Assembly (NCBI GenBank): GCA_020543525.1
Contig: JAHYIO010000030.1
Location: 186,001-250,000, forward strand
Direction of reading: 5' to 3'
Length of the DNA: 64,000 nucleotides
Source: Coriolopsis trogii
Lineage: Eukaryota; Basidiomycota; Agaricomycetes; Polyporales; Polyporaceae
The translations under genes were made by a program, and so were the position numbers. Positions 1-64,000 of this stretch are shown here, one piece after another (the stretch's first letter is position 1; each line of letters opens with the position of its first letter). A model generated the notes under the pieces. That model ran no database searches. It was not told the origin of the DNA and saw only the letters and a list, made by a program, of their open reading frames with translations.

Positions 1-1828
1 TTACTCCTCGCTCACCGTGAGTCGGATATCCCTTGAGCGTCTCCTCGCGAGCATATATCCGGGTGCTGCATGTCATTCGCAAGTGTCCTGCACGACTTTC
101 ACTTTGAGCTCAGTTGGTGTACACATTTGGTGGTGCATGACACTACTAAGGAAGTAAAGCACTGGCAAAGATTGAACCTCGTAGAAGCGCGTACCTCTCG
201 TCTCTGATTAAGGGTATCCTGGCACGATTGACCATTTAGTCGGACCTTCGCAAGCCACGTTGAGAAGGCGAAGGTCAAGCGTGATGACATGTGCACGTAG
301 ACGAAACAAATGAGTGGGTAGTCGTCGAATCGCTCTCGAGCTTGAGCTCAGGATATCCGCGCGTGAGTGGCGCTAATTTCCGACGTTGCGAAGAGCGGGC
401 GGTTGGGCGGTTATCCCAGTGGGCAGAGTGTGTCAAGCAGTTCTCATCAAGTCAAGGCAGGGCTGTGTTGTGTGGTGGATATGCTTCGTGGCCGGCTGAG
501 ATGCCATTGATACACGAGACGATGGCCACTCGAAGGTCAGAGCAGAGTCCTCTCCGCGACGATGCGGGGAGCAGTCAACAGGGAGGAGTTTGCGCGGCGG
601 GTGTGGGGTTCAAGATAGAACATCCCTCTCGCAATTCCTGCTAGGGTAACCAGGCTCTCAGGATTGTCAGATTTGAGCGCGCTCTTGTCAATGGGAAGCA
701 AGCGCACCTTGCATGCAACCAACGATTTCCTAGACTACTCGTAGAGTGAAGAGAGAAAGCGAGGAATACTACGAGTCGTGGATAGTGGAGCAGTGTCAGT
801 GAGCCGGAGGCTCTGTGACAATCGGACAAAAAAGTCCCAGGTTTAATCAACCTTGGGGACTTCGTTGTCCGCTCCCCCGACAGGCTGTTGTAGCACGCTG
901 ATGCCCCCAACCACTTTTCCTACCATCACATTGTGTTGAGTGGATTGATTAGGGACCGTCTTGAAGACCCTGAAGACCGCTGCGATGGCACAGGAGACGG
1001 ACAACGGCGGGGCGGGATGATTCTTGATATGGAAACGGTGGGATGATACGGGCGCGTATGACTTCCCGCCGGTCGCGATTGCCTTAAGTTTTACTATCTG
1101 AGTCTCCATCTCCTGTCATCGTTCCCTCGCTCATACTCGTCCCTCACGCCTTCCGACACGCGCGCTGATGCGCCCGATGCTATGGTACACTGCGCCTAGC
1201 GAGTTCTGAGCCTCCAAAATGAGGTGAATGGTACTAGGGGGCAGTATATATGATTTGCGTAGCATTGGAATCCATTGGGTTCCCCAGCTACGAATGCGAC
1301 CACTAGTACTCTTGCTTCAAGCTTTTGCTCCCTGTCCTGTCTGTGCTCACCGGATGCTCACCCGGCGTGGTTTACGCTCAGCCTAAGCTAGGACAAGCCT
1401 GACGGTATGTATATTTGATTGGTCGCAAGTATACTCCCTGCTAGCCTCGTGCCGACCACAGAAGCGGTGCAAGTGCATAAGAAGAAGTATGTAGTCGGAC
1501 TTAAGGAGTATAAGGATGACTTTGATCCTGACTGTTACCCTCGTTACGCGGGCCTTATCCGTCACTATTGACTGTTTGATTTCATTCCCTGCCATCAGCG
1601 CGCGCTCAACGTCGGCGGTTTCAATCAACTGAGGGGCCGCTGGTACTCCTTGACCTCCACCCTGATGTACACTTACCCAACATCGGTATGGACCCTTCTC
1701 GCGAACACAACACTTATGAGCTGATCCACCGCAATGGTGCCGGGTTGTCGCGTATGTCATGATTTGCGAGGACACTGATCGCCTCGGAATGCCCCCACAG
1801 TCGGGCTCGTGGACGAGGAGACTGCCCG
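1..1828. other. no gene recognised
   Basis: I see no convincing gene here. Both strands hold only short open frames without family motifs or paired splice sites. The best is an 88-codon minus-strand frame with an ATG at 1109, which has no recognisable domain. The stretch may contain the end of a gene lying outside the window. Confidence 0.4.
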
Positions 1829-1969
1829 TTGACTGGCTGGATCAGTGATGGTGATGGCGATGGCAGGAACGCAAACCTATGCGCCCAAGACCCGGTTGTT
1901 GGAAACGTACGTCCGATCGTTGCGAAGCCTTGCGACGAATGCCCCACATGCAAGCGTCGAAGCGAGAGG

Positions 1970-1976
1970 TATAAAC
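1970..1976 (+). promoter_or_regulatory. TATA box of the 2189 gene
   Basis: TATAAAC occurs 219 bp before the ATG at 2189. A long pyrimidine-rich stretch (about 2000-2165) follows, typical of strong filamentous-fungal promoters and 5' leaders. This is a position and composition call only. Confidence 0.5.
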
Positions 1977-2188
1977 CCCGCGCGGTGCGTGTTCGCCCTT
2001 TTCTCCTCGTCCTGGTCGACGTTGAGCTTTCTGTACGCTTTCTTCCTCTCCTCTGCTATTCCCTCCTCGGCTGGTCCTTGCCCTTGTTCTTCCTTCACGG
2101 TCGCTCCTTGTTATTTTTCTGCTTTCTTGCTCTGTCGCTTTTGCTCTCGCCCGCTCTCCACGCCCTTCTCCGAACTCGTCTCTTCAAG

Positions 2189-3773
2189 ATGTTCAGCAGA
2201 ACCGCCGAGAAAGCCTCCTCCGGCACTCGCAGCATTAAGCCCGTTATCAAGAAGCTGCAGCCACAGCAGCGACTCAAGCTCGAGAAATCGAGCAAGAAGG
2301 TCGGCCAGATCCTCGGCGAGATGCCTGTCATCGACATCGTCCCTGCCTCGCCCACCCTCAAGGCATACACCGACAAGCCGCTTCCCGAGATCCAAAGCCC
2401 ATTGGAGAAGCGAGGGAAGAAGGCCGGAAAGGGCGGAAAGGCCAAAGCCAAGACACCACCTGCGCCCGTCTTGCGCTACAAGCTCACTCCTGAGCCCGCC
2501 TCCGCCCCGCGCTCTGCAACACCCAATGCAGTCGCGACCTTGCAAGTGCCAGGTGCGCGTCCGCGCAAAGCAGTCCCTTACCTGCTCGACCTTCCGTCGC
2601 CTGCCTCCATGCGGCGGTACAGCCGGTATGTGTTCTATAATCACTGGCAGAACTAGTCAATTCAGACGCATGCCATTCAGCCCCGGATTCCTGAGCCCAT
2701 TATCTCCGCTGTCTCCCTTCTCTCCCATTGAGACATCGGACATGCGCGAAGAGAGGTACCATGGCCTGCGGAGGCTCGCGCGTGTTTCCCGTGCGTTCCG
2801 CGATACCATTGTCGAGGAACTGCCGTCCATCGCGCAGACGGCCTCCGAGGTCGACGCTCTGAACTCGTACCTCGACCTCTACCGCATGGCGACCAAGTCC
2901 AAGCGCATGACGTGCGACTCTGACGCCTACACCGCCTACGCCCCCTGCACCCCGGACCTCCACACTGCCTACACCGCGTGCAGTATCACCAGCCGCCGTC
3001 GGAGCATGTCTCTCTCGCACGCCGCCCCGCGCCGGAGCATGCACTCCTTCCGCTCCATCACGCCCACTGCACGCACGAGTTTCATCGTCCCGCACTCCGC
3101 CTCTGTCTACTCTCCAGAGCCCGAGCAGACCCCCACAGGCCCCGCGAGCTTCATCATGCCCCACTCGGCCTCGCTCTGCACCGTCGCGGACAAGCCCACG
3201 CGCTACACGCTCGTCATCAACGTCCCTTCGCCCGCCACGCCGACGGCCCAGGTGGGCGTCGTCTCCACCACCCCCTCGGACGCGCGCATGTCGTACACCA
3301 TCGTCCTCAACGTCCCGCCCAAGCGCGCGGTCGACCTCCCCGAGACGCCCTTTGACGAGGAGTCGCCCCTCCAGCGCCAGCAGCGCGACGCCCAGGCGCG
3401 CGCCGCTATCCTCGCTGCCATGGCCCCTCTCGCTCCCGCCGTCCCGCTCCACGACGGCGACGGGAACGAGAGCCCGCTGCCGACGGCGCTCGCCCGTCTG
3501 CGGTCGCCGCGCGTGCCATATTGGGTGCGCGGCTCGTATGCGCACCGCGCGGGGGCGCAGGGATACGTCCGCCGCACGCACAGCTACGCGCGCCGCTCGG
3601 GCGTGCGCGTGCCCCCGACCCCGCGCACGATGAGGAAGGAGAGGCGGCAGGGATGGAGCGGGCAGTGGCGGGATGGTCGGCTGGCGGATGCGGTGGAGGA
3701 GCTGAAGCAGATCAAGACGCCTGCGCCGCGGGTGCTGGTCGATAGTGCTGTCGTTGTTGGAGAGGCGCATTGA
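2189..3773 (+). CDS. uncharacterised basic, Ser/Pro/Arg-rich protein
   Basis: Two exons, 2189-2625 and 2666-3773, are joined by a 40 bp GT-AG intron that completes an Arg codon (CG|A). The product is about 514 residues. The N-terminal third is Lys-rich and probably disordered. The middle has two related repeats, SFIVPHSASVYSPE and SFIMPHSASLCTV, followed by two further repeats starting YTLVINVPS and YTIVLNVPP. The C-terminus is Arg-rich. I recognise no domain, signal peptide or membrane segment. Third codon positions are strongly G/C-rich, which creates long antisense open frames (a minus-strand frame at 2700-3992 is such a shadow). An upstream in-frame extension exists for exon 2 alone, but the ATG at 2189 has the better context, with a TATA box and CT-rich leader before it. 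The gene call is fairly firm; the function is unknown. Confidence 0.7.
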
Positions 3774-4594
3774 AGTTGGAAGGAAGTGGGTGCGTTGTGT
3801 TTGGTGTACGGTGAAGTGCTGTAGGTTGTGCCTGTGCGTATGGCGTGTTTTTACATCGTTACTTTGGTGCGACCATGATCGTGCGCCGCCTGCTTTGTCA
3901 AGAACGGTAGGCTCCTTCAGCTGACCTCCAGAGCCTTGACAGCACGGTGTCGTTGATGTACCACCGAGTTTCAACGCAGTCCAGACGATCACAGTCTACG
4001 TCGGTGAGTCCTGTGCGCTATTTGACCAGTACTCACGTAGAGACTCTCGAAGTCGACAGGGACCATCCTCGTGACTGCGAGCTTTACGTGACATGCCCGG
4101 GCCCGGGTTACCTCTGTGCCTCTGACGTGGGCGAGTGTCGCGACGGAACACCGGTAGGGGCATGTCCCCGAACGATTACACGGGACAGAATTGTACGGGG
4201 TCTCATCGACATCTGGAACGCATAGAGTGAGCAGCGACGTACACTCTTTGACACATGTGGAAATGGGCGTCTCGGTTTAGTACCTTGACAGTGTCCGGAG
4301 AGTCGCGTCTTCTTCCCGTGCATAGATGAGACACAGCTTCCGACTGACTAACATGTGCATATCCTACGGCGAGGGGCATTCACCGGATAGTCTCCTCGAC
4401 GTGCCTAAGGTACACCACAGAAAGAGCTACGGACGTGTTCTCTCGCCGGAGAGCTAGCGGGCACGCCTACTCTTCATAGGCAATCCGAACTCGAATCAAA
4501 GGGTGCTCATCTTGCAGGGCATTCTTCAACAAAAAACTCAGCCGCGTCCTAAGCATCTCATCCCTCTTCAACCTATCGATTTCTATTCGACACA
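3774..4594. other. intergenic, nothing recognised
   Basis: About 0.8 kb separates two plus-strand genes. It should hold the 3' end of the 2189 gene and the promoter of the lectin gene. No further coding exon is supported, and no clear TATA box was found close to 4595. Confidence 0.5.
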
Positions 4595-5486
4595 ATGCAA
4601 GGCTACATCAACTCCTCTGTCGTCGGTGGCCGCTCTGGCTACATCTTCAACGACATCTTTGCTATGGGTAGCAAAGGCGAGCACTCCTTCGTTGTTATAC
4701 ATCATCCAAATCCTAACAGACCTCATCAGGCGACTACATCGTCGACGACTACAGTATGGCCACCTAGCATTGGAGAGTGCATGGTGTCGAGTGCGACTGA
4801 CTTTGCCCTTTCCCCAGACAAGCGACAGCTCAACAGGGACCACCCGATCAAGCTCATCACCGTGTCCAGCGGCTGGATCGTACGTTTCACATCGTCCCCT
4901 CTCCCGGACTGATCACTAACACCAGGCCAGGTTGACGGCATCGCAATCACCTACAACCTCGCGGACGGCGCCGACGTCACCTTCACTCACGGCAGCCAGT
5001 GGAAGGAGCCCACCGCGTCCATCGAATTCGGACGTCCGTAGTTTTCTCCCTCTCCGCGCTCCCCCCTTCCCTAACTCCTTGCGTGTAGCGTCTGAGGTCC
5101 TCGTTGGAGTGTTCGGCCGCGCTGGCTACCAGACGTTCTACAAGCGCGACATGGTCGGGAGCATCGGCTTCGTCATCTGCGATCTCGCCACCGGTACCGT
5201 CCGTGTCGAAGGCGTACGTACTCGCTACCGCCATCCCTATGACTCGTCTGTCCGTCCAGCCTTCTGAGTCGTTTGGTCCTACAGCCGTTCGGAAACTCGG
5301 AAGGCAGCAACGAAGGCGAGCCGTTCTACAGCTCTGATATCCTCGCGTTTGGTGGCTTCGCTGAGAACACCAGTCACCGTGAGTGGACTCGTATGTTTGT
5401 TGCTGCACGATGTTCAAACCACTCACGTATGATCTGCAGTTGGCCTTTCCGGCCTGTTCTTTTTCAAGGACCTCAGCAAGCAGTAA
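4595..5486 (+). CDS. jacalin-type lectin domain protein
   Basis: Seven exons: 4595-4667, 4730-4753, 4818-4879, 4931-5033, 5089-5213, 5285-5378 and 5440-5486. All introns are GT-AG and total coding length is 528 nt, giving 175 residues. The whole protein is one jacalin-like beta-prism: GGRSGYIFND near residue 13, then SSGWIVDGIAITY, FTHGS, a GVFGR turn, and EGPFGNSEG leading to ILAFGGFA. The order matches the known family (glycine-rich start, ID-GI strand, GPFG loop, I-GF-G strand). No signal peptide is present, so it is probably cytosolic or released without a classical signal, as with many fungal lectins. A carbohydrate ligand is inferred from the family; specificity cannot be read. The very short 24 nt exon 2 is the least certain join. 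Confidence 0.82.
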
Positions 5487-5748
5487 GACATGATGACGCG
5501 CTACGACTGGATGAAGCGCACATCCTGTCGCGTATTTAGCAATGTACATCCTCATCGAATAAGTGTCATGAGACGAATTCCTTCATCTTGCACTCCTAGC
5601 CAACTTGGGACGCGAGGCCTGACAGGTTGAGATGATTAAGGTACAATTGTGCTCATACATAGGTACATGACATTGACGTGAACGATTGCGTGACGAGTTC
5701 CCGATATGCGGTTAGTAATACAAAAAATAGACATGCAGGCAAGAGTCT

Positions 5749-8700
5749 CTAACCCAACGTGAGCAAAGCGAGCCGATCTTGCCGAATCCCATACAGTAGC
5801 ACATAACGATGTCCATCCGCCTTCTGGCGCAGGATCGCATCCCGGATCTGCTGCGCGTACCCGGCATGCTGTGTCGGTAGCCCTGCTGCTATTGCCCGTA
5901 ACGCCTCTTCGCTTGTCAGCCAGTTCGAGTTCTTCGCCATATCGTCAAATACGGCCGTCGAGACTTCAACGGCTATGGTTCGTATCCCAGGTAGTGCAGT
6001 CTTCAATGCAACCGAGCTATCGTAAGCTGATGGTATCTCAGTCAGCTATGCTATCGAGTGTGCGTAGAACCGACTCTTACCTTTGTTGGTGTACAGACTC
6101 TTGATCCCCTTTCTCCCCTTCTTGACATCGTTCGGCAAAACGACGATGGTGTCAGAGGAGGGAGTGGCCTCCTTCGCCGCCGCCGGTTGAATCTGTGAGC
6201 TCTCGAGCACGGGCTGCTCACCGGACAGAGTAAGATCGTAACGCTTTTGTTCGGCGATATGGTGCTGAAGGAACGCGGCGAGATCTTGCAGTTGAACTTG
6301 GGGATAGAGTGATGAGCGCTGAGAACAAGGTTCCGATGTAATCGGACACACCTTCGGTTTCGGTTCCTCGCAGGACGCTCTTCACCTTGTACACCGGCGT
6401 AGATCCTGCACGAGGCTTCGCATGGACAATAAACCTAACAAGAGGGTTTAGTGGAACAGAAGCTGGGAAGATCGTCATTCGAGATGCGTACAGGATGCCT
6501 TCAGCCCTGCACATGTCCAAGTAGTCCTCTGTCTCCTCGTCTCTGAACGCAGACTCGTACATGACGTCCGTGCTGATGTTATGCTTCCACAACATGGCAG
6601 CGATCTCGAGTCGTTCTGCGAGGAATCCCGGCTGGTACGAAACAACATAGACGTCGCATCGGCGAGTGCACCAGTAGCCGAACGATTTCTGGTCCTTCTG
6701 TGTGTCTGGCGATTCCAGGTAACGGTTCTGGTACAGAGCGAGAGTCGCCGTAATCTTCTCTATGAAGATCTGGAGTGCAACCGCAGCCATGGGTTTGGGA
6801 TCTGCGGCCGGTGGAGTGTATCGTCGGATGACGTGATCATATCTACTTCCTGTGTTGAGGTAACGATCGCTTGTGAGTCAAATGGACACCTACCGTCCGC
6901 CTGCCGCTAGAACGTCCGACCGCTTGTTCTTCCGCACCGCCAAGAAGCAAACCCCGTTTGCGAAATATGAACTCCTGTAGCCTAGTAGAAGAGGATCGAT
7001 CTGGATGGGTCGCGTCAAACCAGATATCTGCGCAAACTGTATTGTGCTCTTGATGTCCTTGAGATACGGATCGAGCAGGTTGCGTAGAAGAGACGAGGAC
7101 TTGTCGAGTCGCTCTACCAAAGCCTCCACGCTGTCATCTTAGCTCAAGTGTCAGCTGCATATGAAGTGGAGTGCGGGAGACGTATTCGTACATGTCTCTG
7201 CCAGAATCTCCAGCTCGTCGATGACGTTGCGTGAGACACCCTTCAGCTTGAAGTTGTTCCGCTTCTGAGACTTGCTCGACTTGGTGTTAGTCAGCATGTC
7301 GATCGCCTCACTTTGCAGGTCGCGCGGGACACGCTCCAGAACTACGTCGATGACTAGGATAGTTTGAGCATCCGTGCAATTCGGTTCATTGCGTGCATGA
7401 CTTACTCTTGGAGTGCGAGATGACCAGGGTATAGTGCTGAGCGAGGTCACCGAACATGTCCAAACAGCTACTCAGCACTGTGATACTCTCGGCGGCCGCT
7501 GCGTTGGGACCGTCGATGAGATCCGGAGTGATGCAGTCGAACACAGCGACTTTGGAAGCTCTCGGATGCCCTGCGGTAACGCTACGGGCCTATGAGCGGG
7601 AGAACGTCACGTAAAATCTGGGTAGCACCCACCCCGGACGGTATATATCACAGATGTGATAGCGTTTGATACGCTTCATCGCCGCACGAGCTGCTGTGCG
7701 CGCGAAAAAAGGCAACGCGTTGTGCGGAAGGGTGACAACCTCGCCGTGTCGATCCAGATACACCGCTCGGTTGGGATCATCCTCGACGGGGTTTGTGACG
7801 GGCATCAGTAGCGGGGTCTCCGAGTCGATGGCGCCGTGGAGATGGAATAGCTGCTCTAAATGGTCTATGACTAGCCAGTTGAGTGTCGCATGTTCTGGAG
7901 GTTCCGATTCTAAGTCATAAAGATATGATCGAACAGGTTTGACAGGTTGGCTGAACAGCGTTGATAAGACCGCGGGGAGATGAGGCGAATCGGCCTTGGC
8001 TGCAGTGCATGTTAGACTAGTCTCAAGCAATAGTGTACGGCGGTGCGTCTCCTTACTGATCATATTCAGAGCGCCCATGACGTACTCGTCTTCGACTCGT
8101 GTAGGTAGGAGCGAGCTCTGCTTCAGCTGCAGTGCCGTCGGTCTCCTCTCAGGGTCGTGCTGTAAAAGCCATGTGATGACTTCGAGGGATCAATTCAGCA
8201 ATGTACAACGACTCAAGATGAGCACGGACATACTCTGCTTCTGTCGAGTACGCTTTGAATCCCAATCGCTCGGGAAGTTGATGGTCGGAAGGCGCAATTG
8301 AGGAAGAACGTTGTACCTCTCGGAATCCGTCTTGAATAGATAGTTCATTTCAAAGAAGACAATCTGTGACATCCTGCTCAGCTTGAACGCACGTTGTTAT
8401 AGCAATGCAGATACTCACACCCAGGCTATACATGTCGGCCTTGGCACTATTGGAATGCTTCTTCTTCTCAGAACCGTGCTTGCGTTCCATCTCTGGGGCC
8501 ATGTATAGCTTGGTGCCGACGTCTAGAATGTAGAAGTCTAGCATCGACTCTGGGTGAAGAGCTAGGCAATGTACCCAACGTGATCTCTTCATCAAAATGA
8601 TCCTTGCGCGACTTGTCCGACGGGTCGACGGCCGCCATACTCTCTGTAGCGAGACCGAAGTCTCCAACTGCGCGTGTGTAAGCGAGGCGTTATCGTAGTC

Positions 8701-11700
8701 AGCAGTACGCTATCACCTTTGCAGTCACCATTGGCATCTGCGAAGAACAGCGTTAGCGAGATGCGGTCCCTGAAGACAGACTTGTCGAGGACGAACCTAC
8801 GAAGATGTTCGTCAACTTGATGTCCCTGTGAAGCTGCGATGGAATGAGTCCGACTATTCCGAGTTTAAACCGGTGCATCACTCACAATCCCAAGGCTAGA
8901 CATGTGGATCAGCGCATCCAGGATCTGGTGGAACAACCGCCAAGCCTCTTCCTCATCCAGCCCTTCCGCAATTCGCTACGGAATGAGCACTCGACGAATC
9001 GACCAACGTATGAATCTGACGAACCTCTCGCAACGTCTGTCTTTCGACGAATTCCTATCTCCCATGTGAGATGCAATGAAGCGAAGATCACGAGTGAGAA
9101 TGCGGGAAAGCGTACCATCTGTATGTATAACGTGCGTCGCAACGACGGCGCGGCCGGACGAGGAGATGGCCCTCTTCGCATGATGCCAGTCCCCCTCCCC
9201 ATGATATCGATGGGTCTGCCTTTGGGGACAAAAAATGGGTCATCCTCGTCATCAATGTCGAAGAGGTCATCGCTGCTTTCGCTTCCGTCATTGGTGTCGT
9301 CGTTCTGAGAGCTCGTCCGAGAAAAGTGAATGCTGGGGAAGGTAGAAGTACGACTCGTCCCGCCGACGGAATCGAGGTCCTTCAGGTCGTATGTCGTGAA
9401 GTGCCCGTCGTCGTCGGTGGAGCGCTTTGGCCGCGATGTCATCCCATCGGTTGTCTTATCCATCGTCGGTTCGGATTCTTCCGATTCTGATCCAGGATTG
9501 GGCAAAGGCGTAGCTTCCGAGGTCTCAATCCATGTCGTGTAGTACCGCACGATGAACCGATGATTGAGCCGACTTAACGCGCTGACCTCTCGGAAGATCT
9601 TGTCGTTCCCTACGTCGGTTAGCTTGATCTTCTTCACTAGATGGTGACATTCAGCACAATCGTCACGATAACGTAGCACAGCACATACCCGCGTATATTC
9701 TGTTGTCGATCAAGTTTCTGGCTTTTACGACCTGGCCGAATCCTCCTCGACCCTGGTGACTGTCAGCGGTAGCTCCATTACGGGCATGCGTATGGCCTTA
9801 CAAGGATTTCCAGCTCCTCCCAATCTTCCTTCCACCTGCTCGCATGCCTTGTGGTCGGAGGCGGACGTGACAGGAAGTAATCGGTCTCGGGAGAGCCAAC
9901 AGCAAAGCCATTGACAGTGGGCGTCTTCGGCGCTGCGTCGTACTGTCAATCTCACTTCCAACCATCTGATAGTGAGACTGTATACCTGTGAATGGGATCG
10001 TCGGCGTACGGTTGTTCGCGGGGGGAACCTGTGGTGAAGTAAGGTCTGCCAGGAGACTCTGACAAGTCACGCCGCTCTTCTTGTGTGGCGACAGCATGAT
10101 GGCGGCCTTCTGAGACAGATGGATAGAGATGGAGGCTAATTCGCAATGGTTTAATAGGACAGATTAGGAGTCGAAGAGACAACCTACAGAATCGCAGAGC
10201 CGTTTGCGGGTCCGGATAGCGCTCCATAACGTTCCGCCCCAACAACATCTGCAGCAGCACAATGCCAACCGAGTGTATGTCGCGACTCTTGGTGTAATTG
10301 AGCTTGGACTCGAGCGGAGGCATCCTGCGTCATCGATTGATCTTGGACATTATCCCTTACTCCATTCAACCTCACTTACCATCCATCAGAGACAGCGTCG
10401 TCGTCAACCCTGGGATCGGCGTTGAAGCCGAACGGGTCCGACCGATGCAGATCGAGCAGCCGAACGTGGAAGCCTACCTTGAAAATCTTCACGGTTTTCG
10501 AAGGACCACCGGAATCTTCTCTCGGAGCGAGTCCGATGCACTTGAGATTGAGGCCTGTGGGCCTTTAGCCGGCCAGCTAGAACCTCACCGCTGGATAGAA
10601 TTACCTCTGTGTACGATGTCTGCATGGTGAATCGAGTAGAGCGCCGACAGTATTTGGCTAAGGTATTCCTGGGGATAGAGCTGAGTACACGGATGACAGT
10701 GATGTCTACCTGAGTGACTCACTATAGCTCGCTCTTCACGCAGACACTCCGTGTCCTCGAGTACGTCATAGAGCGTCATGGAGGGACGCTGCTCGCTCAG
10801 GACAAGCAGACGTGGTGGCGAGTTGGCACTTGGGGTTGTCAACTTGGCGGCCAGTACGGCCAGAAGATTCGGGTGGCGTATGGACGTCAAGCGTTGGAGT
10901 TCGCTCTCGACCTGCTTGAGCTTCTTCATACCTGCACACGGTCAGGCGGTAGATTCGGCGGAGGGGGGATGTTTACGAACCTTGATTAGTCGTGTAGTAA
11001 TGAGACACGAAGGTGATAGATAGCATTTCAAGCCGCAAGCTCGTCAGCGGCTCGTCGCAAATCGGATCGGCTTGGTACACCGTTCCAAGGCATTCTGAAA
11101 TCTGCGTCAACTATACCCCCGCGAGGAGGGAGCACGCCCAGGACCTTACCTTGCTTTGGATGGAAGAGGCGTACGCGGTAGAAGGAGTGGCCTCTCCACT
11201 TGATCTCACGCTCAAAGGTCTCAATGGGAGTGGCGTCTTCTGACGCGGGTACCTCCGTAGCGTCGGACAATGCGCGGCGTCGAGCCTGTTGAAGTCGCTC
11301 ACGCTCGAGCTGTTGCTTGTAGGCATCCTCTCTTATCTGCTCATTGAGCTTGGCGGCATACTCGGCGTCTTGACGCTTCTTCTTCTCGGCCTCTTCTTCC
11401 TCGCGTTGCTTGCGGGCCTGTCGTCTTTGTGAGCCGCATGGTCAATAGGAGGAGGATATTCAGACCTTCTCCTCTTCCACGGCTCTACGAGTCATCTCCG
11501 CGGCAAGTGAGCCGGTGACTTCAACGGGAGGAGTCACGTTGGCTTGCATCCAGTCTTTCGCGAAGCAGATGATCTGGAAGACCATCTCCATGCCCTTAGA
11601 CTGCTGCGCTTCGTTATGGATGGCATGACTGAGCTTCGAGATCTCATCAGGTTTGATTCCAATGATAGGTTGTTGTATTGTGAATATAGGAGGTGCGTTA

Positions 11701-12125
11701 GCGGGATATGTTCTGGGCAGCCTGTGTGACGGCCGTCAATATCATATGGGCGCTTATTTTCCGCGACACCGATATCGGGACAGTGGCCAAAGGGGTCGTA
11801 ACAATGTCGAACGCAAAGTGAGCACTCACTTGACATTCAGGTGAAACAATATCTTCCCCGCATATCGCTCGTCCGGGTACGTGACCCTAACCGTGAATTC
11901 CGGCAATCTTGCTGCGCCCTGGAGGGATCGACATGAGCGCCTCGATCTGCCACACAGGCTTTATTTGACCGACCTTCCACGCTTTCGGCGGAGGGGTCTC
12001 GATGAAGTCTTCGTCAAATATGCTCTGAAATTCTGTCAGACCTTTCCTGGACCGCAGAGAGAATCAGTGAGCACCTTGATGGCGGTGATTTCCTGCTGCT
12101 GGAGTTCCTCGACGTTGGAATCCAT
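5749..12125 (-). CDS. GCN2: eIF2alpha kinase GCN2, full length
   Basis: This is the general amino-acid-control kinase that binds uncharged tRNA and phosphorylates eIF2alpha. It runs from the ATG at 12125 to the TAG at 5749, with many small introns and an estimated 1,600-1,750 residues. Domains in order: RWD (about 12125-11830; AWKGAARLPEF across a splice, then VRVTYPDERYAG), a charged coiled linker (about 11430-11280), pseudokinase (about 11270-10000; CLGTVYQAD, SQILSALYSIHHADIVHR), kinase (about 9770-8090), HisRS-like domain (about 7980-6400) and a C-terminal ribosome-binding/dimerisation domain (about 6300-5749). The kinase has GRGGFGQVV, YAVKKIKL, LHRDIKLTNIF (about 8800-8833), GDFGLATES (about 8642-8665) and KLYMAPEME. 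A long acidic Ser/Asp-rich insert interrupts the N-lobe, as is usual in GCN2. RWD would bind GCN1. An internal part is duplicated at 43.3-46.8 kb. Exon ends were not all fixed, but identity is very secure. Confidence 0.93.
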
Positions 12126-13423
12126 TGTCCAGATCGCTGAGCGAGTCGTGAGTCAATGCTTGAGAAGGGGAGGGCCCTGGGGACCTCGGCAGCTCAAGCC
12201 TGCATCGCGCCGTGATTTGAGAAAAGATCGTTGTCGTAGTTGGAAAACAAAGAAGAAACAAGGAGTCACTGCGACTCATCCGCCGCCCTCTGCATGGGGA
12301 CGGGCAGCGCCCGCTTTACCGAGCTAGCCGGCGTCCAGGCGTCTATGACCTCGGCTGACCTCGGCTACAGCAGAGATAATCTTTTCAGCGTCTGTCACTG
12401 CCGTGAGTTATCTCGAGCACACGGCATTCTTCGGCACGCTATTGCGCCACTGTAAGCGAGACGAGCGATGGTACATACCTTGTAAAACAGATCCCCGTGT
12501 CTTTTCTCTCTTGATCTCCTATGCTAAGAGTTAATTTGATACATATGTATGTACTCTACAACATTCCTGAGCCGATTCAGACAGGAACCCTTCAGCGTAG
12601 AGATATTGAGTATACCAGAATGCCCCTGTTTAGGCGCCCATAACTCGAGCTGTGCATGCATGTATCTTGCATCGAATTCTCGGGCTCAGACATATAGTCA
12701 GTGTAGAAGTTTATGTGAGAGCATAATTTTCTGATATCCCTTACTCCATGTCCTTCTACTAGCTATCTCAAACATGTGGATGGTCCAGCTTCCCGCTCTA
12801 CATTGCTGCAAAGTAGGCGAATGCTGGCTTCGTGTGTGTACATGGAAATTCCTCTCATAGAATACCGTTGAAGGCCTGGGACCTTATGTGCATGTAATCT
12901 CCATCCCTACGGACAATTTGACTATGCATACGACATGCGGAGACAGTGTTTTCAGCGTATGCGGATATGCAGCTCTCAGCCACAGACCATCCAAATTGAT
13001 CGGTTAGCCGTCTGAGTTTGATTCGAGAGAGGTCTCTGAGTGGCCTAATCTCGGTTAGATGACCTGCGTAGAGTTATCAGCTTTCGTCGCGATATCTGTG
13101 CGCGCTTGGACCCGTGCGAACCGGACGCCGGCTAGCGGGCGCTGCCCGTCCCCACTCTGCAGACATGAGGTTGGAAGTCACGTGTAACCGGTGTATGGCC
13201 CGCGGCCCGTGCTAAGGCTTGCCTTTTGGAGATATGTCTAGCGCCCATATACGGCCATGCTCGACTTAAAGTCGTTGCTGGCAGGATCCGTGAGCAGGAC
13301 TTCAGTACGCATTGCAGCATTGTGTCACATCAATATAATGTCATTCTCAGAGCGTCGATGTCGCATTGATAGTGCTTCTAGTACGGGGCACATAAAGTTA
13401 TGGGGCCGACGAGTAGTCCGTGC
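12126..13423. other. intergenic, GCN2 promoter side
   Basis: About 1.3 kb separates the start of GCN2 from the end of the AIM9-like gene. Only short open frames occur. The first few hundred bases before 12125 must contain the GCN2 promoter, but I could not assign a box. Nothing else is recognised. Confidence 0.45.
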
Positions 13424-15450
13424 CTACTCCTCGAGAAAGTGTAGTAGTCCGACAGCGGTTCGTAAATAAGGGGTCAGATCAGACATGTAGAGTAAATCAT
13501 ATACAAGAAAGTCCCCATCGAAAACAACGACGGCAACGGAATATTCAGCCAAACGGACCGCTATCACTGACATGTAATCCTCTTCGTCCATATCGTCCAA
13601 GAACCAGTTTGCCCGAGTCTTGTCTCGCAATTCTCCCGCAGGGATCTCCTTCAAAACCGTGAGCTTGAGCAGTTCGGCCAGGGCCTTGGCCTTCCTGTAG
13701 TGTTCGTTGGGCACCCACGTCTCCGTCTCGAAACCCACCATGCCTCGACACGCCTCGAAGTTCTCGTCGGATAGCTGCAGCCTCTTGCTAAACTCCTTCG
13801 TCTTGCGCACGTCCTCGACTTCGAACTTGACGGGACACGGCATATCTGCCCCCGCAAGCTCCTCCCACCTCTCCGTGGCCTCGACCAGCAGAGCCTTCAG
13901 GTCATGCGTCTCCCCCTCCCAGGGAGCAAAGGCACGATCGTAGAGGCGCCGGATGAATAAGGATACGGGGTCCGACAGGGCGTCGTGGTGGAGCCTGTTG
14001 TGCTCCTTCGTATTCTTGACATAGTGGAAGTGGACGAGACGGCTGTGGCGGAGTGCCATGGCCTCCATCAGGTCGGATACGTCTAGCGTATCCGCGGTTT
14101 CCGGCAGCGAAGGTGCAGTGAGAGTCTGCGAATTCGGGTCGTAGTCCGGGTCATTGTAGTGTGAAGACGACTTGGTATACCAGCGAGGAGAAAAGTGGGG
14201 AGGATGGCAGCGTGCTGCCAGTCGAGAATACTGACAATCTCCATGCGGCCAGAGACCGGAGAGGTCGACACAATGACGTTACTCGGCTGGAGATCAGGAT
14301 GACGGATACAAAATGCATGAAGGGATACGTCCTTGGGGATGAGCGAGGGGGCCAAGAGGAGGTAACGTTCGAGATTCTTGATGTGGTCCGTAGGCGACTG
14401 CTTTTTGTACTCGTAAGCCTCCCGTCTCTCACGCTGGTACGGCAGCAATGGTCGACCAACGTGTTCCAAATGTGCTACTTCTTTGCGGGCGGCTGCTATG
14501 AGTGCTGCCTCTGCGTTTTCGTCTGCATGGAAACCCCGATTAGTCCAGAGAAGTTCAATGTAAGGGATAAGTGGGTGTGTGTGTATGACGTACATGGTCC
14601 TCGGTTCACATCGAGATGTGACCTCCTCCCGTACCACATACGTAGCCTAGCATCTGGACCGACGCAGAAGCGCTCTTTGAGCACCATTGGAATGCCGGTC
14701 GTCCTCCCTGCTACCCACTCGAGGTCGTCGACATAATAGAGGCTTCCCCCAGCGAGCAGGGAATCGACATCATGCGGGACTCCAGCTGAACCAGCTGACG
14801 CACGACGGAGGCGAGATCCGCTTCCTTCAGCTTCATCCACACATCGCTGAGCTTCGTGCCCCTCACAAACTCCATGAAGATGTACTCCGTCTTCGCAGCG
14901 TTGTCCGACGTAGGAGAGTAGTCGTATACCTCGGGAACAGGCAGTCCCGAGGCGCAGAGGAATCGCATCCGGTGGCAACCTCACTAGAAACCGCATAATA
15001 TTTGGGGGTGGTGACGGGATACGGAATGCGTGCCACCATCTTGAAGCTGTCGTGCATTGTGATGAGGAAGATGCGGTTGAAGCCGCCCTCATCAAGCTTC
15101 ACCATTGTATCGACATCTTGAGACGTCCGACCAACGGACTGTGCCGCGAGTCGACGGAGCTCGTCGACGTCACGGTGGAACTCATGTCTGCGTTCTGCAA
15201 GACGAAGCTCATTGTTGACGCTGGAAAGTGCGAGAATAGAGACATATAACTATAGCCACACTCTTTCAACAACGTGTTCTGATACGACCTACAGCCAGCG
15301 TCCCGAGGTATAATGGAAGAGATCATGATCAAGACAGCCTGGAATGCTTGAGATTGTACGACCTGGCGTTTTGCGAAAGGTCCCAGTGGAGGCGGAGATT
15401 GACTTGAAGGGAAGAAGTGCTGAACGCAGTGACGAACTGCAGCGGAGCAT
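13424..15450 (-). CDS. AIM9-like mitochondrial phosphotransferase (APH fold)
   Basis: The kinase-like aminoglycoside-phosphotransferase fold resembles the fungal family of yeast AIM9 (altered inheritance of mitochondria). The chosen ATG at 15450 opens an Arg/Ser-rich, acid-free segment (MLRCSSSLRSALLPFKSIS) that fits a mitochondrial presequence; an in-frame codon 24 residues upstream would spoil it. Next come HDLFHYTSGRWL, typical of this family's N-terminus, DEGGFNRIFLIT (nucleotide loop), KMVARIPYP (N-lobe Lys/Arg strand), FCIRHPDLQPSNVIV (catalytic HxDxxxxN) and ILDWQHAAILP (metal-binding DW motif). The C-terminus is acidic (FLDDMDEEDY). About six introns are visible. The last 50 residues before 13424 extend beyond the usual end and may be misassigned. 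The substrate is unknown; a mitochondrial matrix role is inferred from the presequence and the family. Confidence 0.8.
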
Positions 15451-16495
15451 CGCACGCCCTAGGAAACACTGTAGATCTAGTTTAAGTTGTTGCGCAGAGA
15501 GACGATGGAAGAGGGGGATCAAGAGTGTGAGAAGAGTTATGCTAGTCTCCCACAGGCAGACGATGGGGACCGACAGCCATTGGGGTGCTTACACCCTCCG
15601 AAAAGCTAATTGTCATTCCTGGAAAAAAATGTAAACTAAAACGGAATGAAGCTGTATCTAGTACTTACTATGTCGTAGTATCGGTAGCAGTGAAAAGCTT
15701 TGGACGAAGGAAAGAATAGTATAACACATCGTGGGAATCCGACAAGGCGCTTAAGGTGGTTCGTTCGGGCGGGATCGGTGCCGTCCTAAGTAACGGTTTC
15801 AACCAGTAGTCCTCAAGAAGGTTCGTAGAGTCTGTCTACGAGATACATTGCGGATATCCTGTGCTTGAGCTCAAGGGCGACAGGAGGACCCGGCTATCCA
15901 TCTTGTCTGCGTGCATGCCCCATGACGCGTGCCCTCGCCGTCCCAACGTCGCTTGCGAACTGGTCTCCAGTGAAGGGGGTCCGACTAACAGTCCTGCCCG
16001 GATATCCACAATTCCAGGACGAGAGGTAAACGCTTACAAGGAGGCAAACCTTTGCTGCATTTTTGATAGTGTCCTTCATAGCCTGTGCACTACGACTGGC
16101 AACTGCACCTCTCTGCATTGCGAGGTGGATGTCGTACGGGAAACTTGAGGATAATATACAGCACCCGAGTGAAGAGCTTGCAGCTCATGAGGGGAGATAT
16201 GAAAGGATATCCAGCACATGGTGAGCGAGAAGCAGAGTACTCATGTTACAAGTGTGGCTAACTCTATTCATCCCCATCAAGGAGGCTTAGGAGGAGGAAT
16301 GAGCACCATGAGGCGGATATCCCTTCTCACCACTGCAAGCGTGGAGAGGGGCGTCTTCTACGATATAAGATCCTGTACCCATGGAGCAGTCCTCACCCAT
16401 TCCTCAATACTCCAAACGGTGAGTCTGTGGCACCCATGGTCTCAATGCTATCGCTCATGCTCGGTATCCGTTAGCTCTTCGAATCCTGAACAGCC
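15451..16495. other. intergenic between divergent genes
   Basis: About 1 kb lies between the start of the AIM9-like gene (minus) and the start of the 16496 gene (plus), so it should hold two divergent promoters. No exon or clear TATA element is supported. Confidence 0.45.
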
Positions 16496-18135
16496 ATGCC
16501 TGACCATCCCTGCGCTGACACCTACATCCTGATGGGAGATGTCTCCAGCTCTGGTGGGCAAGGCTACGACTATGACCAAGTTATGGCCGAACACGAGCAC
16601 AACCGTGACAGCCATTGCGCATGGACGCCAGATGCGACCTTCCCAACTCCCGGAGCGCAAGTAACTTCATCTGCAGAGTACGACAGCGAGGCGAGTTGGC
16701 AAGATAACTGGCTCCAGGCATGGGTGAGCAGTACATGGGTGAGCAGTACCTCACTCATACGTTAAGTTTCCGAAAGCGTGCTCACTGGTCTGTTCTATTA
16801 GTCTGAATCCCTCCCATTCGACAATGAAAGTGATCGGCGCATTCCTGACACCGAGAACATACTGGCAAGCATCCCAATGACGCTCACACCGCTAGGACAA
16901 AGTCTTGCAGTGTACGAACAGTCAAGTTCCGTCGGCGTTGACGTGAGTTATACGGTTCCTACATTCATTCAATCACCTTGAGTGGTTCAAACGCTAACGA
17001 TCTAAACATTCTCGCATCCTAGAGCCGGATGCACACCGTGCATGCTTTGGAGTACCAGCAGGAGGATCGCACTGTCGAAACATATGCGGGCTATGGGAAC
17101 TTCCGCTCAACACCGTCCCCCCTTCATACACTTGGCCGTCGACAGGTTGGTGGTCCACAGCGCCGTGAGACAACTTCACAGCGCTATGCGCCATACCCCA
17201 TCTGCATCCAGATGCTCCCTCAAGGACACACCATAGGCTTGCAAGTTACGCTGCCTACCGGCACGTCGATGGTGTGCATTCGTGCATTGTCCGACTGTAC
17301 GCAACAGCACTGACGATTCAACTTGCATTAGCCGCTGCACACTCCGTCGACAGGAACGGGTTCTAATGATTGGCGAGGTGTGGGTGACGCACCGAGGGCG
17401 GACTCAAGAGACCTCCGGCCGAGTGGGGAACCTCTGTCGATTCCTGACTACACGTCTACCCTTCTTAACGCGCACACCGCTGCCGCAACGACCCCTCCTA
17501 CAGTACCGTATGGCATCACTGTGAGTACCCACGTCCAAGTACACTATATTGCAAGTATCGGAACGTAATGTGCTCTAGCTTCTTCCGCAAGAGAGATACC
17601 TAGGTGGCGTCCATGCGAACAGATTGACAGAGTACTACATCAATTTCAACGGGTGCAACATTGGTGCAGCTGCTGAAGGTCGGATTGAGAACCTGCTGGA
17701 CGAGGACAAGAACGCCTTCGAGGGTTGCGGGGAACAGAAGCCGGGTGATAAGATCAGTATCCGGATGCATGTGAGTGCATACTTGATTTCGACTAATTCG
17801 ACCGTGAGCCTGAGTTGTTGTCCGTTCCAGTTCGTTAACCCAGACGGGACATCGTGGCCTGAATACAAAGCCAACCAGTTCAGGCCCGGTCCAAATCGGA
17901 GAGAGCTGCTAAAGAAAGTCGCGAAGGAAGTTGCGAAATACGTGGTATGTAGCCTTCGCAGATATGCATTTGATCACCTCTCGATGGTGTGAATTAACCA
18001 CGTCGTACAACGCAGACTTTGAACAAATGTTACTATGAAGGCGTTCAAGTTATTCCCAACGAGCTGAGTCTCCTGTGGCTCAAGCGGGTTGGGAAGGGGT
18101 CCTGGCAACCGGGGATTGGCATTGTGGACCGCTGA
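16496..18135 (+). CDS. uncharacterised fungal protein, shared C-terminal domain family
   Basis: Seven exons: 16496-16723, 16802-16942, 17023-17271, 17332-17520, 17579-17770, 17831-17944 and 18016-18135. All six introns are phase 0, and 1,233 nt encode 410 residues. The N-terminal 270 residues are low-complexity, rich in Ser, Thr, Pro and Gly. The C-terminal 140 form a compact domain: TEYYINFNGCNIGAA, then GDKISIRMH, a Trp-Pro segment, ELLKKVAKEVAKYV and LLWLKRVGKGSWQPGIGI at the end. The same order, including the two introns after ISIRMH and after AKYV, occurs in the three minus-strand genes at 24.3, 28.1 and 31.7 kb (SLRFR|LPG; LLKLL|K; LLRIEHVSQGSIQPILGI). I know this as a recurrent unnamed Agaricomycete pattern but can give no function. 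Intron 1 has a duplicated donor 15 nt apart. Confidence 0.75.
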
Positions 18136-18543
18136 GATCCTTCAGCCCCCTCTTGTAAGCGTTCGACGGACCAGTGCGTTGGTCATACTAGTCTATACTG
18201 TACCTATTTCGCAAGCACAATTGGTTAATTCTAGTCAACAATAATTCCGCCTTGCACGCCCGTATGAGCCTGTGCCGACTTGCGATAGAGTGAAGACGTG
18301 CCACGATGAGAGCACATCGAAGGCTCTTGGCGTTTGAAGGTGTCATGCCCACTCCACTCACGCCGTCATCCGTCCTTGATACGCCGAAGTCCTTATCCAC
18401 AAAGGTACGACATTCGAGGAACAGAAAATGTCACTGACAGTAAATACGAGTCGTAAAGAACCGAGTCGGCGGTCGTCACATGGATCATGGTATATAACAG
18501 TCCTCTGTACATCGCTTACATCGCATACAGTGTTGTTCGCACC
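18136..18543. other. intergenic between convergent genes
   Basis: About 0.4 kb lies between the 3' ends of the 16496 gene (plus) and the PEBP gene (minus). Both polyadenylation regions must lie here. No gene is supported. Confidence 0.5.
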
Positions 18544-19284
18544 TCATTGCGCAGTATCGACCTCAGCGGATCGGACGAGAAAATAGTTCGCGCCAACGAG
18601 CTTCAGCCCATGCTTCTCCGCAAACTTCACTGGATCCCAGCTTCGACGCTCCTCCAGGGCTGCGCCATGTTCGGGCTCACCTTGGGGTACGGTGAACGGC
18701 TCCGCGCCAACGGGTTCTTGGAACAACAGGAATGCTGAACAAGCGTGAGCTTCCAAGCAACCGCACCGCATCGTTACGTCGAGGCTCACTGTATCTGTGA
18801 ATCCCAGAGTTGGGGCGCGGACCCGGAGGACGATAGGGGGTAGTAGACGGGTGCGTCTTGAGTGCGTTCAGAGCCTCAGCAGCGTTGGAGGACGCTGCGG
18901 GAGCTTTAAGCCCAGTGATCTACAACATCGGGGTTTTCTACCCTGTCTGCGTGCATTTGATGAGCTAGTACGCACCACCCAGTGCCTGAATGAGCGATAT
19001 ATGGCATCGTGTCTAAATGGCGCGTCGGGATCAAGCATCGCGAGCGTGTACGATGCCTCGGAAGCGTCGTCCCAGACACCGCTGAGTGCTGCAAGCCGGA
19101 TATCGGGCTCATCCTGCGTCTCCTCCACTGTCATTTCGTTTCCAAGGTTTACCTCCATGCCGTTGGGGTACACGACGGAGAAGAGGACAGAGGGAGTGAA
19201 GCTAAGCGAAGTCGGGAGCACATCGGGGATGATCTGCTCTTTCTGCAGTGCGGAGACAAGGGAAGTAAGCGGGTCGACAGACAT
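18544..19284 (-). CDS. PEBP-family protein (phosphatidylethanolamine-binding / carboxypeptidase Y inhibitor type)
   Basis: Three exons on the minus strand, 19284-18976, 18919-18790 and 18734-18544, give 630 nt and 209 residues. The family signature is clear: YTLAMLDPDAPFR followed by FRHWV (anion pocket and central strand), then PPGPRPNSGIHRYTFLLF, which joins precisely across intron 2, and a C-terminal FAEKHGLKLVGANYFLV. Length is normal for a single PEBP domain with a short N-terminal helix (SLVSALQKEQIIPDVLP). There is no signal peptide, so it is probably cytosolic or vacuole-associated like yeast Tfs1. The stop of the amidohydrolase gene lies 310 bp upstream on the same strand. The in-frame ORF extends far upstream of 19284, but only from there does the sequence look like PEBP. 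Confidence 0.87.
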
Positions 19285-19593
19285 GGATGCGAATTGTCTG
19301 AAAGCGAGGGCCAGCGCGAACGGATAATTTGAGAGAAGCTGGCTGAGATTCAGAACTTGGATCCGGAGGAACAGGTCACCAGCGACAGGCTGGCGGTCCG
19401 GTTGGTATCCGGGCCGCTCAAGCCGAGAGGACTCCGAGTGGCTGAACTGATTCAAGTTTGTATCAGAGCTCTGCCTTTCGTTTTCATCGTAGCCCGATGC
19501 GACTAACGTACTCGAATATCCTCCCACTTGAAGATATGTTTCAGCACGCTGAACGAAATCTCGCTGCCAATCATGCTTCCACAATGACGGGCC

Positions 19594-22500
19594 CTACATA
19601 ATGTCCACTACGCCCCGACGAGGAGAGATCACCCCAACGACCTTGCTGAAGCCCAGAAGATCACCTCCCCGAGTCACTACCAAATCGCTTTGCAGCGCGT
19701 CAGACTTGATTCCAAGCAACTTCTCTACGTTGACCGATGCGAGCGCGAGAGCGTCGACCTTCGATATTTCGCCATTGGCTTCCAGGGCAGCCTGTCAGAC
19801 AAGGAAACGAACGAACAACGGGACGTCAGAATAAGTTGCAGGTCAGAGATAGGCTGGAAGAGAGCACGTACCCACGCGACGTCGAAACGTGCGTTCCGCG
19901 CATCCCACGTCTCGACGATACCGAGCCCGACCGTCACATTGTGGTCCAGGAGCGTCGCAACTGCGCTCTTCTCAGTCAGAGGCGGGCCGGGCAAACTGCG
20001 AGCAGCGATCACATAGTCAGCAACAGGAGAATAGCCATGCAAACGTATGGGACACTGACATACGGCGCTCTTCCCAGCCCGACGGGAACGGTCTGGCAGG
20101 AGAGAGGATGACACCGACGTTCGCGGCGCCTAGCTCTTTCGCAAGCATGTGGGCCTCTGCTGCGCCCACTATCGTGAACTTCAGCGAAGTGCCGAGTTTT
20201 GACTCAGCCTCGGCTTTGAGCGTCAGGATGGACGCGATAATGTCCGCACTCGCAGCAATTATCACCAATGGAGCATCGCCCTGTCCGACGCGTTGTCAGT
20301 GTCAATGTAAGTGCAGTCATAAGGAGAGATCGCAACAGAAGAAAACCTACCGTTTTGATCTTTTCGAACCAAGTCTTGACGTCGCCGCTCGTCTCCCCGA
20401 GGAGGAGGTTCCGGAGTGCAGCGATCTGCGTGCTGACGCTGGGCGAGCCCACCGGGTGAATAGCAACATGAACAGCGCCGGCCTCCTGCACGACTGCACC
20501 CTCAGCGAGCTTATGCCGGGCGCCCGTGGAGAACGCAACGTTGAGTCCTGCAAAGAAGCCACGCGTTTGAGGTGCAGTGATTCCATTGGTCACTCCAGAG
20601 CGGTAAGCAAGCCTGCGTCAGGCGCGTCAGCGTCAGTCACCTATACGAGCAGAATGCGCCTCACAGAGCATCGCGCGTCCCGAACAGCAACCCGTCAGCA
20701 GCTCGGATGAGAGCACCAGACCCGCCCACAATTCCGGGCACGCCCTCGGTAAGCGAGTCGTATACGAAGCCATCCTGCGTTGAGTCTTCCTGGTCAATTT
20801 CTGCCAGGCCGAGAGGCGAGCCGGTGCTGACGAGTCCCGGAGAGATCGCACCGCCCTCCAGGTCGATGTACTCCGGTCTTGGTTTTTCTGACGCCGACAC
20901 GGACGACGCGCATGCGCTGCGCGCGGATCCGACGCACGCGATCTGACCATCACGGACGACGACTACGCCAGAATACGACGCGTCCTCCGAGCTGGCAGTA
21001 AATGCCTCCTTGACCGTTTCCTCGTCACGGAGGAAGACCGTGGTGACGTTCGTAAAGACGACCGTTCGCGCGCGGGAAGGCGTGGGCTCCAGGGGAGGCA
21101 GACCGTCGTATTTCAACGCATCCTCCGCCTCCTTGTCGAAGTTCGGAACCTCGGGACGTTCTTGGAAAGCAGCCGGTTTTGACAAGAGATGAGGTGCCTC
21201 AAGCTGTGCAATGCCGTCGATCCAGACTTGCTGCGGGGTGGCTCCGAGGGCGAGAGGATGGCTGTCCCATAGGACGATATCTATAGCATGGGTGTGAGTC
21301 AATGCAGAAGTCGCAGCGATGTGGGTCTCTGTGTACCTGCGTCGTATCCTACAAAGGAAGGGTCACTAACGGAATCAAGAGCAAACAAGGAAACGAACGG
21401 TACCTTCTTTTACGTATCCAATGCGATGGTCGAGACCTATAACCTTCGCGGGAGTAGACGTGACGGCAGCGAGAGCGAGGTTGTGGGGCAGCCCGTAGTA
21501 ATGTGCTTGCTGCGCTTCGTATACAAGGTAACGGGAGTTCAGAACCGGATGGTCCGACTGCGAGTGTACGGCATGAGCCTCGGGATGCAGTCATATACAC
21601 TGACACGACCGTACCTTCATGACAACTTGCAGCCCGTTCTTGGCCAGTATCCTGGGAGCGAATTCTGAGCCGCGGAATGCCTCGCGCTTGTATCGCGCCT
21701 GAGTGGCGAAGAGAGCGACCGCAGGAGGGTGTCCTTAGAGTGAAGGTGAGCTAACAGCTTCAAGCAGAAACTATGCACTCAATTACCATAAGCAGACTTG
21801 AGAGTGTCTGGTACGAGGTATGTCTCATGCGCATGGTGGAATGCCGCAATCGGGAACTTGAACTCGTTCGTAATCTTCAAACATATGGTCAGCGGTTGAA
21901 TGGAGGCGAGAGAGCGACAGTGTAGTTACTCGAACAAGATCATCCAGATCCACGGTCTCGTAACAGTGAGTGTGAATCTACGACGATATTCATTCAGCGG
22001 CGACTCCCAGTAATCGTGATTGAACAGCTGACCTTCACCCGTCCGCGGAGGACGTCGACCAAGGCCTCCCACTGAAGGTCCTCTGGGTACTCTCCGAGAC
22101 CAGCCCAGTCACCGCGTGTCGCTTTGGCACAAAAATCGTCTTGAGCTTCCTTGATCTGCCGTGCATGCTCGTAAGCTTGGCGGAACGCCCATATGGTGTC
22201 CATACGGGTGATGGAATAGACTCGGCCTGCACACTGTGTCAACGTGTGGCTTTGTGTAATGTACGTGCTGACATACTAGGGTTCTCGCCGCACGCGTGCC
22301 TAGCGGACATAAAGCGAGTTAGTCACTTGCTCGTGAGAGGAATAGGGATAGCATACTTCATCTGACGATAGCGGAAGTACGCCCGAGGGTCGTACACGCT
22401 GCCGTTCCGCTCGTACGGATTCTCGAGGAGCATACTAGTCGGAGACCGTTCGGCAGTGTGACGCAGCTTGATAACGATTGCTTGTCCGCCAATGGAATTT

Positions 22501-23442
22501 GCGGAGCCTGGCAACACCACTGCCGTCTGCATGGAACACAATGTCGCTCAGACTGTCATCTCTGATGGTAAGAACCGAACTCACGGTGAGCCCTCCGGCG
22601 ATACTCAGTTTATATGCGTCGTCGTGCGTGTTCAAACCGTCGAGGGCACGCAACCACTGCGGACCAGTGAGCAGTAATACAAAATACACATTGAGTATGA
22701 ACGCACTGGCAGGATAGGCCCATGAAGAGAGTTGTCATCCTGTGTGCCCTGTAACTCCGGAGCGGCATCTACACCTCTGGACAAGTCGTGAGCTAAGGAA
22801 ACGTGACGTATGAGTCGGACATGCTTACATGTGACTATGCATGTCGACGATACTACGAATGCAGGCATATCAGCTCCGATGAACACATGGCAAGTATGTC
22901 AAGAAGAGACCGTACCCAGGAGAGACCCACTGTCCCTTTGCATCCACACGCGTGAGAGTCTCATATTGATCCAGCAATGCTGGTTCGACAACTCCAACGC
23001 GCTTGATGAGACCTGCATCCAGGAGTACATCGCCCTTGATAATTTCCAAGCCGTTGACGCCTCCTGTCCAGACGGTAGCGTTCTATACAATACAATGACA
23101 AAGTAAGTAACGTCAAACTCTACAAAAGATCCAACTGACCGTAATCAGAGTCGCCTTTGTCCCTGGCACGAAACGGTCCGAGTGCGTCCGGGTGTTGAAG
23201 TCAGCAGGAGGTCCAGGCTTAGCGTCAAGCAGCCGACACTTGTCAAGCCATTCTGGCGCGTGTAGAGGCACTTGCACATGGGCTGGAACGTTCAGGAGCC
23301 GCGCATACAACCGCAGATATTGGAGAGCGACGAGAGATAAGGCGACGGCCAAGACGACTCGCAAGCCGCGGGAGACTCGAGTCCGAGGTCTGTGCGTAGT
23401 CTCGCTGGCAGGCAACGGGAATCTCGAATGGTCGTCCCCCAT
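19594..23442 (-). CDS. membrane-anchored amidohydrolase (CE9-like annotation class)
   Basis: Start ATG is at 23442 and stop TAG at 19594, with a dozen or so introns and an estimated 900 or more residues. An N-terminal cytoplasmic basic segment precedes one hydrophobic helix (VVLAVALSLVALQYLRL, about residues 30-48), suggesting a signal anchor. The catalytic part is a metal-dependent hydrolase: IVDMHSHM (the HxH metal pair) formed across a splice near 22850, GLTVSSVLPGSANSIGGQA, VHTHCYETVD, FHHAHETY and MKSDHPV (the late Asp ligand). A second composite-domain half follows (IDLEGGAISPGLVSTGSPLG) with GLGIVETWDARNARFDV near the end. This is the imidazolonepropionase/N-acetylglucosamine-6-phosphate-deacetylase superfamily, often annotated as carbohydrate esterase 9 in fungi. 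The substrate is not deducible. All metal-binding motifs I expect are present. Not every exon end was fixed. Confidence 0.82.
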
Positions 23443-23749
23443 TGTGAGTCGAGTCAGGCTCGCTGGCAAACGAATGTGGGCTATGGTAGTCGGGCGGCCA
23501 CAATTTACGTGGCGAGGTAACGCGTCCGATAGGTATAGCCGGCCTTATCGGACTTGTGGTGTTATGTGACCTTGATGGCGCAATCTGATGACTAGAAAAT
23601 GAGGTAAAACAGTGCCTAACCCTTCATACGATCCTTTGTGCACTTACTGTATAGTGGTGGTGGTAACTTGAAGGCAAGCCGCACTGAAAGCCTGAGAGCG
23701 CCACGCATATGCATGGTGGGAACGCCCTGTTTGGAACCTGGCATATAAT
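23443..23749. other. intergenic, amidohydrolase promoter side
   Basis: About 0.3 kb lies between the start of the amidohydrolase gene and the tRNA gene. No exon or clear promoter element is recognised. Confidence 0.4.
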
Positions 23750-23820
23750 TCCGACACGGGGAATCGAACCCCGGGCTATCGCGTGAGAGGCGATAATGTT
23801 AGCCACTAAACCATATCGGA
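23750..23820 (-). tRNA. tRNA-Glu (anticodon CTC)
   Basis: The 71 nt gene folds as a cloverleaf. The 7 bp acceptor stem is TCCGATA with TGTCGGA; the anticodon stem ATCGC/GCGAT encloses loop CTCTCAC with anticodon CTC; the T arm is CCGGGGTTCGATTCCCCG. There is no intron. The B box GGTTCGATTCC is perfect. Two nearly identical copies occur at 38945 and 52288 on the plus strand; this one differs in the D arm (GGTTTAGTGG against GGTGTAGTGG). The flanks are not shared with the other copies. Confidence 0.95.
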
Positions 23821-24275
23821 TTATACTTGGGGCAAGTTATTAGTTGTAACATCTTCAAAACTCTGGCTTCCACTGTGCGTCCATTCTGGCACTCATACGG
23901 GAACAAAATGTCAAGTCATCTGCTTGATTCTACTGTACTCGTGAAGGCGAACTCAATGATGCCAGAAATTGCAGGTGCAAAAGCATTGGCAGGCCCGAAG
24001 TCCGACCGGACCGCGTGCCTACCTTCTGTTTCATTACCGAGTCTTGCGCTTTGATTGCTTATCCCTCCCCTGACGCGTGTTTTACATGAGGCTGATCATA
24101 TGTACAATAGTCCACAGGTGTCCATGCGAGTACACATCTCCGCATCTAGCTCGATCGGCGCGCTCGCCTATCTACTTATTACTCTGCTCGATCCTTCCGA
24201 GTGGTTTTCGTCCGTACTGTACTTCTCCTTGCCTCTCCCTCATACACTGTGGTACCAAGCTGTTTTGAACAAATG
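23821..24275. other. intergenic, nothing recognised
   Basis: About 0.45 kb separates the tRNA gene and the 3' end of the first unnamed-family paralogue. No exon or element is recognised. Confidence 0.45.
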
Positions 24276-25650
24276 CTAGGTGCCTGCACCGCCGCCACGG
24301 ACACCTAGAATAGGCTGAAGACTGCCCTGGGACACGTGGTCGATGCGGAGCAAGACGATATGTTCGAAAGGTACGGAGGTCCCCTGGTGCTGCAGAGGTT
24401 TACCAATGCCCTCGGCGTGGTCCTGCGATCATCGGAGCGAGGTGTGTCAAGACGGTCAATGTGCCAATTCACGTGTGTAATTCGTGGACTCACCATGAGC
24501 TTGCGGAGCTCATCGCGCACAAGGGCAGCGATCTGGTGCAACGTCTTCGGCCTCCCACCCCTGCAAGGGCGGACACGAATCTGCGTGGAGAAGTCCTCGA
24601 ATCCGGGGAGCTGGAATAGAAGCGGTGAGTTACTTCACAAGTATATGCTCAGGATCAGTACTCACCTTGAATCGGAGAGATGGCCTCTCCCCGATCGACG
24701 AGTTGTGGGGGAATGCAGGTTGGTCTCCATGTTCAAGCGATTCAAGAGCACTCAACAGGACGCCGAGCTCTCCGTTGAAGGTTATCGAGTTTACAGGGGT
24801 ATATTTGACAGCTTGCTTGCAGGCATATGTTCCTTGATCAAGCCGTTCAACAACAGCGACCGGGAGCGGGATGGGTGCGCAAGCGGACGGGGACGTAGAG
24901 GGCATCTGAATTGTAGTATGACAATGGCCACGACATCTACTAGTGAGCATGTGCAAATGACTCGAACGAGTGTGAAACCTTGCCTCGTCTGTGGCTCCGT
25001 TCGTTCGAGGCTGCACATTGTCGCGTCCCTGAATGCAAGCGATGCCGTGATTTTCGGCTGTCCAAGGAGGGTAGGAGGCGACAATCTTGAAGTCATGGAT
25101 GAGCTTTGTTGCAACCCAAGGGACAGAATGTTAAGGACGTACATCATTGGCCTCAAATGGTGGAGCGTCTGCCAACAGGGCGAAGTTCGTGGGGGACGAG
25201 ATGGACATGTTGGCTATACCCATAGCAAGCGACTCGTCGAACTTTGTCGAGAGGTTGTAGTGTGGGGTAGCGATTCCACTATGTGCGAACTCCATGCTGA
25301 ATGGAGAGGCGAAGGGAAGTCCACTATACGCCCCGCCTCCTAGTATGCCCGTGTGTGAAGAGGGGTATGGGAAGTAGTAGGGTGTATGCATCATGCGCCG
25401 CGACTGAACGAAGGTCTTAGAGTGTTCTGACATCTCAGAAATGAGATAACGCACACATTCAGCGAGCACCTGGCGCGCCAATTTTGCATCCCCGAGTTGC
25501 ACGCGGAGGTACTCCTACCCATTCAATGAGCATGATGCGTATCGACGGTCCCAGGCAATCAAAAGAGCTCACATTGATGCAATCAACATGCACGTCCAAA
25601 GGCGAGCCGGAGAAAAACGTCCACTGTATATCGAGTGTCAGGGGATGCAT
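24276..25650 (-). CDS. uncharacterised family protein, paralogue A
   Basis: ATG at 25650, stop TAG at 24276. Exon 1 is 25650-25573 (26 codons, phase 0) and exon 2 is 25514-25143 (EYLRVQLGDAKLARQVL, then a Tyr/Pro/Ser-rich stretch). A middle exon whose acceptor I could not fix carries VERLDQGTYACKQ and ITFNGELGVLLSAL. The remaining exons carry SIGERPSLRFK|LPGFEDFSTQIRVRP, IAALVRDELRKLM| and FEHIVLLRIDHVSQGS plus LQPILGV. The protein is about 330 residues. It shares order and intron positions with paralogues B and C, and C-terminally with the 16496 gene. A long plus-strand open frame (24336-25343) is only the antisense shadow. Function is unknown; there is no signal peptide or membrane helix. 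It is clearly more diverged than B is from C. Confidence 0.62.
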
Positions 25651-28050
25651 TCGCGTAGATTACGATTGGCGGGGGAGCTTACGCAGTCCATGGCTTGTGA
25701 GAGCGGGTCGGTGAGGCTTGTGAGGGAACTAGGACAGACCAACAATGTGGAGACGGGAGGGAAGGGCACGCACTGGGAGAATGCGGTCCTCTGTTCTCGG
25801 AGACAAGTTATAGGTCGGATGCGACAGCCACTGGCAGAGTAGGGCAGAGGGAACGTGTTCGGAGACGGTCTAGAGCGTCTTACCTCAGGCCAGTCATTGT
25901 ACCTCTCTGGTCAGCCCCGTGCCATCTGGTTACAGAGCCGATGCCGGTTATCCATCCTGGTTATATCGGATTTAGTAGCCTGCACAGTCGGTATGGTATG
26001 ACTTACATCTTATGCCATCGATAGCCTGCCAGAGCGCGTCGCTGAGAGCCGGGCGGAGACAACGCCGCGCGCAGTTCGTGGTCGCTGTCAGGACAGCTTA
26101 CTCAGTTATCCAAGAACTGCCCCATGCCTCAAGGTGCGCCGGGGCTCTGCTGCAACGAGCTTGAGTCAATGCAGACGTAAAAGCGGAGAAAGAAGTCGGG
26201 TGGGGGTGACGCTCTGAGAACGACGCACTTGAGTTTGATTCTGAACATCTGAATGCGCCAGACGCTGAGCTTACAGGCAAATGCCGAGAAGTGTTTCATT
26301 GCCATATCCTGTGGTTTGATGGCCACATCGTGGCACGAAGGCGACTCAGTCAGGTTCCAGGCCCGGAGCCCACCCATGGCCGCCATAATCCCGCAAAGCT
26401 AGCCTCGATAGCAAAAATCGGAGACAATTCGCAGCCGCTGCATGCTATGAGTCTAGCTCTATGATATGTCAACGTATCCTCGAGCTGGTACACATCAAAG
26501 GACACACTTTCCGGGAGTTTGCATAATGGAATCTCTATAGCGCAAAGCTTAGCAGCCTTCCCTAGTCGATCCGTGTCCGAACAGTGCGTGGGACCTGGAG
26601 CTTCCGAGCACCGCGACCATAGGATATCCGTCACCTACACGAGCCTCCGGCTGTTATCTGTGAGCATCGACTCGACAAGTGAGGATATTGCATTACACTA
26701 CTGACACGTGTGTGCAATGAAAATCTGGAGTGAAAGAGGACCCTGGGGACACGGACGGCACGGAACGCCTCATTGTTTCGCTCAATCCATGCTCCCGTCC
26801 GATACTCTGATTCTCACCATGACCGCAATTAATGTCTCGTGCCTCTTTGAGTTCTTCTAGTATGATTATATTGCTATCTCGCAGAGTGCCATTCGGAGCC
26901 CTGACACGCGGAGTCCACGTGTCACAGTCGCAAAGTTGCCACAGAGCCATATGCTGGCCAGGCTGTTCCTTGGACATTACGTCGTGGTTATGCAGTGCGC
27001 TATGATATTAAACCATAGGAGTGCATTGGCAGTGTATCAGGCGGCGGCTTCGACTCGAAGTCCCCCCTTCTCGTGAGCTCACATCACATGCGACCCACAC
27101 TGAACGCGTGGCCGCGCCCGTCCAATAACTGATTCATCGCGACAGCTCGTGGCTCCGGTGCTCCGTGTCAAAAAATGGGAAGAGACGCACCAGTGTGGCA
27201 TGCGGGGACAGTACTCTCTCTCGCCCGCTCTGCTCTCGCATGTTCCCGGCCTTTCGTACGCTGCGGTACGCGACACAGCCCATCCCCAGACACTTCCCAC
27301 CCTCATCCCTGCAGCAGCTGGCCGAGCGTTGAGGCAGTTGGAGTTGCGAAGACACTTGAGAAGAAAAGCTAGATACCCAGTATCCTTGCGTGACGCACCA
27401 CGACTCCAGCCTCATCGGACATGGTAGTGAAGTTTCCAGCATGACCATCGAGTACACGCACTTCGGGCGGAAGTTCCCCCTCATACGCGCCAATATCGGT
27501 GTTTGGCACACTGACGGAGTCATAGGAACATGGCAGCAGTCGAGTAACATACGGTAGCGAGCAAGTTGCAGTGTCTCGGCTATCGGCGACGCGCTTGCAG
27601 ACACGTAGTGTCGCTGGCGCCTATGGTATAGCAAGATAGCGAGTGCGATTCGGATGATTGCAGTTTTGCTCTATGCCGGTCCACTTTGCCTTCGACTCCT
27701 AATACCAGACCATATCTCTCATTCTAACCCGCGCTCTGACAACTCAAGACCAAACGATTCGAGCGATTGATTCAGATTGTAATATGGCCATGCATCTGGA
27801 CGCCCGCCGCCGCGTGTCTTGCCGCGTTGTGTTCGTATCCCCTACATCGATGGGCCTAGATGTCAACTTGATTGCCGATAGCCTCCCTCACCGCGCGGGT
27901 TCCGCGAGGCCAGGAGAAGGACGTTGGACAAACGCGAGTCTACAAGAGCCTATACAAATCTCACAACGCCTCGCGTACGATCGGCAAGCTTCTGTATGTA
28001 CGTACAATCCTTCTAGGTGGTTTAATACTACTCGTCGTTTCCCTGTCGTC
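25651..28050. other. gene-poor region, nothing recognised
   Basis: About 2.4 kb has only short open frames on both strands and no recognisable domain. A minus-strand stretch at 26350-26634 is the longest plausible coding fragment (about 94 codons) but has no known motif or paired splice sites. At the right end (from about 27905) begins sequence repeated at about 31508. Confidence 0.35.
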
Positions 28051-29517
28051 TCAGCTACGAGACTTTTCGAACGAAGACCCCACGTCCACATGGTAGGAGC
28101 CACTTCCATCTCCCCCGATCCCCAAGATGGGCTGAATGCTTCCCTGGGACACGTGCTCGATGCGGAGCAGGACGATGCGTTCGAAGGACACCACAGCGCC
28201 CCTGTGCTCGAGAGCTCTGTTCGCATTCTCGGAGCGTTTCTGGAGGTGTGTTAGCTCCGATCGTGAGTACGTAGATAAATGACAAACTTACGAGTAGCTT
28301 CAGCAGCTCACTGCGCACGATCTCGGCCATCTCACGCAGAGTACAGGGCCTCCCAGACCTGCCACCGTGACGGACCCGAACCTGAGGCGAATTCTCTTTG
28401 AGCCCGGGGAGCTGTCGGTGAGAGCGTACTGGTCAGCGATGCGCGATATGTGTGGACACCCTCGGATGCTTACCCGGAACCGGAGGGATGCCTTCTCGCC
28501 GATAGATGACTCAGGGCAGAATGCAAGCTGTCCTCCGTCGTGAAGCAGATCGAGGTCGTTGAGCTGGACACCGCGTCCTTCATTGAAGATCACTGGCCCC
28601 GCAGGAACACCTTTGAAGTCATGATTGCGGGTATATGTGTCCTGCTGAAGACGCTCTACTACGACGGGGACGGGAGGGGTGGGTGCGGAGGATGGAGAGA
28701 CCTGGATAGGGACCGGGACATGCTGGAAGAAGAGTGAGTACCTACAACTCCCTTCTCGGCGATAAATCTATCTACCTGCAGAGACGACACTGCTTTGTTG
28801 CTGGGAGGTGCCTCATCGCGCATCCCATATAACGATGGTGAGCCATAGGCGGGGAAATACTGTTGATAGCGTCAGAACAGGAGCTTCCTGTCATGTAGCA
28901 GCACCCTACATTAAGAGGGCCTGGGCTTCCGGCGGAGGGTAGTGCACCGCAGCCCCCGTACTCGAGAGCGGCTCTATTCCCGACACCATATGAGTTGTAA
29001 AGCTGATCAGAGGCGTGAGTATCAGGGAGAACATAAGCATGACGAGGGACGTACCTCGCTCGTTGTAGTAATATACGTTTTATCTTCAAAGGCCATGTTT
29101 GGCGGGCTAGAGACGTTCTCCATGCATGCACGTAGGTCGCTCATGACGGCACCACTGGCGTACGTAGCGTGCGGAAAGGTCTGATATGTATTTTGAGAGA
29201 AGAACGGTGCAGCAGTGCTGTAAGTCGGGCTCGTGGGAGGGGCCGCGACAAATCTAGAGTAAGGGAATTGGGTCGCCCGCATGTTGCGTAGCAGCTGAGT
29301 AGGCATCAGGTTTAATTCACGTCAATGGTCGCATATGACTCACGGATTCCACGAGCAGCTGCTCGCAGAGCTTGTTAAGGGCTTCGTCGCCCAGCAAACT
29401 GCGAAGGTAGTCCTTTGTATCTCATAAGCTCTCGACGTGACCGCGCAAAGGTGTATCACACACTAAGGTAGGGTGAACACACTCGCAATTGTCGGGACTT
29501 CCGAAGCTTGTGTCCAT
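27905..29517. repeat. tandem duplication, unit B (with 31508-33128)
   Basis: The gene at 28051-29517 and about 150 bp of its 3' flank are repeated at 31508-33128 in the same orientation, with starts about 3.6 kb apart. The 3' flanks share long identical runs (for example GATCGGCAAGCTTCTGTATG in both). Coding exons are more alike than introns. Confidence 0.8.
28051..29517 (-). CDS. uncharacterised family protein, paralogue B
   Basis: ATG at 29517, stop TGA at 28051. Exons in order carry MDTSFGSPDNCE, then KDYLRSLLGDEALNKLCEQ, then a Tyr/Pro/Thr-rich exon (FPYSRFVAAPPTSPTYS), then VVVERLQQDTYTRN, VIFNEGRGVQLNDLDLLHDG and SSIGEKASLRFR, a phase-0 intron, LPGLKENSPQVRVRHG, MAEIVRSELLKLL, a phase-0 intron, and finally FERIVLLRIEHVSQGS and IQPILGI with a short tail. 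It is the same family as A and C and as the C-terminal half of the 16496 gene. The last intron (GTAAGT to CCAG) is well defined. No transmembrane or catalytic motif is recognised. Relative to C it has a tail of about 14 extra residues, caused by a later stop. Confidence 0.65.
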
Positions 29518-31678
29518 CGACTGCGTGTTAGGGTATCAGAGATCTCTTCAAGCCGGTGCCAATACAGCGACGTACCTGCTTCCAAGCCATTTTAGAAAGA
29601 ATTTGAAAAGGCTGCTGAATGCGCGAAGGGCGGGGGTGTTCAGACGGAAGAGCGCAAGATCGGATATGTCGTCTGCTTTGCGCAGACACGGCAGCTTTTG
29701 AGCTCTCGAGATAGAGTTAGGGCAAGGAGTCAGCGCAGAGGAGAAGCACAGACCAAATACTGAGCACAGTCGTCCCGATGCCACAACGAATGCCGGACAG
29801 TTCGGGCGGCGTGAAATAGGAACGACAGCGTGATGAGAGTCGTGCGGCCACGGGCGGATATCTGCACCTTTGTCGACAACCCGCTAACGCCCTTGGGAGC
29901 ACTTCATGTCCTCAGATGTGCGTACTGAACGAGTGGAGCGAGCCTCGGTGACAGTTGAAACTGCAGGAACACCATCGGATCGGCGCCTCGCCTCCGGATG
30001 ACCGGAGGACTCTTCATATTCAAGACTGTTAGCCTCTGCAAACGACGTCGGATGGCATTGGACTAGCTTGATTAGTGGCACTCACGGCGGGGTGAACGTA
30101 GTGAGACCCTCTCCCAGGCGCGGAGAAGGGATCTGCGGGCTATATTGGGGCATTGTCTGATCGGCAACTTTGGTTGCAACGAAGGCGGCATGGATAGACA
30201 TCACATCCCGCCTGAAGGGGACATGGGAAGGGAGGGATATGCATGAATAGTCCGACACCTTTCGCCGCTCTCGTGGATAATGGCAGATGTCTGCGGCAGT
30301 ACTCGAACCACGCGGGCGGTGATTGCGTGCTAACTATAGCAGACTTTGTCCTGAGCCGGGGGCACAAAACCTACAACGCGCAAGCGGATTGTATGTCAAA
30401 GGATGGATAGTCGATGACCAATCGAGCGAGGAACACGACTCCGCAACTCTGACATACTGCTCACCGTGACCTTCAACGCGTGGCGGGCATAAGCACTGCG
30501 TGAGGCATGCACCTGGCGCACGCTCGGACAGCCCATGCATCCAATGTGGCCACGATGTAGCCTATGTAGGAATCCATCGGGTGTCCTTCGGTTGACATAC
30601 CTTACATGATCACGTTGGGATATGTTGATGTATAGGTGAGGTATCTCACGTATCCTCATGAGGCTGGTCCATGTGGGCGATGTAGACGAGCACAAGGCAA
30701 GCGAAGGTGTCCAAAGTGAAGATAGGATGGCGCTTCATGCGCTGGACTAGGTAGACAAAGTAGATAGTTCAGCTGTCCTTGGTAATCCACAGAGCGTCCA
30801 TAGGATGCCGTGCACGAGAGGGAAGGAAACTTCCGCTTGCAGGTGCCGATGCCCCAAGAGAGGGCGACGCTGAGGTTCCGATGACGTAGATCGCGAGCTG
30901 CTGGGCGCGTCTGTGCATGTCCTTTGAAAGAGGCATTGGTTGCAGTGAGAGCGCGCACCATGTGCATTCATGGGTGGCGGGGGTAGATTGTGACCATCAG
31001 CATTTCCGCGTCCATGCGCGCTGTGCCCGATGCGATGTGGTGAGGGAGGGTGTCGGCGGGGAGGTGCATACGCTCGAAACAGAACTCGGGAAGTGGTGGA
31101 CGAGACGTTAACTGGGGAGACGCGATTTGCCAAGAACGAGTTTCGTGTTGCGCTGACCAGTGGGCGGCCCGCCGTACCGTGACGAATCCTCATTGCCGGG
31201 CCGCCGGGCACCGCCTGTCATTCCTGGGGCCTCGCGTGTCCCTTGAAGTTGCAAGTCCTGTGCGGCGTGCCCCCTCGCATAAGTATGTTACTACATCTGT
31301 CCCATCTCTGTGTCATGTATACTCGTATCGTCTTAGGCCCGGGGATATCAGCTTTAGACCTGCGACACAGCGTATGGGAGAAACGCAAACAAACTCCCTG
31401 CCAGTGGATTTGGCACGTTCTTCTCATTCTGCTTATCCACCGCATCGATGAACCAACACGTTGACGATCTCCGAGATCCATTAAATCCCACCTCGTGTAA
31501 AACGTGAGGCGAGGGACAAACGCAAGTCTACAAGGGTCTCTGATGTTCTACAACGCCTCGTGTATGATCGGCAAGCTTCTGTATGTACGTACAATCCTTC
31601 TAGATGGTTTGATTCTACCCGTTATTTCTCTGTCGTCACCGACACGAGACGTGACCACGAAGACCCCGTTTCCGCATC
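29518..31678. other. gene-poor repetitive spacer
   Basis: About 2.2 kb lies between paralogues B and C. No gene is supported. Part of it (about 30928-31200) is repeated at 35272-35700. Several open frames of 100-150 codons are Arg/Pro-rich and look like shadows of GC-rich DNA rather than exons. Confidence 0.4.
30928..31200. repeat. dispersed repeat, copy 1 (with 35272-35700)
   Basis: Two sub-blocks, GCATTGGTTGCAGT through GTGTCGGCGGGGAGGTGC and AAGTGGTGGACGAGA through AATCCTCAT, occur in the same order at 35272-35700. There they are separated by about 150 bp of extra sequence. Identity was judged by eye as clearly above background. The nature is unknown; no terminal repeats or transposase are seen. 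Confidence 0.6.
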
Positions 31679-33128
31679 CTAAGATCCACCTCCATCTCCC
31701 CCGATCCCCAGGATGGGCTGGATGCTTCCCTGAGACACGTGCTCGATGCGGAGCAAGACGATGCGCTCGAAGGACACCACGGCGCCTCTGTGCTCGAGAG
31801 CTCTGCTCGCATTCTCGGGGCGTTTCTGATATATCTGTTAGCTGCAATCTTCAACCGTGCGTAGGCAATTGACTGATTTACGAGTAGTTTCAGCAGCTCC
31901 CCGCGCACGATCTCGGCCATCTCTTGCAGGGTACATGGCCTCCCACACCTGCCGCCATGACGGACCCGAACCTGAGGCGGGTACTCCTTGAAACCGGGAA
32001 GCTGTCGGTGAGAGCGTACTAGTTAGTGATGCGCGGCAGGCACGAACATCGTCGAGTGCTTACCCGGAACCGGAGGGACGCCTTCTCGCCGATAGACGAC
32101 TTAGGAGCGAATGCGAGCCGTCCTCCGTCGTGAAGCAGATCGAGGTCGTTCAGCAAGACACCGCGCCCTTCATTGAAGATAACCGGCCCCGCAGGAACAC
32201 CTTTGAAGACTTGATTGCGGGTATATGTGTCCTGCTGAAGACGCTCTACTACGACGGTGGAGGGAGAAGTGCGCGCAGAGGAAGGGGAGACCGGGAGAGG
32301 AGCCGGGATGTACTGGAAGAAGCGTGAGTACCTACACGATCCTCAAAATGATAGTGGTGTTACCTGAGGGGCCGCTGCATCAGTGGTTGGAGGGGCTACG
32401 CCGCGCACCCCAGTCGCCCCTATTGCGGTGTCGGAGTAGAGCTTGAAAGAGGCGTCAGCGCAGATAGCTTCTCATCGGAAGATGCCTTACATCGAAAGAA
32501 CCTGTGCTTGTGGCGGCGGGCGGTGCCCAGTGCCCATCATCTGTCGGAGGAGCTCTATCTCCCATACTGTAGGCGGGGAACAGCTGACAAGAAGCGTCAA
32601 TATTGACAGACCTGTCGCCTCAACGAGGGGACGTACATCGTCCGTTGTAGGAAGGAGCGTTTTGTCATTGTATTCCATGCTTGGCGCGAGAGAGACATTC
32701 TCCATGGATGCAAGCAGGTCGGTCATGGCCGGGTCAGGGGATGTAGCATGGGAAAACGTCTGGTACGAGTCTTGAGGGTAGATAGGGATGGTTGTGCGGT
32801 GAGTCGGGTAGTTGGGAGGGGCCGCGACAAATGGCGAATATGGCGAGCAGGCCAGGGATGCTCGCACATCGCGAATCAGCTGTGACGTGTGTTATAGTGG
32901 AGCGCGCTCAACGCTAGCCGGAATACTCACAAAGTCGAGGAACAGATGCTCGCAGAGCCGGGCAAAGGCTACATCGCCCAAGTACCAACGAAGGTACTCC
33001 TTTGCATCGCGTAATCAGAGCTGTGTTCATTATGATCCCGCGCGAATATGATATCTCACTAAGGTGGGGTTCACACACTGCTCATGATCATCGGGACGGT
33101 CAGGGTAGCTCGCGTACGCAGACTGCAT
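31508..33128. repeat. tandem duplication, unit C (with 27905-29517)
   Basis: This is the second unit of the tandem duplication: gene 31679-33128 plus about 170 bp of 3' flank, in the same orientation as unit B. Confidence 0.8.
31679..33128 (-). CDS. uncharacterised family protein, paralogue C
   Basis: ATG at 33128, stop TAG at 31679. Exons parallel paralogue B one for one: MQSAYASYPDRPDDHEQ, EYLRWYLGDVAFARLCEH, SPFVAAPPNYPTHRTTIP, VVVERLQQDTYTRN, VIFNEGRGVLLNDLDLLHDG with IGEKASLRFR, a phase-0 intron, LPGFKEYPPQVRVRHG, MAEIVRGELLKLL, a phase-0 intron, then FERIVLLRIEHVSQGS, IQPILGI and GGDGGGS. The protein stops there, so the tail is shorter than in B. The exonic frame is open throughout, so the duplicate looks functional. 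It is the same unnamed fungal family. The role is unknown. The B/C pair evolved by local tandem duplication, with A an older member. Confidence 0.65.
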
Positions 33129-35004
33129 GTCAGAGTATTAGGGTGTCTATCGGGCGATGCGAGTCGTTGCTGTGACCAACCTGGTTCCAGTTCATGGTGT
33201 GAGATGGCATAACTAAAGTGAGACGGACGCAGGGGGTGTTCAGCTGTGAAGAACAACTTGTAGGGTTGGTGAGGCGTAGAGCTGGTTTTAAGTACTGGAC
33301 AAGGCAGGTGGGCAGTGAGTAACAGGGAAGGAAGGATCAAATCATGTGACCTTCGGTGTTCCGAGATCAGTTATCCGTGTCCTTGGGCGGTATCCAGCCG
33401 AAATAGCAGCGAATAGGATTTTCGAGCTCGACACTCGCCGCGGGGTGGCTGCCTCATTGACCGTCGCAGATATCCTCGTGTACAGGAGTACATGGCCACT
33501 GTGGAACAGAGTGAGTGCGGCTGACAGACGAAACAGACTCACTGCCAAGGTCACAGCCAACACTCGGAGCGCGCTGCCAGTGTGCGGACGCATTGTTACC
33601 ACGCGACTCAACATCTGCCCTGCATTAGAAGAGGCGGAGCAGACCCAACTCCGAGAGAATCTGAGATACATGACAATGAAAGGGTGCCATTCCGAAGACT
33701 TCCTGTGCCCTCGTGGGCCGATGACACTCTTCTAGAGGACAGAAACACATGGGCGGTGATGGCGCACAGGTCACTGCCGAATGTTTGGCCTATAACAGTA
33801 ACAGCATGGGGTAGTCATCCTGTATGTCAGAGTAATGGGTAATCGATGACTGCTTACAAGAATAACCGCACTCTCAGCTATATAGTGGAACGCTGACGAA
33901 TTCGCCCCTGGTGAGAATAAGAAGATAGCAGTAAAGCGCATGCGCAGCCCGTCTGGATACCGCACAGCAAGTCGGAGGCACTGGATGACAGTCTCTGCAC
34001 GCTCTGAGTCACCGCAGAATCTAGTTGCTTTCTCCGTCGCGGGACATTTGCAGGCGCAAATAGCAGGTCTTCAGATACATGTTCAGACACAACAGCTGCC
34101 GGCGGAGAGGAGACAGACTCACACTTACTCCACTGTGCGACACGAACATGCCTTGAATTGTATGATGATTGTATAATATCGCACGCTGTGCTGTGGTGGA
34201 CTGAGATAATTGCGGAGGGACAGGACTGGCCATGTATGTGCAAGGGATGCGCACGTTTGCACGGTGGTCTCACTGGCAGTGCCTGATGCGTCGACACGGT
34301 GGATGCATGGAAGCTGTCAGGTGATGCTGTCAAATCTGACTGATGCAATTACGAGGGCGCGTGACAAATAACCTGAATGAGCACGTACCTGAAAGCAAAG
34401 GTATTCCAGCCCTCACACGCCATGATGGACGTGGAAGCCGTCAGGCTGACAAATTGAAACAAATGTGCCAGTGTCGGTGGATGAGCCTCAGCTTCGACAT
34501 GACTCACCGGTCAGTGCGGGAGTGTTCTCCCATAGCAAACAGGATTACAGCGAGACTAGATTGTGAATGTTAGGAGCTCCTGGAGAGGGGACACCCGCGA
34601 GAATGAGGTACTCTTGACCGCCCATACCAGCACGGTAGTGTCTTCAGCCTTCCGCAATCCATAGGAACGAAAGGAGAAACAATCAGATTTGAGTCTTTGA
34701 CCCGGACGAAAACGTAGATGATGAAGCAAGGCAGGCGGCTAGTGAGGAGGCGGCACTTACGAAGGCATACGACGACAAGTACGTCGACGGTCTGGAGGGG
34801 GCTGTCTATGTGGCAAAAGGAGGCAATCGTGAGGGTTACAACGCGTTCATAGCCAAGCGGGACGCGGCTAAATGTGCAGCCTCTCGATGTCAGGAGTAGC
34901 ATTTTGAATTACTTGTGTGTGGTTACGATGACGTGACCTTGAATGTGATCAGTTCGCCGAGTCTTACACTGTTGACTTCAATGTAGAACTTAAGGTGCCG
35001 ATCC
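33129..35004. other. gene-poor region, nothing recognised
   Basis: No gene is supported in about 1.9 kb. Near the right end, about 34944-34995 resembles the segment just after the complete FunK1 gene (about 50128-50175). On the minus strand both would read like the start of the shared domain of the 16496 gene (YYIDLNGARIGEL at 50.1 kb), but each is too short for a gene call. Confidence 0.35.
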
Positions 35005-35106
35005 GAATGCTCAGCCTGCGACGTCCCGAAGCACGCGAAAGACGAAGGTCACTCACCCGAGTCATCCCCTTTCCCCCGTTCGCACGCGCAGCCGATGCTG
35101 TTGCTG

Positions 35107-35144
<38 letters not shown>

Positions 35145-35250
35145 GCCGCCTCCGCGCCTCGATCTCTCCCAGAGAAATCCACGCCCGCGCGCGCAACGAG
35201 GGTAACCTGTCCACTCCTCGTAGGCTGCCCATACTCCACCGCGAACTCAG
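35005..35250 (-). pseudogene. 3'-end fragment of the Pro/His-rich coiled-coil gene (third copy)
   Basis: The segment matches the last ~230 bp of the genes at 37659 and 51029: the Arg-Gly and poly-Ala run followed by a short C-terminal tail. The rest of the gene is missing on the 5' side, where the sequence changes abruptly near 35250. The Ala run is expanded by an 11-unit CTG repeat. This is a decayed or truncated extra copy. Confidence 0.65.
35110..35142. repeat. CTG trinucleotide repeat, 11 units
   Basis: A perfect (CTG)11 run is preceded by two imperfect units. On the minus strand it lengthens a poly-Ala run (or encodes poly-Gln in another frame). The homologous sites at about 37752 and 51123 have only four CTG units. 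Confidence 0.9.
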
Positions 35251-35271
35251 AGACGTTTTAAAGGTCCTGTA

Positions 35272-35700
35272 GGGGACGCATTGGTTGCAGTAGCAGAACA
35301 CGCACCATGTGCACTCACGGGTGGCGGGGGTAGATTGAGACCCTCAGCGTTTCCGCGCCCGTGCGCGTTGTGCCCGGTGCAATGTCGTGAGTGAGGGTGT
35401 CGGCGGGGAGGTGCTTGAAGCGTCTGCGTATGTCAGAGGACAAGCGGGAGAGATTTAACACTTTACGCAGAGGTAGACATGCCAGGGCTGTAGCATGCTC
35501 GTCACTGCCTGACGCCGTCTGATCTGCGCAAGTCAGGACACACCTAGATGTTGTCTGATATACGCTCAAATATCTATATCAGTCGAGAAGTGGTGGACGA
35601 GAACAAGGGAGACGCGACTCGCCAAGGGTGAGTTTCACGTACCGCTGGGCCAGTTGGCGGACCCGAGCGCCGGCGAAGTGAATCCTCATGGCCACCACCC
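35272..35700. repeat. dispersed repeat, copy 2 (with 30928-31200)
   Basis: This has the same two sub-blocks as 30928-31200, in the same order and orientation, but with an insertion between them (about 35425-35580). Its neighbour is the truncated gene copy at 35005-35250. Confidence 0.6.
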
Positions 35701-35866
35701 GTTCAACGTTCGACATTCTCGCTCTCTTTCTAGTTGCTCTGTGAGGTATGTCTGTCGTGCTACCTGGCGGAATCTCCGTTAGTCCATTACTTGAAGTGAA
35801 CAGGAAGACATAGATAGTGAGAGAACGAATACTCAACCCAAGACGGCGCCACAACGACGAGCAGGC

Positions 35867-36802
35867 ATGGAACTTACAGACAACCCATCTTTGACTCTCA
35901 GTTCGTTCTCTGCGATGCAAAGGGAATGCCTCTTGATGTTATCACCCTCAGCAGATCTCGACGCACTCGATGAGCCTGAGCCTGAGAAGGGCGTCGTGTA
36001 CTACCGGAAGCCTGCCGGTATATGTACCACTTCCAACTGTGGCTCTCAGCCGGGGACAACCACAAGTACCCAGCCTGTTCGTGAGACGTTCGAAGAGTCC
36101 AGAGATGGTATTACAGTAAACCTTGAACGTTTCCTGAATGCCCCGTTCATGCTTACCATTCGTATCCACTCTCAGGACAAGGCTGTTTTCATGGCCGAAC
36201 AAGTGCTTCGGGCATGGAATGCGGGCCTCTCCACTTCTCGCACCAAGGATCATGACCGAGAGTCGTTTGCCTGGGTCGTACTTTATACCGTTACCAAATA
36301 TGTCAAGGATCATCCGCCTCGTCGCAAGAAGGGAGAGAGAAAGGCCCGCTTCAACAACCGCAAGGAGATCCACCAAGGAGCCGTTGAGGAGCATCTGCAG
36401 CTGTTCTCGGCGCACAGCGTCCGGCAACTCCTCACGCATAGAGGCGGGCGGTACAACGCGATATACCCACTCGTACCGTCTGAAAGGTTCAAGGTGGGGG
36501 AGCCACTTCATGGCATATACCACCTGCTTGCATATCTCGAGCAAGAGTTCGGACCCGAGTCTCTGTTTGACCTCCTCGCCACATTTACCTGGCAATACAT
36601 CAGAGTCATCAACACTAGCAGCTCCACCGACAACAATCAAGACCTCTTGTGCAACCGACACCTATACACGGGTATGACAAGCAAGAAGGCAGAATTGAGG
36701 AAGGCGTATAAGGAGTACGCTAGGCTGTTGGACGCAGCTGTTTTCATTTCGAACGGAGGGACTGTCGAGGAGTTCGAAGCCCTCCGGGCTCAGCAGTTAT
36801 AG
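35867..36802 (+). pseudogene. FunK1-type kinase, C-lobe fragment
   Basis: The ATG at 35867 opens a 311-codon frame; removing a probable in-frame 60 nt intron (about 36116-36175) leaves 291. After about 80 unmatched residues it reads KAVFMAEQVLRAW, DHDRESFAWVVLYTVTKYV and LFSAHSVRQLL, colinear with the C-lobe of the complete FunK1 gene at 47423 (AIFMAEQVLRAW, HHDRESFVWVIVW). The intron falls at the same place (after Thr, before the (G)TA-F motif). The glycine loop, ATP-binding Lys, HRD and DFG regions are absent, so it cannot be an active kinase. An in-frame acidic repeat follows the stop codon. It may be a 5'-truncated pseudogene or an expressed C-lobe protein. Confidence 0.65.
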
Positions 36803-37147
36803 GAGGATGAGGAGTCGTCAGAGGATGAACAGGCGTTGGAGGATGGGCAGCTGTCAGAGGCTAAGGAGTCGTCAGAGGATAAGGAGTCGTCGGAGGACAA
36901 GGAGTCGTCGGAGGATGAGGATTCGTCGGAGGATGAGGATACGTCGGAGGTTGAAGAGTCCGAGTCCGAGTCCGAGTCCGGGCCACGTCTGGATGATTGT
37001 CCCAGTTCTTCTGAATACCGCTGTTGTAACATATACGTAGCCGTGCATGTGCCTCGATTGTATGAAGTAACTCCTGTCGAAATACTCTGCGCTATGGTGG
37101 TCGTCCGAAACGTCGACGACAGACATATGAAGCTCGGAGATATCTGA
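36803..37147 (+). repeat. acidic SSED repeat tract in frame after the FunK1-fragment stop
   Basis: Immediately after the TAG at 36800-36802 the same frame continues open to 37147. It encodes repeats of the type KESSEDKESSEDEDSSEDED, then SESESES. The DNA repeat is built on a degenerate 15-18 bp unit (GAGTCGTCRGAGGATRAG). This looks like a former acidic C-terminal tail of the kinase-like protein. Confidence 0.65.
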
Positions 37148-37658
37148 CCGAATCCCAGCCACCGTGCTTTGCGCCTAGATCTCTTGACCTGAGATAGCGG
37201 AGGGCGTATGTGAGGGGTCAGTCAACAATGGCGATAAGCGTGCATGCCACGTACCTCCCGCAACAACCGGCAAAAAGGCAGGTATAATTTGGTACGAATG
37301 ATTTGACGATGAAGATGCGGGTGCTGGTCCAGGTGAAGAAGTGGTCGAGCGTTCGCGGTGTTGCAGAGCACTGGATATGTCAGGGCAACGTGGAACAATG
37401 ACCGAGCAAGGGACTGTGTTGTGGAAATCGTACCCAAGGTATGTTCGACCCACCTCATTCATTCACTGTTAGCACTCACCGTCGGGGTGATTGCATGTTC
37501 CCGAATGTCGCCTACTTATACACACGCAGCTCACGTCGGCGTTGGCACGGCATAAGAATGGCAGACAATAGCACAAACACAACAGGTACCAAATACACAT
37601 GAAGAGAAGCAAGGTGGTACGGAAGCACCCCAAGACGATCACTGTATGCGCCCCAACA
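37148..37658. other. intergenic, 3' region of the coiled-coil gene
   Basis: About 0.5 kb. The left boundary of segmental block I falls near 37515. No gene is supported; a small Leu/Cys-rich minus-strand frame (37469-37699) is probably an accidental extension past the stop of the next gene. Confidence 0.4.
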
Positions 37659-38770
37659 TCAGCCTGCGACGTCCCAGATTGCGCGAAGCCGAAGACCACT
37701 CACCCGAGTCGTCCCATTTTCCCCGTTCGCATGCCCGTTCGCATGCGCAGCCGCTGCTGCTGCTGCCGCCGCCGCCGCACCTCTCCCTCTCCCCCGACCT
37801 CGTCCACGCCCGCGCGCTCGACGAGGGGTGCCCTGTCCCCTCCTCGCAGGCTCCGGAGGTTGCCCGTGCTCAGCCGCGAAGCCTTGTACAACCTGAAGAT
37901 GCTGCTGCGGGAGAGGCTCCGTAGGCATCGGCTGGAGTGGCGGGGCGTGCACCATATGTGCTGGCGGCGGCGGCGGAATGTGTCCATGGGCATGTCCGTG
38001 TCCGTGCGCGTGCACGGGTCCGATTCCGGGTGGCGGAGGAGGGTATGGGTGAGGATGTGCGTGTGCGTGGGTCATAGGAGGAGCGGGATGCATCTGCGGC
38101 TGCGGGTGAATGGGGGGTTGCGCTGGCGGTGGGGGAGTCGGTGGGCTTGCTTGATGAATGGGCGCCGGAGGACCTTCTGTGCCACCGAGCGGGACGGGAA
38201 CGGTGTAGGAGTAGTATTGAGGTGGAATGGGGTCGCGTTCGAGGTAGTGCAGGAGGGTGGGCTGCGCGGGGACGGCGATGTCGACGGCATCAAGGAGGAG
38301 ACTAGTAGTGTATGGATCGTTGGTCAAGGAATGACCGAGAGGGAGGGTAGGATCACGTACTTGCACTCTTCCTGTAGTCGTTTCAACTTCTCGTCTGCGC
38401 GAGCCAGCAGGTGCTCCATCTCTGTATGCCTCTTGTGTACCCGCTCAGGACTATGCTTCGTCACGCAACGATACGTTCACGCACCGCTGTCACTTTGTCG
38501 TATCTCTCTCTCAAGGACTGAAACCTGAACATCGTCAATCACCCCTCACGAAACCGGTGGCCAGTCATCACGAACTTCTCCTTGTACCGAGGACCACGAT
38601 GGCCAGACATTGATGGCTAAGTATCGCTCAGCTAAGAATGCTATTCTCACGTTGACGATTTGCGAGATGCTCACCTTGAGGCCGCTTGCAGAAGGACCTG
38701 GGGTATTGGAGGGGCCTGGTGGGGGGACATAAGTCGCCAGGCTTGATGTTCTCGAGAGGTCGTCGGCCAT
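37659..38770 (-). CDS. coiled-coil, Pro/His-rich protein (possible INO80 subunit F-like), copy 1
   Basis: ATG at 38770; exon 1 ends at 38675 (32 codons, MADDLSRTSSLATYVPPPGP). One or two short exons follow carrying FQSLRERYDKVTA, with uncertain borders. Next comes RHTEMEHLLARADEKLKRLQ, joined by a GTACGT intron to EECNLLLDAVDIAVPAQP and TLLHYLERDPIPPQYYS. A long Pro/His region follows (HAHAHPHPYPPPPP), then Arg-Gly repeats, 11 Ala and HANGHANGENG to the stop near 37659. The helical part ending in LLLDAV resembles the INO80 complex subunit F coiled coil, which would make it a chromatin-remodelling subunit, but this is only a pattern impression. There is no membrane helix. A second copy is at 51029-52133 and a 3' fragment at 35005. 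Long plus-strand frames here are shadows of the GC-rich gene. Confidence 0.6.
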
Positions 38771-38944
38771 CGAGTATGCACTGTCAGACACAGTGATGTA
38801 GGCGTACTACGGAGAGTGAGAGTTACTCCAAGACCAGACAGTTGCAGACTGAGACGAGCACTGAACAAGCAACAACGCTAGCAGATAGACTCAACTGGTG
38901 TAAATTTAGACGCCTCATATTTTGGTTTGAAACTACACTAGGAA

Positions 38945-39015
38945 TCCGATATGGTGTAGTGGCTAACATTATCGCCTCTCACGCGATAGCCCGGGGTTCG
39001 ATTCCCCGTGTCGGA
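38945..39015 (+). tRNA. tRNA-Glu (anticodon CTC)
   Basis: The 71 nt cloverleaf has acceptor TCCGATA/TGTCGGA, anticodon loop CTCTCAC (CTC), T arm CCGGGGTTCGATTCCCCG and a GGTGTAGTGG D region. It lies between the coiled-coil gene and the first small hydrophilic gene of block I; its partner is at 52288. Confidence 0.95.
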
Positions 39016-39293
39016 ACTCCAGGATCTTCATATATCCTTTTTTGCGCATCCACCGCAGATATGATAACGTCCAAGCCAGGAGAAACTCTCCTCGCAAGAC
39101 AATTCGAAGAGTTGGTGTGCGACAGATATTGTACTTCGGTATATTCGGCGAGTCTCTATTGTACAACCTTTGAATATGCCAGTCATGCTGCATGCAACTT
39201 CGTCTAATCCTCGACTACTGGACCGTCAATTCCACGCGTCAAGGTCCGTAAAGTCTGCCTACGGGGGACAACTCGACATCATGCCATCAGAGT

Positions 39294-39787
39294 TCAAACG
39301 TTCGACCGGATCTGCCCACCCATGGCGTCGTTGCCCACCGTGCCCCCGTTGTTAGTGAGCGAACCCTGCGCGTTGCGGGGTGGAAGAGGTGGCTGCGCTG
39401 TCGTAGTCGTTGACGGGGAAGATGCAGCGTGACTCCCGCCTTCCATACGGGCGATGCCTTCCTCTGTCTGTTGGCGGCCGACTTGAGCTTCAGGGTGGCC
39501 GCGGGTGTTCGTGCCTGTGGCAGAGTCGACGAAGTCCATCGCGTTACCGCGGATGTTGTTGCCGATACCTGTGGGTGGGATCAGTGATCGGTTTCGGGCG
39601 GGATGGATGCGAGCGAGGGGCTGCCGACCTTGTACGGTCTCGAAAGCACCCCTGTTCGTGTTCGTGGTCAGTGCTTGTTCGCGAGCGAGAAACCAACATG
39701 TGGAAGTTCTTACTTGACTGCGGTACCGAGGCCTCCGCCGATAGAGCCGCCACGAGTGGTGCTTCCGTTGGTCGAGTTGGTAGTCAT
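39294..39787 (-). CDS. small hydrophilic fungal protein, family E, copy 1
   Basis: ATG at 39787, stop TGA at 39294, three exons. Exon 1 (MTTNSTNGSTTRGGSIGGG...AVK) joins exon 2 across a GTAAGA intron completing Lys. Exon 2 (GAFETVQ) joins exon 3 across a second intron completing Gly. Exon 3 carries GIGNNIRGNAMDFVDSATG, then HPEAQVGRQQTEEGIARMEG and a Ser/Thr/Pro-rich tail ending GGTVGNDAMGGQIRSNV. The product is about 120 residues, Gly/Asn/Gln-rich, with no membrane helix or signal peptide. The same plan (G-A-x-E-x-V-x-G-h-G-x-N-h-R-G, then an HPE/HTE-x3-GR-x3-E-x-GhA block) occurs in its neighbour at 40258. Function is unknown; composition suggests an abundant stress or hydrophilin-like protein. 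The duplicate is at 52597. Confidence 0.72.
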
Positions 39788-40257
39788 GTTTAGGGTATGC
39801 GTCGGGTGAATGTGCGGGTATTCTTAAAGACTTCAAGTTGTGGGTGAATGACGACTCGGAGCGAGGAGCTTGGGGCTTATATGTATGTGTGACATGGCGG
39901 GGACGCGGATTGCGCTGGTTGCTGCCCCACAGGAGTCATGACATAGTTGTGAGAACATCTAGGCATTCGAAGTGGAGTTGGTGCAGGTTTGGACCGTTTG
40001 GTACAGGTCGCCGTGAATGACGTATGCGGAGAGAGGAAGTGTAAGGAGTCAGGCGTCTACTCTACTGTATTCGGGCACTCTCGGCTGGGACTGATAACTT
40101 TAAGACCACCACCACCAGAAATGTGAGGAAAAAGAATCGTTAGCGGATGCAATTTGTATGTACAATTCCAACACTGCTGTTTGTATGCGAAACCCAAATC
40201 CCTACACGTTTCTGAAGGCAACGTTGTCAATGCAAAGTAAATGATCAAGCAGGCGGT
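39788..40257. other. promoter region of family E copy 1 and 3' flank of family F copy 1
   Basis: About 0.47 kb without a gene. It holds the TATA box noted separately. The half next to 40257 is strongly diverged from the matching part of block II (53091-53676), which contains extra sequence. Confidence 0.45.
39877..39883 (-). promoter_or_regulatory. TATA box of family E copy 1
   Basis: ATATAAG on the minus strand lies 90 bp before the ATG at 39787. The duplicate gene has TATAAA at the same distance (53174-53179). CATGTCACA just upstream is conserved in both. Confidence 0.6.
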
Positions 40258-40993
40258 TCACGCTAGCTGTTTCGGTTCTCCTCCAAGCTCGTAACGGTCC
40301 GGCGCAGGCCCCGTCTCGCTGCCTTGCTGCCGCGTCGCAAACTCGCGATTGTTCGACCCTCCGAAACCCGCGCCAGATTCAGGCGCACCACGCCCGCCTG
40401 CCGAGTACTGCTGCTGATACGGCGCCTCGGCGACCGCAGTCTCGGGACCACCGTTCCCGAACCCTGCAGACATGGCGCTCGACGGTCCGAGGGTGTTCCC
40501 TTCCTGCGCGAGCGGCGCGTCGCCGTACTCAGGGTTGGGCTGGTAGTGCGACTGCCATGAGTCGCGTTTCCCTGAGCCAGCTGACATTGCGGTGGCTGCG
40601 CCTGGTCCGCCGGTGAGCTTCGCCATGCCGCTTTCGACCTCGCGGCGTCCTTGGTGAGTTTCGGGATGTGGCGCTTTGCCTGTGTTGGTGGAGGAGTCGA
40701 GCGCGTCCATGAAGTGACCGCGGAGGTTGTCTCCGAGACCTGATAATATTGAAGAGTCAATATTCGTTACGTTAACGATGGAGTCCATAGGTACTCCAGG
40801 AAAGCGGGAGGAAATTGCACCGCACCATGAACTACTTCCGTTGCTCCCCTGCGAAACCATACGTTATCCCTCGCTGCTCAGCTGCATTTTGCACCAGAGT
40901 GTACGCATACCTCAGTTTCTGACCCACAGAGCCACCTCGCTTTTGTCCTGGGGCTGTTTCGACGTTGTTTGTGGTGCGTCCGATGCTGGACAT
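40258..40993 (-). CDS. small hydrophilic fungal protein, family F, copy 1
   Basis: ATG at 40993, stop TGA at 40258, three exons. Exon 1 is MSSIGRTTNNVETAPGQKRG to KLR. A 22-23 nt exon 2 encodes GATEVVHG. Exon 3 continues GLGDNLRGHFMDALDSSTNT, HPETHQGRREVESGMAKLTG and a long Gly/Ala/Gln tail with PYQQQYSAGGRGAP and PAPDRYELGGEPKQLA at the end. The product is about 195 residues. Exon 2/3 clearly parallels family E next door (GAFETVQ + GIGNNIRG), so E and F are ancient tandem relatives. There is no signal or membrane segment. The tiny exon makes automatic predictions prone to use the frame running through intron 2. The duplicate is at 53677. Confidence 0.74.
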
Positions 40994-41052
40994 AGTGCAA
41001 TGGTGATCGCTTAGGGATAGTATTGAGTGTGCTGCTCAGAACGGACGAATCC

Positions 41053-41058
41053 ATATAT
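41053..41058 (-). promoter_or_regulatory. TATA-like box of family F copy 1
   Basis: ATATAT on the minus strand lies 60 bp before the ATG at 40993. Block II has ATATC/GATATA at the matching place (54473-54478), 64 bp before its ATG. Confidence 0.4.
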
Positions 41059-42415
41059 GAGTGTCCGCAAGCGACTCGAGTCTATGACGAGATGGTGGCG
41101 GGTGGGGCTTGTGTCGGTGACGTCGGGGGAGTCGGGGTGAGGGTTAGGAGTATGACGACGATCCGGACAGAAGGTTGGCGCTGGTCATATGTTGCATGGA
41201 CTTGTTGCGTACTCACTTATCTTCGCGCTAGATTCTCCCTCTTCCCGCTCTTTCCCCCCGCGCGCGTGCGTGATTTAATGCTGGCTTTGCTGGCGCATCG
41301 CGTTCCTGAGCGTAACAGAGAAAGATCAGCGGCTGGAAAGCCGGGTATAGTGTAGTTGACGCTTTGCGTTATACCATATCCGAGTCCAGACGGCTCTGAC
41401 TGTGAGTGATCCATCTATTCTTCGCGAAGTCGACCTGTCGCGGCGTTATCAGTACTACAAATTCCATGACATACCAGAAGCACAAGGATGGGATTGCGGC
41501 ATTACCCCCGGCACAGAGGATAGCGCACAGGTTGTTGATTTGTCTCACCGACATGGTCGTGTCTGCAATCTCGGTCGCGGGTGAATACTTCAATAACAAA
41601 CCTACCAGTCGATGGAGCACCAAGAGCCACATCCGCTCAGACATCTTCATCTTGCATCATGTCTCACTATCGTGACGTTGCTCAAGGATGTCGCCTTCTC
41701 GCGCTTCTCTGAGACCGAATTTGCGCATCTGCGTACGAAGGACGTCTCGTGGTCCAGTGCGGTCGTCGAGAAGGATGACCTGGACCACTCTACGACGGGT
41801 CTCCAAGAAGATAAGCCATCCGGGCTCCGCGTCGCATCCTATTCACGAATGTAACTCTGTGGAGATAGCATCTTAGTGCCTTGCGAGAAGCCGCGGATGC
41901 ACTTACAGAATGGTATAAGTAGGAAGCCCTGAGCGAGCGTAACCTCCCACCCAATAAACACTGAAGAAGCCGCTCACTGCCCCACCTATGCATCGGAGAC
42001 CCGGAGCCGCCCCTCCCTCATCTTCTTCTCCATACGCGCCGCCCCGAACGACCGGATTACTGACAGGTGGTCTACCTTTGACATTTCAAGCCTAGCACGG
42101 ATCCATCTCCTGATTCACCCATTACGGAATTCCCTCATCGCGCTGATCTTTGTCGTCTGCACTGAGCCACACCACACGGCATAAAACGCAGTGCTGGAGA
42201 CGCAGCATATCGCGGCCTTCGCGCAGAGCGGCGCGCCGCCTATGATCGGACGACCAGCCAGCGGCATGCCGTTGGCGCGCGCACGCCGTTGAGTCCACAT
42301 TCCCGTATAAGAGGTGCGTGAACTGCCATGGTCTCTTTCACCACCCCCACCTACGATCTTTCTCGTCTTTCCACTTCTCGTGAACGACGCACACGCTCGT
42401 CTGCGTTCATCACAA

Positions 42416-42574
42416 CCGGGTGCACCCCGTGCCGATGTCCTTGGGCACCACACACTCGTGCCTCGCGAGGGCGCGCTCAGTTGGGTGCGCATCGCTTGCT
42501 GAGTCGTGGCGGCCGCAAGGATTGGTACGGGCGAATCTACCGGCTGCGGTGAACGCAGTGGCGACGTCGCGTCC
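42416..42574. repeat. near-identical core shared with 55876-56034
   Basis: Over about 159 bp I count only two or three differences between the two segmental blocks, while sequence just outside differs at many sites and has indels. Open frames exist on both strands (for example WRPQGLVRANLPAAVNAV on plus), but silent sites are as conserved as others. Confidence 0.75.
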
Positions 42575-43133
42575 GTCCGTCCTCCTCGCAGCGATGTCGC
42601 TGTGTCGATAGATGGGTGGACAGCCCATGGGGGCTGACGCTGGTGTAGTACGTACGTATTCTGCGCGATCGTGCTGCTCAAATGTTTGGAGGTAGCCATG
42701 GAGCGATGGACAGCACCTCGGTGGAGCGAGGGTGAGTAGGACGGAAGCAATGCACGCCAAACGCACCTTGTGGGCCTATGGAGAAGCTCGGCTAGGCCAA
42801 GGCCTCGTCGGCGAGAATTAGCTTCTTCAGGGTTGGCGGCGGGAACAGGGCGGGATAGGGAAAAGAGACACCAAGGTGTGCAGGCCGTCGGGCGGCGTGC
42901 ATGGATCATGGTGACAGGCATCGCATTGTAGGCGCACGCCGATGTAGCTATTGCCAGGATGAGATGAACGTCAGTCGAAATGCGGTATGAGGCAAATGAC
43001 AGGCTTAACGCTTGTGCGGTATCTCCTCGCAATCTCCTGAGACGAGACGCGTGAGTGTCAGGAGGCTGTCAAGCAACCGTGAGTGTGATTGACCCTTCCT
43101 CTTGCAGGGTTCAGGCCTGGATGTTCTCCCGAA

Positions 43134-46100
43134 TCAGTCGGGCAAGGGGCGAGGTGGAGATTGGGAGGTGAGCCTCAACTTCTTTGCAGGGTTAACTACG
43201 TGCCGCTGCAGGGTGTCGTTCTTTGTCTGGGTCGTGAAGGTACGATCATGAGGTCCTGCTGTCGAGGGGCAGCCTCCTAGCTGTCCACCGATCGCCCCGC
43301 AATCGCCACCAGGTATATGGGCGATTGTGACTAGCCAGTTGAGTGTCGCATGTTCTGGAGGTTCCGATTCTAAGTCATAAAGATATGATCGAACGGGCTT
43401 GACGGGCTGGCTGAAGAGTGTTGACAGGACCGCAGGGAGGTGAGGCGAATCGGCCTTGGCTGCATTGCATGTTAGACGCTATCGGAGGGGTGAAAGTCGC
43501 CTCCTTACTGATCATGTTCAGAGCGCCCATGACGTACTCGTCTTCGACTCGCGTAGGCAGAAGTGAGCTCTGCTTCAGCTGTAGCGCCGTCGGTCTCCTC
43601 TCAGGGTCGTGCTGCAAAAGCCATGTGATGACTTTGAGGGATCAAGTCAGAGGTGTCCAAGGATCCAACAGGAGTATAGACGTACTCTGCTTCTGTCGAG
43701 TACGCTTCGAATCCCAGTCGCTCGGGAAGTTGATGGTGGGGAGGCGCAGTTGTGGAAGTACATTGTACCTCTCGGAGTCCGTCTTAAACAGATAGTTCAT
43801 CTCGAAGAAAACAATCTGTAACATCCCGCTCAACGTGGACGTACGCCAGCATAGATAAACAGACACTCACACCCAGGCTATACATGTCGGCCTTGGCGCT
43901 GTTGGAATGCTTCTTCTTCTCAGATCCGTGCTTGCGTTCCATCTCGGGGGCCATGTATAGCTTCGTGCCAACGTCTAATGCAGAGCTTCAGTCTCGACTC
44001 TTGGCGAAAAGCTTGGCACTGTACCTAACGTGATCTCTTCGTCAAAATGGTCCTTGCGGGACTTGTCCGAGGGGTCGACGGCAGCCATACTCTCCGTAGC
44101 GAGACCGAAGTCTCCAACTGCGCGTGTGTAAGCGAGGCGCAATCGTAATCAGAGCAATAGACTATTACCTTTGCAGTCACCATTGGCATCTGCAAAGAAC
44201 AGTGTCAGCGGAACGCGAACTCAGAAGACAGACTTGTGGAGGACGAACCTACGAAGATGTTCGTCAATTTGATGTCCCTGTGAAGCTACGGTGGCTTGAG
44301 TCTAGCTATTCCGGCTAAATATAGCTTCGATACATCACTCACGATCCCGAGGCTGGACATGTGAATAAGCGCGTCCAGGATCTGGTGGAATAGCCGCCAA
44401 GCCTCTTCTTCATCCAAGCCTTCCGCGATTCGCTACGGAATAAGCTCTCGATGAATCCAAAAGCATATGAAGCTGACGAACCTCTCGCAACGTCTGCCTT
44501 TCGACAAATTCCTGTATATCACATGAGACCCAATACAGCGTAGAATATGAGCCAGAATATGTGAATGCGTACCATCTGTATGTATAACGTGCGTCGCAAC
44601 GACGGCGCCGGGCGAGGAGAAGGCTCTCTTCGCATGATTCCATTTCCCCTCCCCATGATATCGATGGGTCTGCCTTTGGGGACAAGAAACGGATCATCCT
44701 CGTCGTCGATGTCAAAGAGGTCATCGCTGCTTTCGCTGCCGTCATTGGTATCGTCGTTCTGGGAGCTCGTCCGAGAGAAGTGAATACTGGGGAAGGTGGA
44801 GGTACGACTCGTCCCACCGACAGAGTCGAGGTCCTTCAGGTCGTATGTCGTGAAGTGCCCGTCGTCGTCGGTGGAGCGCTTCGGCCGCGATGTCATACCA
44901 TCATTTGTCTTGTCCATCGTCGGCTCGGATTCTTCAGACTCTGATCCAGGATTGGGCAAGGGCGTAGCTTCCGAGGTTTCAATCCATGTCGTGTAGTAGC
45001 GCACGATGAAACGATGGTTGAGCCGACTTAACGCGCTGACCTCTCGGAAAATCTTGTCGTTCCCCACGTCGGTCAGCTTGATCTTCTTCACTAAATTGAG
45101 ACGGTCAGCACATCCGTCGTGCTATGTGATCTAGAACGTACCCGCGTATATCCTATTGTCAATCAGGTTCCTAGCTTTCACTACCTGGCCGAATCCTCCT
45201 CGTCCCTAGTGACCATCAGCGATAGCCCCATAATAGACATGTGTATAGCCCTTACGAGGATTTCCAGCTCCTCCCAATCTTCTTTCCATCTGCTCGCATG
45301 CCTCGTGGTCGGAGGCGGACGCGACAGGAAGTAATCGGTCTCGGGAGAGCCAACAGCAAAGCCGTTGACAGTCGGCGTCTTCGGCGCTGCGCCTTGTTGT
45401 CAAACTCTGATCCAACTATCTGATAGAGAGACTGCGTACCTGCGAATGGGATCGTCGGCGTACGGTTGTTCGCGGACGAAACCTGGGGCGAAGTGAGATC
45501 TGCCAGGAGGCTCTGACAAGTGACGCCGCTCTTCTTGTGTGGCGACAGCATGATCGCTGCCTTCTGAGACAAATGGATGGAGATAGAGGCTAATTCGCAT
45601 TGATTTAGTAGGACGGCTAAGGAGTCGAAGAGGCGACCTACAGAATCGCAAAGCCGTTTGTGGACCGGGGTAGCGCTCCATAACGTTCCGCCCTAACAAC
45701 ATCTGCAACAGTACAATCCCGACCGAGTGTATGTCGCGACTCTTGGTGTAATTGAGCTTGGACTCGAGTGGAGGCATCCTACAGCACCGGTGAATCTGGG
45801 ACATTGCCACACCATGCGAGTTCACTTACCATCCATCGGATACCGCGTCGTCGTCAACCTTGGGATCGGCGTTGAAGCCGAACGGGTCCGACCGATGCAG
45901 ATCGAGCAGCCGAACGTGGAAGCCTACCTTGAAGATCTTCACGGTTTTCGAAGGACCGCCGGAATCTTCTCTCGGCGCAAGTCCGATGCACCTGAGATTG
46001 AGGCCTGTAGGTTCTTAGCCAGCCTGCTATACTTCAACCGCTGAAGATAGCTACCTCTATGTACAATGTCTGCATGGTGAATTGAATGGAGGGCCGACAG

Positions 46101-46868
46101 TATTTGGCTGAGGTATTCCTGCGAATGGAGTTAAGTACACCGATTGACGGTGCTGTCTGCCTGAGTGACCCACAATAGCTCGCTCCTCACGCAGACACTC
46201 CGTGTCCTCGAGTACGTCATAGAGCGTCATGGAGGGACGCTGTTCGCTCAAGACCAGTAGACGTGGTGGCGAGTTGGCACTTGGGGTTGTCAACTTGGCG
46301 GCGAGTACGGCCAGGAGATTCGGGTGGCGTATGGACGTTAGGCGTTGAAGTTCGCTCTCGACCTGCTTGAGCTTCTTCATACCTGCATACGGTCAGACGA
46401 TAAGTTCCGAGGAGAGACATTTACGGACCTTGATTAGTCGTGTAGTAGTGAGACATGAAGGTGATAGATAGCATCTCGAGCCGCAAGCTCGTCAGGGGCT
46501 CGTCGCAAATCGGATCCGCTTGGTACACCGTTCCAAGGCATTCTGAAGTCTACATAAACTACAACCCCGCGAGGACGCAGCGCGCTCAAAACCTTACCTT
46601 GCTTTGGATGGAAGAGGCGTACGCGGTAGAAGGAGTGGCCTCTCCACTTGATCTCACGCTCAAAGGTCTCAATGGGAGTGGCGTCTTCTGACGCGGGTAC
46701 CTCCGTAGCGTCGGACAATGCGCGGCGTCGAGCCTGTTGAAGTCGCTCACGCTCGAGGAGTATGTGCCAAGAGACGAACAGAGATGGCGCCCACAAGTCA
46801 TTAGTCACTATTGCCCAATACAGAAGGTAGCGTGACTGCTCATCGCTCATTCGGGAGCTTGAGTTCAT
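43134..46868 (-). CDS. truncated GCN2-like kinase with new N- and C-termini
   Basis: An ATG at 46868 lies in unrelated DNA and reads in frame (MNSSSRMSDEQ ... VSWHILL) into GCN2 sequence at ERERLQQARRRALSDATEV. All of the pseudokinase and kinase follows: CLGTVYQAD, SQILSALHSIHHADIVHR, GRGGFGQVV, YAVKKIKL, LHRDIKLTNIF, GDFGLATES, KLYMAPEME. After the first residues of the HisRS-like domain (EHATLNWLV) it continues in frame into the duplicated block for about 65 residues (TIAHIPGGDCGAIGGQL) to a TGA at 43134. I found no frameshift or stop in the exons checked. Differences from the parent are mostly silent; amino-acid changes are mild (V/M, K/R, R/K, Y/H, D/G). RWD, most of HisRS and the C-terminal domain are missing, so GCN1 binding and tRNA sensing should be lost. 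About 900-1,000 residues if expressed. A pseudogene cannot be excluded. Confidence 0.65.
43329..46758. repeat. GCN2: duplicated internal segment of GCN2 (copy of 7868-11310)
   Basis: Colinear with 7868-11310 from TGACTAGCCAGTTGAG to CTCACGCTCGAG, including all introns, so it was copied as DNA and not through mRNA. Introns are heavily diverged; exons are close. Both edges are abrupt and lie inside coding exons. Confidence 0.92.
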
Positions 46869-47347
46869 CGCCTCTCTCGCCTCCAATCCCCAACTCGAAC
46901 GCCCATTGGCACGCTGTCTATTGTACCCCACACGCTCAGTAGACTTTCTACGCCTTTCCGTGCCTCGTTGTCAAACACGGGAGCGACGGGCGAGCACTCA
47001 CTCACGAGTCACACTGTAGCTGCTGAATACAAGCGACACCTCATCATCGCCCCCGGTGTTGGGACTAGGGAGCCGCTCGAGCAATTTTGAGGCTCAGTGG
47101 GCAAGGGCCATCACGTGTGTGGGTGCATGTCCTTCCTTTAGAATGTAGCTCTCATATAGGGCATTCTTGAATAGATCACTGTGGCGAAAATCAGTGATCA
47201 TATTGTTGATCTTGAAACCGCGCTCCGTGCATCTCTGGCACATTTCGTCTCAATCTGTTACAGGAAAGGTGTGTTGCTGCTCCGGCCACAATTCGCTATT
47301 GTAGAGTGTGCCGCTGTACAGGCTGTACTCATGGACGCTCAGCAGCA
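46869..47347. other. spacer between divergent GCN2-like and FunK1 genes
   Basis: About 0.5 kb of unique sequence. It should contain the promoter, if any, of the truncated GCN2-like gene (minus) and that of the FunK1 gene (plus). No clear minus-strand TATA box is seen near 46868. Confidence 0.4.
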
Positions 47348-47355
47348 TATAAATA
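47348..47355 (+). promoter_or_regulatory. TATA box of the FunK1 gene
   Basis: TATAAATA lies 75 bp before the ATG at 47423, followed by an A/C-rich leader (CCACCACCGG, ACAACAACCC). Confidence 0.7.
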
Positions 47356-47422
47356 CCATACCACCACCGGCCATGGAACCTACAACAACCCTACCTTCCT
47401 GTCCGTACTCTCTTCCTACAAT

Positions 47423-50076
47423 ATGTCTTTTTCTGCTGAACAAACCTCACCGAATGCCCCCCGTATATCAGCCTCCTCACGAGGCTTCGTAGGCGGCGGC
47501 AACAACTTCAACACCTCCAAGGAGTCTCGCCAAGAGATACGGCAGGATCTACGTACCAACACTTTCTACGATTGTGAAAGTGTTCTCAATGGGATCATCA
47601 ACATTCCCGGCTCGCCTCAGAGTGACTCTGCCCTTGTGACCAAAATCCTAAACAAGGTCAAGGAGGACCATGACCATGATCTACAAGTCCTTCAAACCGT
47701 CTCGCGCCAAAATATCAAAACTGGTACTCTTTCCGGAAATGAGCTTGAGGGCTTGCTAGGAAAATATGAAGTTGATATGTATCCTCCCTTGGTACGCATG
47801 CTCCTCTATTTGGCCATGTGTAGTTCTGACACCATCTGCCTCAGGCAAGGATCTTTCGTTGTATCGAGAAAACATGTGCAGATGAGGGTCGCCCCAGGGT
47901 ATTCTTCCGGCAGTTGATCTGCTGTGGTACGCGCACACTTACAGCGAACGATCCCGTGTCCCCGACCTCGTTCAACAACTTGAAACCTGATTTTCCGCTT
48001 TACGATCTTCCTCCTCCGATGGCAGGTTCTAATACTGCTCTAACGGACATCGTGGACGTGGAGGAATTGAAGACCGCGGGGATTCCTATCCACTGGCGCC
48101 GTTGTGCCGCATTCCTCGAGGTCAAGCCTACTGCTAAACTTTCTCCCCGTCCCGCTAGAATCAATAGTATCCGCCGTTCAGCAACGGTCAAGGAAACCCT
48201 CATACAGGGAGCCGAATATGCCCGCACCATCCTTGCCTCTCGCCCTCTAGATTTGTTTGTCTACGGTATCTTCATCTGCGGAATGTCTCTTACAGTCGCC
48301 AGGTTTGATCGGCGATGTGTCATGCTTTCCACGGAGGTCAAGGACATCTCTGCTGACAAGGGTCTCCCAACGCTGATTCGAGTAGTGCTGGCCTTTATTT
48401 GGAATCTGTCGCCCGTAGCGCTTGGTGGGGACCCTACTGTTACTTTGCACCCCACCTCCAGGCCTTTTGACAAGAAAGCTCCATTCCATCGATACGTCAT
48501 CAGACAACATCCCGAATCCGGGTCGCAGGAGTGGATCACCTCTGGACCACCCATTTGGGTCTCCCACTCTCTCTTCGGTCGGGCCACCTCAGTCTGGCGC
48601 GTCACAAATGCCCATGGCGAGGCGGCGATCATGAAGGTTGCGTGGCGATCTCCGGGTCGCATGTCGGAGGGAGATGCCTATATGCGAATGCAGCAGGCCT
48701 TCGAGGGCAAGGTGCCTGAGGGATTGGCAACGGCCCGGACTAGTTTCGATGTGATCCTCCAGGGTGGTGTACCCCTTACCATCCACGCACTTCGTGGCGC
48801 CAATCAGTCGAACGACTCTCGACTGGGGGACGATGCGTCCCTGCATAGGATCGTGCTTGCCGACTATGGTAAGCCCCTGTGGGAATCCAGAGACACGAAA
48901 CAACTTGCGCAGGCACTTGAGTCAGCACGCAAAGGTATGTCAAAGGGTCGTCAAAGGGTTATGAGTTTGCATTTTGGCATAATGTGCGGCGCAATGTTCA
49001 CCGTTACCCTCTCTGCACAGGTCTTGACGCACTCCATGTAAAGGGAATCCTCCATCGGGATATCAGCGCCGGCAACATCTTAATCAAGGTCAAGCCTGTG
49101 TGCATCGTCACTGAGAAAGCTACTGCAAACTCTCCGAGAGTGCTGGATGTCGAGTCCAGAGAGGTCGAGCCAACCCAAGCCTTCATCACTGACTTCGAGT
49201 TCGCATCATTCCCTCACCAGGAGACGAAGACTGTTTCCAAGGCTTCCCCCGTCTACTACATCTCAGATTCACCTGATCCCGAGAGCCATCCCCTCGTTGT
49301 GGAAGGGCAAAAGAAGTTTGTATATCAAGACGCTATTGAGCCCATTCCGGAGAAGAAGCCTGGAGATATTTTCACGGTAAGGCTTGTCGCCACATGAGAG
49401 TACCTGTGTTCCCATCTCTCACAATTATTCGCAGGGCACTGCTATCTTTATGGCCGAGCAAGTACTTAGGGCGTGGGCCGGGAATCAGAACCGCAAGATC
49501 CCGCGCACCAAACATCATGACAGAGAGTCGTTTGTCTGGGTCATAGTCTGGTCGATATCCAGATACGTGAAAGATCGTTCGCCCTGTCTCCGGAAGAAGG
49601 AACCACAGGACGAGTTCGTGGCGCGCACGGCGGTTTACAACAATGCCCTGGAAGAACGCCTGAAGCTGTTCTCCGCACACGATGTTCAGGGATTGCTCGA
49701 CCAACGCAGCGGTCGTTACAAAGAAAATCTCGTAGACGAAGAGTGCTTCGAAGAGACGTATCATGGCGTATACTACCTCCTCAGGTACATCAAGGAAAGC
49801 CTCCGGGATGAGGCGCTTGTTATCCTTCTCAAAGGCTCATGGGCTTATCTCAAGGCCTCGTGCGATGCCCCTGCACCCGCCCCCGCCGACATTTTCGACG
49901 AAGACAGAGTTGACAAGTCTCGGAAGGCGGCTCGTACGGCACTTAAGGAAGCGGCACTCGAAGCGGCATGGGTCAAGTTCATGGATTGCCTGGAAGGGAC
50001 TGTACACTTGGCCGAAGGAGGCACTCGTGAGAGCTACCAGGCTCTCCGGGCGGCACGGGAGGCATCTCGACCTTGA
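47423..50076 (+). CDS. FunK1-type fungal protein kinase, complete
   Basis: Four exons, 47423-47791, 47845-48934, 49021-49376 and 49435-50076, give 2,457 nt and 818 residues. FunK1 kinases are an expanded, fungus-specific eukaryotic-kinase group. N-terminal residues 1-350 form the variable FunK1 N-region. The kinase starts near residue 360 (SLFGRATSVWRVT as degenerate glycine loop, AAIMKVAW with the ATP-binding Lys). ILHRDISAGNILI (residues about 495-507) is the catalytic loop, and FITDFEFAS (about 541) replaces DFG with DFE, which is normal for FunK1. TGTAIFMAEQVL and HHDRESFVWVIVW complete the C-lobe. All key residues are present, so activity is expected. The C-terminus is helical and ends in ASRP without an acidic tail. 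No signal peptide or membrane helix. It precedes segmental block II just as the C-lobe fragment at 35867 precedes block I. Confidence 0.9.
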
Positions 50077-51028
50077 GTGTAGCGATTTGTGTGCGAGAGT
50101 CCCGTAGCAATGCATATGACCCAAATATGATCAGTTCGCCGATTCTAGCACCATTGAGGTCGATGTAATACTCAACTTGCTGGTCCAAGCCAATGGCGTG
50201 GAAGCAGTGTTATCATAGCCTATTACGATTGCCGTGTTGCTCGTATCTGGCAGAGCTGTTATACCAATCGCGAGCCACTCGTCCCCTCCCTGGCAGGAGG
50301 CCGACGTCCGGCTCGTAGATGAGCAATAAGAGTGACTGTGTAATAGCGTGTACTTGAGTAATCAGCGCGATGCTCGTGAGGCACTCAATGGCCAAGCGCC
50401 GTTAGAAGGCAACCCTTTTGAAGACGGGACTCACCTGTATATTGGAAAGACAACGGAAGCCACACGTCGCATACATGGACTGGTTGAGACGAGTTAGCTG
50501 GTGTGGCTTTCTCAGCGGTGCGAGAGGCGCGGACATGTAGTTGGTGATCATGGCTCCGACCCAAATGCGAAAGTCTTGGACCAACATATTCCTAACATAC
50601 ATGCAGGCCATGGCCCAGTCACTCATGGCATATCGAGCAGGAGCGAGCGAAAGTTACGGCGGATAAGGGCATAAGCCGAAAAATCATTTGCCCTACAGCA
50701 GAAAATCCGCGAGGTACCGCTGCCGAGCAATTTTGAACCGAGTACAACCATATTGCACTACTGGCGCAACGAACTTCTAATGCAGGTGATGCGAGTTCAG
50801 ATGTTTCGACAGTTGAGCAGTATCCACGCACGTAGCAGGACTCACGAAGTGATCCGACAGTAAACAGTCCCGGACGCCCGTCCAGTCATGGACACGCAGC
50901 ATGCGTCGGCGTCGGCACAGCATAATAATCGCATATAATAGCACAAACACAGCAGATGCCTGATACACATGAAGAGAAGCAAGGTGGTACGGAAGCACCT
51001 CAAGACGATCACTATATGCGCCCCAACA
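50077..51028. other. spacer between FunK1 gene and block II gene
   Basis: About 0.95 kb. A minus-strand stretch directly after the kinase stop (about 50090-50188) reads VEYYIDLNGARIGEL, similar to the start of the shared domain of the 16496 gene (TEYYINFNGCNIG). It has no ATG and no continuation that I can join. Segmental block II begins near 50882. Otherwise nothing is recognised. Confidence 0.4.
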
Positions 51029-52133
51029 TCAGCCCGCATCACCCCAGATTGCGCAAAGACGAAAATCACTCACTCGGATCGTCCCATTTTCTCCGTTCGC
51101 ATGCCCGTTCGCATGCGCAGCCGCTGCTGCTGCTGCCGCCGCACCTCTCCCTCTCCCCCGGCCTCGTCCGCGCCCGCGCGCCCGACGAGGGGTACCCTGT
51201 CCCCTCCTAGCAGGCTCCGGAGGCTGCCCGTGCTCGACCGCGAACCCGTGGACAGCCTGAATGTGCTGCTGCGGGAGAGGTTCCGTAGGCACCTGCAGTG
51301 GCGGGACATGTACCATATGTGCCGGCGGCGGGGGCGGGATGTGTCCATGAGTGTGTCCGTGCCCGTGCCCGTGCCCGTGCGCGATTCCGTGTGGTGGAGG
51401 CGGGTAAGGGTGGGGATGTGCGTGTGCGTGCGTCAGAGGAGGAGCAGGATGCACTTGTGGCTGCGGGTGAATCGGGGGTTGCACGGGCGGTGGGGGAGTC
51501 GGTGGGCTCGCTTGGTGGATGGGCGCTGGGGGACCTTCTGTGCCACCGGGCGGGACGGGTACGGTGTAGGAGTAGTACTGGGGTGGAATCGGGTCTCGTT
51601 CGAGGTAGTGGAGGAGGGTGGGCTGTGCTGGGACGGCGATGTCGACGGCATCAAGCAGGAGACTACGTAGTGTAAGGGTTGTTGGTCGAGGAATGACCGA
51701 GAGAGAGAGAGTAGAATAACGTACTTGCACTCTTCCTGTAGTCGTTTGAACTTCTCGTCTGCGCGAGCCAGGAGGTGCTCCATCTCTGTGTGCCTCTTGT
51801 GTGCACGCTCAGGACTATGTTTCGCCACGCAACAATATGTCCACGCACCGCTGTCACTTTGTCGTATCTCTCTCTTAAGGACTGGAACCTGAACATCGTC
51901 AATCACCCCTCGCGAAATCGGTGGCCAGTCATCACGAACTTCTCCTTCTACCGAGGACCACGATGGGCAGACATTGATGGCTATGTATCGCTAGCTAAGA
52001 AAGCTGTCTTTGAGTTGACACAATGCGGAATGCTCACCTTGAGGCCGCTTGCAGAAGGACCTGGGGTATTGGAAGGGCCTGGTGGGGGCATATAAGTCGC
52101 CAAGCTTGATGATCTCGAGAGTTCGTCAGCCAT
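51029..52133 (-). CDS. coiled-coil, Pro/His-rich protein (possible INO80 subunit F-like), copy 2
   Basis: ATG at 52133 (MADELSRSSSLATYMPPPGP). It has the same exon plan as the 37659 gene: FQSLRERYDKVTA, RHTEMEHLLARADEKFKRLQ, EECNLLLDAVDIAVPAQP, a Pro/His region (HAHAHPHPYPPPP), Arg-Gly repeats, 9 Ala (11 in copy 1), HANGHANGENG and the stop near 51029. Coding differences are few. Two candidate donor sites that read GTTTCG and GTGAGG in copy 1 (around 38560) are ATTTCG and GCGAGG here (around 51915). One short upstream exon may therefore be spliced differently, or a GC-AG intron used. The INO80 subunit F assignment is a tentative impression from the coiled coil only. Confidence 0.58.
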
Positions 52134-52287
52134 CGAGTATACACTGACAGAGACGGTGAGGTGGGTGTGGAATTGCTTGCGTACTACAGAGAGTGAATGA
52201 GAGCCACTCCAAGACCAGACAAGCGAGAACGCCTCAGTGAGACTTCATAATATGAGCTATGAATATAATTTGTGTCCTATATTGTCA

Positions 52288-52358
52288 TCCGATATGGTGT
52301 AGTGGCTAACAGTATCGCCTCTCATGCGATAGCCCGGGGTTCGATTCCCCGTGTCGGA
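52288..52358 (+). tRNA. tRNA-Glu (anticodon CTC)
   Basis: 71 nt; differs from the 38945 copy at only two positions, both in or near the anticodon arm (AACAGTATCGCC; loop CTCTCAT). Anticodon CTC, acceptor TCCGATA/TGTCGGA and the T arm are intact. It sits at the equivalent place in block II. Confidence 0.95.
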
Positions 52359-52596
52359 ACTCCAGAATCTGCATGCATCCTTTTTGCGCAACTGCCGCAC
52401 AGGATGACACCACCAGAAGATACAGTATAAGACGGCTACTTCTATAGGCGGCCGCGGCGAATATATATTACAATGTACAAGCTTTGAGTATGCCAGTGAT
52501 GCTACATGCAACTTCGTCCCTTGACTACTGGACATTTCCACCCATGGTCCGTAAGGCCTGCCTACGAGAGACAACTCGACATCTTGGCATCAGACT

Positions 52597-53090
52597 TCAA
52601 ACATTCGACCGGATCTGCCCACCCATGGCGTCGTTGCCCACCGTGCCTCCGTTGTTCGTGAGTGAACCCTGCGCGTTGCGGGGTGGAAGAGGTGGCTGCG
52701 CTGTCGTAGTCGTCGATGGGGAAGATGCAGCGTGACTCCCGCCCTCCATACGGGCGATGCCTTCCTCTGTCTGCTGGCGGCCGACGTGAGCTTCAGGGTG
52801 GCCGCGGGTGTTCGTGCCCGTGGCAGAGTCGACAAAGTCCATCGCGTTCCCGCGGATGTTGTTGCCGATGCCTGTGTTCAAGATCAGTTATTGGTGTTGG
52901 GCAGGGAGGCAACGAGCGAGAGGCTGTTGACCTTGTACGGTCTCGAAGGCACCCCTGCTCGTGTTCGTGGTCAGAGCTTGTTCGCGAGCGAGGGAGCGTC
53001 CCATGGGAATGCTTACTTGACAGCGGTACCGAGGCCTCCACCGATAGATCCGCCACGAGTAGAGCCTCCGTTGGTCGAGTTGGTAGACAT
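52597..53090 (-). CDS. small hydrophilic fungal protein, family E, copy 2
   Basis: ATG at 53090, stop TGA at 52597, the same three-exon structure as the 39294 gene. MSTNSTNGGSTRGGSIGGG, GAFETVQ, GIGNNIRGNAMDFVDSATG, HPEAHVGRQQTEEGIARMEG and GGTVGNDAMGGQIRSNV are nearly identical to copy 1, whereas both introns differ at many positions. This pattern points to purifying selection on both copies. About 120 residues; function unknown. Confidence 0.72.
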
Positions 53091-53676
53091 GATTAGGGTA
53101 ATAGGGTATGCGTCGAGTGAATGTGCGGGTATTCAGGAAAATTTCAAGATGTGGCAGGATGGCGAGGAAGCAGTTTATATGTGACATGGTGGGGACGCAG
53201 GCTGTGCTGGTTGCTGCTCCACCGGAGTAATGACATAGTTGTGAGGCCATCTAGGCATGGGAGGTGGAGTTAGACAAGTTTAGTGGGTCGCACAACGGTG
53301 TATGACGTATACATGCGGGGGGGGAGATGCTGTGATCAAGGAGTCAGGCGTCTACAATACTGCATTCGGACACACTTGGGGACGGGCCGTATCCCGGCCG
53401 TACGAGGCGGCATGCAAGTTGATTGAAGGACCGAATAGGATGAGCGAGCTCTTTGAGAAAGCTGACTGAGACCCGAGAGGAGAAAACAATGAGGTAGGAA
53501 TATCTTCAGGCAGAGAGCGGCTGGTGAAGACTAGTGATACATGTCATTCATTATTCATGGCTGAAGTACAATTGGTATACACAACTCCGACGCCGGGACT
53601 CTGCTTTCCGTTGTGAAATCCGTATCCCTGCACGTTTCTGGACGCAACATTCTCAATGTACAGGAAAGCAGGCGGT
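53091..53676. other. promoter region of family E copy 2 and 3' flank of family F copy 2
   Basis: About 0.59 kb without a gene. It includes the TATA box noted separately and, near 53320, a G-run (nine G). Sequence next to 53676 differs strongly from block I. Confidence 0.45.
53174..53179 (-). promoter_or_regulatory. TATA box of family E copy 2
   Basis: TATAAA on the minus strand, 84 bp before the ATG at 53090; position conserved with block I. Confidence 0.65.
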
Positions 53677-54409
53677 TTAGGAGAGCTGCTTCGGTTCCCC
53701 TCCAAGCGCGTAACGGTCCGGAGCAGGCCCCGTCTCACTGCCCTGCTGCCGTGTCGCGAAGTCGCGGTTGTTCGACCCCCCGTAGCCCGCGCCAGCTTCG
53801 GGCGCACCGCGCCCGCCCGCCGAGTACTGCTGTTGATAGGGCGCCTCAGCAACCGCAGTCTCGGGACCACCGTTCCCGAACCCTGCAGACATGGCGCTCG
53901 ACGGTCCGAGGGCGTTCCCTTCCTGCGCGAGCGGCGCGTCGCCATACTCAGGGTTGGGCTGGTAGTGCGACTGCCACGAGTCGCGTTTCCCTGACCCAGC
54001 TGACGTTGTTGTGGCTGCGCCTGGTCCGCCGGTGAGCTTCGCCATACCGCTCTCAACCTCGTGGCGTCCTTGGTGAGTCTCGGTGTGCGGCGCTTTGCCT
54101 GTGTTAGTGGAGGAGTCGACGGCGTCCATGAAATGGCCGCGGAGGTTGTCTCCAAGACCTGAGAAGACCGAGGATCAGTACCGTTACGTGAGTGAGATGG
54201 TGATACTCCAAGGAAGCGAGACGAATTCAATACGCACCATGGACAACTTCGGTTGCTCCCCTGCGGCATCATATGGTACGTTAGCTATCACCACTCCAGT
54301 GAAAAGGGCTTGGAGTGCTGACATACCTTAGTTTCTGGCCCATAGTACTACCGCGCTGTTGCCCTGGGGCTGTTTCGATGTTATTCGCGTTACGTCCGAC
54401 GTTAGACAT
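53677..54409 (-). CDS. small hydrophilic fungal protein, family F, copy 2
   Basis: ATG at 54409, stop TAA at 53677. Exon 1 MSNVGRNANNIETAPGQQRG to KLR, tiny exon 2 GATEVVHG (donor GTGCGT), exon 3 GLGDNLRGHFMDAVDSSTNT, HTETHQGRHEVESGMAKLTG and the Gly/Gln-rich tail ending RYALGGEPKQLS. About 194 residues. Most differences from copy 1 are silent or conservative (L/V, R/H, E/A), and the introns are unlike. Both genes keep the tiny exon and the splice phases. Family and function as for copy 1: an unnamed, hydrophilic, probably disordered fungal protein related to family E. Confidence 0.74.
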
Positions 54410-55635
54410 GTTGTTGAAACGGCAATGACTGGATGCAAGTTAGAGGGTGTCTTGGTAGATCGCTTATGCGGGATATAAGATGTCCGTGGGCAACTCGTGT
54501 CAATGACGAGATGGTGGTGCGGTTGACAAGTGGGGCCGGTGTCGGAGCCTCTGACAGTCTCAGGGAAGATACGAAGTTGCGTACCTAGAACACGGTGCTG
54601 GACGGGGTTAGGGGTATGATGACATTGGGTGCAAGGTCGGCGCGCGCCATTCATGGCAATACCACAGTTGTGCCTGCATCGCGTTAGCTTCTTTCTCTTC
54701 CCGCTCTCTCCCCATACACACGCATGCGATTCAATGCTGGGTTTTGATTGTGGCATTGCCATCAGTCAATAAGCGTAAGGCAGAGAAGTCAGCGGCGCCA
54801 TTGCCCGTTGACGCCTTGAACTGTATCAGTTCCGAGTCCGAATGGTCCAGCGGTGAGTGATACACGCCTTCTTCATGAAATTGAGCTATCTCAGCGTTAT
54901 CGGTACTACAAATTCCATGACATACCGGAAGCGCACGCTCCACGAGCGGCGTCACTCCGGGCATAGTAGCTCACGCACCAGTTGCTGGTCAGTCTCAATG
55001 GCGTGGTCGTACCTCAGGCTCCTACTTCGCTCGCAGGTGTGAAATGTACAGTACGTACCAGATCATCGAGCACCAGGGTGCTTGAACATGTTCAACTTAC
55101 ACCATGTCTCGCGATCCTGGCGTTACTCAACGATGTCGCCTTCTCGCGCTTCTCTGATAGCAATTCCCGTATCTGCGCCCGAAGAAGGTCTCGTGGTTCA
55201 AAGCGTTCGTCGAGAACGCTGTCCTGGACCACTCTACGTCGCAATGCCCGAAGATAAGCGTCCCGGGCTCCGCGTCGCATCCTTTTCATGGATGTCTGTC
55301 AGAGGAGATAGCATATTAGTGCCTTGCGAGAAGCCGCGGAAGCACTTACGAAACGATACAAGTAGGGAGCTCTGAGCGACCGTAAGGCTCACGCCCAACG
55401 GACGCTGGAGCACTGCCAGCGGTTGCTCCCCACCTTTCCGTCGGAGACTCGGAGCCGCCCCTCCCTCATCTCCGCGTCTTCTTCTCCATGCACGTCGCCC
55501 CGAGCGACCGGACGGACGACAGCTGGACTACTTTCGACATATCCAGCCTAGCACGGATCCATCTCCTGATTCACCCTTTACAGAATGCCCTCATCGCGCT
55601 GATCTTTGTCGGCTGCGCTGAGCCACACCACACGG

Positions 55636-55643
55636 TATAAAAA
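55636..55643 (+). promoter_or_regulatory. possible TATA box of an unknown plus-strand transcript
   Basis: TATAAAAA lies about 240 bp before the near-identical core at 55876-56034. Block I has CATAAAA at the matching place (42180). It would point to a plus-strand transcript; no coding exon is certain. Confidence 0.35.
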
Positions 55644-55875
55644 CCCGCTGCTGTTGTATCGTGGAGACGCAGCATATCGCGGCTCTTGCAATCCCTATAC
55701 GCACAGCAGCGCACCGCCTATGATCGGACCTGCGCGCACACCGTTGAGCACAGAGTCCCGTATTAGAGGTGCGTGGGCTGCCGTGTTCTCTTTCACCACC
55801 TCCCCACATGACCTTCTCGTCTATCCACATTGTCTTAAACGACACAACGCACACGCTCGTCCGTGTCCACAACAG

Positions 55876-56034
55876 CCGGGTGCACCCCGTGCCGATGTCC
55901 TTGGGCACCACACACTCATGCCTCGCGAGGGCGCGCTCACTTGGGTGCGCATCGCTTGCTGAGTCGTGGCGGCCGCAAGGATTGGTACGGGCGAATCTAC
56001 CGGCTGCGGTGAACGCAGTGGCGACGTCGCGTCC
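55876..56034. repeat. near-identical core shared with 42416-42574
   Basis: Partner of the 42416-42574 element; see there. In both copies one plus frame ends GRKDWYGRIYRLR followed by TGA. Confidence 0.75.
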
Positions 56035-56834
56035 TCCCGTCCTCCCCGCGGCAATATCGCTGTCCTGTCAGACGGGTGGATAGCCCATTGGGGCTGACTC
56101 ACTGCGGTATTGAAGTAGTACGTACGTATTCTGCGCGGTCGCGCTGCTCGAACGTCTGGAGGTAGACATGGAGCGATGGACAGCACTTTCATTTCGGTGG
56201 AGCGAGGGTGAGTAGGACGTAATCAGCGTATGCCAAACACACCTTTGAGCCTCCTCTGGAGAAGTTCGGCTAGGCCTTGAAGGCCAGAAGTAGCTTCTTC
56301 AGGGATAGCGGCGCGTATAGTGCGGGATAGGGAAGAGAGAGACCCAGGCATGCAGGCCGTAGTGCTGCGTGCATGGATCATGGTGACAGACATAGTATTG
56401 TAGGCGCACGTCGATGTATCTATCGCCGGAATGAGATGAACGTCAGTCAAATTGCGATATGAGGGAAATGACAGGCTTAACGCTTAGGCGGTATCTCCTC
56501 GCAATCTCCCAAGAGGAGGCGCACGAGTGTCAGGAGGCTGTCAAGGAACTGTAACTGCAATTGAGTAGACGAGAATTGTGGGGATTCTTCCTCCTGCAGG
56601 GTTCAGGCCTGGATGTTCTCCGAATCAGTCGGGCAAGGAGTGAGGTGGAGATTGGGAGGTGGACCTGAACTTCTTTGCAAGGGTTAACTACGTGCCGCTG
56701 CAGCGTTTCGGACGTCTTATAGTTCCCAGAGCTGTTGGTCATGGTCATGAGGCTCGGATGTCGAGTGGCGGCCCAACAGCTGTCCACTGATCTCCTCGCA
56801 ATCGCCACCAGTTATATGGGCGATTGGGTTGCGA

Positions 56835-58280
56835 TGAGGACGTCCTGTAAATGACAATGTCGAACGGGTAGGGGCCAGGCTGGCTTGCTGCGTCGGCAGC
56901 ACCACAGCCGTACGCCTTCCAAACGGCATGTCGTCAAAGTCGCCTCGATCGGTTGGCCCAGCTTCTGAGAGTCCGGCCAGGGCTGCCGACAAGCAGGTTG
57001 GTACCTGTTGGTACCGTTATGATATGACTGCGATATGGAGCAGGTTGAGACAGCGCATAGCGAACCTCGACAGCAATATGCCTGATAACTCACGAGTGCC
57101 CAGATGCGACAGCGAGGACGAGACGTACCCGCTGCAGCATCCAGCGAGACAGGTTGTATCAAGTTCGGTAGAGAGTGTGCAGCAGAAGCTTCGTACGGGT
57201 CCTCCGCTAGAATGATGATGCGCGCTGCTAATGGGAGTCTAGGCAGACCGAATGTGGCACGGGTTTGGCAGTACACGAAGCGCATCGTCCGTGCCCGCAG
57301 AGGGGTCAGTGGAGAAGCGCACTTACGTTCCGGATGTGAAGCGTCCAGTAAACCAGAGAACTTCAGATTGATGGTCGCGTACAGGCACATCGATTCAGTC
57401 CCCTTAGGGCCTGACAGCATGCGGCTATCCATGTCAGCTGTACAAGAATTACAACAACCTGTCAGACAGCCATAAGCTTTGATGTTGCTTCGTGTGCCAC
57501 ACACCGTGCGCCATGAAGTAGGTTCATTGTTACCAGGTTCAGTGTGCATCTGCGCGTGCCGGAGGATGGTACCCAGTGCAGAGACTATGGAATGGGACTA
57601 GCCTAGCGGCCAGTGACCATCGTAACTGCACAAATGAGTTATTCTCTGGAGCTCGACTTGATCAGCACAGATGACAACTCGGAGCCAAGTTTCTGGGTTT
57701 CTCTCAATAGATTAATCTCTTGGGCGAGGAGGTGAGATAGCTCCCACTTACCTATAACACACTCTGAGCTGTCAGGCGCATTTGACGTTGGACGGACGAG
57801 TCGCAGGAGACGAATAGCATGATCTCTTCCTCGCGCTGACTCACGGCGTTAAAACTGGTATCTCTTGGACATTCTGTTTCAAGAATAAATGGGGAAGAAG
57901 ACGATGTATTTTGATGGAGTTTTGAGTACGCTGAAGGCAAGGGATGCGTAAGGATGTGGTCGCGAACTGTGACAAGGGCCATGGCTGCCATCCGCGCTTC
58001 AGACGGAAGCGCCGCGAGACGCCCGTGCAGTCATTCGAGCGGAGCCGATAGAGGTCATACGCGGAACCGCGGTCTCAAATCGAAGCGGAGCTCAAAATAC
58101 TGCCACACCCGAGTGCAGCCTTGTCGCCCACGCCCTACCCATCGTCCTCAAGCCGACACACAGCAAGCCGACGTCAAGACTCCAATCAACGACAATGGTG
58201 AGCATACACACGTCCCCGACGCACGCCCTGTCGCATATGGAGCAATGGAGGATCCTGCCAGAGTGATCAATATGGGATGG
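56835..58280. other. no firm gene; possible minus-strand exons at 56.7-57.5 kb
   Basis: Minus-strand open stretches at 56717-56992 and 56812-57549 have plausible GT donors (GTACGT, GTGAGT) but no recognised domain. A 155-codon plus frame at 57954-58421 is Arg/His-rich without motif. The last few hundred bases should hold the eL8 promoter. Confidence 0.35.
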
Positions 58281-59564
58281 ATGGTACGTCGTATCTACAG
58301 ATGTCATCCAAGAGTTTGTGTTGATGTACGGACGCGTTCTGTAGGCAGGATCCCTCCTCTAGCAAATCATATCTCAATGCAGAGCTTCCTTGTCGTCGAC
58401 GGGGATAGCAATGACGCTTGAGTAGTTGCTGGGCCCACACACGCTCGTCGTGTGCGGGCGATAGAGCTCCGAGTGCACAGCGACGGCGGCGGCTACTTGT
58501 CGTGTACAGCCTGCTGACTGTCTCGTCTCAATGACCAGCCCAAGGCCACCAAGTCCACTGGCAAGAAGCCCGCCTCCGCCCCCTTCGGCGCAAGCAAGGG
58601 CTCGAAGACTCAGAAGAACCCTCTCTTCGAGTCCCGCCCCAAGAACTTCGGTATCGGTATGTCGTCAGAGTCCTCCGTTCACAACCGACGTGTTGACACC
58701 CCCTCAGGCCAGGACATCCAGCCCAAGCAGGACCTCACCCGCTTCGTGAAGTGGCCGGAATACGTTCGCCTCCAGCGCCAGAAGGTCATCCTCAGCCAGC
58801 GTCTGAAGGTTCCCCCCGCCATCGCGCAGTTCGCGCACACTCTCGACAAGAACACTGCTACTCAGCTGTTCAAGCTCCTTAACAAGTCAGTCACGAGAGT
58901 GGTTGCGTATCATCCGCTTGCGCTCATCATATATGCCAGGTACCGTCCGGAGACTAAGCAGGAGAAGAAGGCTCGTCTGGACGCTCTCGCTAAGGCGACG
59001 GCTGAGGAGAAGGAGGCTCAGGCCAAGGTGATCAACACGTTATGCTCCCGTCGTGAGATAGTCCATCTGATAGCGATATCCAGGACTCGAAGAAGCCCTT
59101 GTTCGTCAAGTACGGTCTCAACCATTGCGTTGCTCTCATTGAGGCCAAGAAGGCGTCTCTTGTCGTCATCGCTCACGATGTTGACCCCATTGAGCTCGTC
59201 GTTTTCCTCCCCGCCCTCTGCCGCAAGATGGGTGTACCCTACGTCATCGTCAAGGGCAAGGCTCGTCTCGGTACGGTCGTGCACAAGAAGACCGCTGCTG
59301 TCCTCACTATCCAGGATGTGAAGAGCGAGGACCAGCGTGAGCTTGCCACCCTTGTCAGTGCGGCGAAGGCCAACTTGTGAGTTGAACTCCCAATGTCTGT
59401 CCACATACGGCAGTACTGACATGCGCTCTAGCACCGACAAGTACGAGGAGCAGCGTCGCCAGTGGGGCGGAGGTATCCGTGGGGCGAAGTCCACCCAGAT
59501 GCTCCGCAAGCGTGCCAAGGCTGCTGGTCAGACTCTCTCTGTTGCGAACGCCTCGAAGCTCTAA
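58281..59564 (+). CDS. RPL8: 60S ribosomal protein eL8 (L7Ae family)
   Basis: Coding exons 58539-58656, 58708-58885, 58940-59027, 59094-59376 and 59432-59564 are firm. The start codon is inferred as a separate ATG-only exon at 58281-58283 followed by a GTACGT donor, because exon 2 begins [17 protein letters not shown] directly after a CAG acceptor. The protein has about 267 residues. Signature stretches are [58 protein letters not shown], the L7Ae RNA-binding core ([36 protein letters not shown]) and [20 protein letters not shown]. It is a structural component of the large subunit and binds 25S rRNA. Length and sequence are normal. The start exon is the only weak point; an upstream in-frame GW pair could also be included (ATG at 58272). 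Confidence 0.92.
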
Positions 59565-59874
59565 GAGATGCTTGGTCATGTCGTGCTCGCTGTTGTCGGT
59601 ATGGGTCCCTATCGACCTTCAAAAGACAGATGATTGTCCTCGCTGTATTGCGCAGTATGCTTATGGTACATGGAATGTATGCTTCATGGTGTCCGGTGGC
59701 ACACGCTTTCACCACGTATACCGTTGTGCAAGGGCTCGCCGAGCGGATCTGTGCTGAGGACTCAGGAGGCCGAGGCGCTCTTGCCGGTCGGCCCGGGCGC
59801 CTCATATGTATTGTTGTAACTGCATACTAGATATAATCTCTTTCCACTTCGACCATCATCGACGGTGGGATAAG
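59565..59874. other. intergenic, eL8 3' end and next promoter
   Basis: About 0.3 kb between two plus-strand genes. No exon is supported. Confidence 0.5.
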
Positions 59875-60518
59875 ATGCAGCAAGCTTCGTTCTACGGATC
59901 CAACTATGGTTCGCTCAACTTCGACGTCTCAGGCGCATTCATGCCGTCGTCGATGTCGCAGACTTCTTTGGGCGCACAACAACCAGACTTGAATTCGCCA
60001 GAGGTGTTCAAGCAGAACATCCAACTTGCGCAAACTATCATCGGCCGCATCCAGGCCCAGGCTCGAAGTGCATTAGCTGGCATGTGAGTGTCTAACAGTT
60101 GTCGTCGGACGACGCTCGCGCTCACAAGCTTCTCTAATCACGTAGTCAACACGCATACCACCCTCAAGTGAACCCGAATCAGACGGCTTGTACGTCCCGT
60201 ACCACACGGAGCCTTTCTCGAGAGTAGCTTACGACGGGGTCCTTGCATCCAGCGGACATCATCGCACTGAAGCAGTCCCTCCAGATGCTCGTCGAGCTCT
60301 TGCGTCAGTCGGGCGTCGGCGCGCTGCCGTTGGACCTGTCGCATCTAGCCGACGATACGCGCACGGAGAGCGCGCAGGTCGAGGAGGAGGGGAAGGTCGT
60401 GCAGAGCCTGTACGACCGCCACAAGCGGATACAGGATAGTGCGGCCGTCGTCGCTGGGTTCTTGAACTTTGGCGGAGGCGTCGACCAGGCTGCGTCGAGC
60501 GGTGCTGGGCGGAAGTGA
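59875..60518 (+). CDS. uncharacterised helical protein, 172 residues
   Basis: Three exons, 59875-60083, 60146-60189 and 60253-60518, give 519 nt. Both joins restore a clean frame (AT|T Ile; T|CG Ser). The N-terminus MQQASFYGSNYGSLNFDVSG is low complexity. Then come amphipathic helices: SPEVFKQNIQLAQTIIGRIQ, ALKQSLQMLVELLRQSGVG and VVQSLYDRHKRIQDSAAVVA, which look like a coiled-coil or small complex subunit. The family was not recognised; a nuclear adaptor (Mediator-type) subunit would fit the helical pattern but there is no motif evidence. No signal peptide or membrane segment. It follows eL8 in the same direction with its own start. Confidence 0.65.
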
Positions 60519-61147
60519 CCGTCTACGGCCGCTGCAATGGGTTTCAGGCGGCACGCTGCAGGTGTACAATGCACCGTTATAATCTCGATATCAGACAAGT
60601 GTGTACGTGGCATGGACAGAACAGTATGGGATTTGTAAAGAGCGTTGCGTGGACCTTGTGAGCTACATCCACATGCGTCCCACCTGTGCCGTGAAACGTT
60701 TGACTGATGTCACCTATACAGTATCGACACTCGTAGTCGTTGGCTATGGCGCGAGTGTAGTGCATCTCCTTCTGGTACAATTGATATACCACGTACGATC
60801 CAAAGCTTAGTCGTGTGTATGTCAAGAGCTCCATGAGGCTATGCTACAATCTCCTCCTCTCCGAGAGCCCGACCCGCTTTGGGATCGCATTGTAGGTTCT
60901 GTTCGTAACGTTCTACACCGAAATCCTGTCTCATGCTTGTCATTACCTCCACGCTGACGACCACGACTTGTCCACATAACGTGGTTCATCCTGTTCAGAC
61001 CGGCACGACTGCATCGATGGAACGCACACTTCAATGTTTGTGGGAATATGCTAATCTCAGACACAAATAGCTCTTCATACGTTTACGCAACAATCTCTAT
61101 CTTCCCCAGACCTCGATATCGTCAGACTCTTTGACATACTAGTTAAC
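60519..61147. other. intergenic between convergent genes
   Basis: About 0.6 kb between the 3' ends of the 59875 gene (plus) and the FunK1-related gene (minus). Nothing is recognised. Confidence 0.5.
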
Positions 61148-62271
61148 TCAAACCTCTAGAGCGTTATCGATGCCCTTAATGAACATGGCATGTGTGAGCG
61201 TCCCAAGGGCCGACTTGGTACTATCAGGCTTGAAGTCCCGTAGTACTTCCTTCTGATGGAGGCGTAGTTTCTGTCTTGTGTCGCGCTTACCGCTCGCGGA
61301 TTCCTCGCGCGGTTGACGAGGCCTAGTCTTGAGTGCTACCCAGGCCCAGCGCAGGATAGCCACGAGTGGCATTTTATCGCCGGCTGCGTCTTCCTCAAGG
61401 AAGACGTGCAATTTCCACACGTATCTGTAGATGGACTCGTCTTCTTCGTCCTCTCCAGGGGGGAATTCGAGAACCAGCTTCCTTTGATTAAAGAGATCTG
61501 ACGGTGTGATGCTGCCGAAAATGAGCTTGCACTCCTGGTAAAGTTGGTTACGGAGATCCTTCAGCTGAGCGTCCGGCTGTGACTGGAGTGATATGTCGAC
61601 TCTGTCGATACTGTTCTTGTATATCGCATACACGATAACCCAGCAGAAAGACTCAAGGTCGTGATGTGTGTCTCGAGAGACGCTCTGTTTGTTGACGTAG
61701 GCGGCCAGAACCTCCGTTGCGAAAAACAATGCCGTTCCCTGTAATAGCCGTTGAAGGCAGTCAGGTAAGTGATGATCGGTTACGTGTCCGAGCGACACGA
61801 ATGATGACATACCGTCAGTCCATCTCCTCTAAGACGAGGTTCGAAACGCGCGTGCGTCGGCTCGGAAGCTCCCGAGCCCGACCAAGCCTCCCGGAGTTCA
61901 GCGTCGGTATCCCTTTGTTGGACGACGACCATGTCGTGATATCTCTCCTTGTCTTTCTTGTCAACAGAGAGATCACAAATCCTTTCAATAGCCGTCTTGC
62001 AGCTAGCATTGTTTGCAACGATATCTGACACGAGCTTGTCGACAAAAGGATTGTGGCGGGAGGGTGCTGTCTTTCCGGCAACGTCGCCACTCCCACCACT
62101 GAGGACATTGTGTGTGACAGCCTCTGATCCGTATTGAATAGTATCGACGAGGTTCTTCTGTAGGAATCTCCGCCATTCCTCCGTCGACCCAGGTCCAATG
62201 ATACTATGATGTCTTGCGTGAACTTTTTTGGTGGGGGAAGTTTGTTGTTGAGAGGATGTAGAGCCAGACAT
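61148..62271 (-). CDS. short FunK1-related protein without catalytic motifs
   Basis: ATG at 62271. Exon 1 is 62271-61813 (153 codons, phase 0) and exon 2 is 61738-61148; 349 residues in total. Exon 1 (MSGSTSSQQQTSPTKKVHAR to LRGDGLT) carries EEWRRFLQKNLVDTIQYGSE and resembles the FunK1 N-region only in style. Exon 2 starts GTALFFATEVLAAYV, then DTHHDLESFCWVIVYAIYKN, which is the FunK1 C-lobe (compare GTAIFMAEQVL, HHDRESFVWVIVW at 49435). The intron between Thr and Gly-Thr-Ala is at the same site and phase as in the complete gene. No ATP-binding Lys, HRD or DFG/DFE is present, so it is a non-catalytic relic, or possibly a functional scaffold, since both exons are fully open. It is on the opposite strand to the other two FunK1 loci. 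Confidence 0.7.
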
Positions 62272-64000
62272 GGTAAAGGAGGATGAGACGTACTGTATGT
62301 AGACTCCATATCGCAATCCATCGTCCTTAAGTATGTTCTGGAAGCGAGGACCGGTGGCAAACAAGGAGATGGTCCTGAAGGCTAGTGGATGTGGATGATC
62401 AGAGATACTTTTCGCCTCCACAAATCTGGAGGACTCTCACATGAACTCCTGCGTGTATTTTCGAGGGAAGCGGAGGCGGCAGGGTGAGGCACTCAAACGT
62501 GATGGTGTCTACCGGCTTCCGGTGGGGCCCATTCGCCGCTTGAATGATATAAACGCAGAGCTCGATCGACGTATCTGTCCGGTCAGATAAAAACCGAGTC
62601 GTAGAGGCTTCGGCTAGTACTTCAGGTGGACAGGAGGACTGTGCCAGACGTGAACAGGGTTCGAACGCCACCGCGGCGAGACTGCCACGGTCACACGAGG
62701 TCACGTGGCGGCACATATCGTATGAACTCATCCCCGTCCCGTGCCCGGCGGGAGTAGCACAGTATCAGTGTAACCTTGACATTTGAGTGTCGCCGCCGCG
62801 CAACATCAGTGCGGCCGTTGAGTAGTTGTCAAGCGAATTTGGATTGACGGCTCTGCGGCTCATGCAGCCGCACATTCATACGACAGCTGACAGTACTAGG
62901 GGTGGCACAGCTCATGGCATACACGCCCCACTGTTGATAATTGACGGTGACTCGGAGATGACCAGGGGCATGTGGCCGGGGGAGCAAGTGTGGTCTCGGA
63001 GACTACTTGGCTCTTATTGTTGTTGGAACGGCTTATATGCCGCCTCGAGGGCGCATCCACAAATCTTCATGCTGTTCTGCGCATAATGCATGTCCCGCGA
63101 TCGCCCCACAGTGGTCGATTCATCAGCATGTAAATGGGCGACAGAAGGCGACAGGGACTCGCTGATGTAGAGTCGTCCCCGCCTCCCTAGGCCTCATGAA
63201 GCAGGGACACCTGGGCATTATCACTATCCAATGTCGATGTGCGACGCAGGATTTTGCCTCCCGTTCTATTCCCAGGTACCAGAAGCCCATCTCTTTAGAC
63301 TCTGCCTCGTGCCTGTCCCAGTCTGGGACAGTGCACGGCCAATCGAAGTTCACTACCTTTTTCACGAAGAGTCGAACAGCGGCTCCATAAGGTACATTGT
63401 GGCAAATCGGACCGTGGGTGCAAGGGCGAGGAGTGTCAGGATCCCATCGGCGATGGTTCGATTAGTGACACTGCTCGCCGGTGTCACAACACCGCGTGGA
63501 CCACGAGAGGAGAAAGACTCACAACAAATGATAGATGAACAATAGAATGGACGCGAATGCACTCGCTTCGTCTCTCTCCATCTTGGCAAACAATCGTGCG
63601 ACTGAGTGCGCGTCGCTTAGCATTCTCTGGAAGGGTGGCAAAGGGTGGTTCTGTGGACGCGGTATGCTTCATAGCGTGGTCGCAGAGGTCGTTCAACACT
63701 GGCTGCGTCTGAGTCGACTAACAGCTGCTTCGCAGCCAGTACAATGTCGCCATCCGAGAAGTACAGACGAGGGTAGGCTGCATGCAAAGTTGCGCCTTCT
63801 TCAAGCATTGTGGGAAAGACGACGGATAGAAAATGGACGACCCAGGCTGAGGCAACATATGGCCAGTCCTTCTGCAGCAGGCGGCTATAGACTCGTCCTT
63901 CCGGCCCGGAGCTCCGGTGTTAGTTTGCTCAGCACGGAGTGCTGCCAAGAGAAGTTCACCCAGTTCACTCACCACCATCAACGTACGTCTCACGAAAAGC
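62272..64000. other. right edge, no firm gene; possible damaged BTB-like fragment
   Basis: A 110-codon minus-strand frame starts at 62731 and has no recognised motif. Near 63560-63808 (minus) one frame reads RLYFSDGDIVLAAKQ ... YRVHRTTLCHPS, and the next frame continues FQRMLSDAH. Together these resemble the start of a fungal BTB/POZ domain but need a one- or two-base shift. The rest may lie beyond the window. Confidence 0.3.

Follow-up and report, generated by a model that had tools for sequence, protein, structure and literature searches.

A truncated GCN2 duplicate without disabling changes, with fused termini and parent-identical edges, near its full-length parent in Coriolopsis trogii

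The truncated Sd-RanGAP of the Drosophila Segregation Distorter is a truncated duplicate of a conserved gene near its parent, and baculovirus PK2 is a truncated eIF2alpha-kinase-like viral protein whose targets are eIF2alpha kinases of the host. Here we describe a candidate gene that is likewise a truncated duplicate near its parent, but that keeps a kinase module rather than a GTPase activator and that, whereas PK2 is a viral partial kinase, is cellular and encodes complete pseudokinase and kinase domains. The parent is GCN2 (EIF2AK4), the eIF2alpha kinase of fungi and animals, which the copy resembles in its pseudokinase, kinase, catalytic residues, activation-loop threonines and kinase insert, and from which it differs in having no RWD domain, no HisRS-like region beyond the first residues, no C-terminal domain and foreign tails at both ends. 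The multi-domain autoinhibition of GCN2 is reviewed in PMC6824675.

For the duplication itself, the closest classes are those of Katju 2012 (PMC3449122), the partial duplicate with recruitment and the chimeric duplicate, with ORF ends derived from the insertion site; an example cited there is Hun of Drosophila, regarded as a partial Ballchen duplicate that carries ~33 recruited residues. The present copy resembles these classes, as described there, in being an internal parent fragment duplicated at the DNA level with unique ORF ends: part of the parent ORF was copied with its introns (3.43 kb, 18/18 introns), no genomic donor was found for the N-terminal end, and the C-terminal end comes from a second duplicated donor. 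This origin of the tail, the silent divergence of 0.34, the omega of 0.019 and the parent-identical edges set it apart from those classes, and within that scheme the copy lies between the partial duplicate with recruitment and the chimeric duplicate. A search by title and abstract start, with partial coverage of the literature that leaves absence unproven, found no report of a fungal truncated GCN2 duplicate, and a search for a truncated eIF2alpha-kinase decoy, also with partial coverage, returned nothing.

The window, that is, the whole stretch of 64,000 nucleotides that we analysed, is C27:186001-250000 in a 38.8 Mb assembly of 39 contigs. The many short introns, the FunK1-type kinase matches and the 39 hydrophobin matches at exon level in the genome suggest a basidiomycete. 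BLAST of the window against itself paired 7868-11309 with 43328-46757 on the same strand, at 87.5% identity over 3452 columns. The first interval lies within a full-length GCN2 gene and the second within a truncated copy 31 kb beyond it (~35 kb start to start):

5749-12125, minus strand: parent full-length GCN2; hand-built model of 30 exons and 1589 aa, with one HisRS intron uncertain
43134-46868, minus strand: truncated GCN2 paralogue; hand-built 19-exon model, 928 aa
Exons 1-10 of the paralogue: 46868-46598, 46542-46429, 46382-46174, 46118-46055, 46004-45830, 45778-45642, 45589-45440, 45386-45256, 45205-45142, 45090-44573
Exons 11-19 of the paralogue: 44511-44482, 44432-44343, 44285-44249, 44189-44169, 44117-44025, 43974-43871, 43815-43686, 43631-43509, 43459-43134
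43329-46757, minus strand: segment common to parent 7869-11309, covering the linker, pseudokinase, kinase and start of the HisRS-like region
46758-46868, minus strand: N-terminal extension of 37 codons, recruited from unrelated DNA, with the ATG at 46866-46868
43134-43328, minus strand: C-terminal tail of 64 codons plus stop, read from segmental duplication copy 1

The BLAST pairing and the open 19-exon model bear out the proposal of the first-pass annotation that an internal 3.4 kb piece of GCN2 had been copied. The frame of the copy is open for 928 codons, from its ATG to the stop at 43134-43136, and all 19 exons, including those which that annotation had left unchecked, are free of stops and frameshifts. 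The GT..AG ends are kept in 18/18 introns, in parent and copy alike. A retrocopy was rejected because 18/18 introns are present, and a pseudogene undergoing decay was rejected because there is no disabling change, only 12 replacements and one codon gap, a constraint that is pairwise and not branch-specific. The copy is a DNA-level duplicate without disabling change; being intact, it either functions as a protein that lacks the normal regulatory switches or is of recent origin.

The N-terminus of the parent matches Pfam RWD (E 1.4e-18) and its C-terminal part matches HGTP_anticodon2 (E 3.8e-38); no Pfam family matched its HisRS-like core, a region placed by position, and the parent domain set comprises RWD, pseudokinase, kinase, HisRS-like region and anticodon-binding C-terminal part. 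The copy gives a Pfam Pkinase match (E 4e-62) and, against solved GCN2 chains (best E 1.4e-84), an alignment that runs from its pseudokinase into the beginning of the HisRS-like region and covers residues 79-813 of the segment common to the parent. All of the kinase motifs that had been called intact could be located in the 928-aa model: GRGGFGQVV at 418, YAVKKIKL at 437, LHRD at 652-655, DFG at 673-675 and APE at 710-712. Against solved GCN2, catalytic Lys440, HRD (653-655) and the DFG are all in register, Thr700 and Thr705 fall on threonines of the activation loop, and Arg406/Asp410 corresponds to Arg..Asp in the two best solved chains and to Arg..Glu in the third. Among the hallmarks of GCN2, the copy thus has the kinase with its catalytic Lys, HRD, DFG and activation-loop threonines, and before it a pseudokinase in which HRGLN replaces HRD, but it has no N-terminal RWD, the recruited 37 aa matching no Pfam family, and no HisRS-like and C-terminal domains, the protein ending after LNWLV and 64 foreign residues. 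With the RWD, HisRS-like and C-terminal domains missing, it is not a GCN2 orthologue.

The two ends of the copy join it to its surroundings, which hold a segmental duplication and a second kinase gene:

37522-43327, no strand assigned: segmental duplication copy 1, whose right end adjoins the GCN2 piece with no gap
50892-56826, no strand assigned: segmental duplication copy 2, from BLAST of the window against itself
47423-50076, plus strand: FunK1-type fungal kinase gene, head-to-head neighbour, start inferred by eye

Both in-frame fusions described in the first-pass annotation hold. On the 5′ side an ATG from unrelated DNA opens 37 codons before GCN2, in DNA that has no other genomic match at the DNA level except in the redundant contig C16; on the 3′ side, where about 65 codons of the duplication had been counted, we find 64 and then the stop. 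Reading upstream from random points of the window meets an in-frame ATG sooner than a stop at 36% of them, and at 17% the tail stays open for at least 64 codons, so the in-frame ends add little evidence for function, and the 'borrowed termini' are weak evidence, in-frame fusions being not improbable. The two duplication copies show a mean mismatch of 18.4%, ranging from 7% to 40% by comparison window, and no similarity was found between the sequence after copy 2 and that beyond the GCN2 piece. Two coding-like stretches of the duplication give dS 0.317 (omega 0.19) and dS 0.371 (omega 0.20), and two further open stretches give dS 0.202 (omega 0.57) and dS 0.151 (omega 1.0). Since the dS of the two clearest stretches is close to the 0.34 of GCN2, the comparison suggests that one event gave rise to both the duplication and the GCN2 piece, an insertion from two templates between 37521 and 46758 being one possibility; with dS 0.20 and 0.15 in the other two, equal age is not firm. 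The FunK1 neighbour matches PF17667 (E 6.3e-25; its last part, at E 7.1e-4, is below the cut-off), and for its block no donor was found at the DNA level in the genome apart from C16. Its ATG, placed by eye, is separated by 554 bp from that of the copy, and a putative divergent promoter common to both genes is possible.

Comparison of parent and copy over 827 aligned codons gave dS 0.34, dN 0.0064 and omega 0.019, a two-sequence value that describes the pair and not the branch of the copy alone; 815 of the 827 aligned residues are equal between the copy and resident GCN2. The shared part carries 163 silent versus 12 replacement differences, plus one in-frame codon present only in the parent, in agreement with the earlier impression, formed on part of the exons, that nearly all differences are silent (its V-to-M example is among the 12). 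The dN/dS comparison that had been proposed as a check falls far below 1 in its pairwise form, which is not branch-specific. The introns, described earlier as scrambled, are in fact ~25% diverged yet alignable; their divergence of 0.31 (JC) is close to the dS of 0.34, so silent sites look neutral, evolving like introns. Changed third positions (n=155) carry G/C at 97 in the copy and 75 in the parent, with no A+T drift. By region, with limits drawn by eye, the kinase N-lobe and C-lobe have 0 replacements versus 22 and 50 silently changed codons, the linker and pseudokinase 8 versus 52, the kinase insert 4 versus 24, and the rest of the shared part 0 versus 8. The 12 replacements (95% upper bound 20) over 1885 sites limit an unconstrained period to at most ~3% of the divergence, a bound that again applies to the pair.

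Divergence is not spread over the whole piece, because both of its edges are identical to the parent:

46591-46757, minus strand: 5′ edge, the first 167 bp of the shared segment, with no difference from the parent; none of the first 60 degenerate codons has changed
43329-43394, minus strand: 3′ edge, the last 66 bp of the shared segment, with no difference from the parent; none of the last 21 degenerate codons has changed

With these edges and a diverged remainder, the GCN2 piece is a mosaic. Among degenerate codons with the same amino acid, 155/786 are changed (156 if the one-codon gap is placed otherwise); the exact P is 1e-6 for the unchanged first 60 and 0.009 for the last 21, jointly 6e-9, and the longest unchanged run in the interior is 28 codons. 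Silent change increases with distance from the 5′ edge over codons 58-805 (permutation test, one-sided, p 0.008), as also seen with a split at codon 240 that was picked after seeing the data (27/175 versus 129/534 changed, p 0.016); the inward trend of the introns from the 5′ edge was not significant (p 0.19). Because the piece is a mosaic, part of its silent divergence could predate insertion, and two histories fit: either an old duplicate had its edges later converted from the parent, perhaps through breaks on the promoter side, an idea drawn from meiotic polarity, or a single exchange gave a newly made duplicate its diverged GCN2 middle. The inward rise in silent change leans to the former, the simplicity of one event to the latter.

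We tentatively favour the former, and suggest an old partial GCN2 duplicate that was kept by selection, had its edges converted later and would encode a signal-blind eIF2alpha kinase module of basal activity that could pair with GCN2. Break repair would have placed a copy of 3.43 kb from inside GCN2, with its introns, at a site 35 kb off, probably in one rearrangement with duplication copy 1 (a 5.8 kb segment), and the piece would have gained its ATG from flanking DNA and its tail from the segmental duplication. Purifying selection, presumably acting on the copy itself, would since have kept the piece, and later short ectopic conversion from the parent may have overwritten both edges, as their identity suggests; the inward silent gradient is what recurrent conversion starting on the promoter side should produce. 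Conversion at both edges, however, requires two events, and the edge identity is also compatible with recent insertion of DNA that had diverged beforehand. A more specific version, in which a core-only GCN2 gene was kept for ~0.34 silent substitutions per site, exchanged sequence with the parent at its edges only, shares its promoter with FunK1 and tunes the amino-acid starvation response in trans, seems to us possible but rather doubtful.

Equally doubtful, though the main rival to the reading that we favour, is a young and possibly functionless insertion, in which the divergence would have arisen earlier between two full-length GCN2 lineages, each under selection. The edges would then come from the resident gene and the middle from a donor lineage (a divergent haplotype or a hybridising species), brought together through a template switch or because a fresh duplicate underwent conversion, and the copy would be intact since it had no time to decay. 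One exchange would suffice to confine the 12.5% difference to the part between the edges, which match the resident gene exactly; an omega near 0.019 is what full-length orthologues of a conserved kinase would be expected to show; and the termini look accidental, given the chance frequencies above. Such an insertion nevertheless needs a donor at dS 0.34, and no second full-length GCN2 was found in the 38.8 Mb assembly: of the 69 matches listed, those that lie outside C27 and C16 all stay at or below 48% identity to GCN2. Schizophyllum commune, a hyperdiverse species whose haplotypes might differ by dS 0.34, was considered as the source, but the 39 hydrophobin matches at exon level suggest more genes than that species carries. 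Nor does a young insertion alone predict the similar dS in the abutting duplication or the inward silent gradient. With its identical edges, diverged middle and constrained protein, the mosaic is a useful case for weighing long selection against recent capture of a diverged allele.

The predicted product would retain pseudokinase and kinase and would lack the regions for binding GCN1 (RWD), uncharged tRNA (HisRS-like region), and the ribosome and GCN2 itself (C-terminal domain). The first-pass annotation had proposed that it escapes normal control; the domain losses agree with this, whereas the constitutive kinase that it offered as its first option is weakened by published GCN2 biochemistry, which mostly speaks against strong constitutive activity of the copy. 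In yeast, the kinase domain of Gcn2 is described as inherently inactive and as dependent on the HisRS N-terminal segment, lost here, and Gcn2 kinase needs its adjoining domains, the pseudokinase being stimulatory (PMC4014428, PMC4335047); human constructs without the HisRS-like domain have basal activity only (PMC6421407). Strong constitutive eIF2alpha phosphorylation would, moreover, be expected to slow growth. An active, strongly deregulated kinase would fit the absence of replacements in the kinase lobes and the activation that follows removal of the C-terminal domain in human GCN2 (basal activity up ~20-fold, PMC6421407) and mouse GCN2 (PMC4335047), but we consider it very unlikely.

A dominant-negative decoy, forming mixed kinase dimers with GCN2 or occupying eIF2alpha, is in our judgement quite unlikely as well. 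The whole kinase is kept, including the Arg406/Asp410 pair, and isolated kinase domains self-interact (PMC4335047), yet the only domain essential for dimerisation of full-length Gcn2, the C-terminal domain (PMC4014428, PMC4335047), is absent, and an unaltered catalytic site is more than a pure decoy would require. For the basal module that we favour, the most likely action suggested by the same domain work is that its kinase could dimerise with that of full-length GCN2 and so alter the set-point for phosphorylating eIF2alpha; with the C-terminal domain missing, that pairing may be weak. By this analogy the activity of the pseudokinase-kinase module should be low and signal-blind, and the module might join GCN2 in mixed kinase dimers; a low-activity signal-blind kinase and a heterodimerising modulator are both plausible, whereas a strongly constitutive kinase or a pure decoy is possible but less likely. 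If maintained and expressed, the copy would be a natural experiment on the GCN2 pseudokinase-kinase core without tRNA and ribosome sensors, a question so far approached, in the papers cited, through engineered mutants and truncations.

Last, identical edges of 167 and 66 bp are places at which an assembler could have swapped the middles of two loci or made false joins, and the assembly does contain a redundant, apparently chimeric contig, C16. We regard such an artefact as the least probable of the readings considered: an assembly of only 39 contigs suggests long reads, which would span short identical edges, and C16, which is 99.99% identical to 38723-56039 (17.3 kb), repeats both junctions of the copy, though perhaps from the same reads. 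C16 was rejected as a second haplotype because of this identity and because its end, the terminal 2.6 kb, is mostly common to contig C13, at 99%. It appears to be a redundant chimera, probably assembled from the reads behind C27, and is not counted as independent support.

The truncated GCN2 duplicate adjoins the right end of one copy of a direct segmental duplication, and its head-to-head neighbour encodes a FunK1-type kinase. The features concerned are as follows.

37522-43327: segmental duplication (direct, 5.8-5.9 kb), copy 1
50892-56826: segmental duplication, copy 2
38945-39017: tRNA-Glu(CTC) in copy 1
52288-52360: tRNA-Glu(CTC) in copy 2
23749-23820, minus strand: third tRNA-Glu(CTC)
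37659-38444, 39294-39935 and 40258-40863, minus strand: open stretches with codon-periodic mismatches
47830-49041: FunK1-type fungal protein kinase (Pkinase_fungal), clear match (E 6.3e-25)
49381-50076 and 61148-61828: FunK1-type (Pkinase_fungal), weak matches below the curated cut-off

Divergence between the two copies was uneven, reaching 26-40% in windows of 40953-41790 but only 11-16% in the right-hand kilobase (42078-43210). Mismatches showed codon periodicity in windows of the three minus-strand open stretches, none of which matched a Pfam family. For the open stretch 42115-43068, inside the right-hand kilobase, dN/dS between the copies was near 1; the low divergence at 42078-43210 might reflect conversion or a conserved non-coding stretch.

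Another contig of the same assembly, C16 (19.9 kb), matched window positions 38723-56039 at 99.99% and then continued into 2.6 kb of other DNA, most of which was common to a further contig, C13, at 99%. The end of C16 appeared AT-rich by eye, and the contig is probably chimeric and redundant.

The region is rich in local duplications, as seen from a second direct repeat (27926-29253/31514-32832, about 76% identity) and a further repeat pair (30930-31067/35275-35414, 87% identity).
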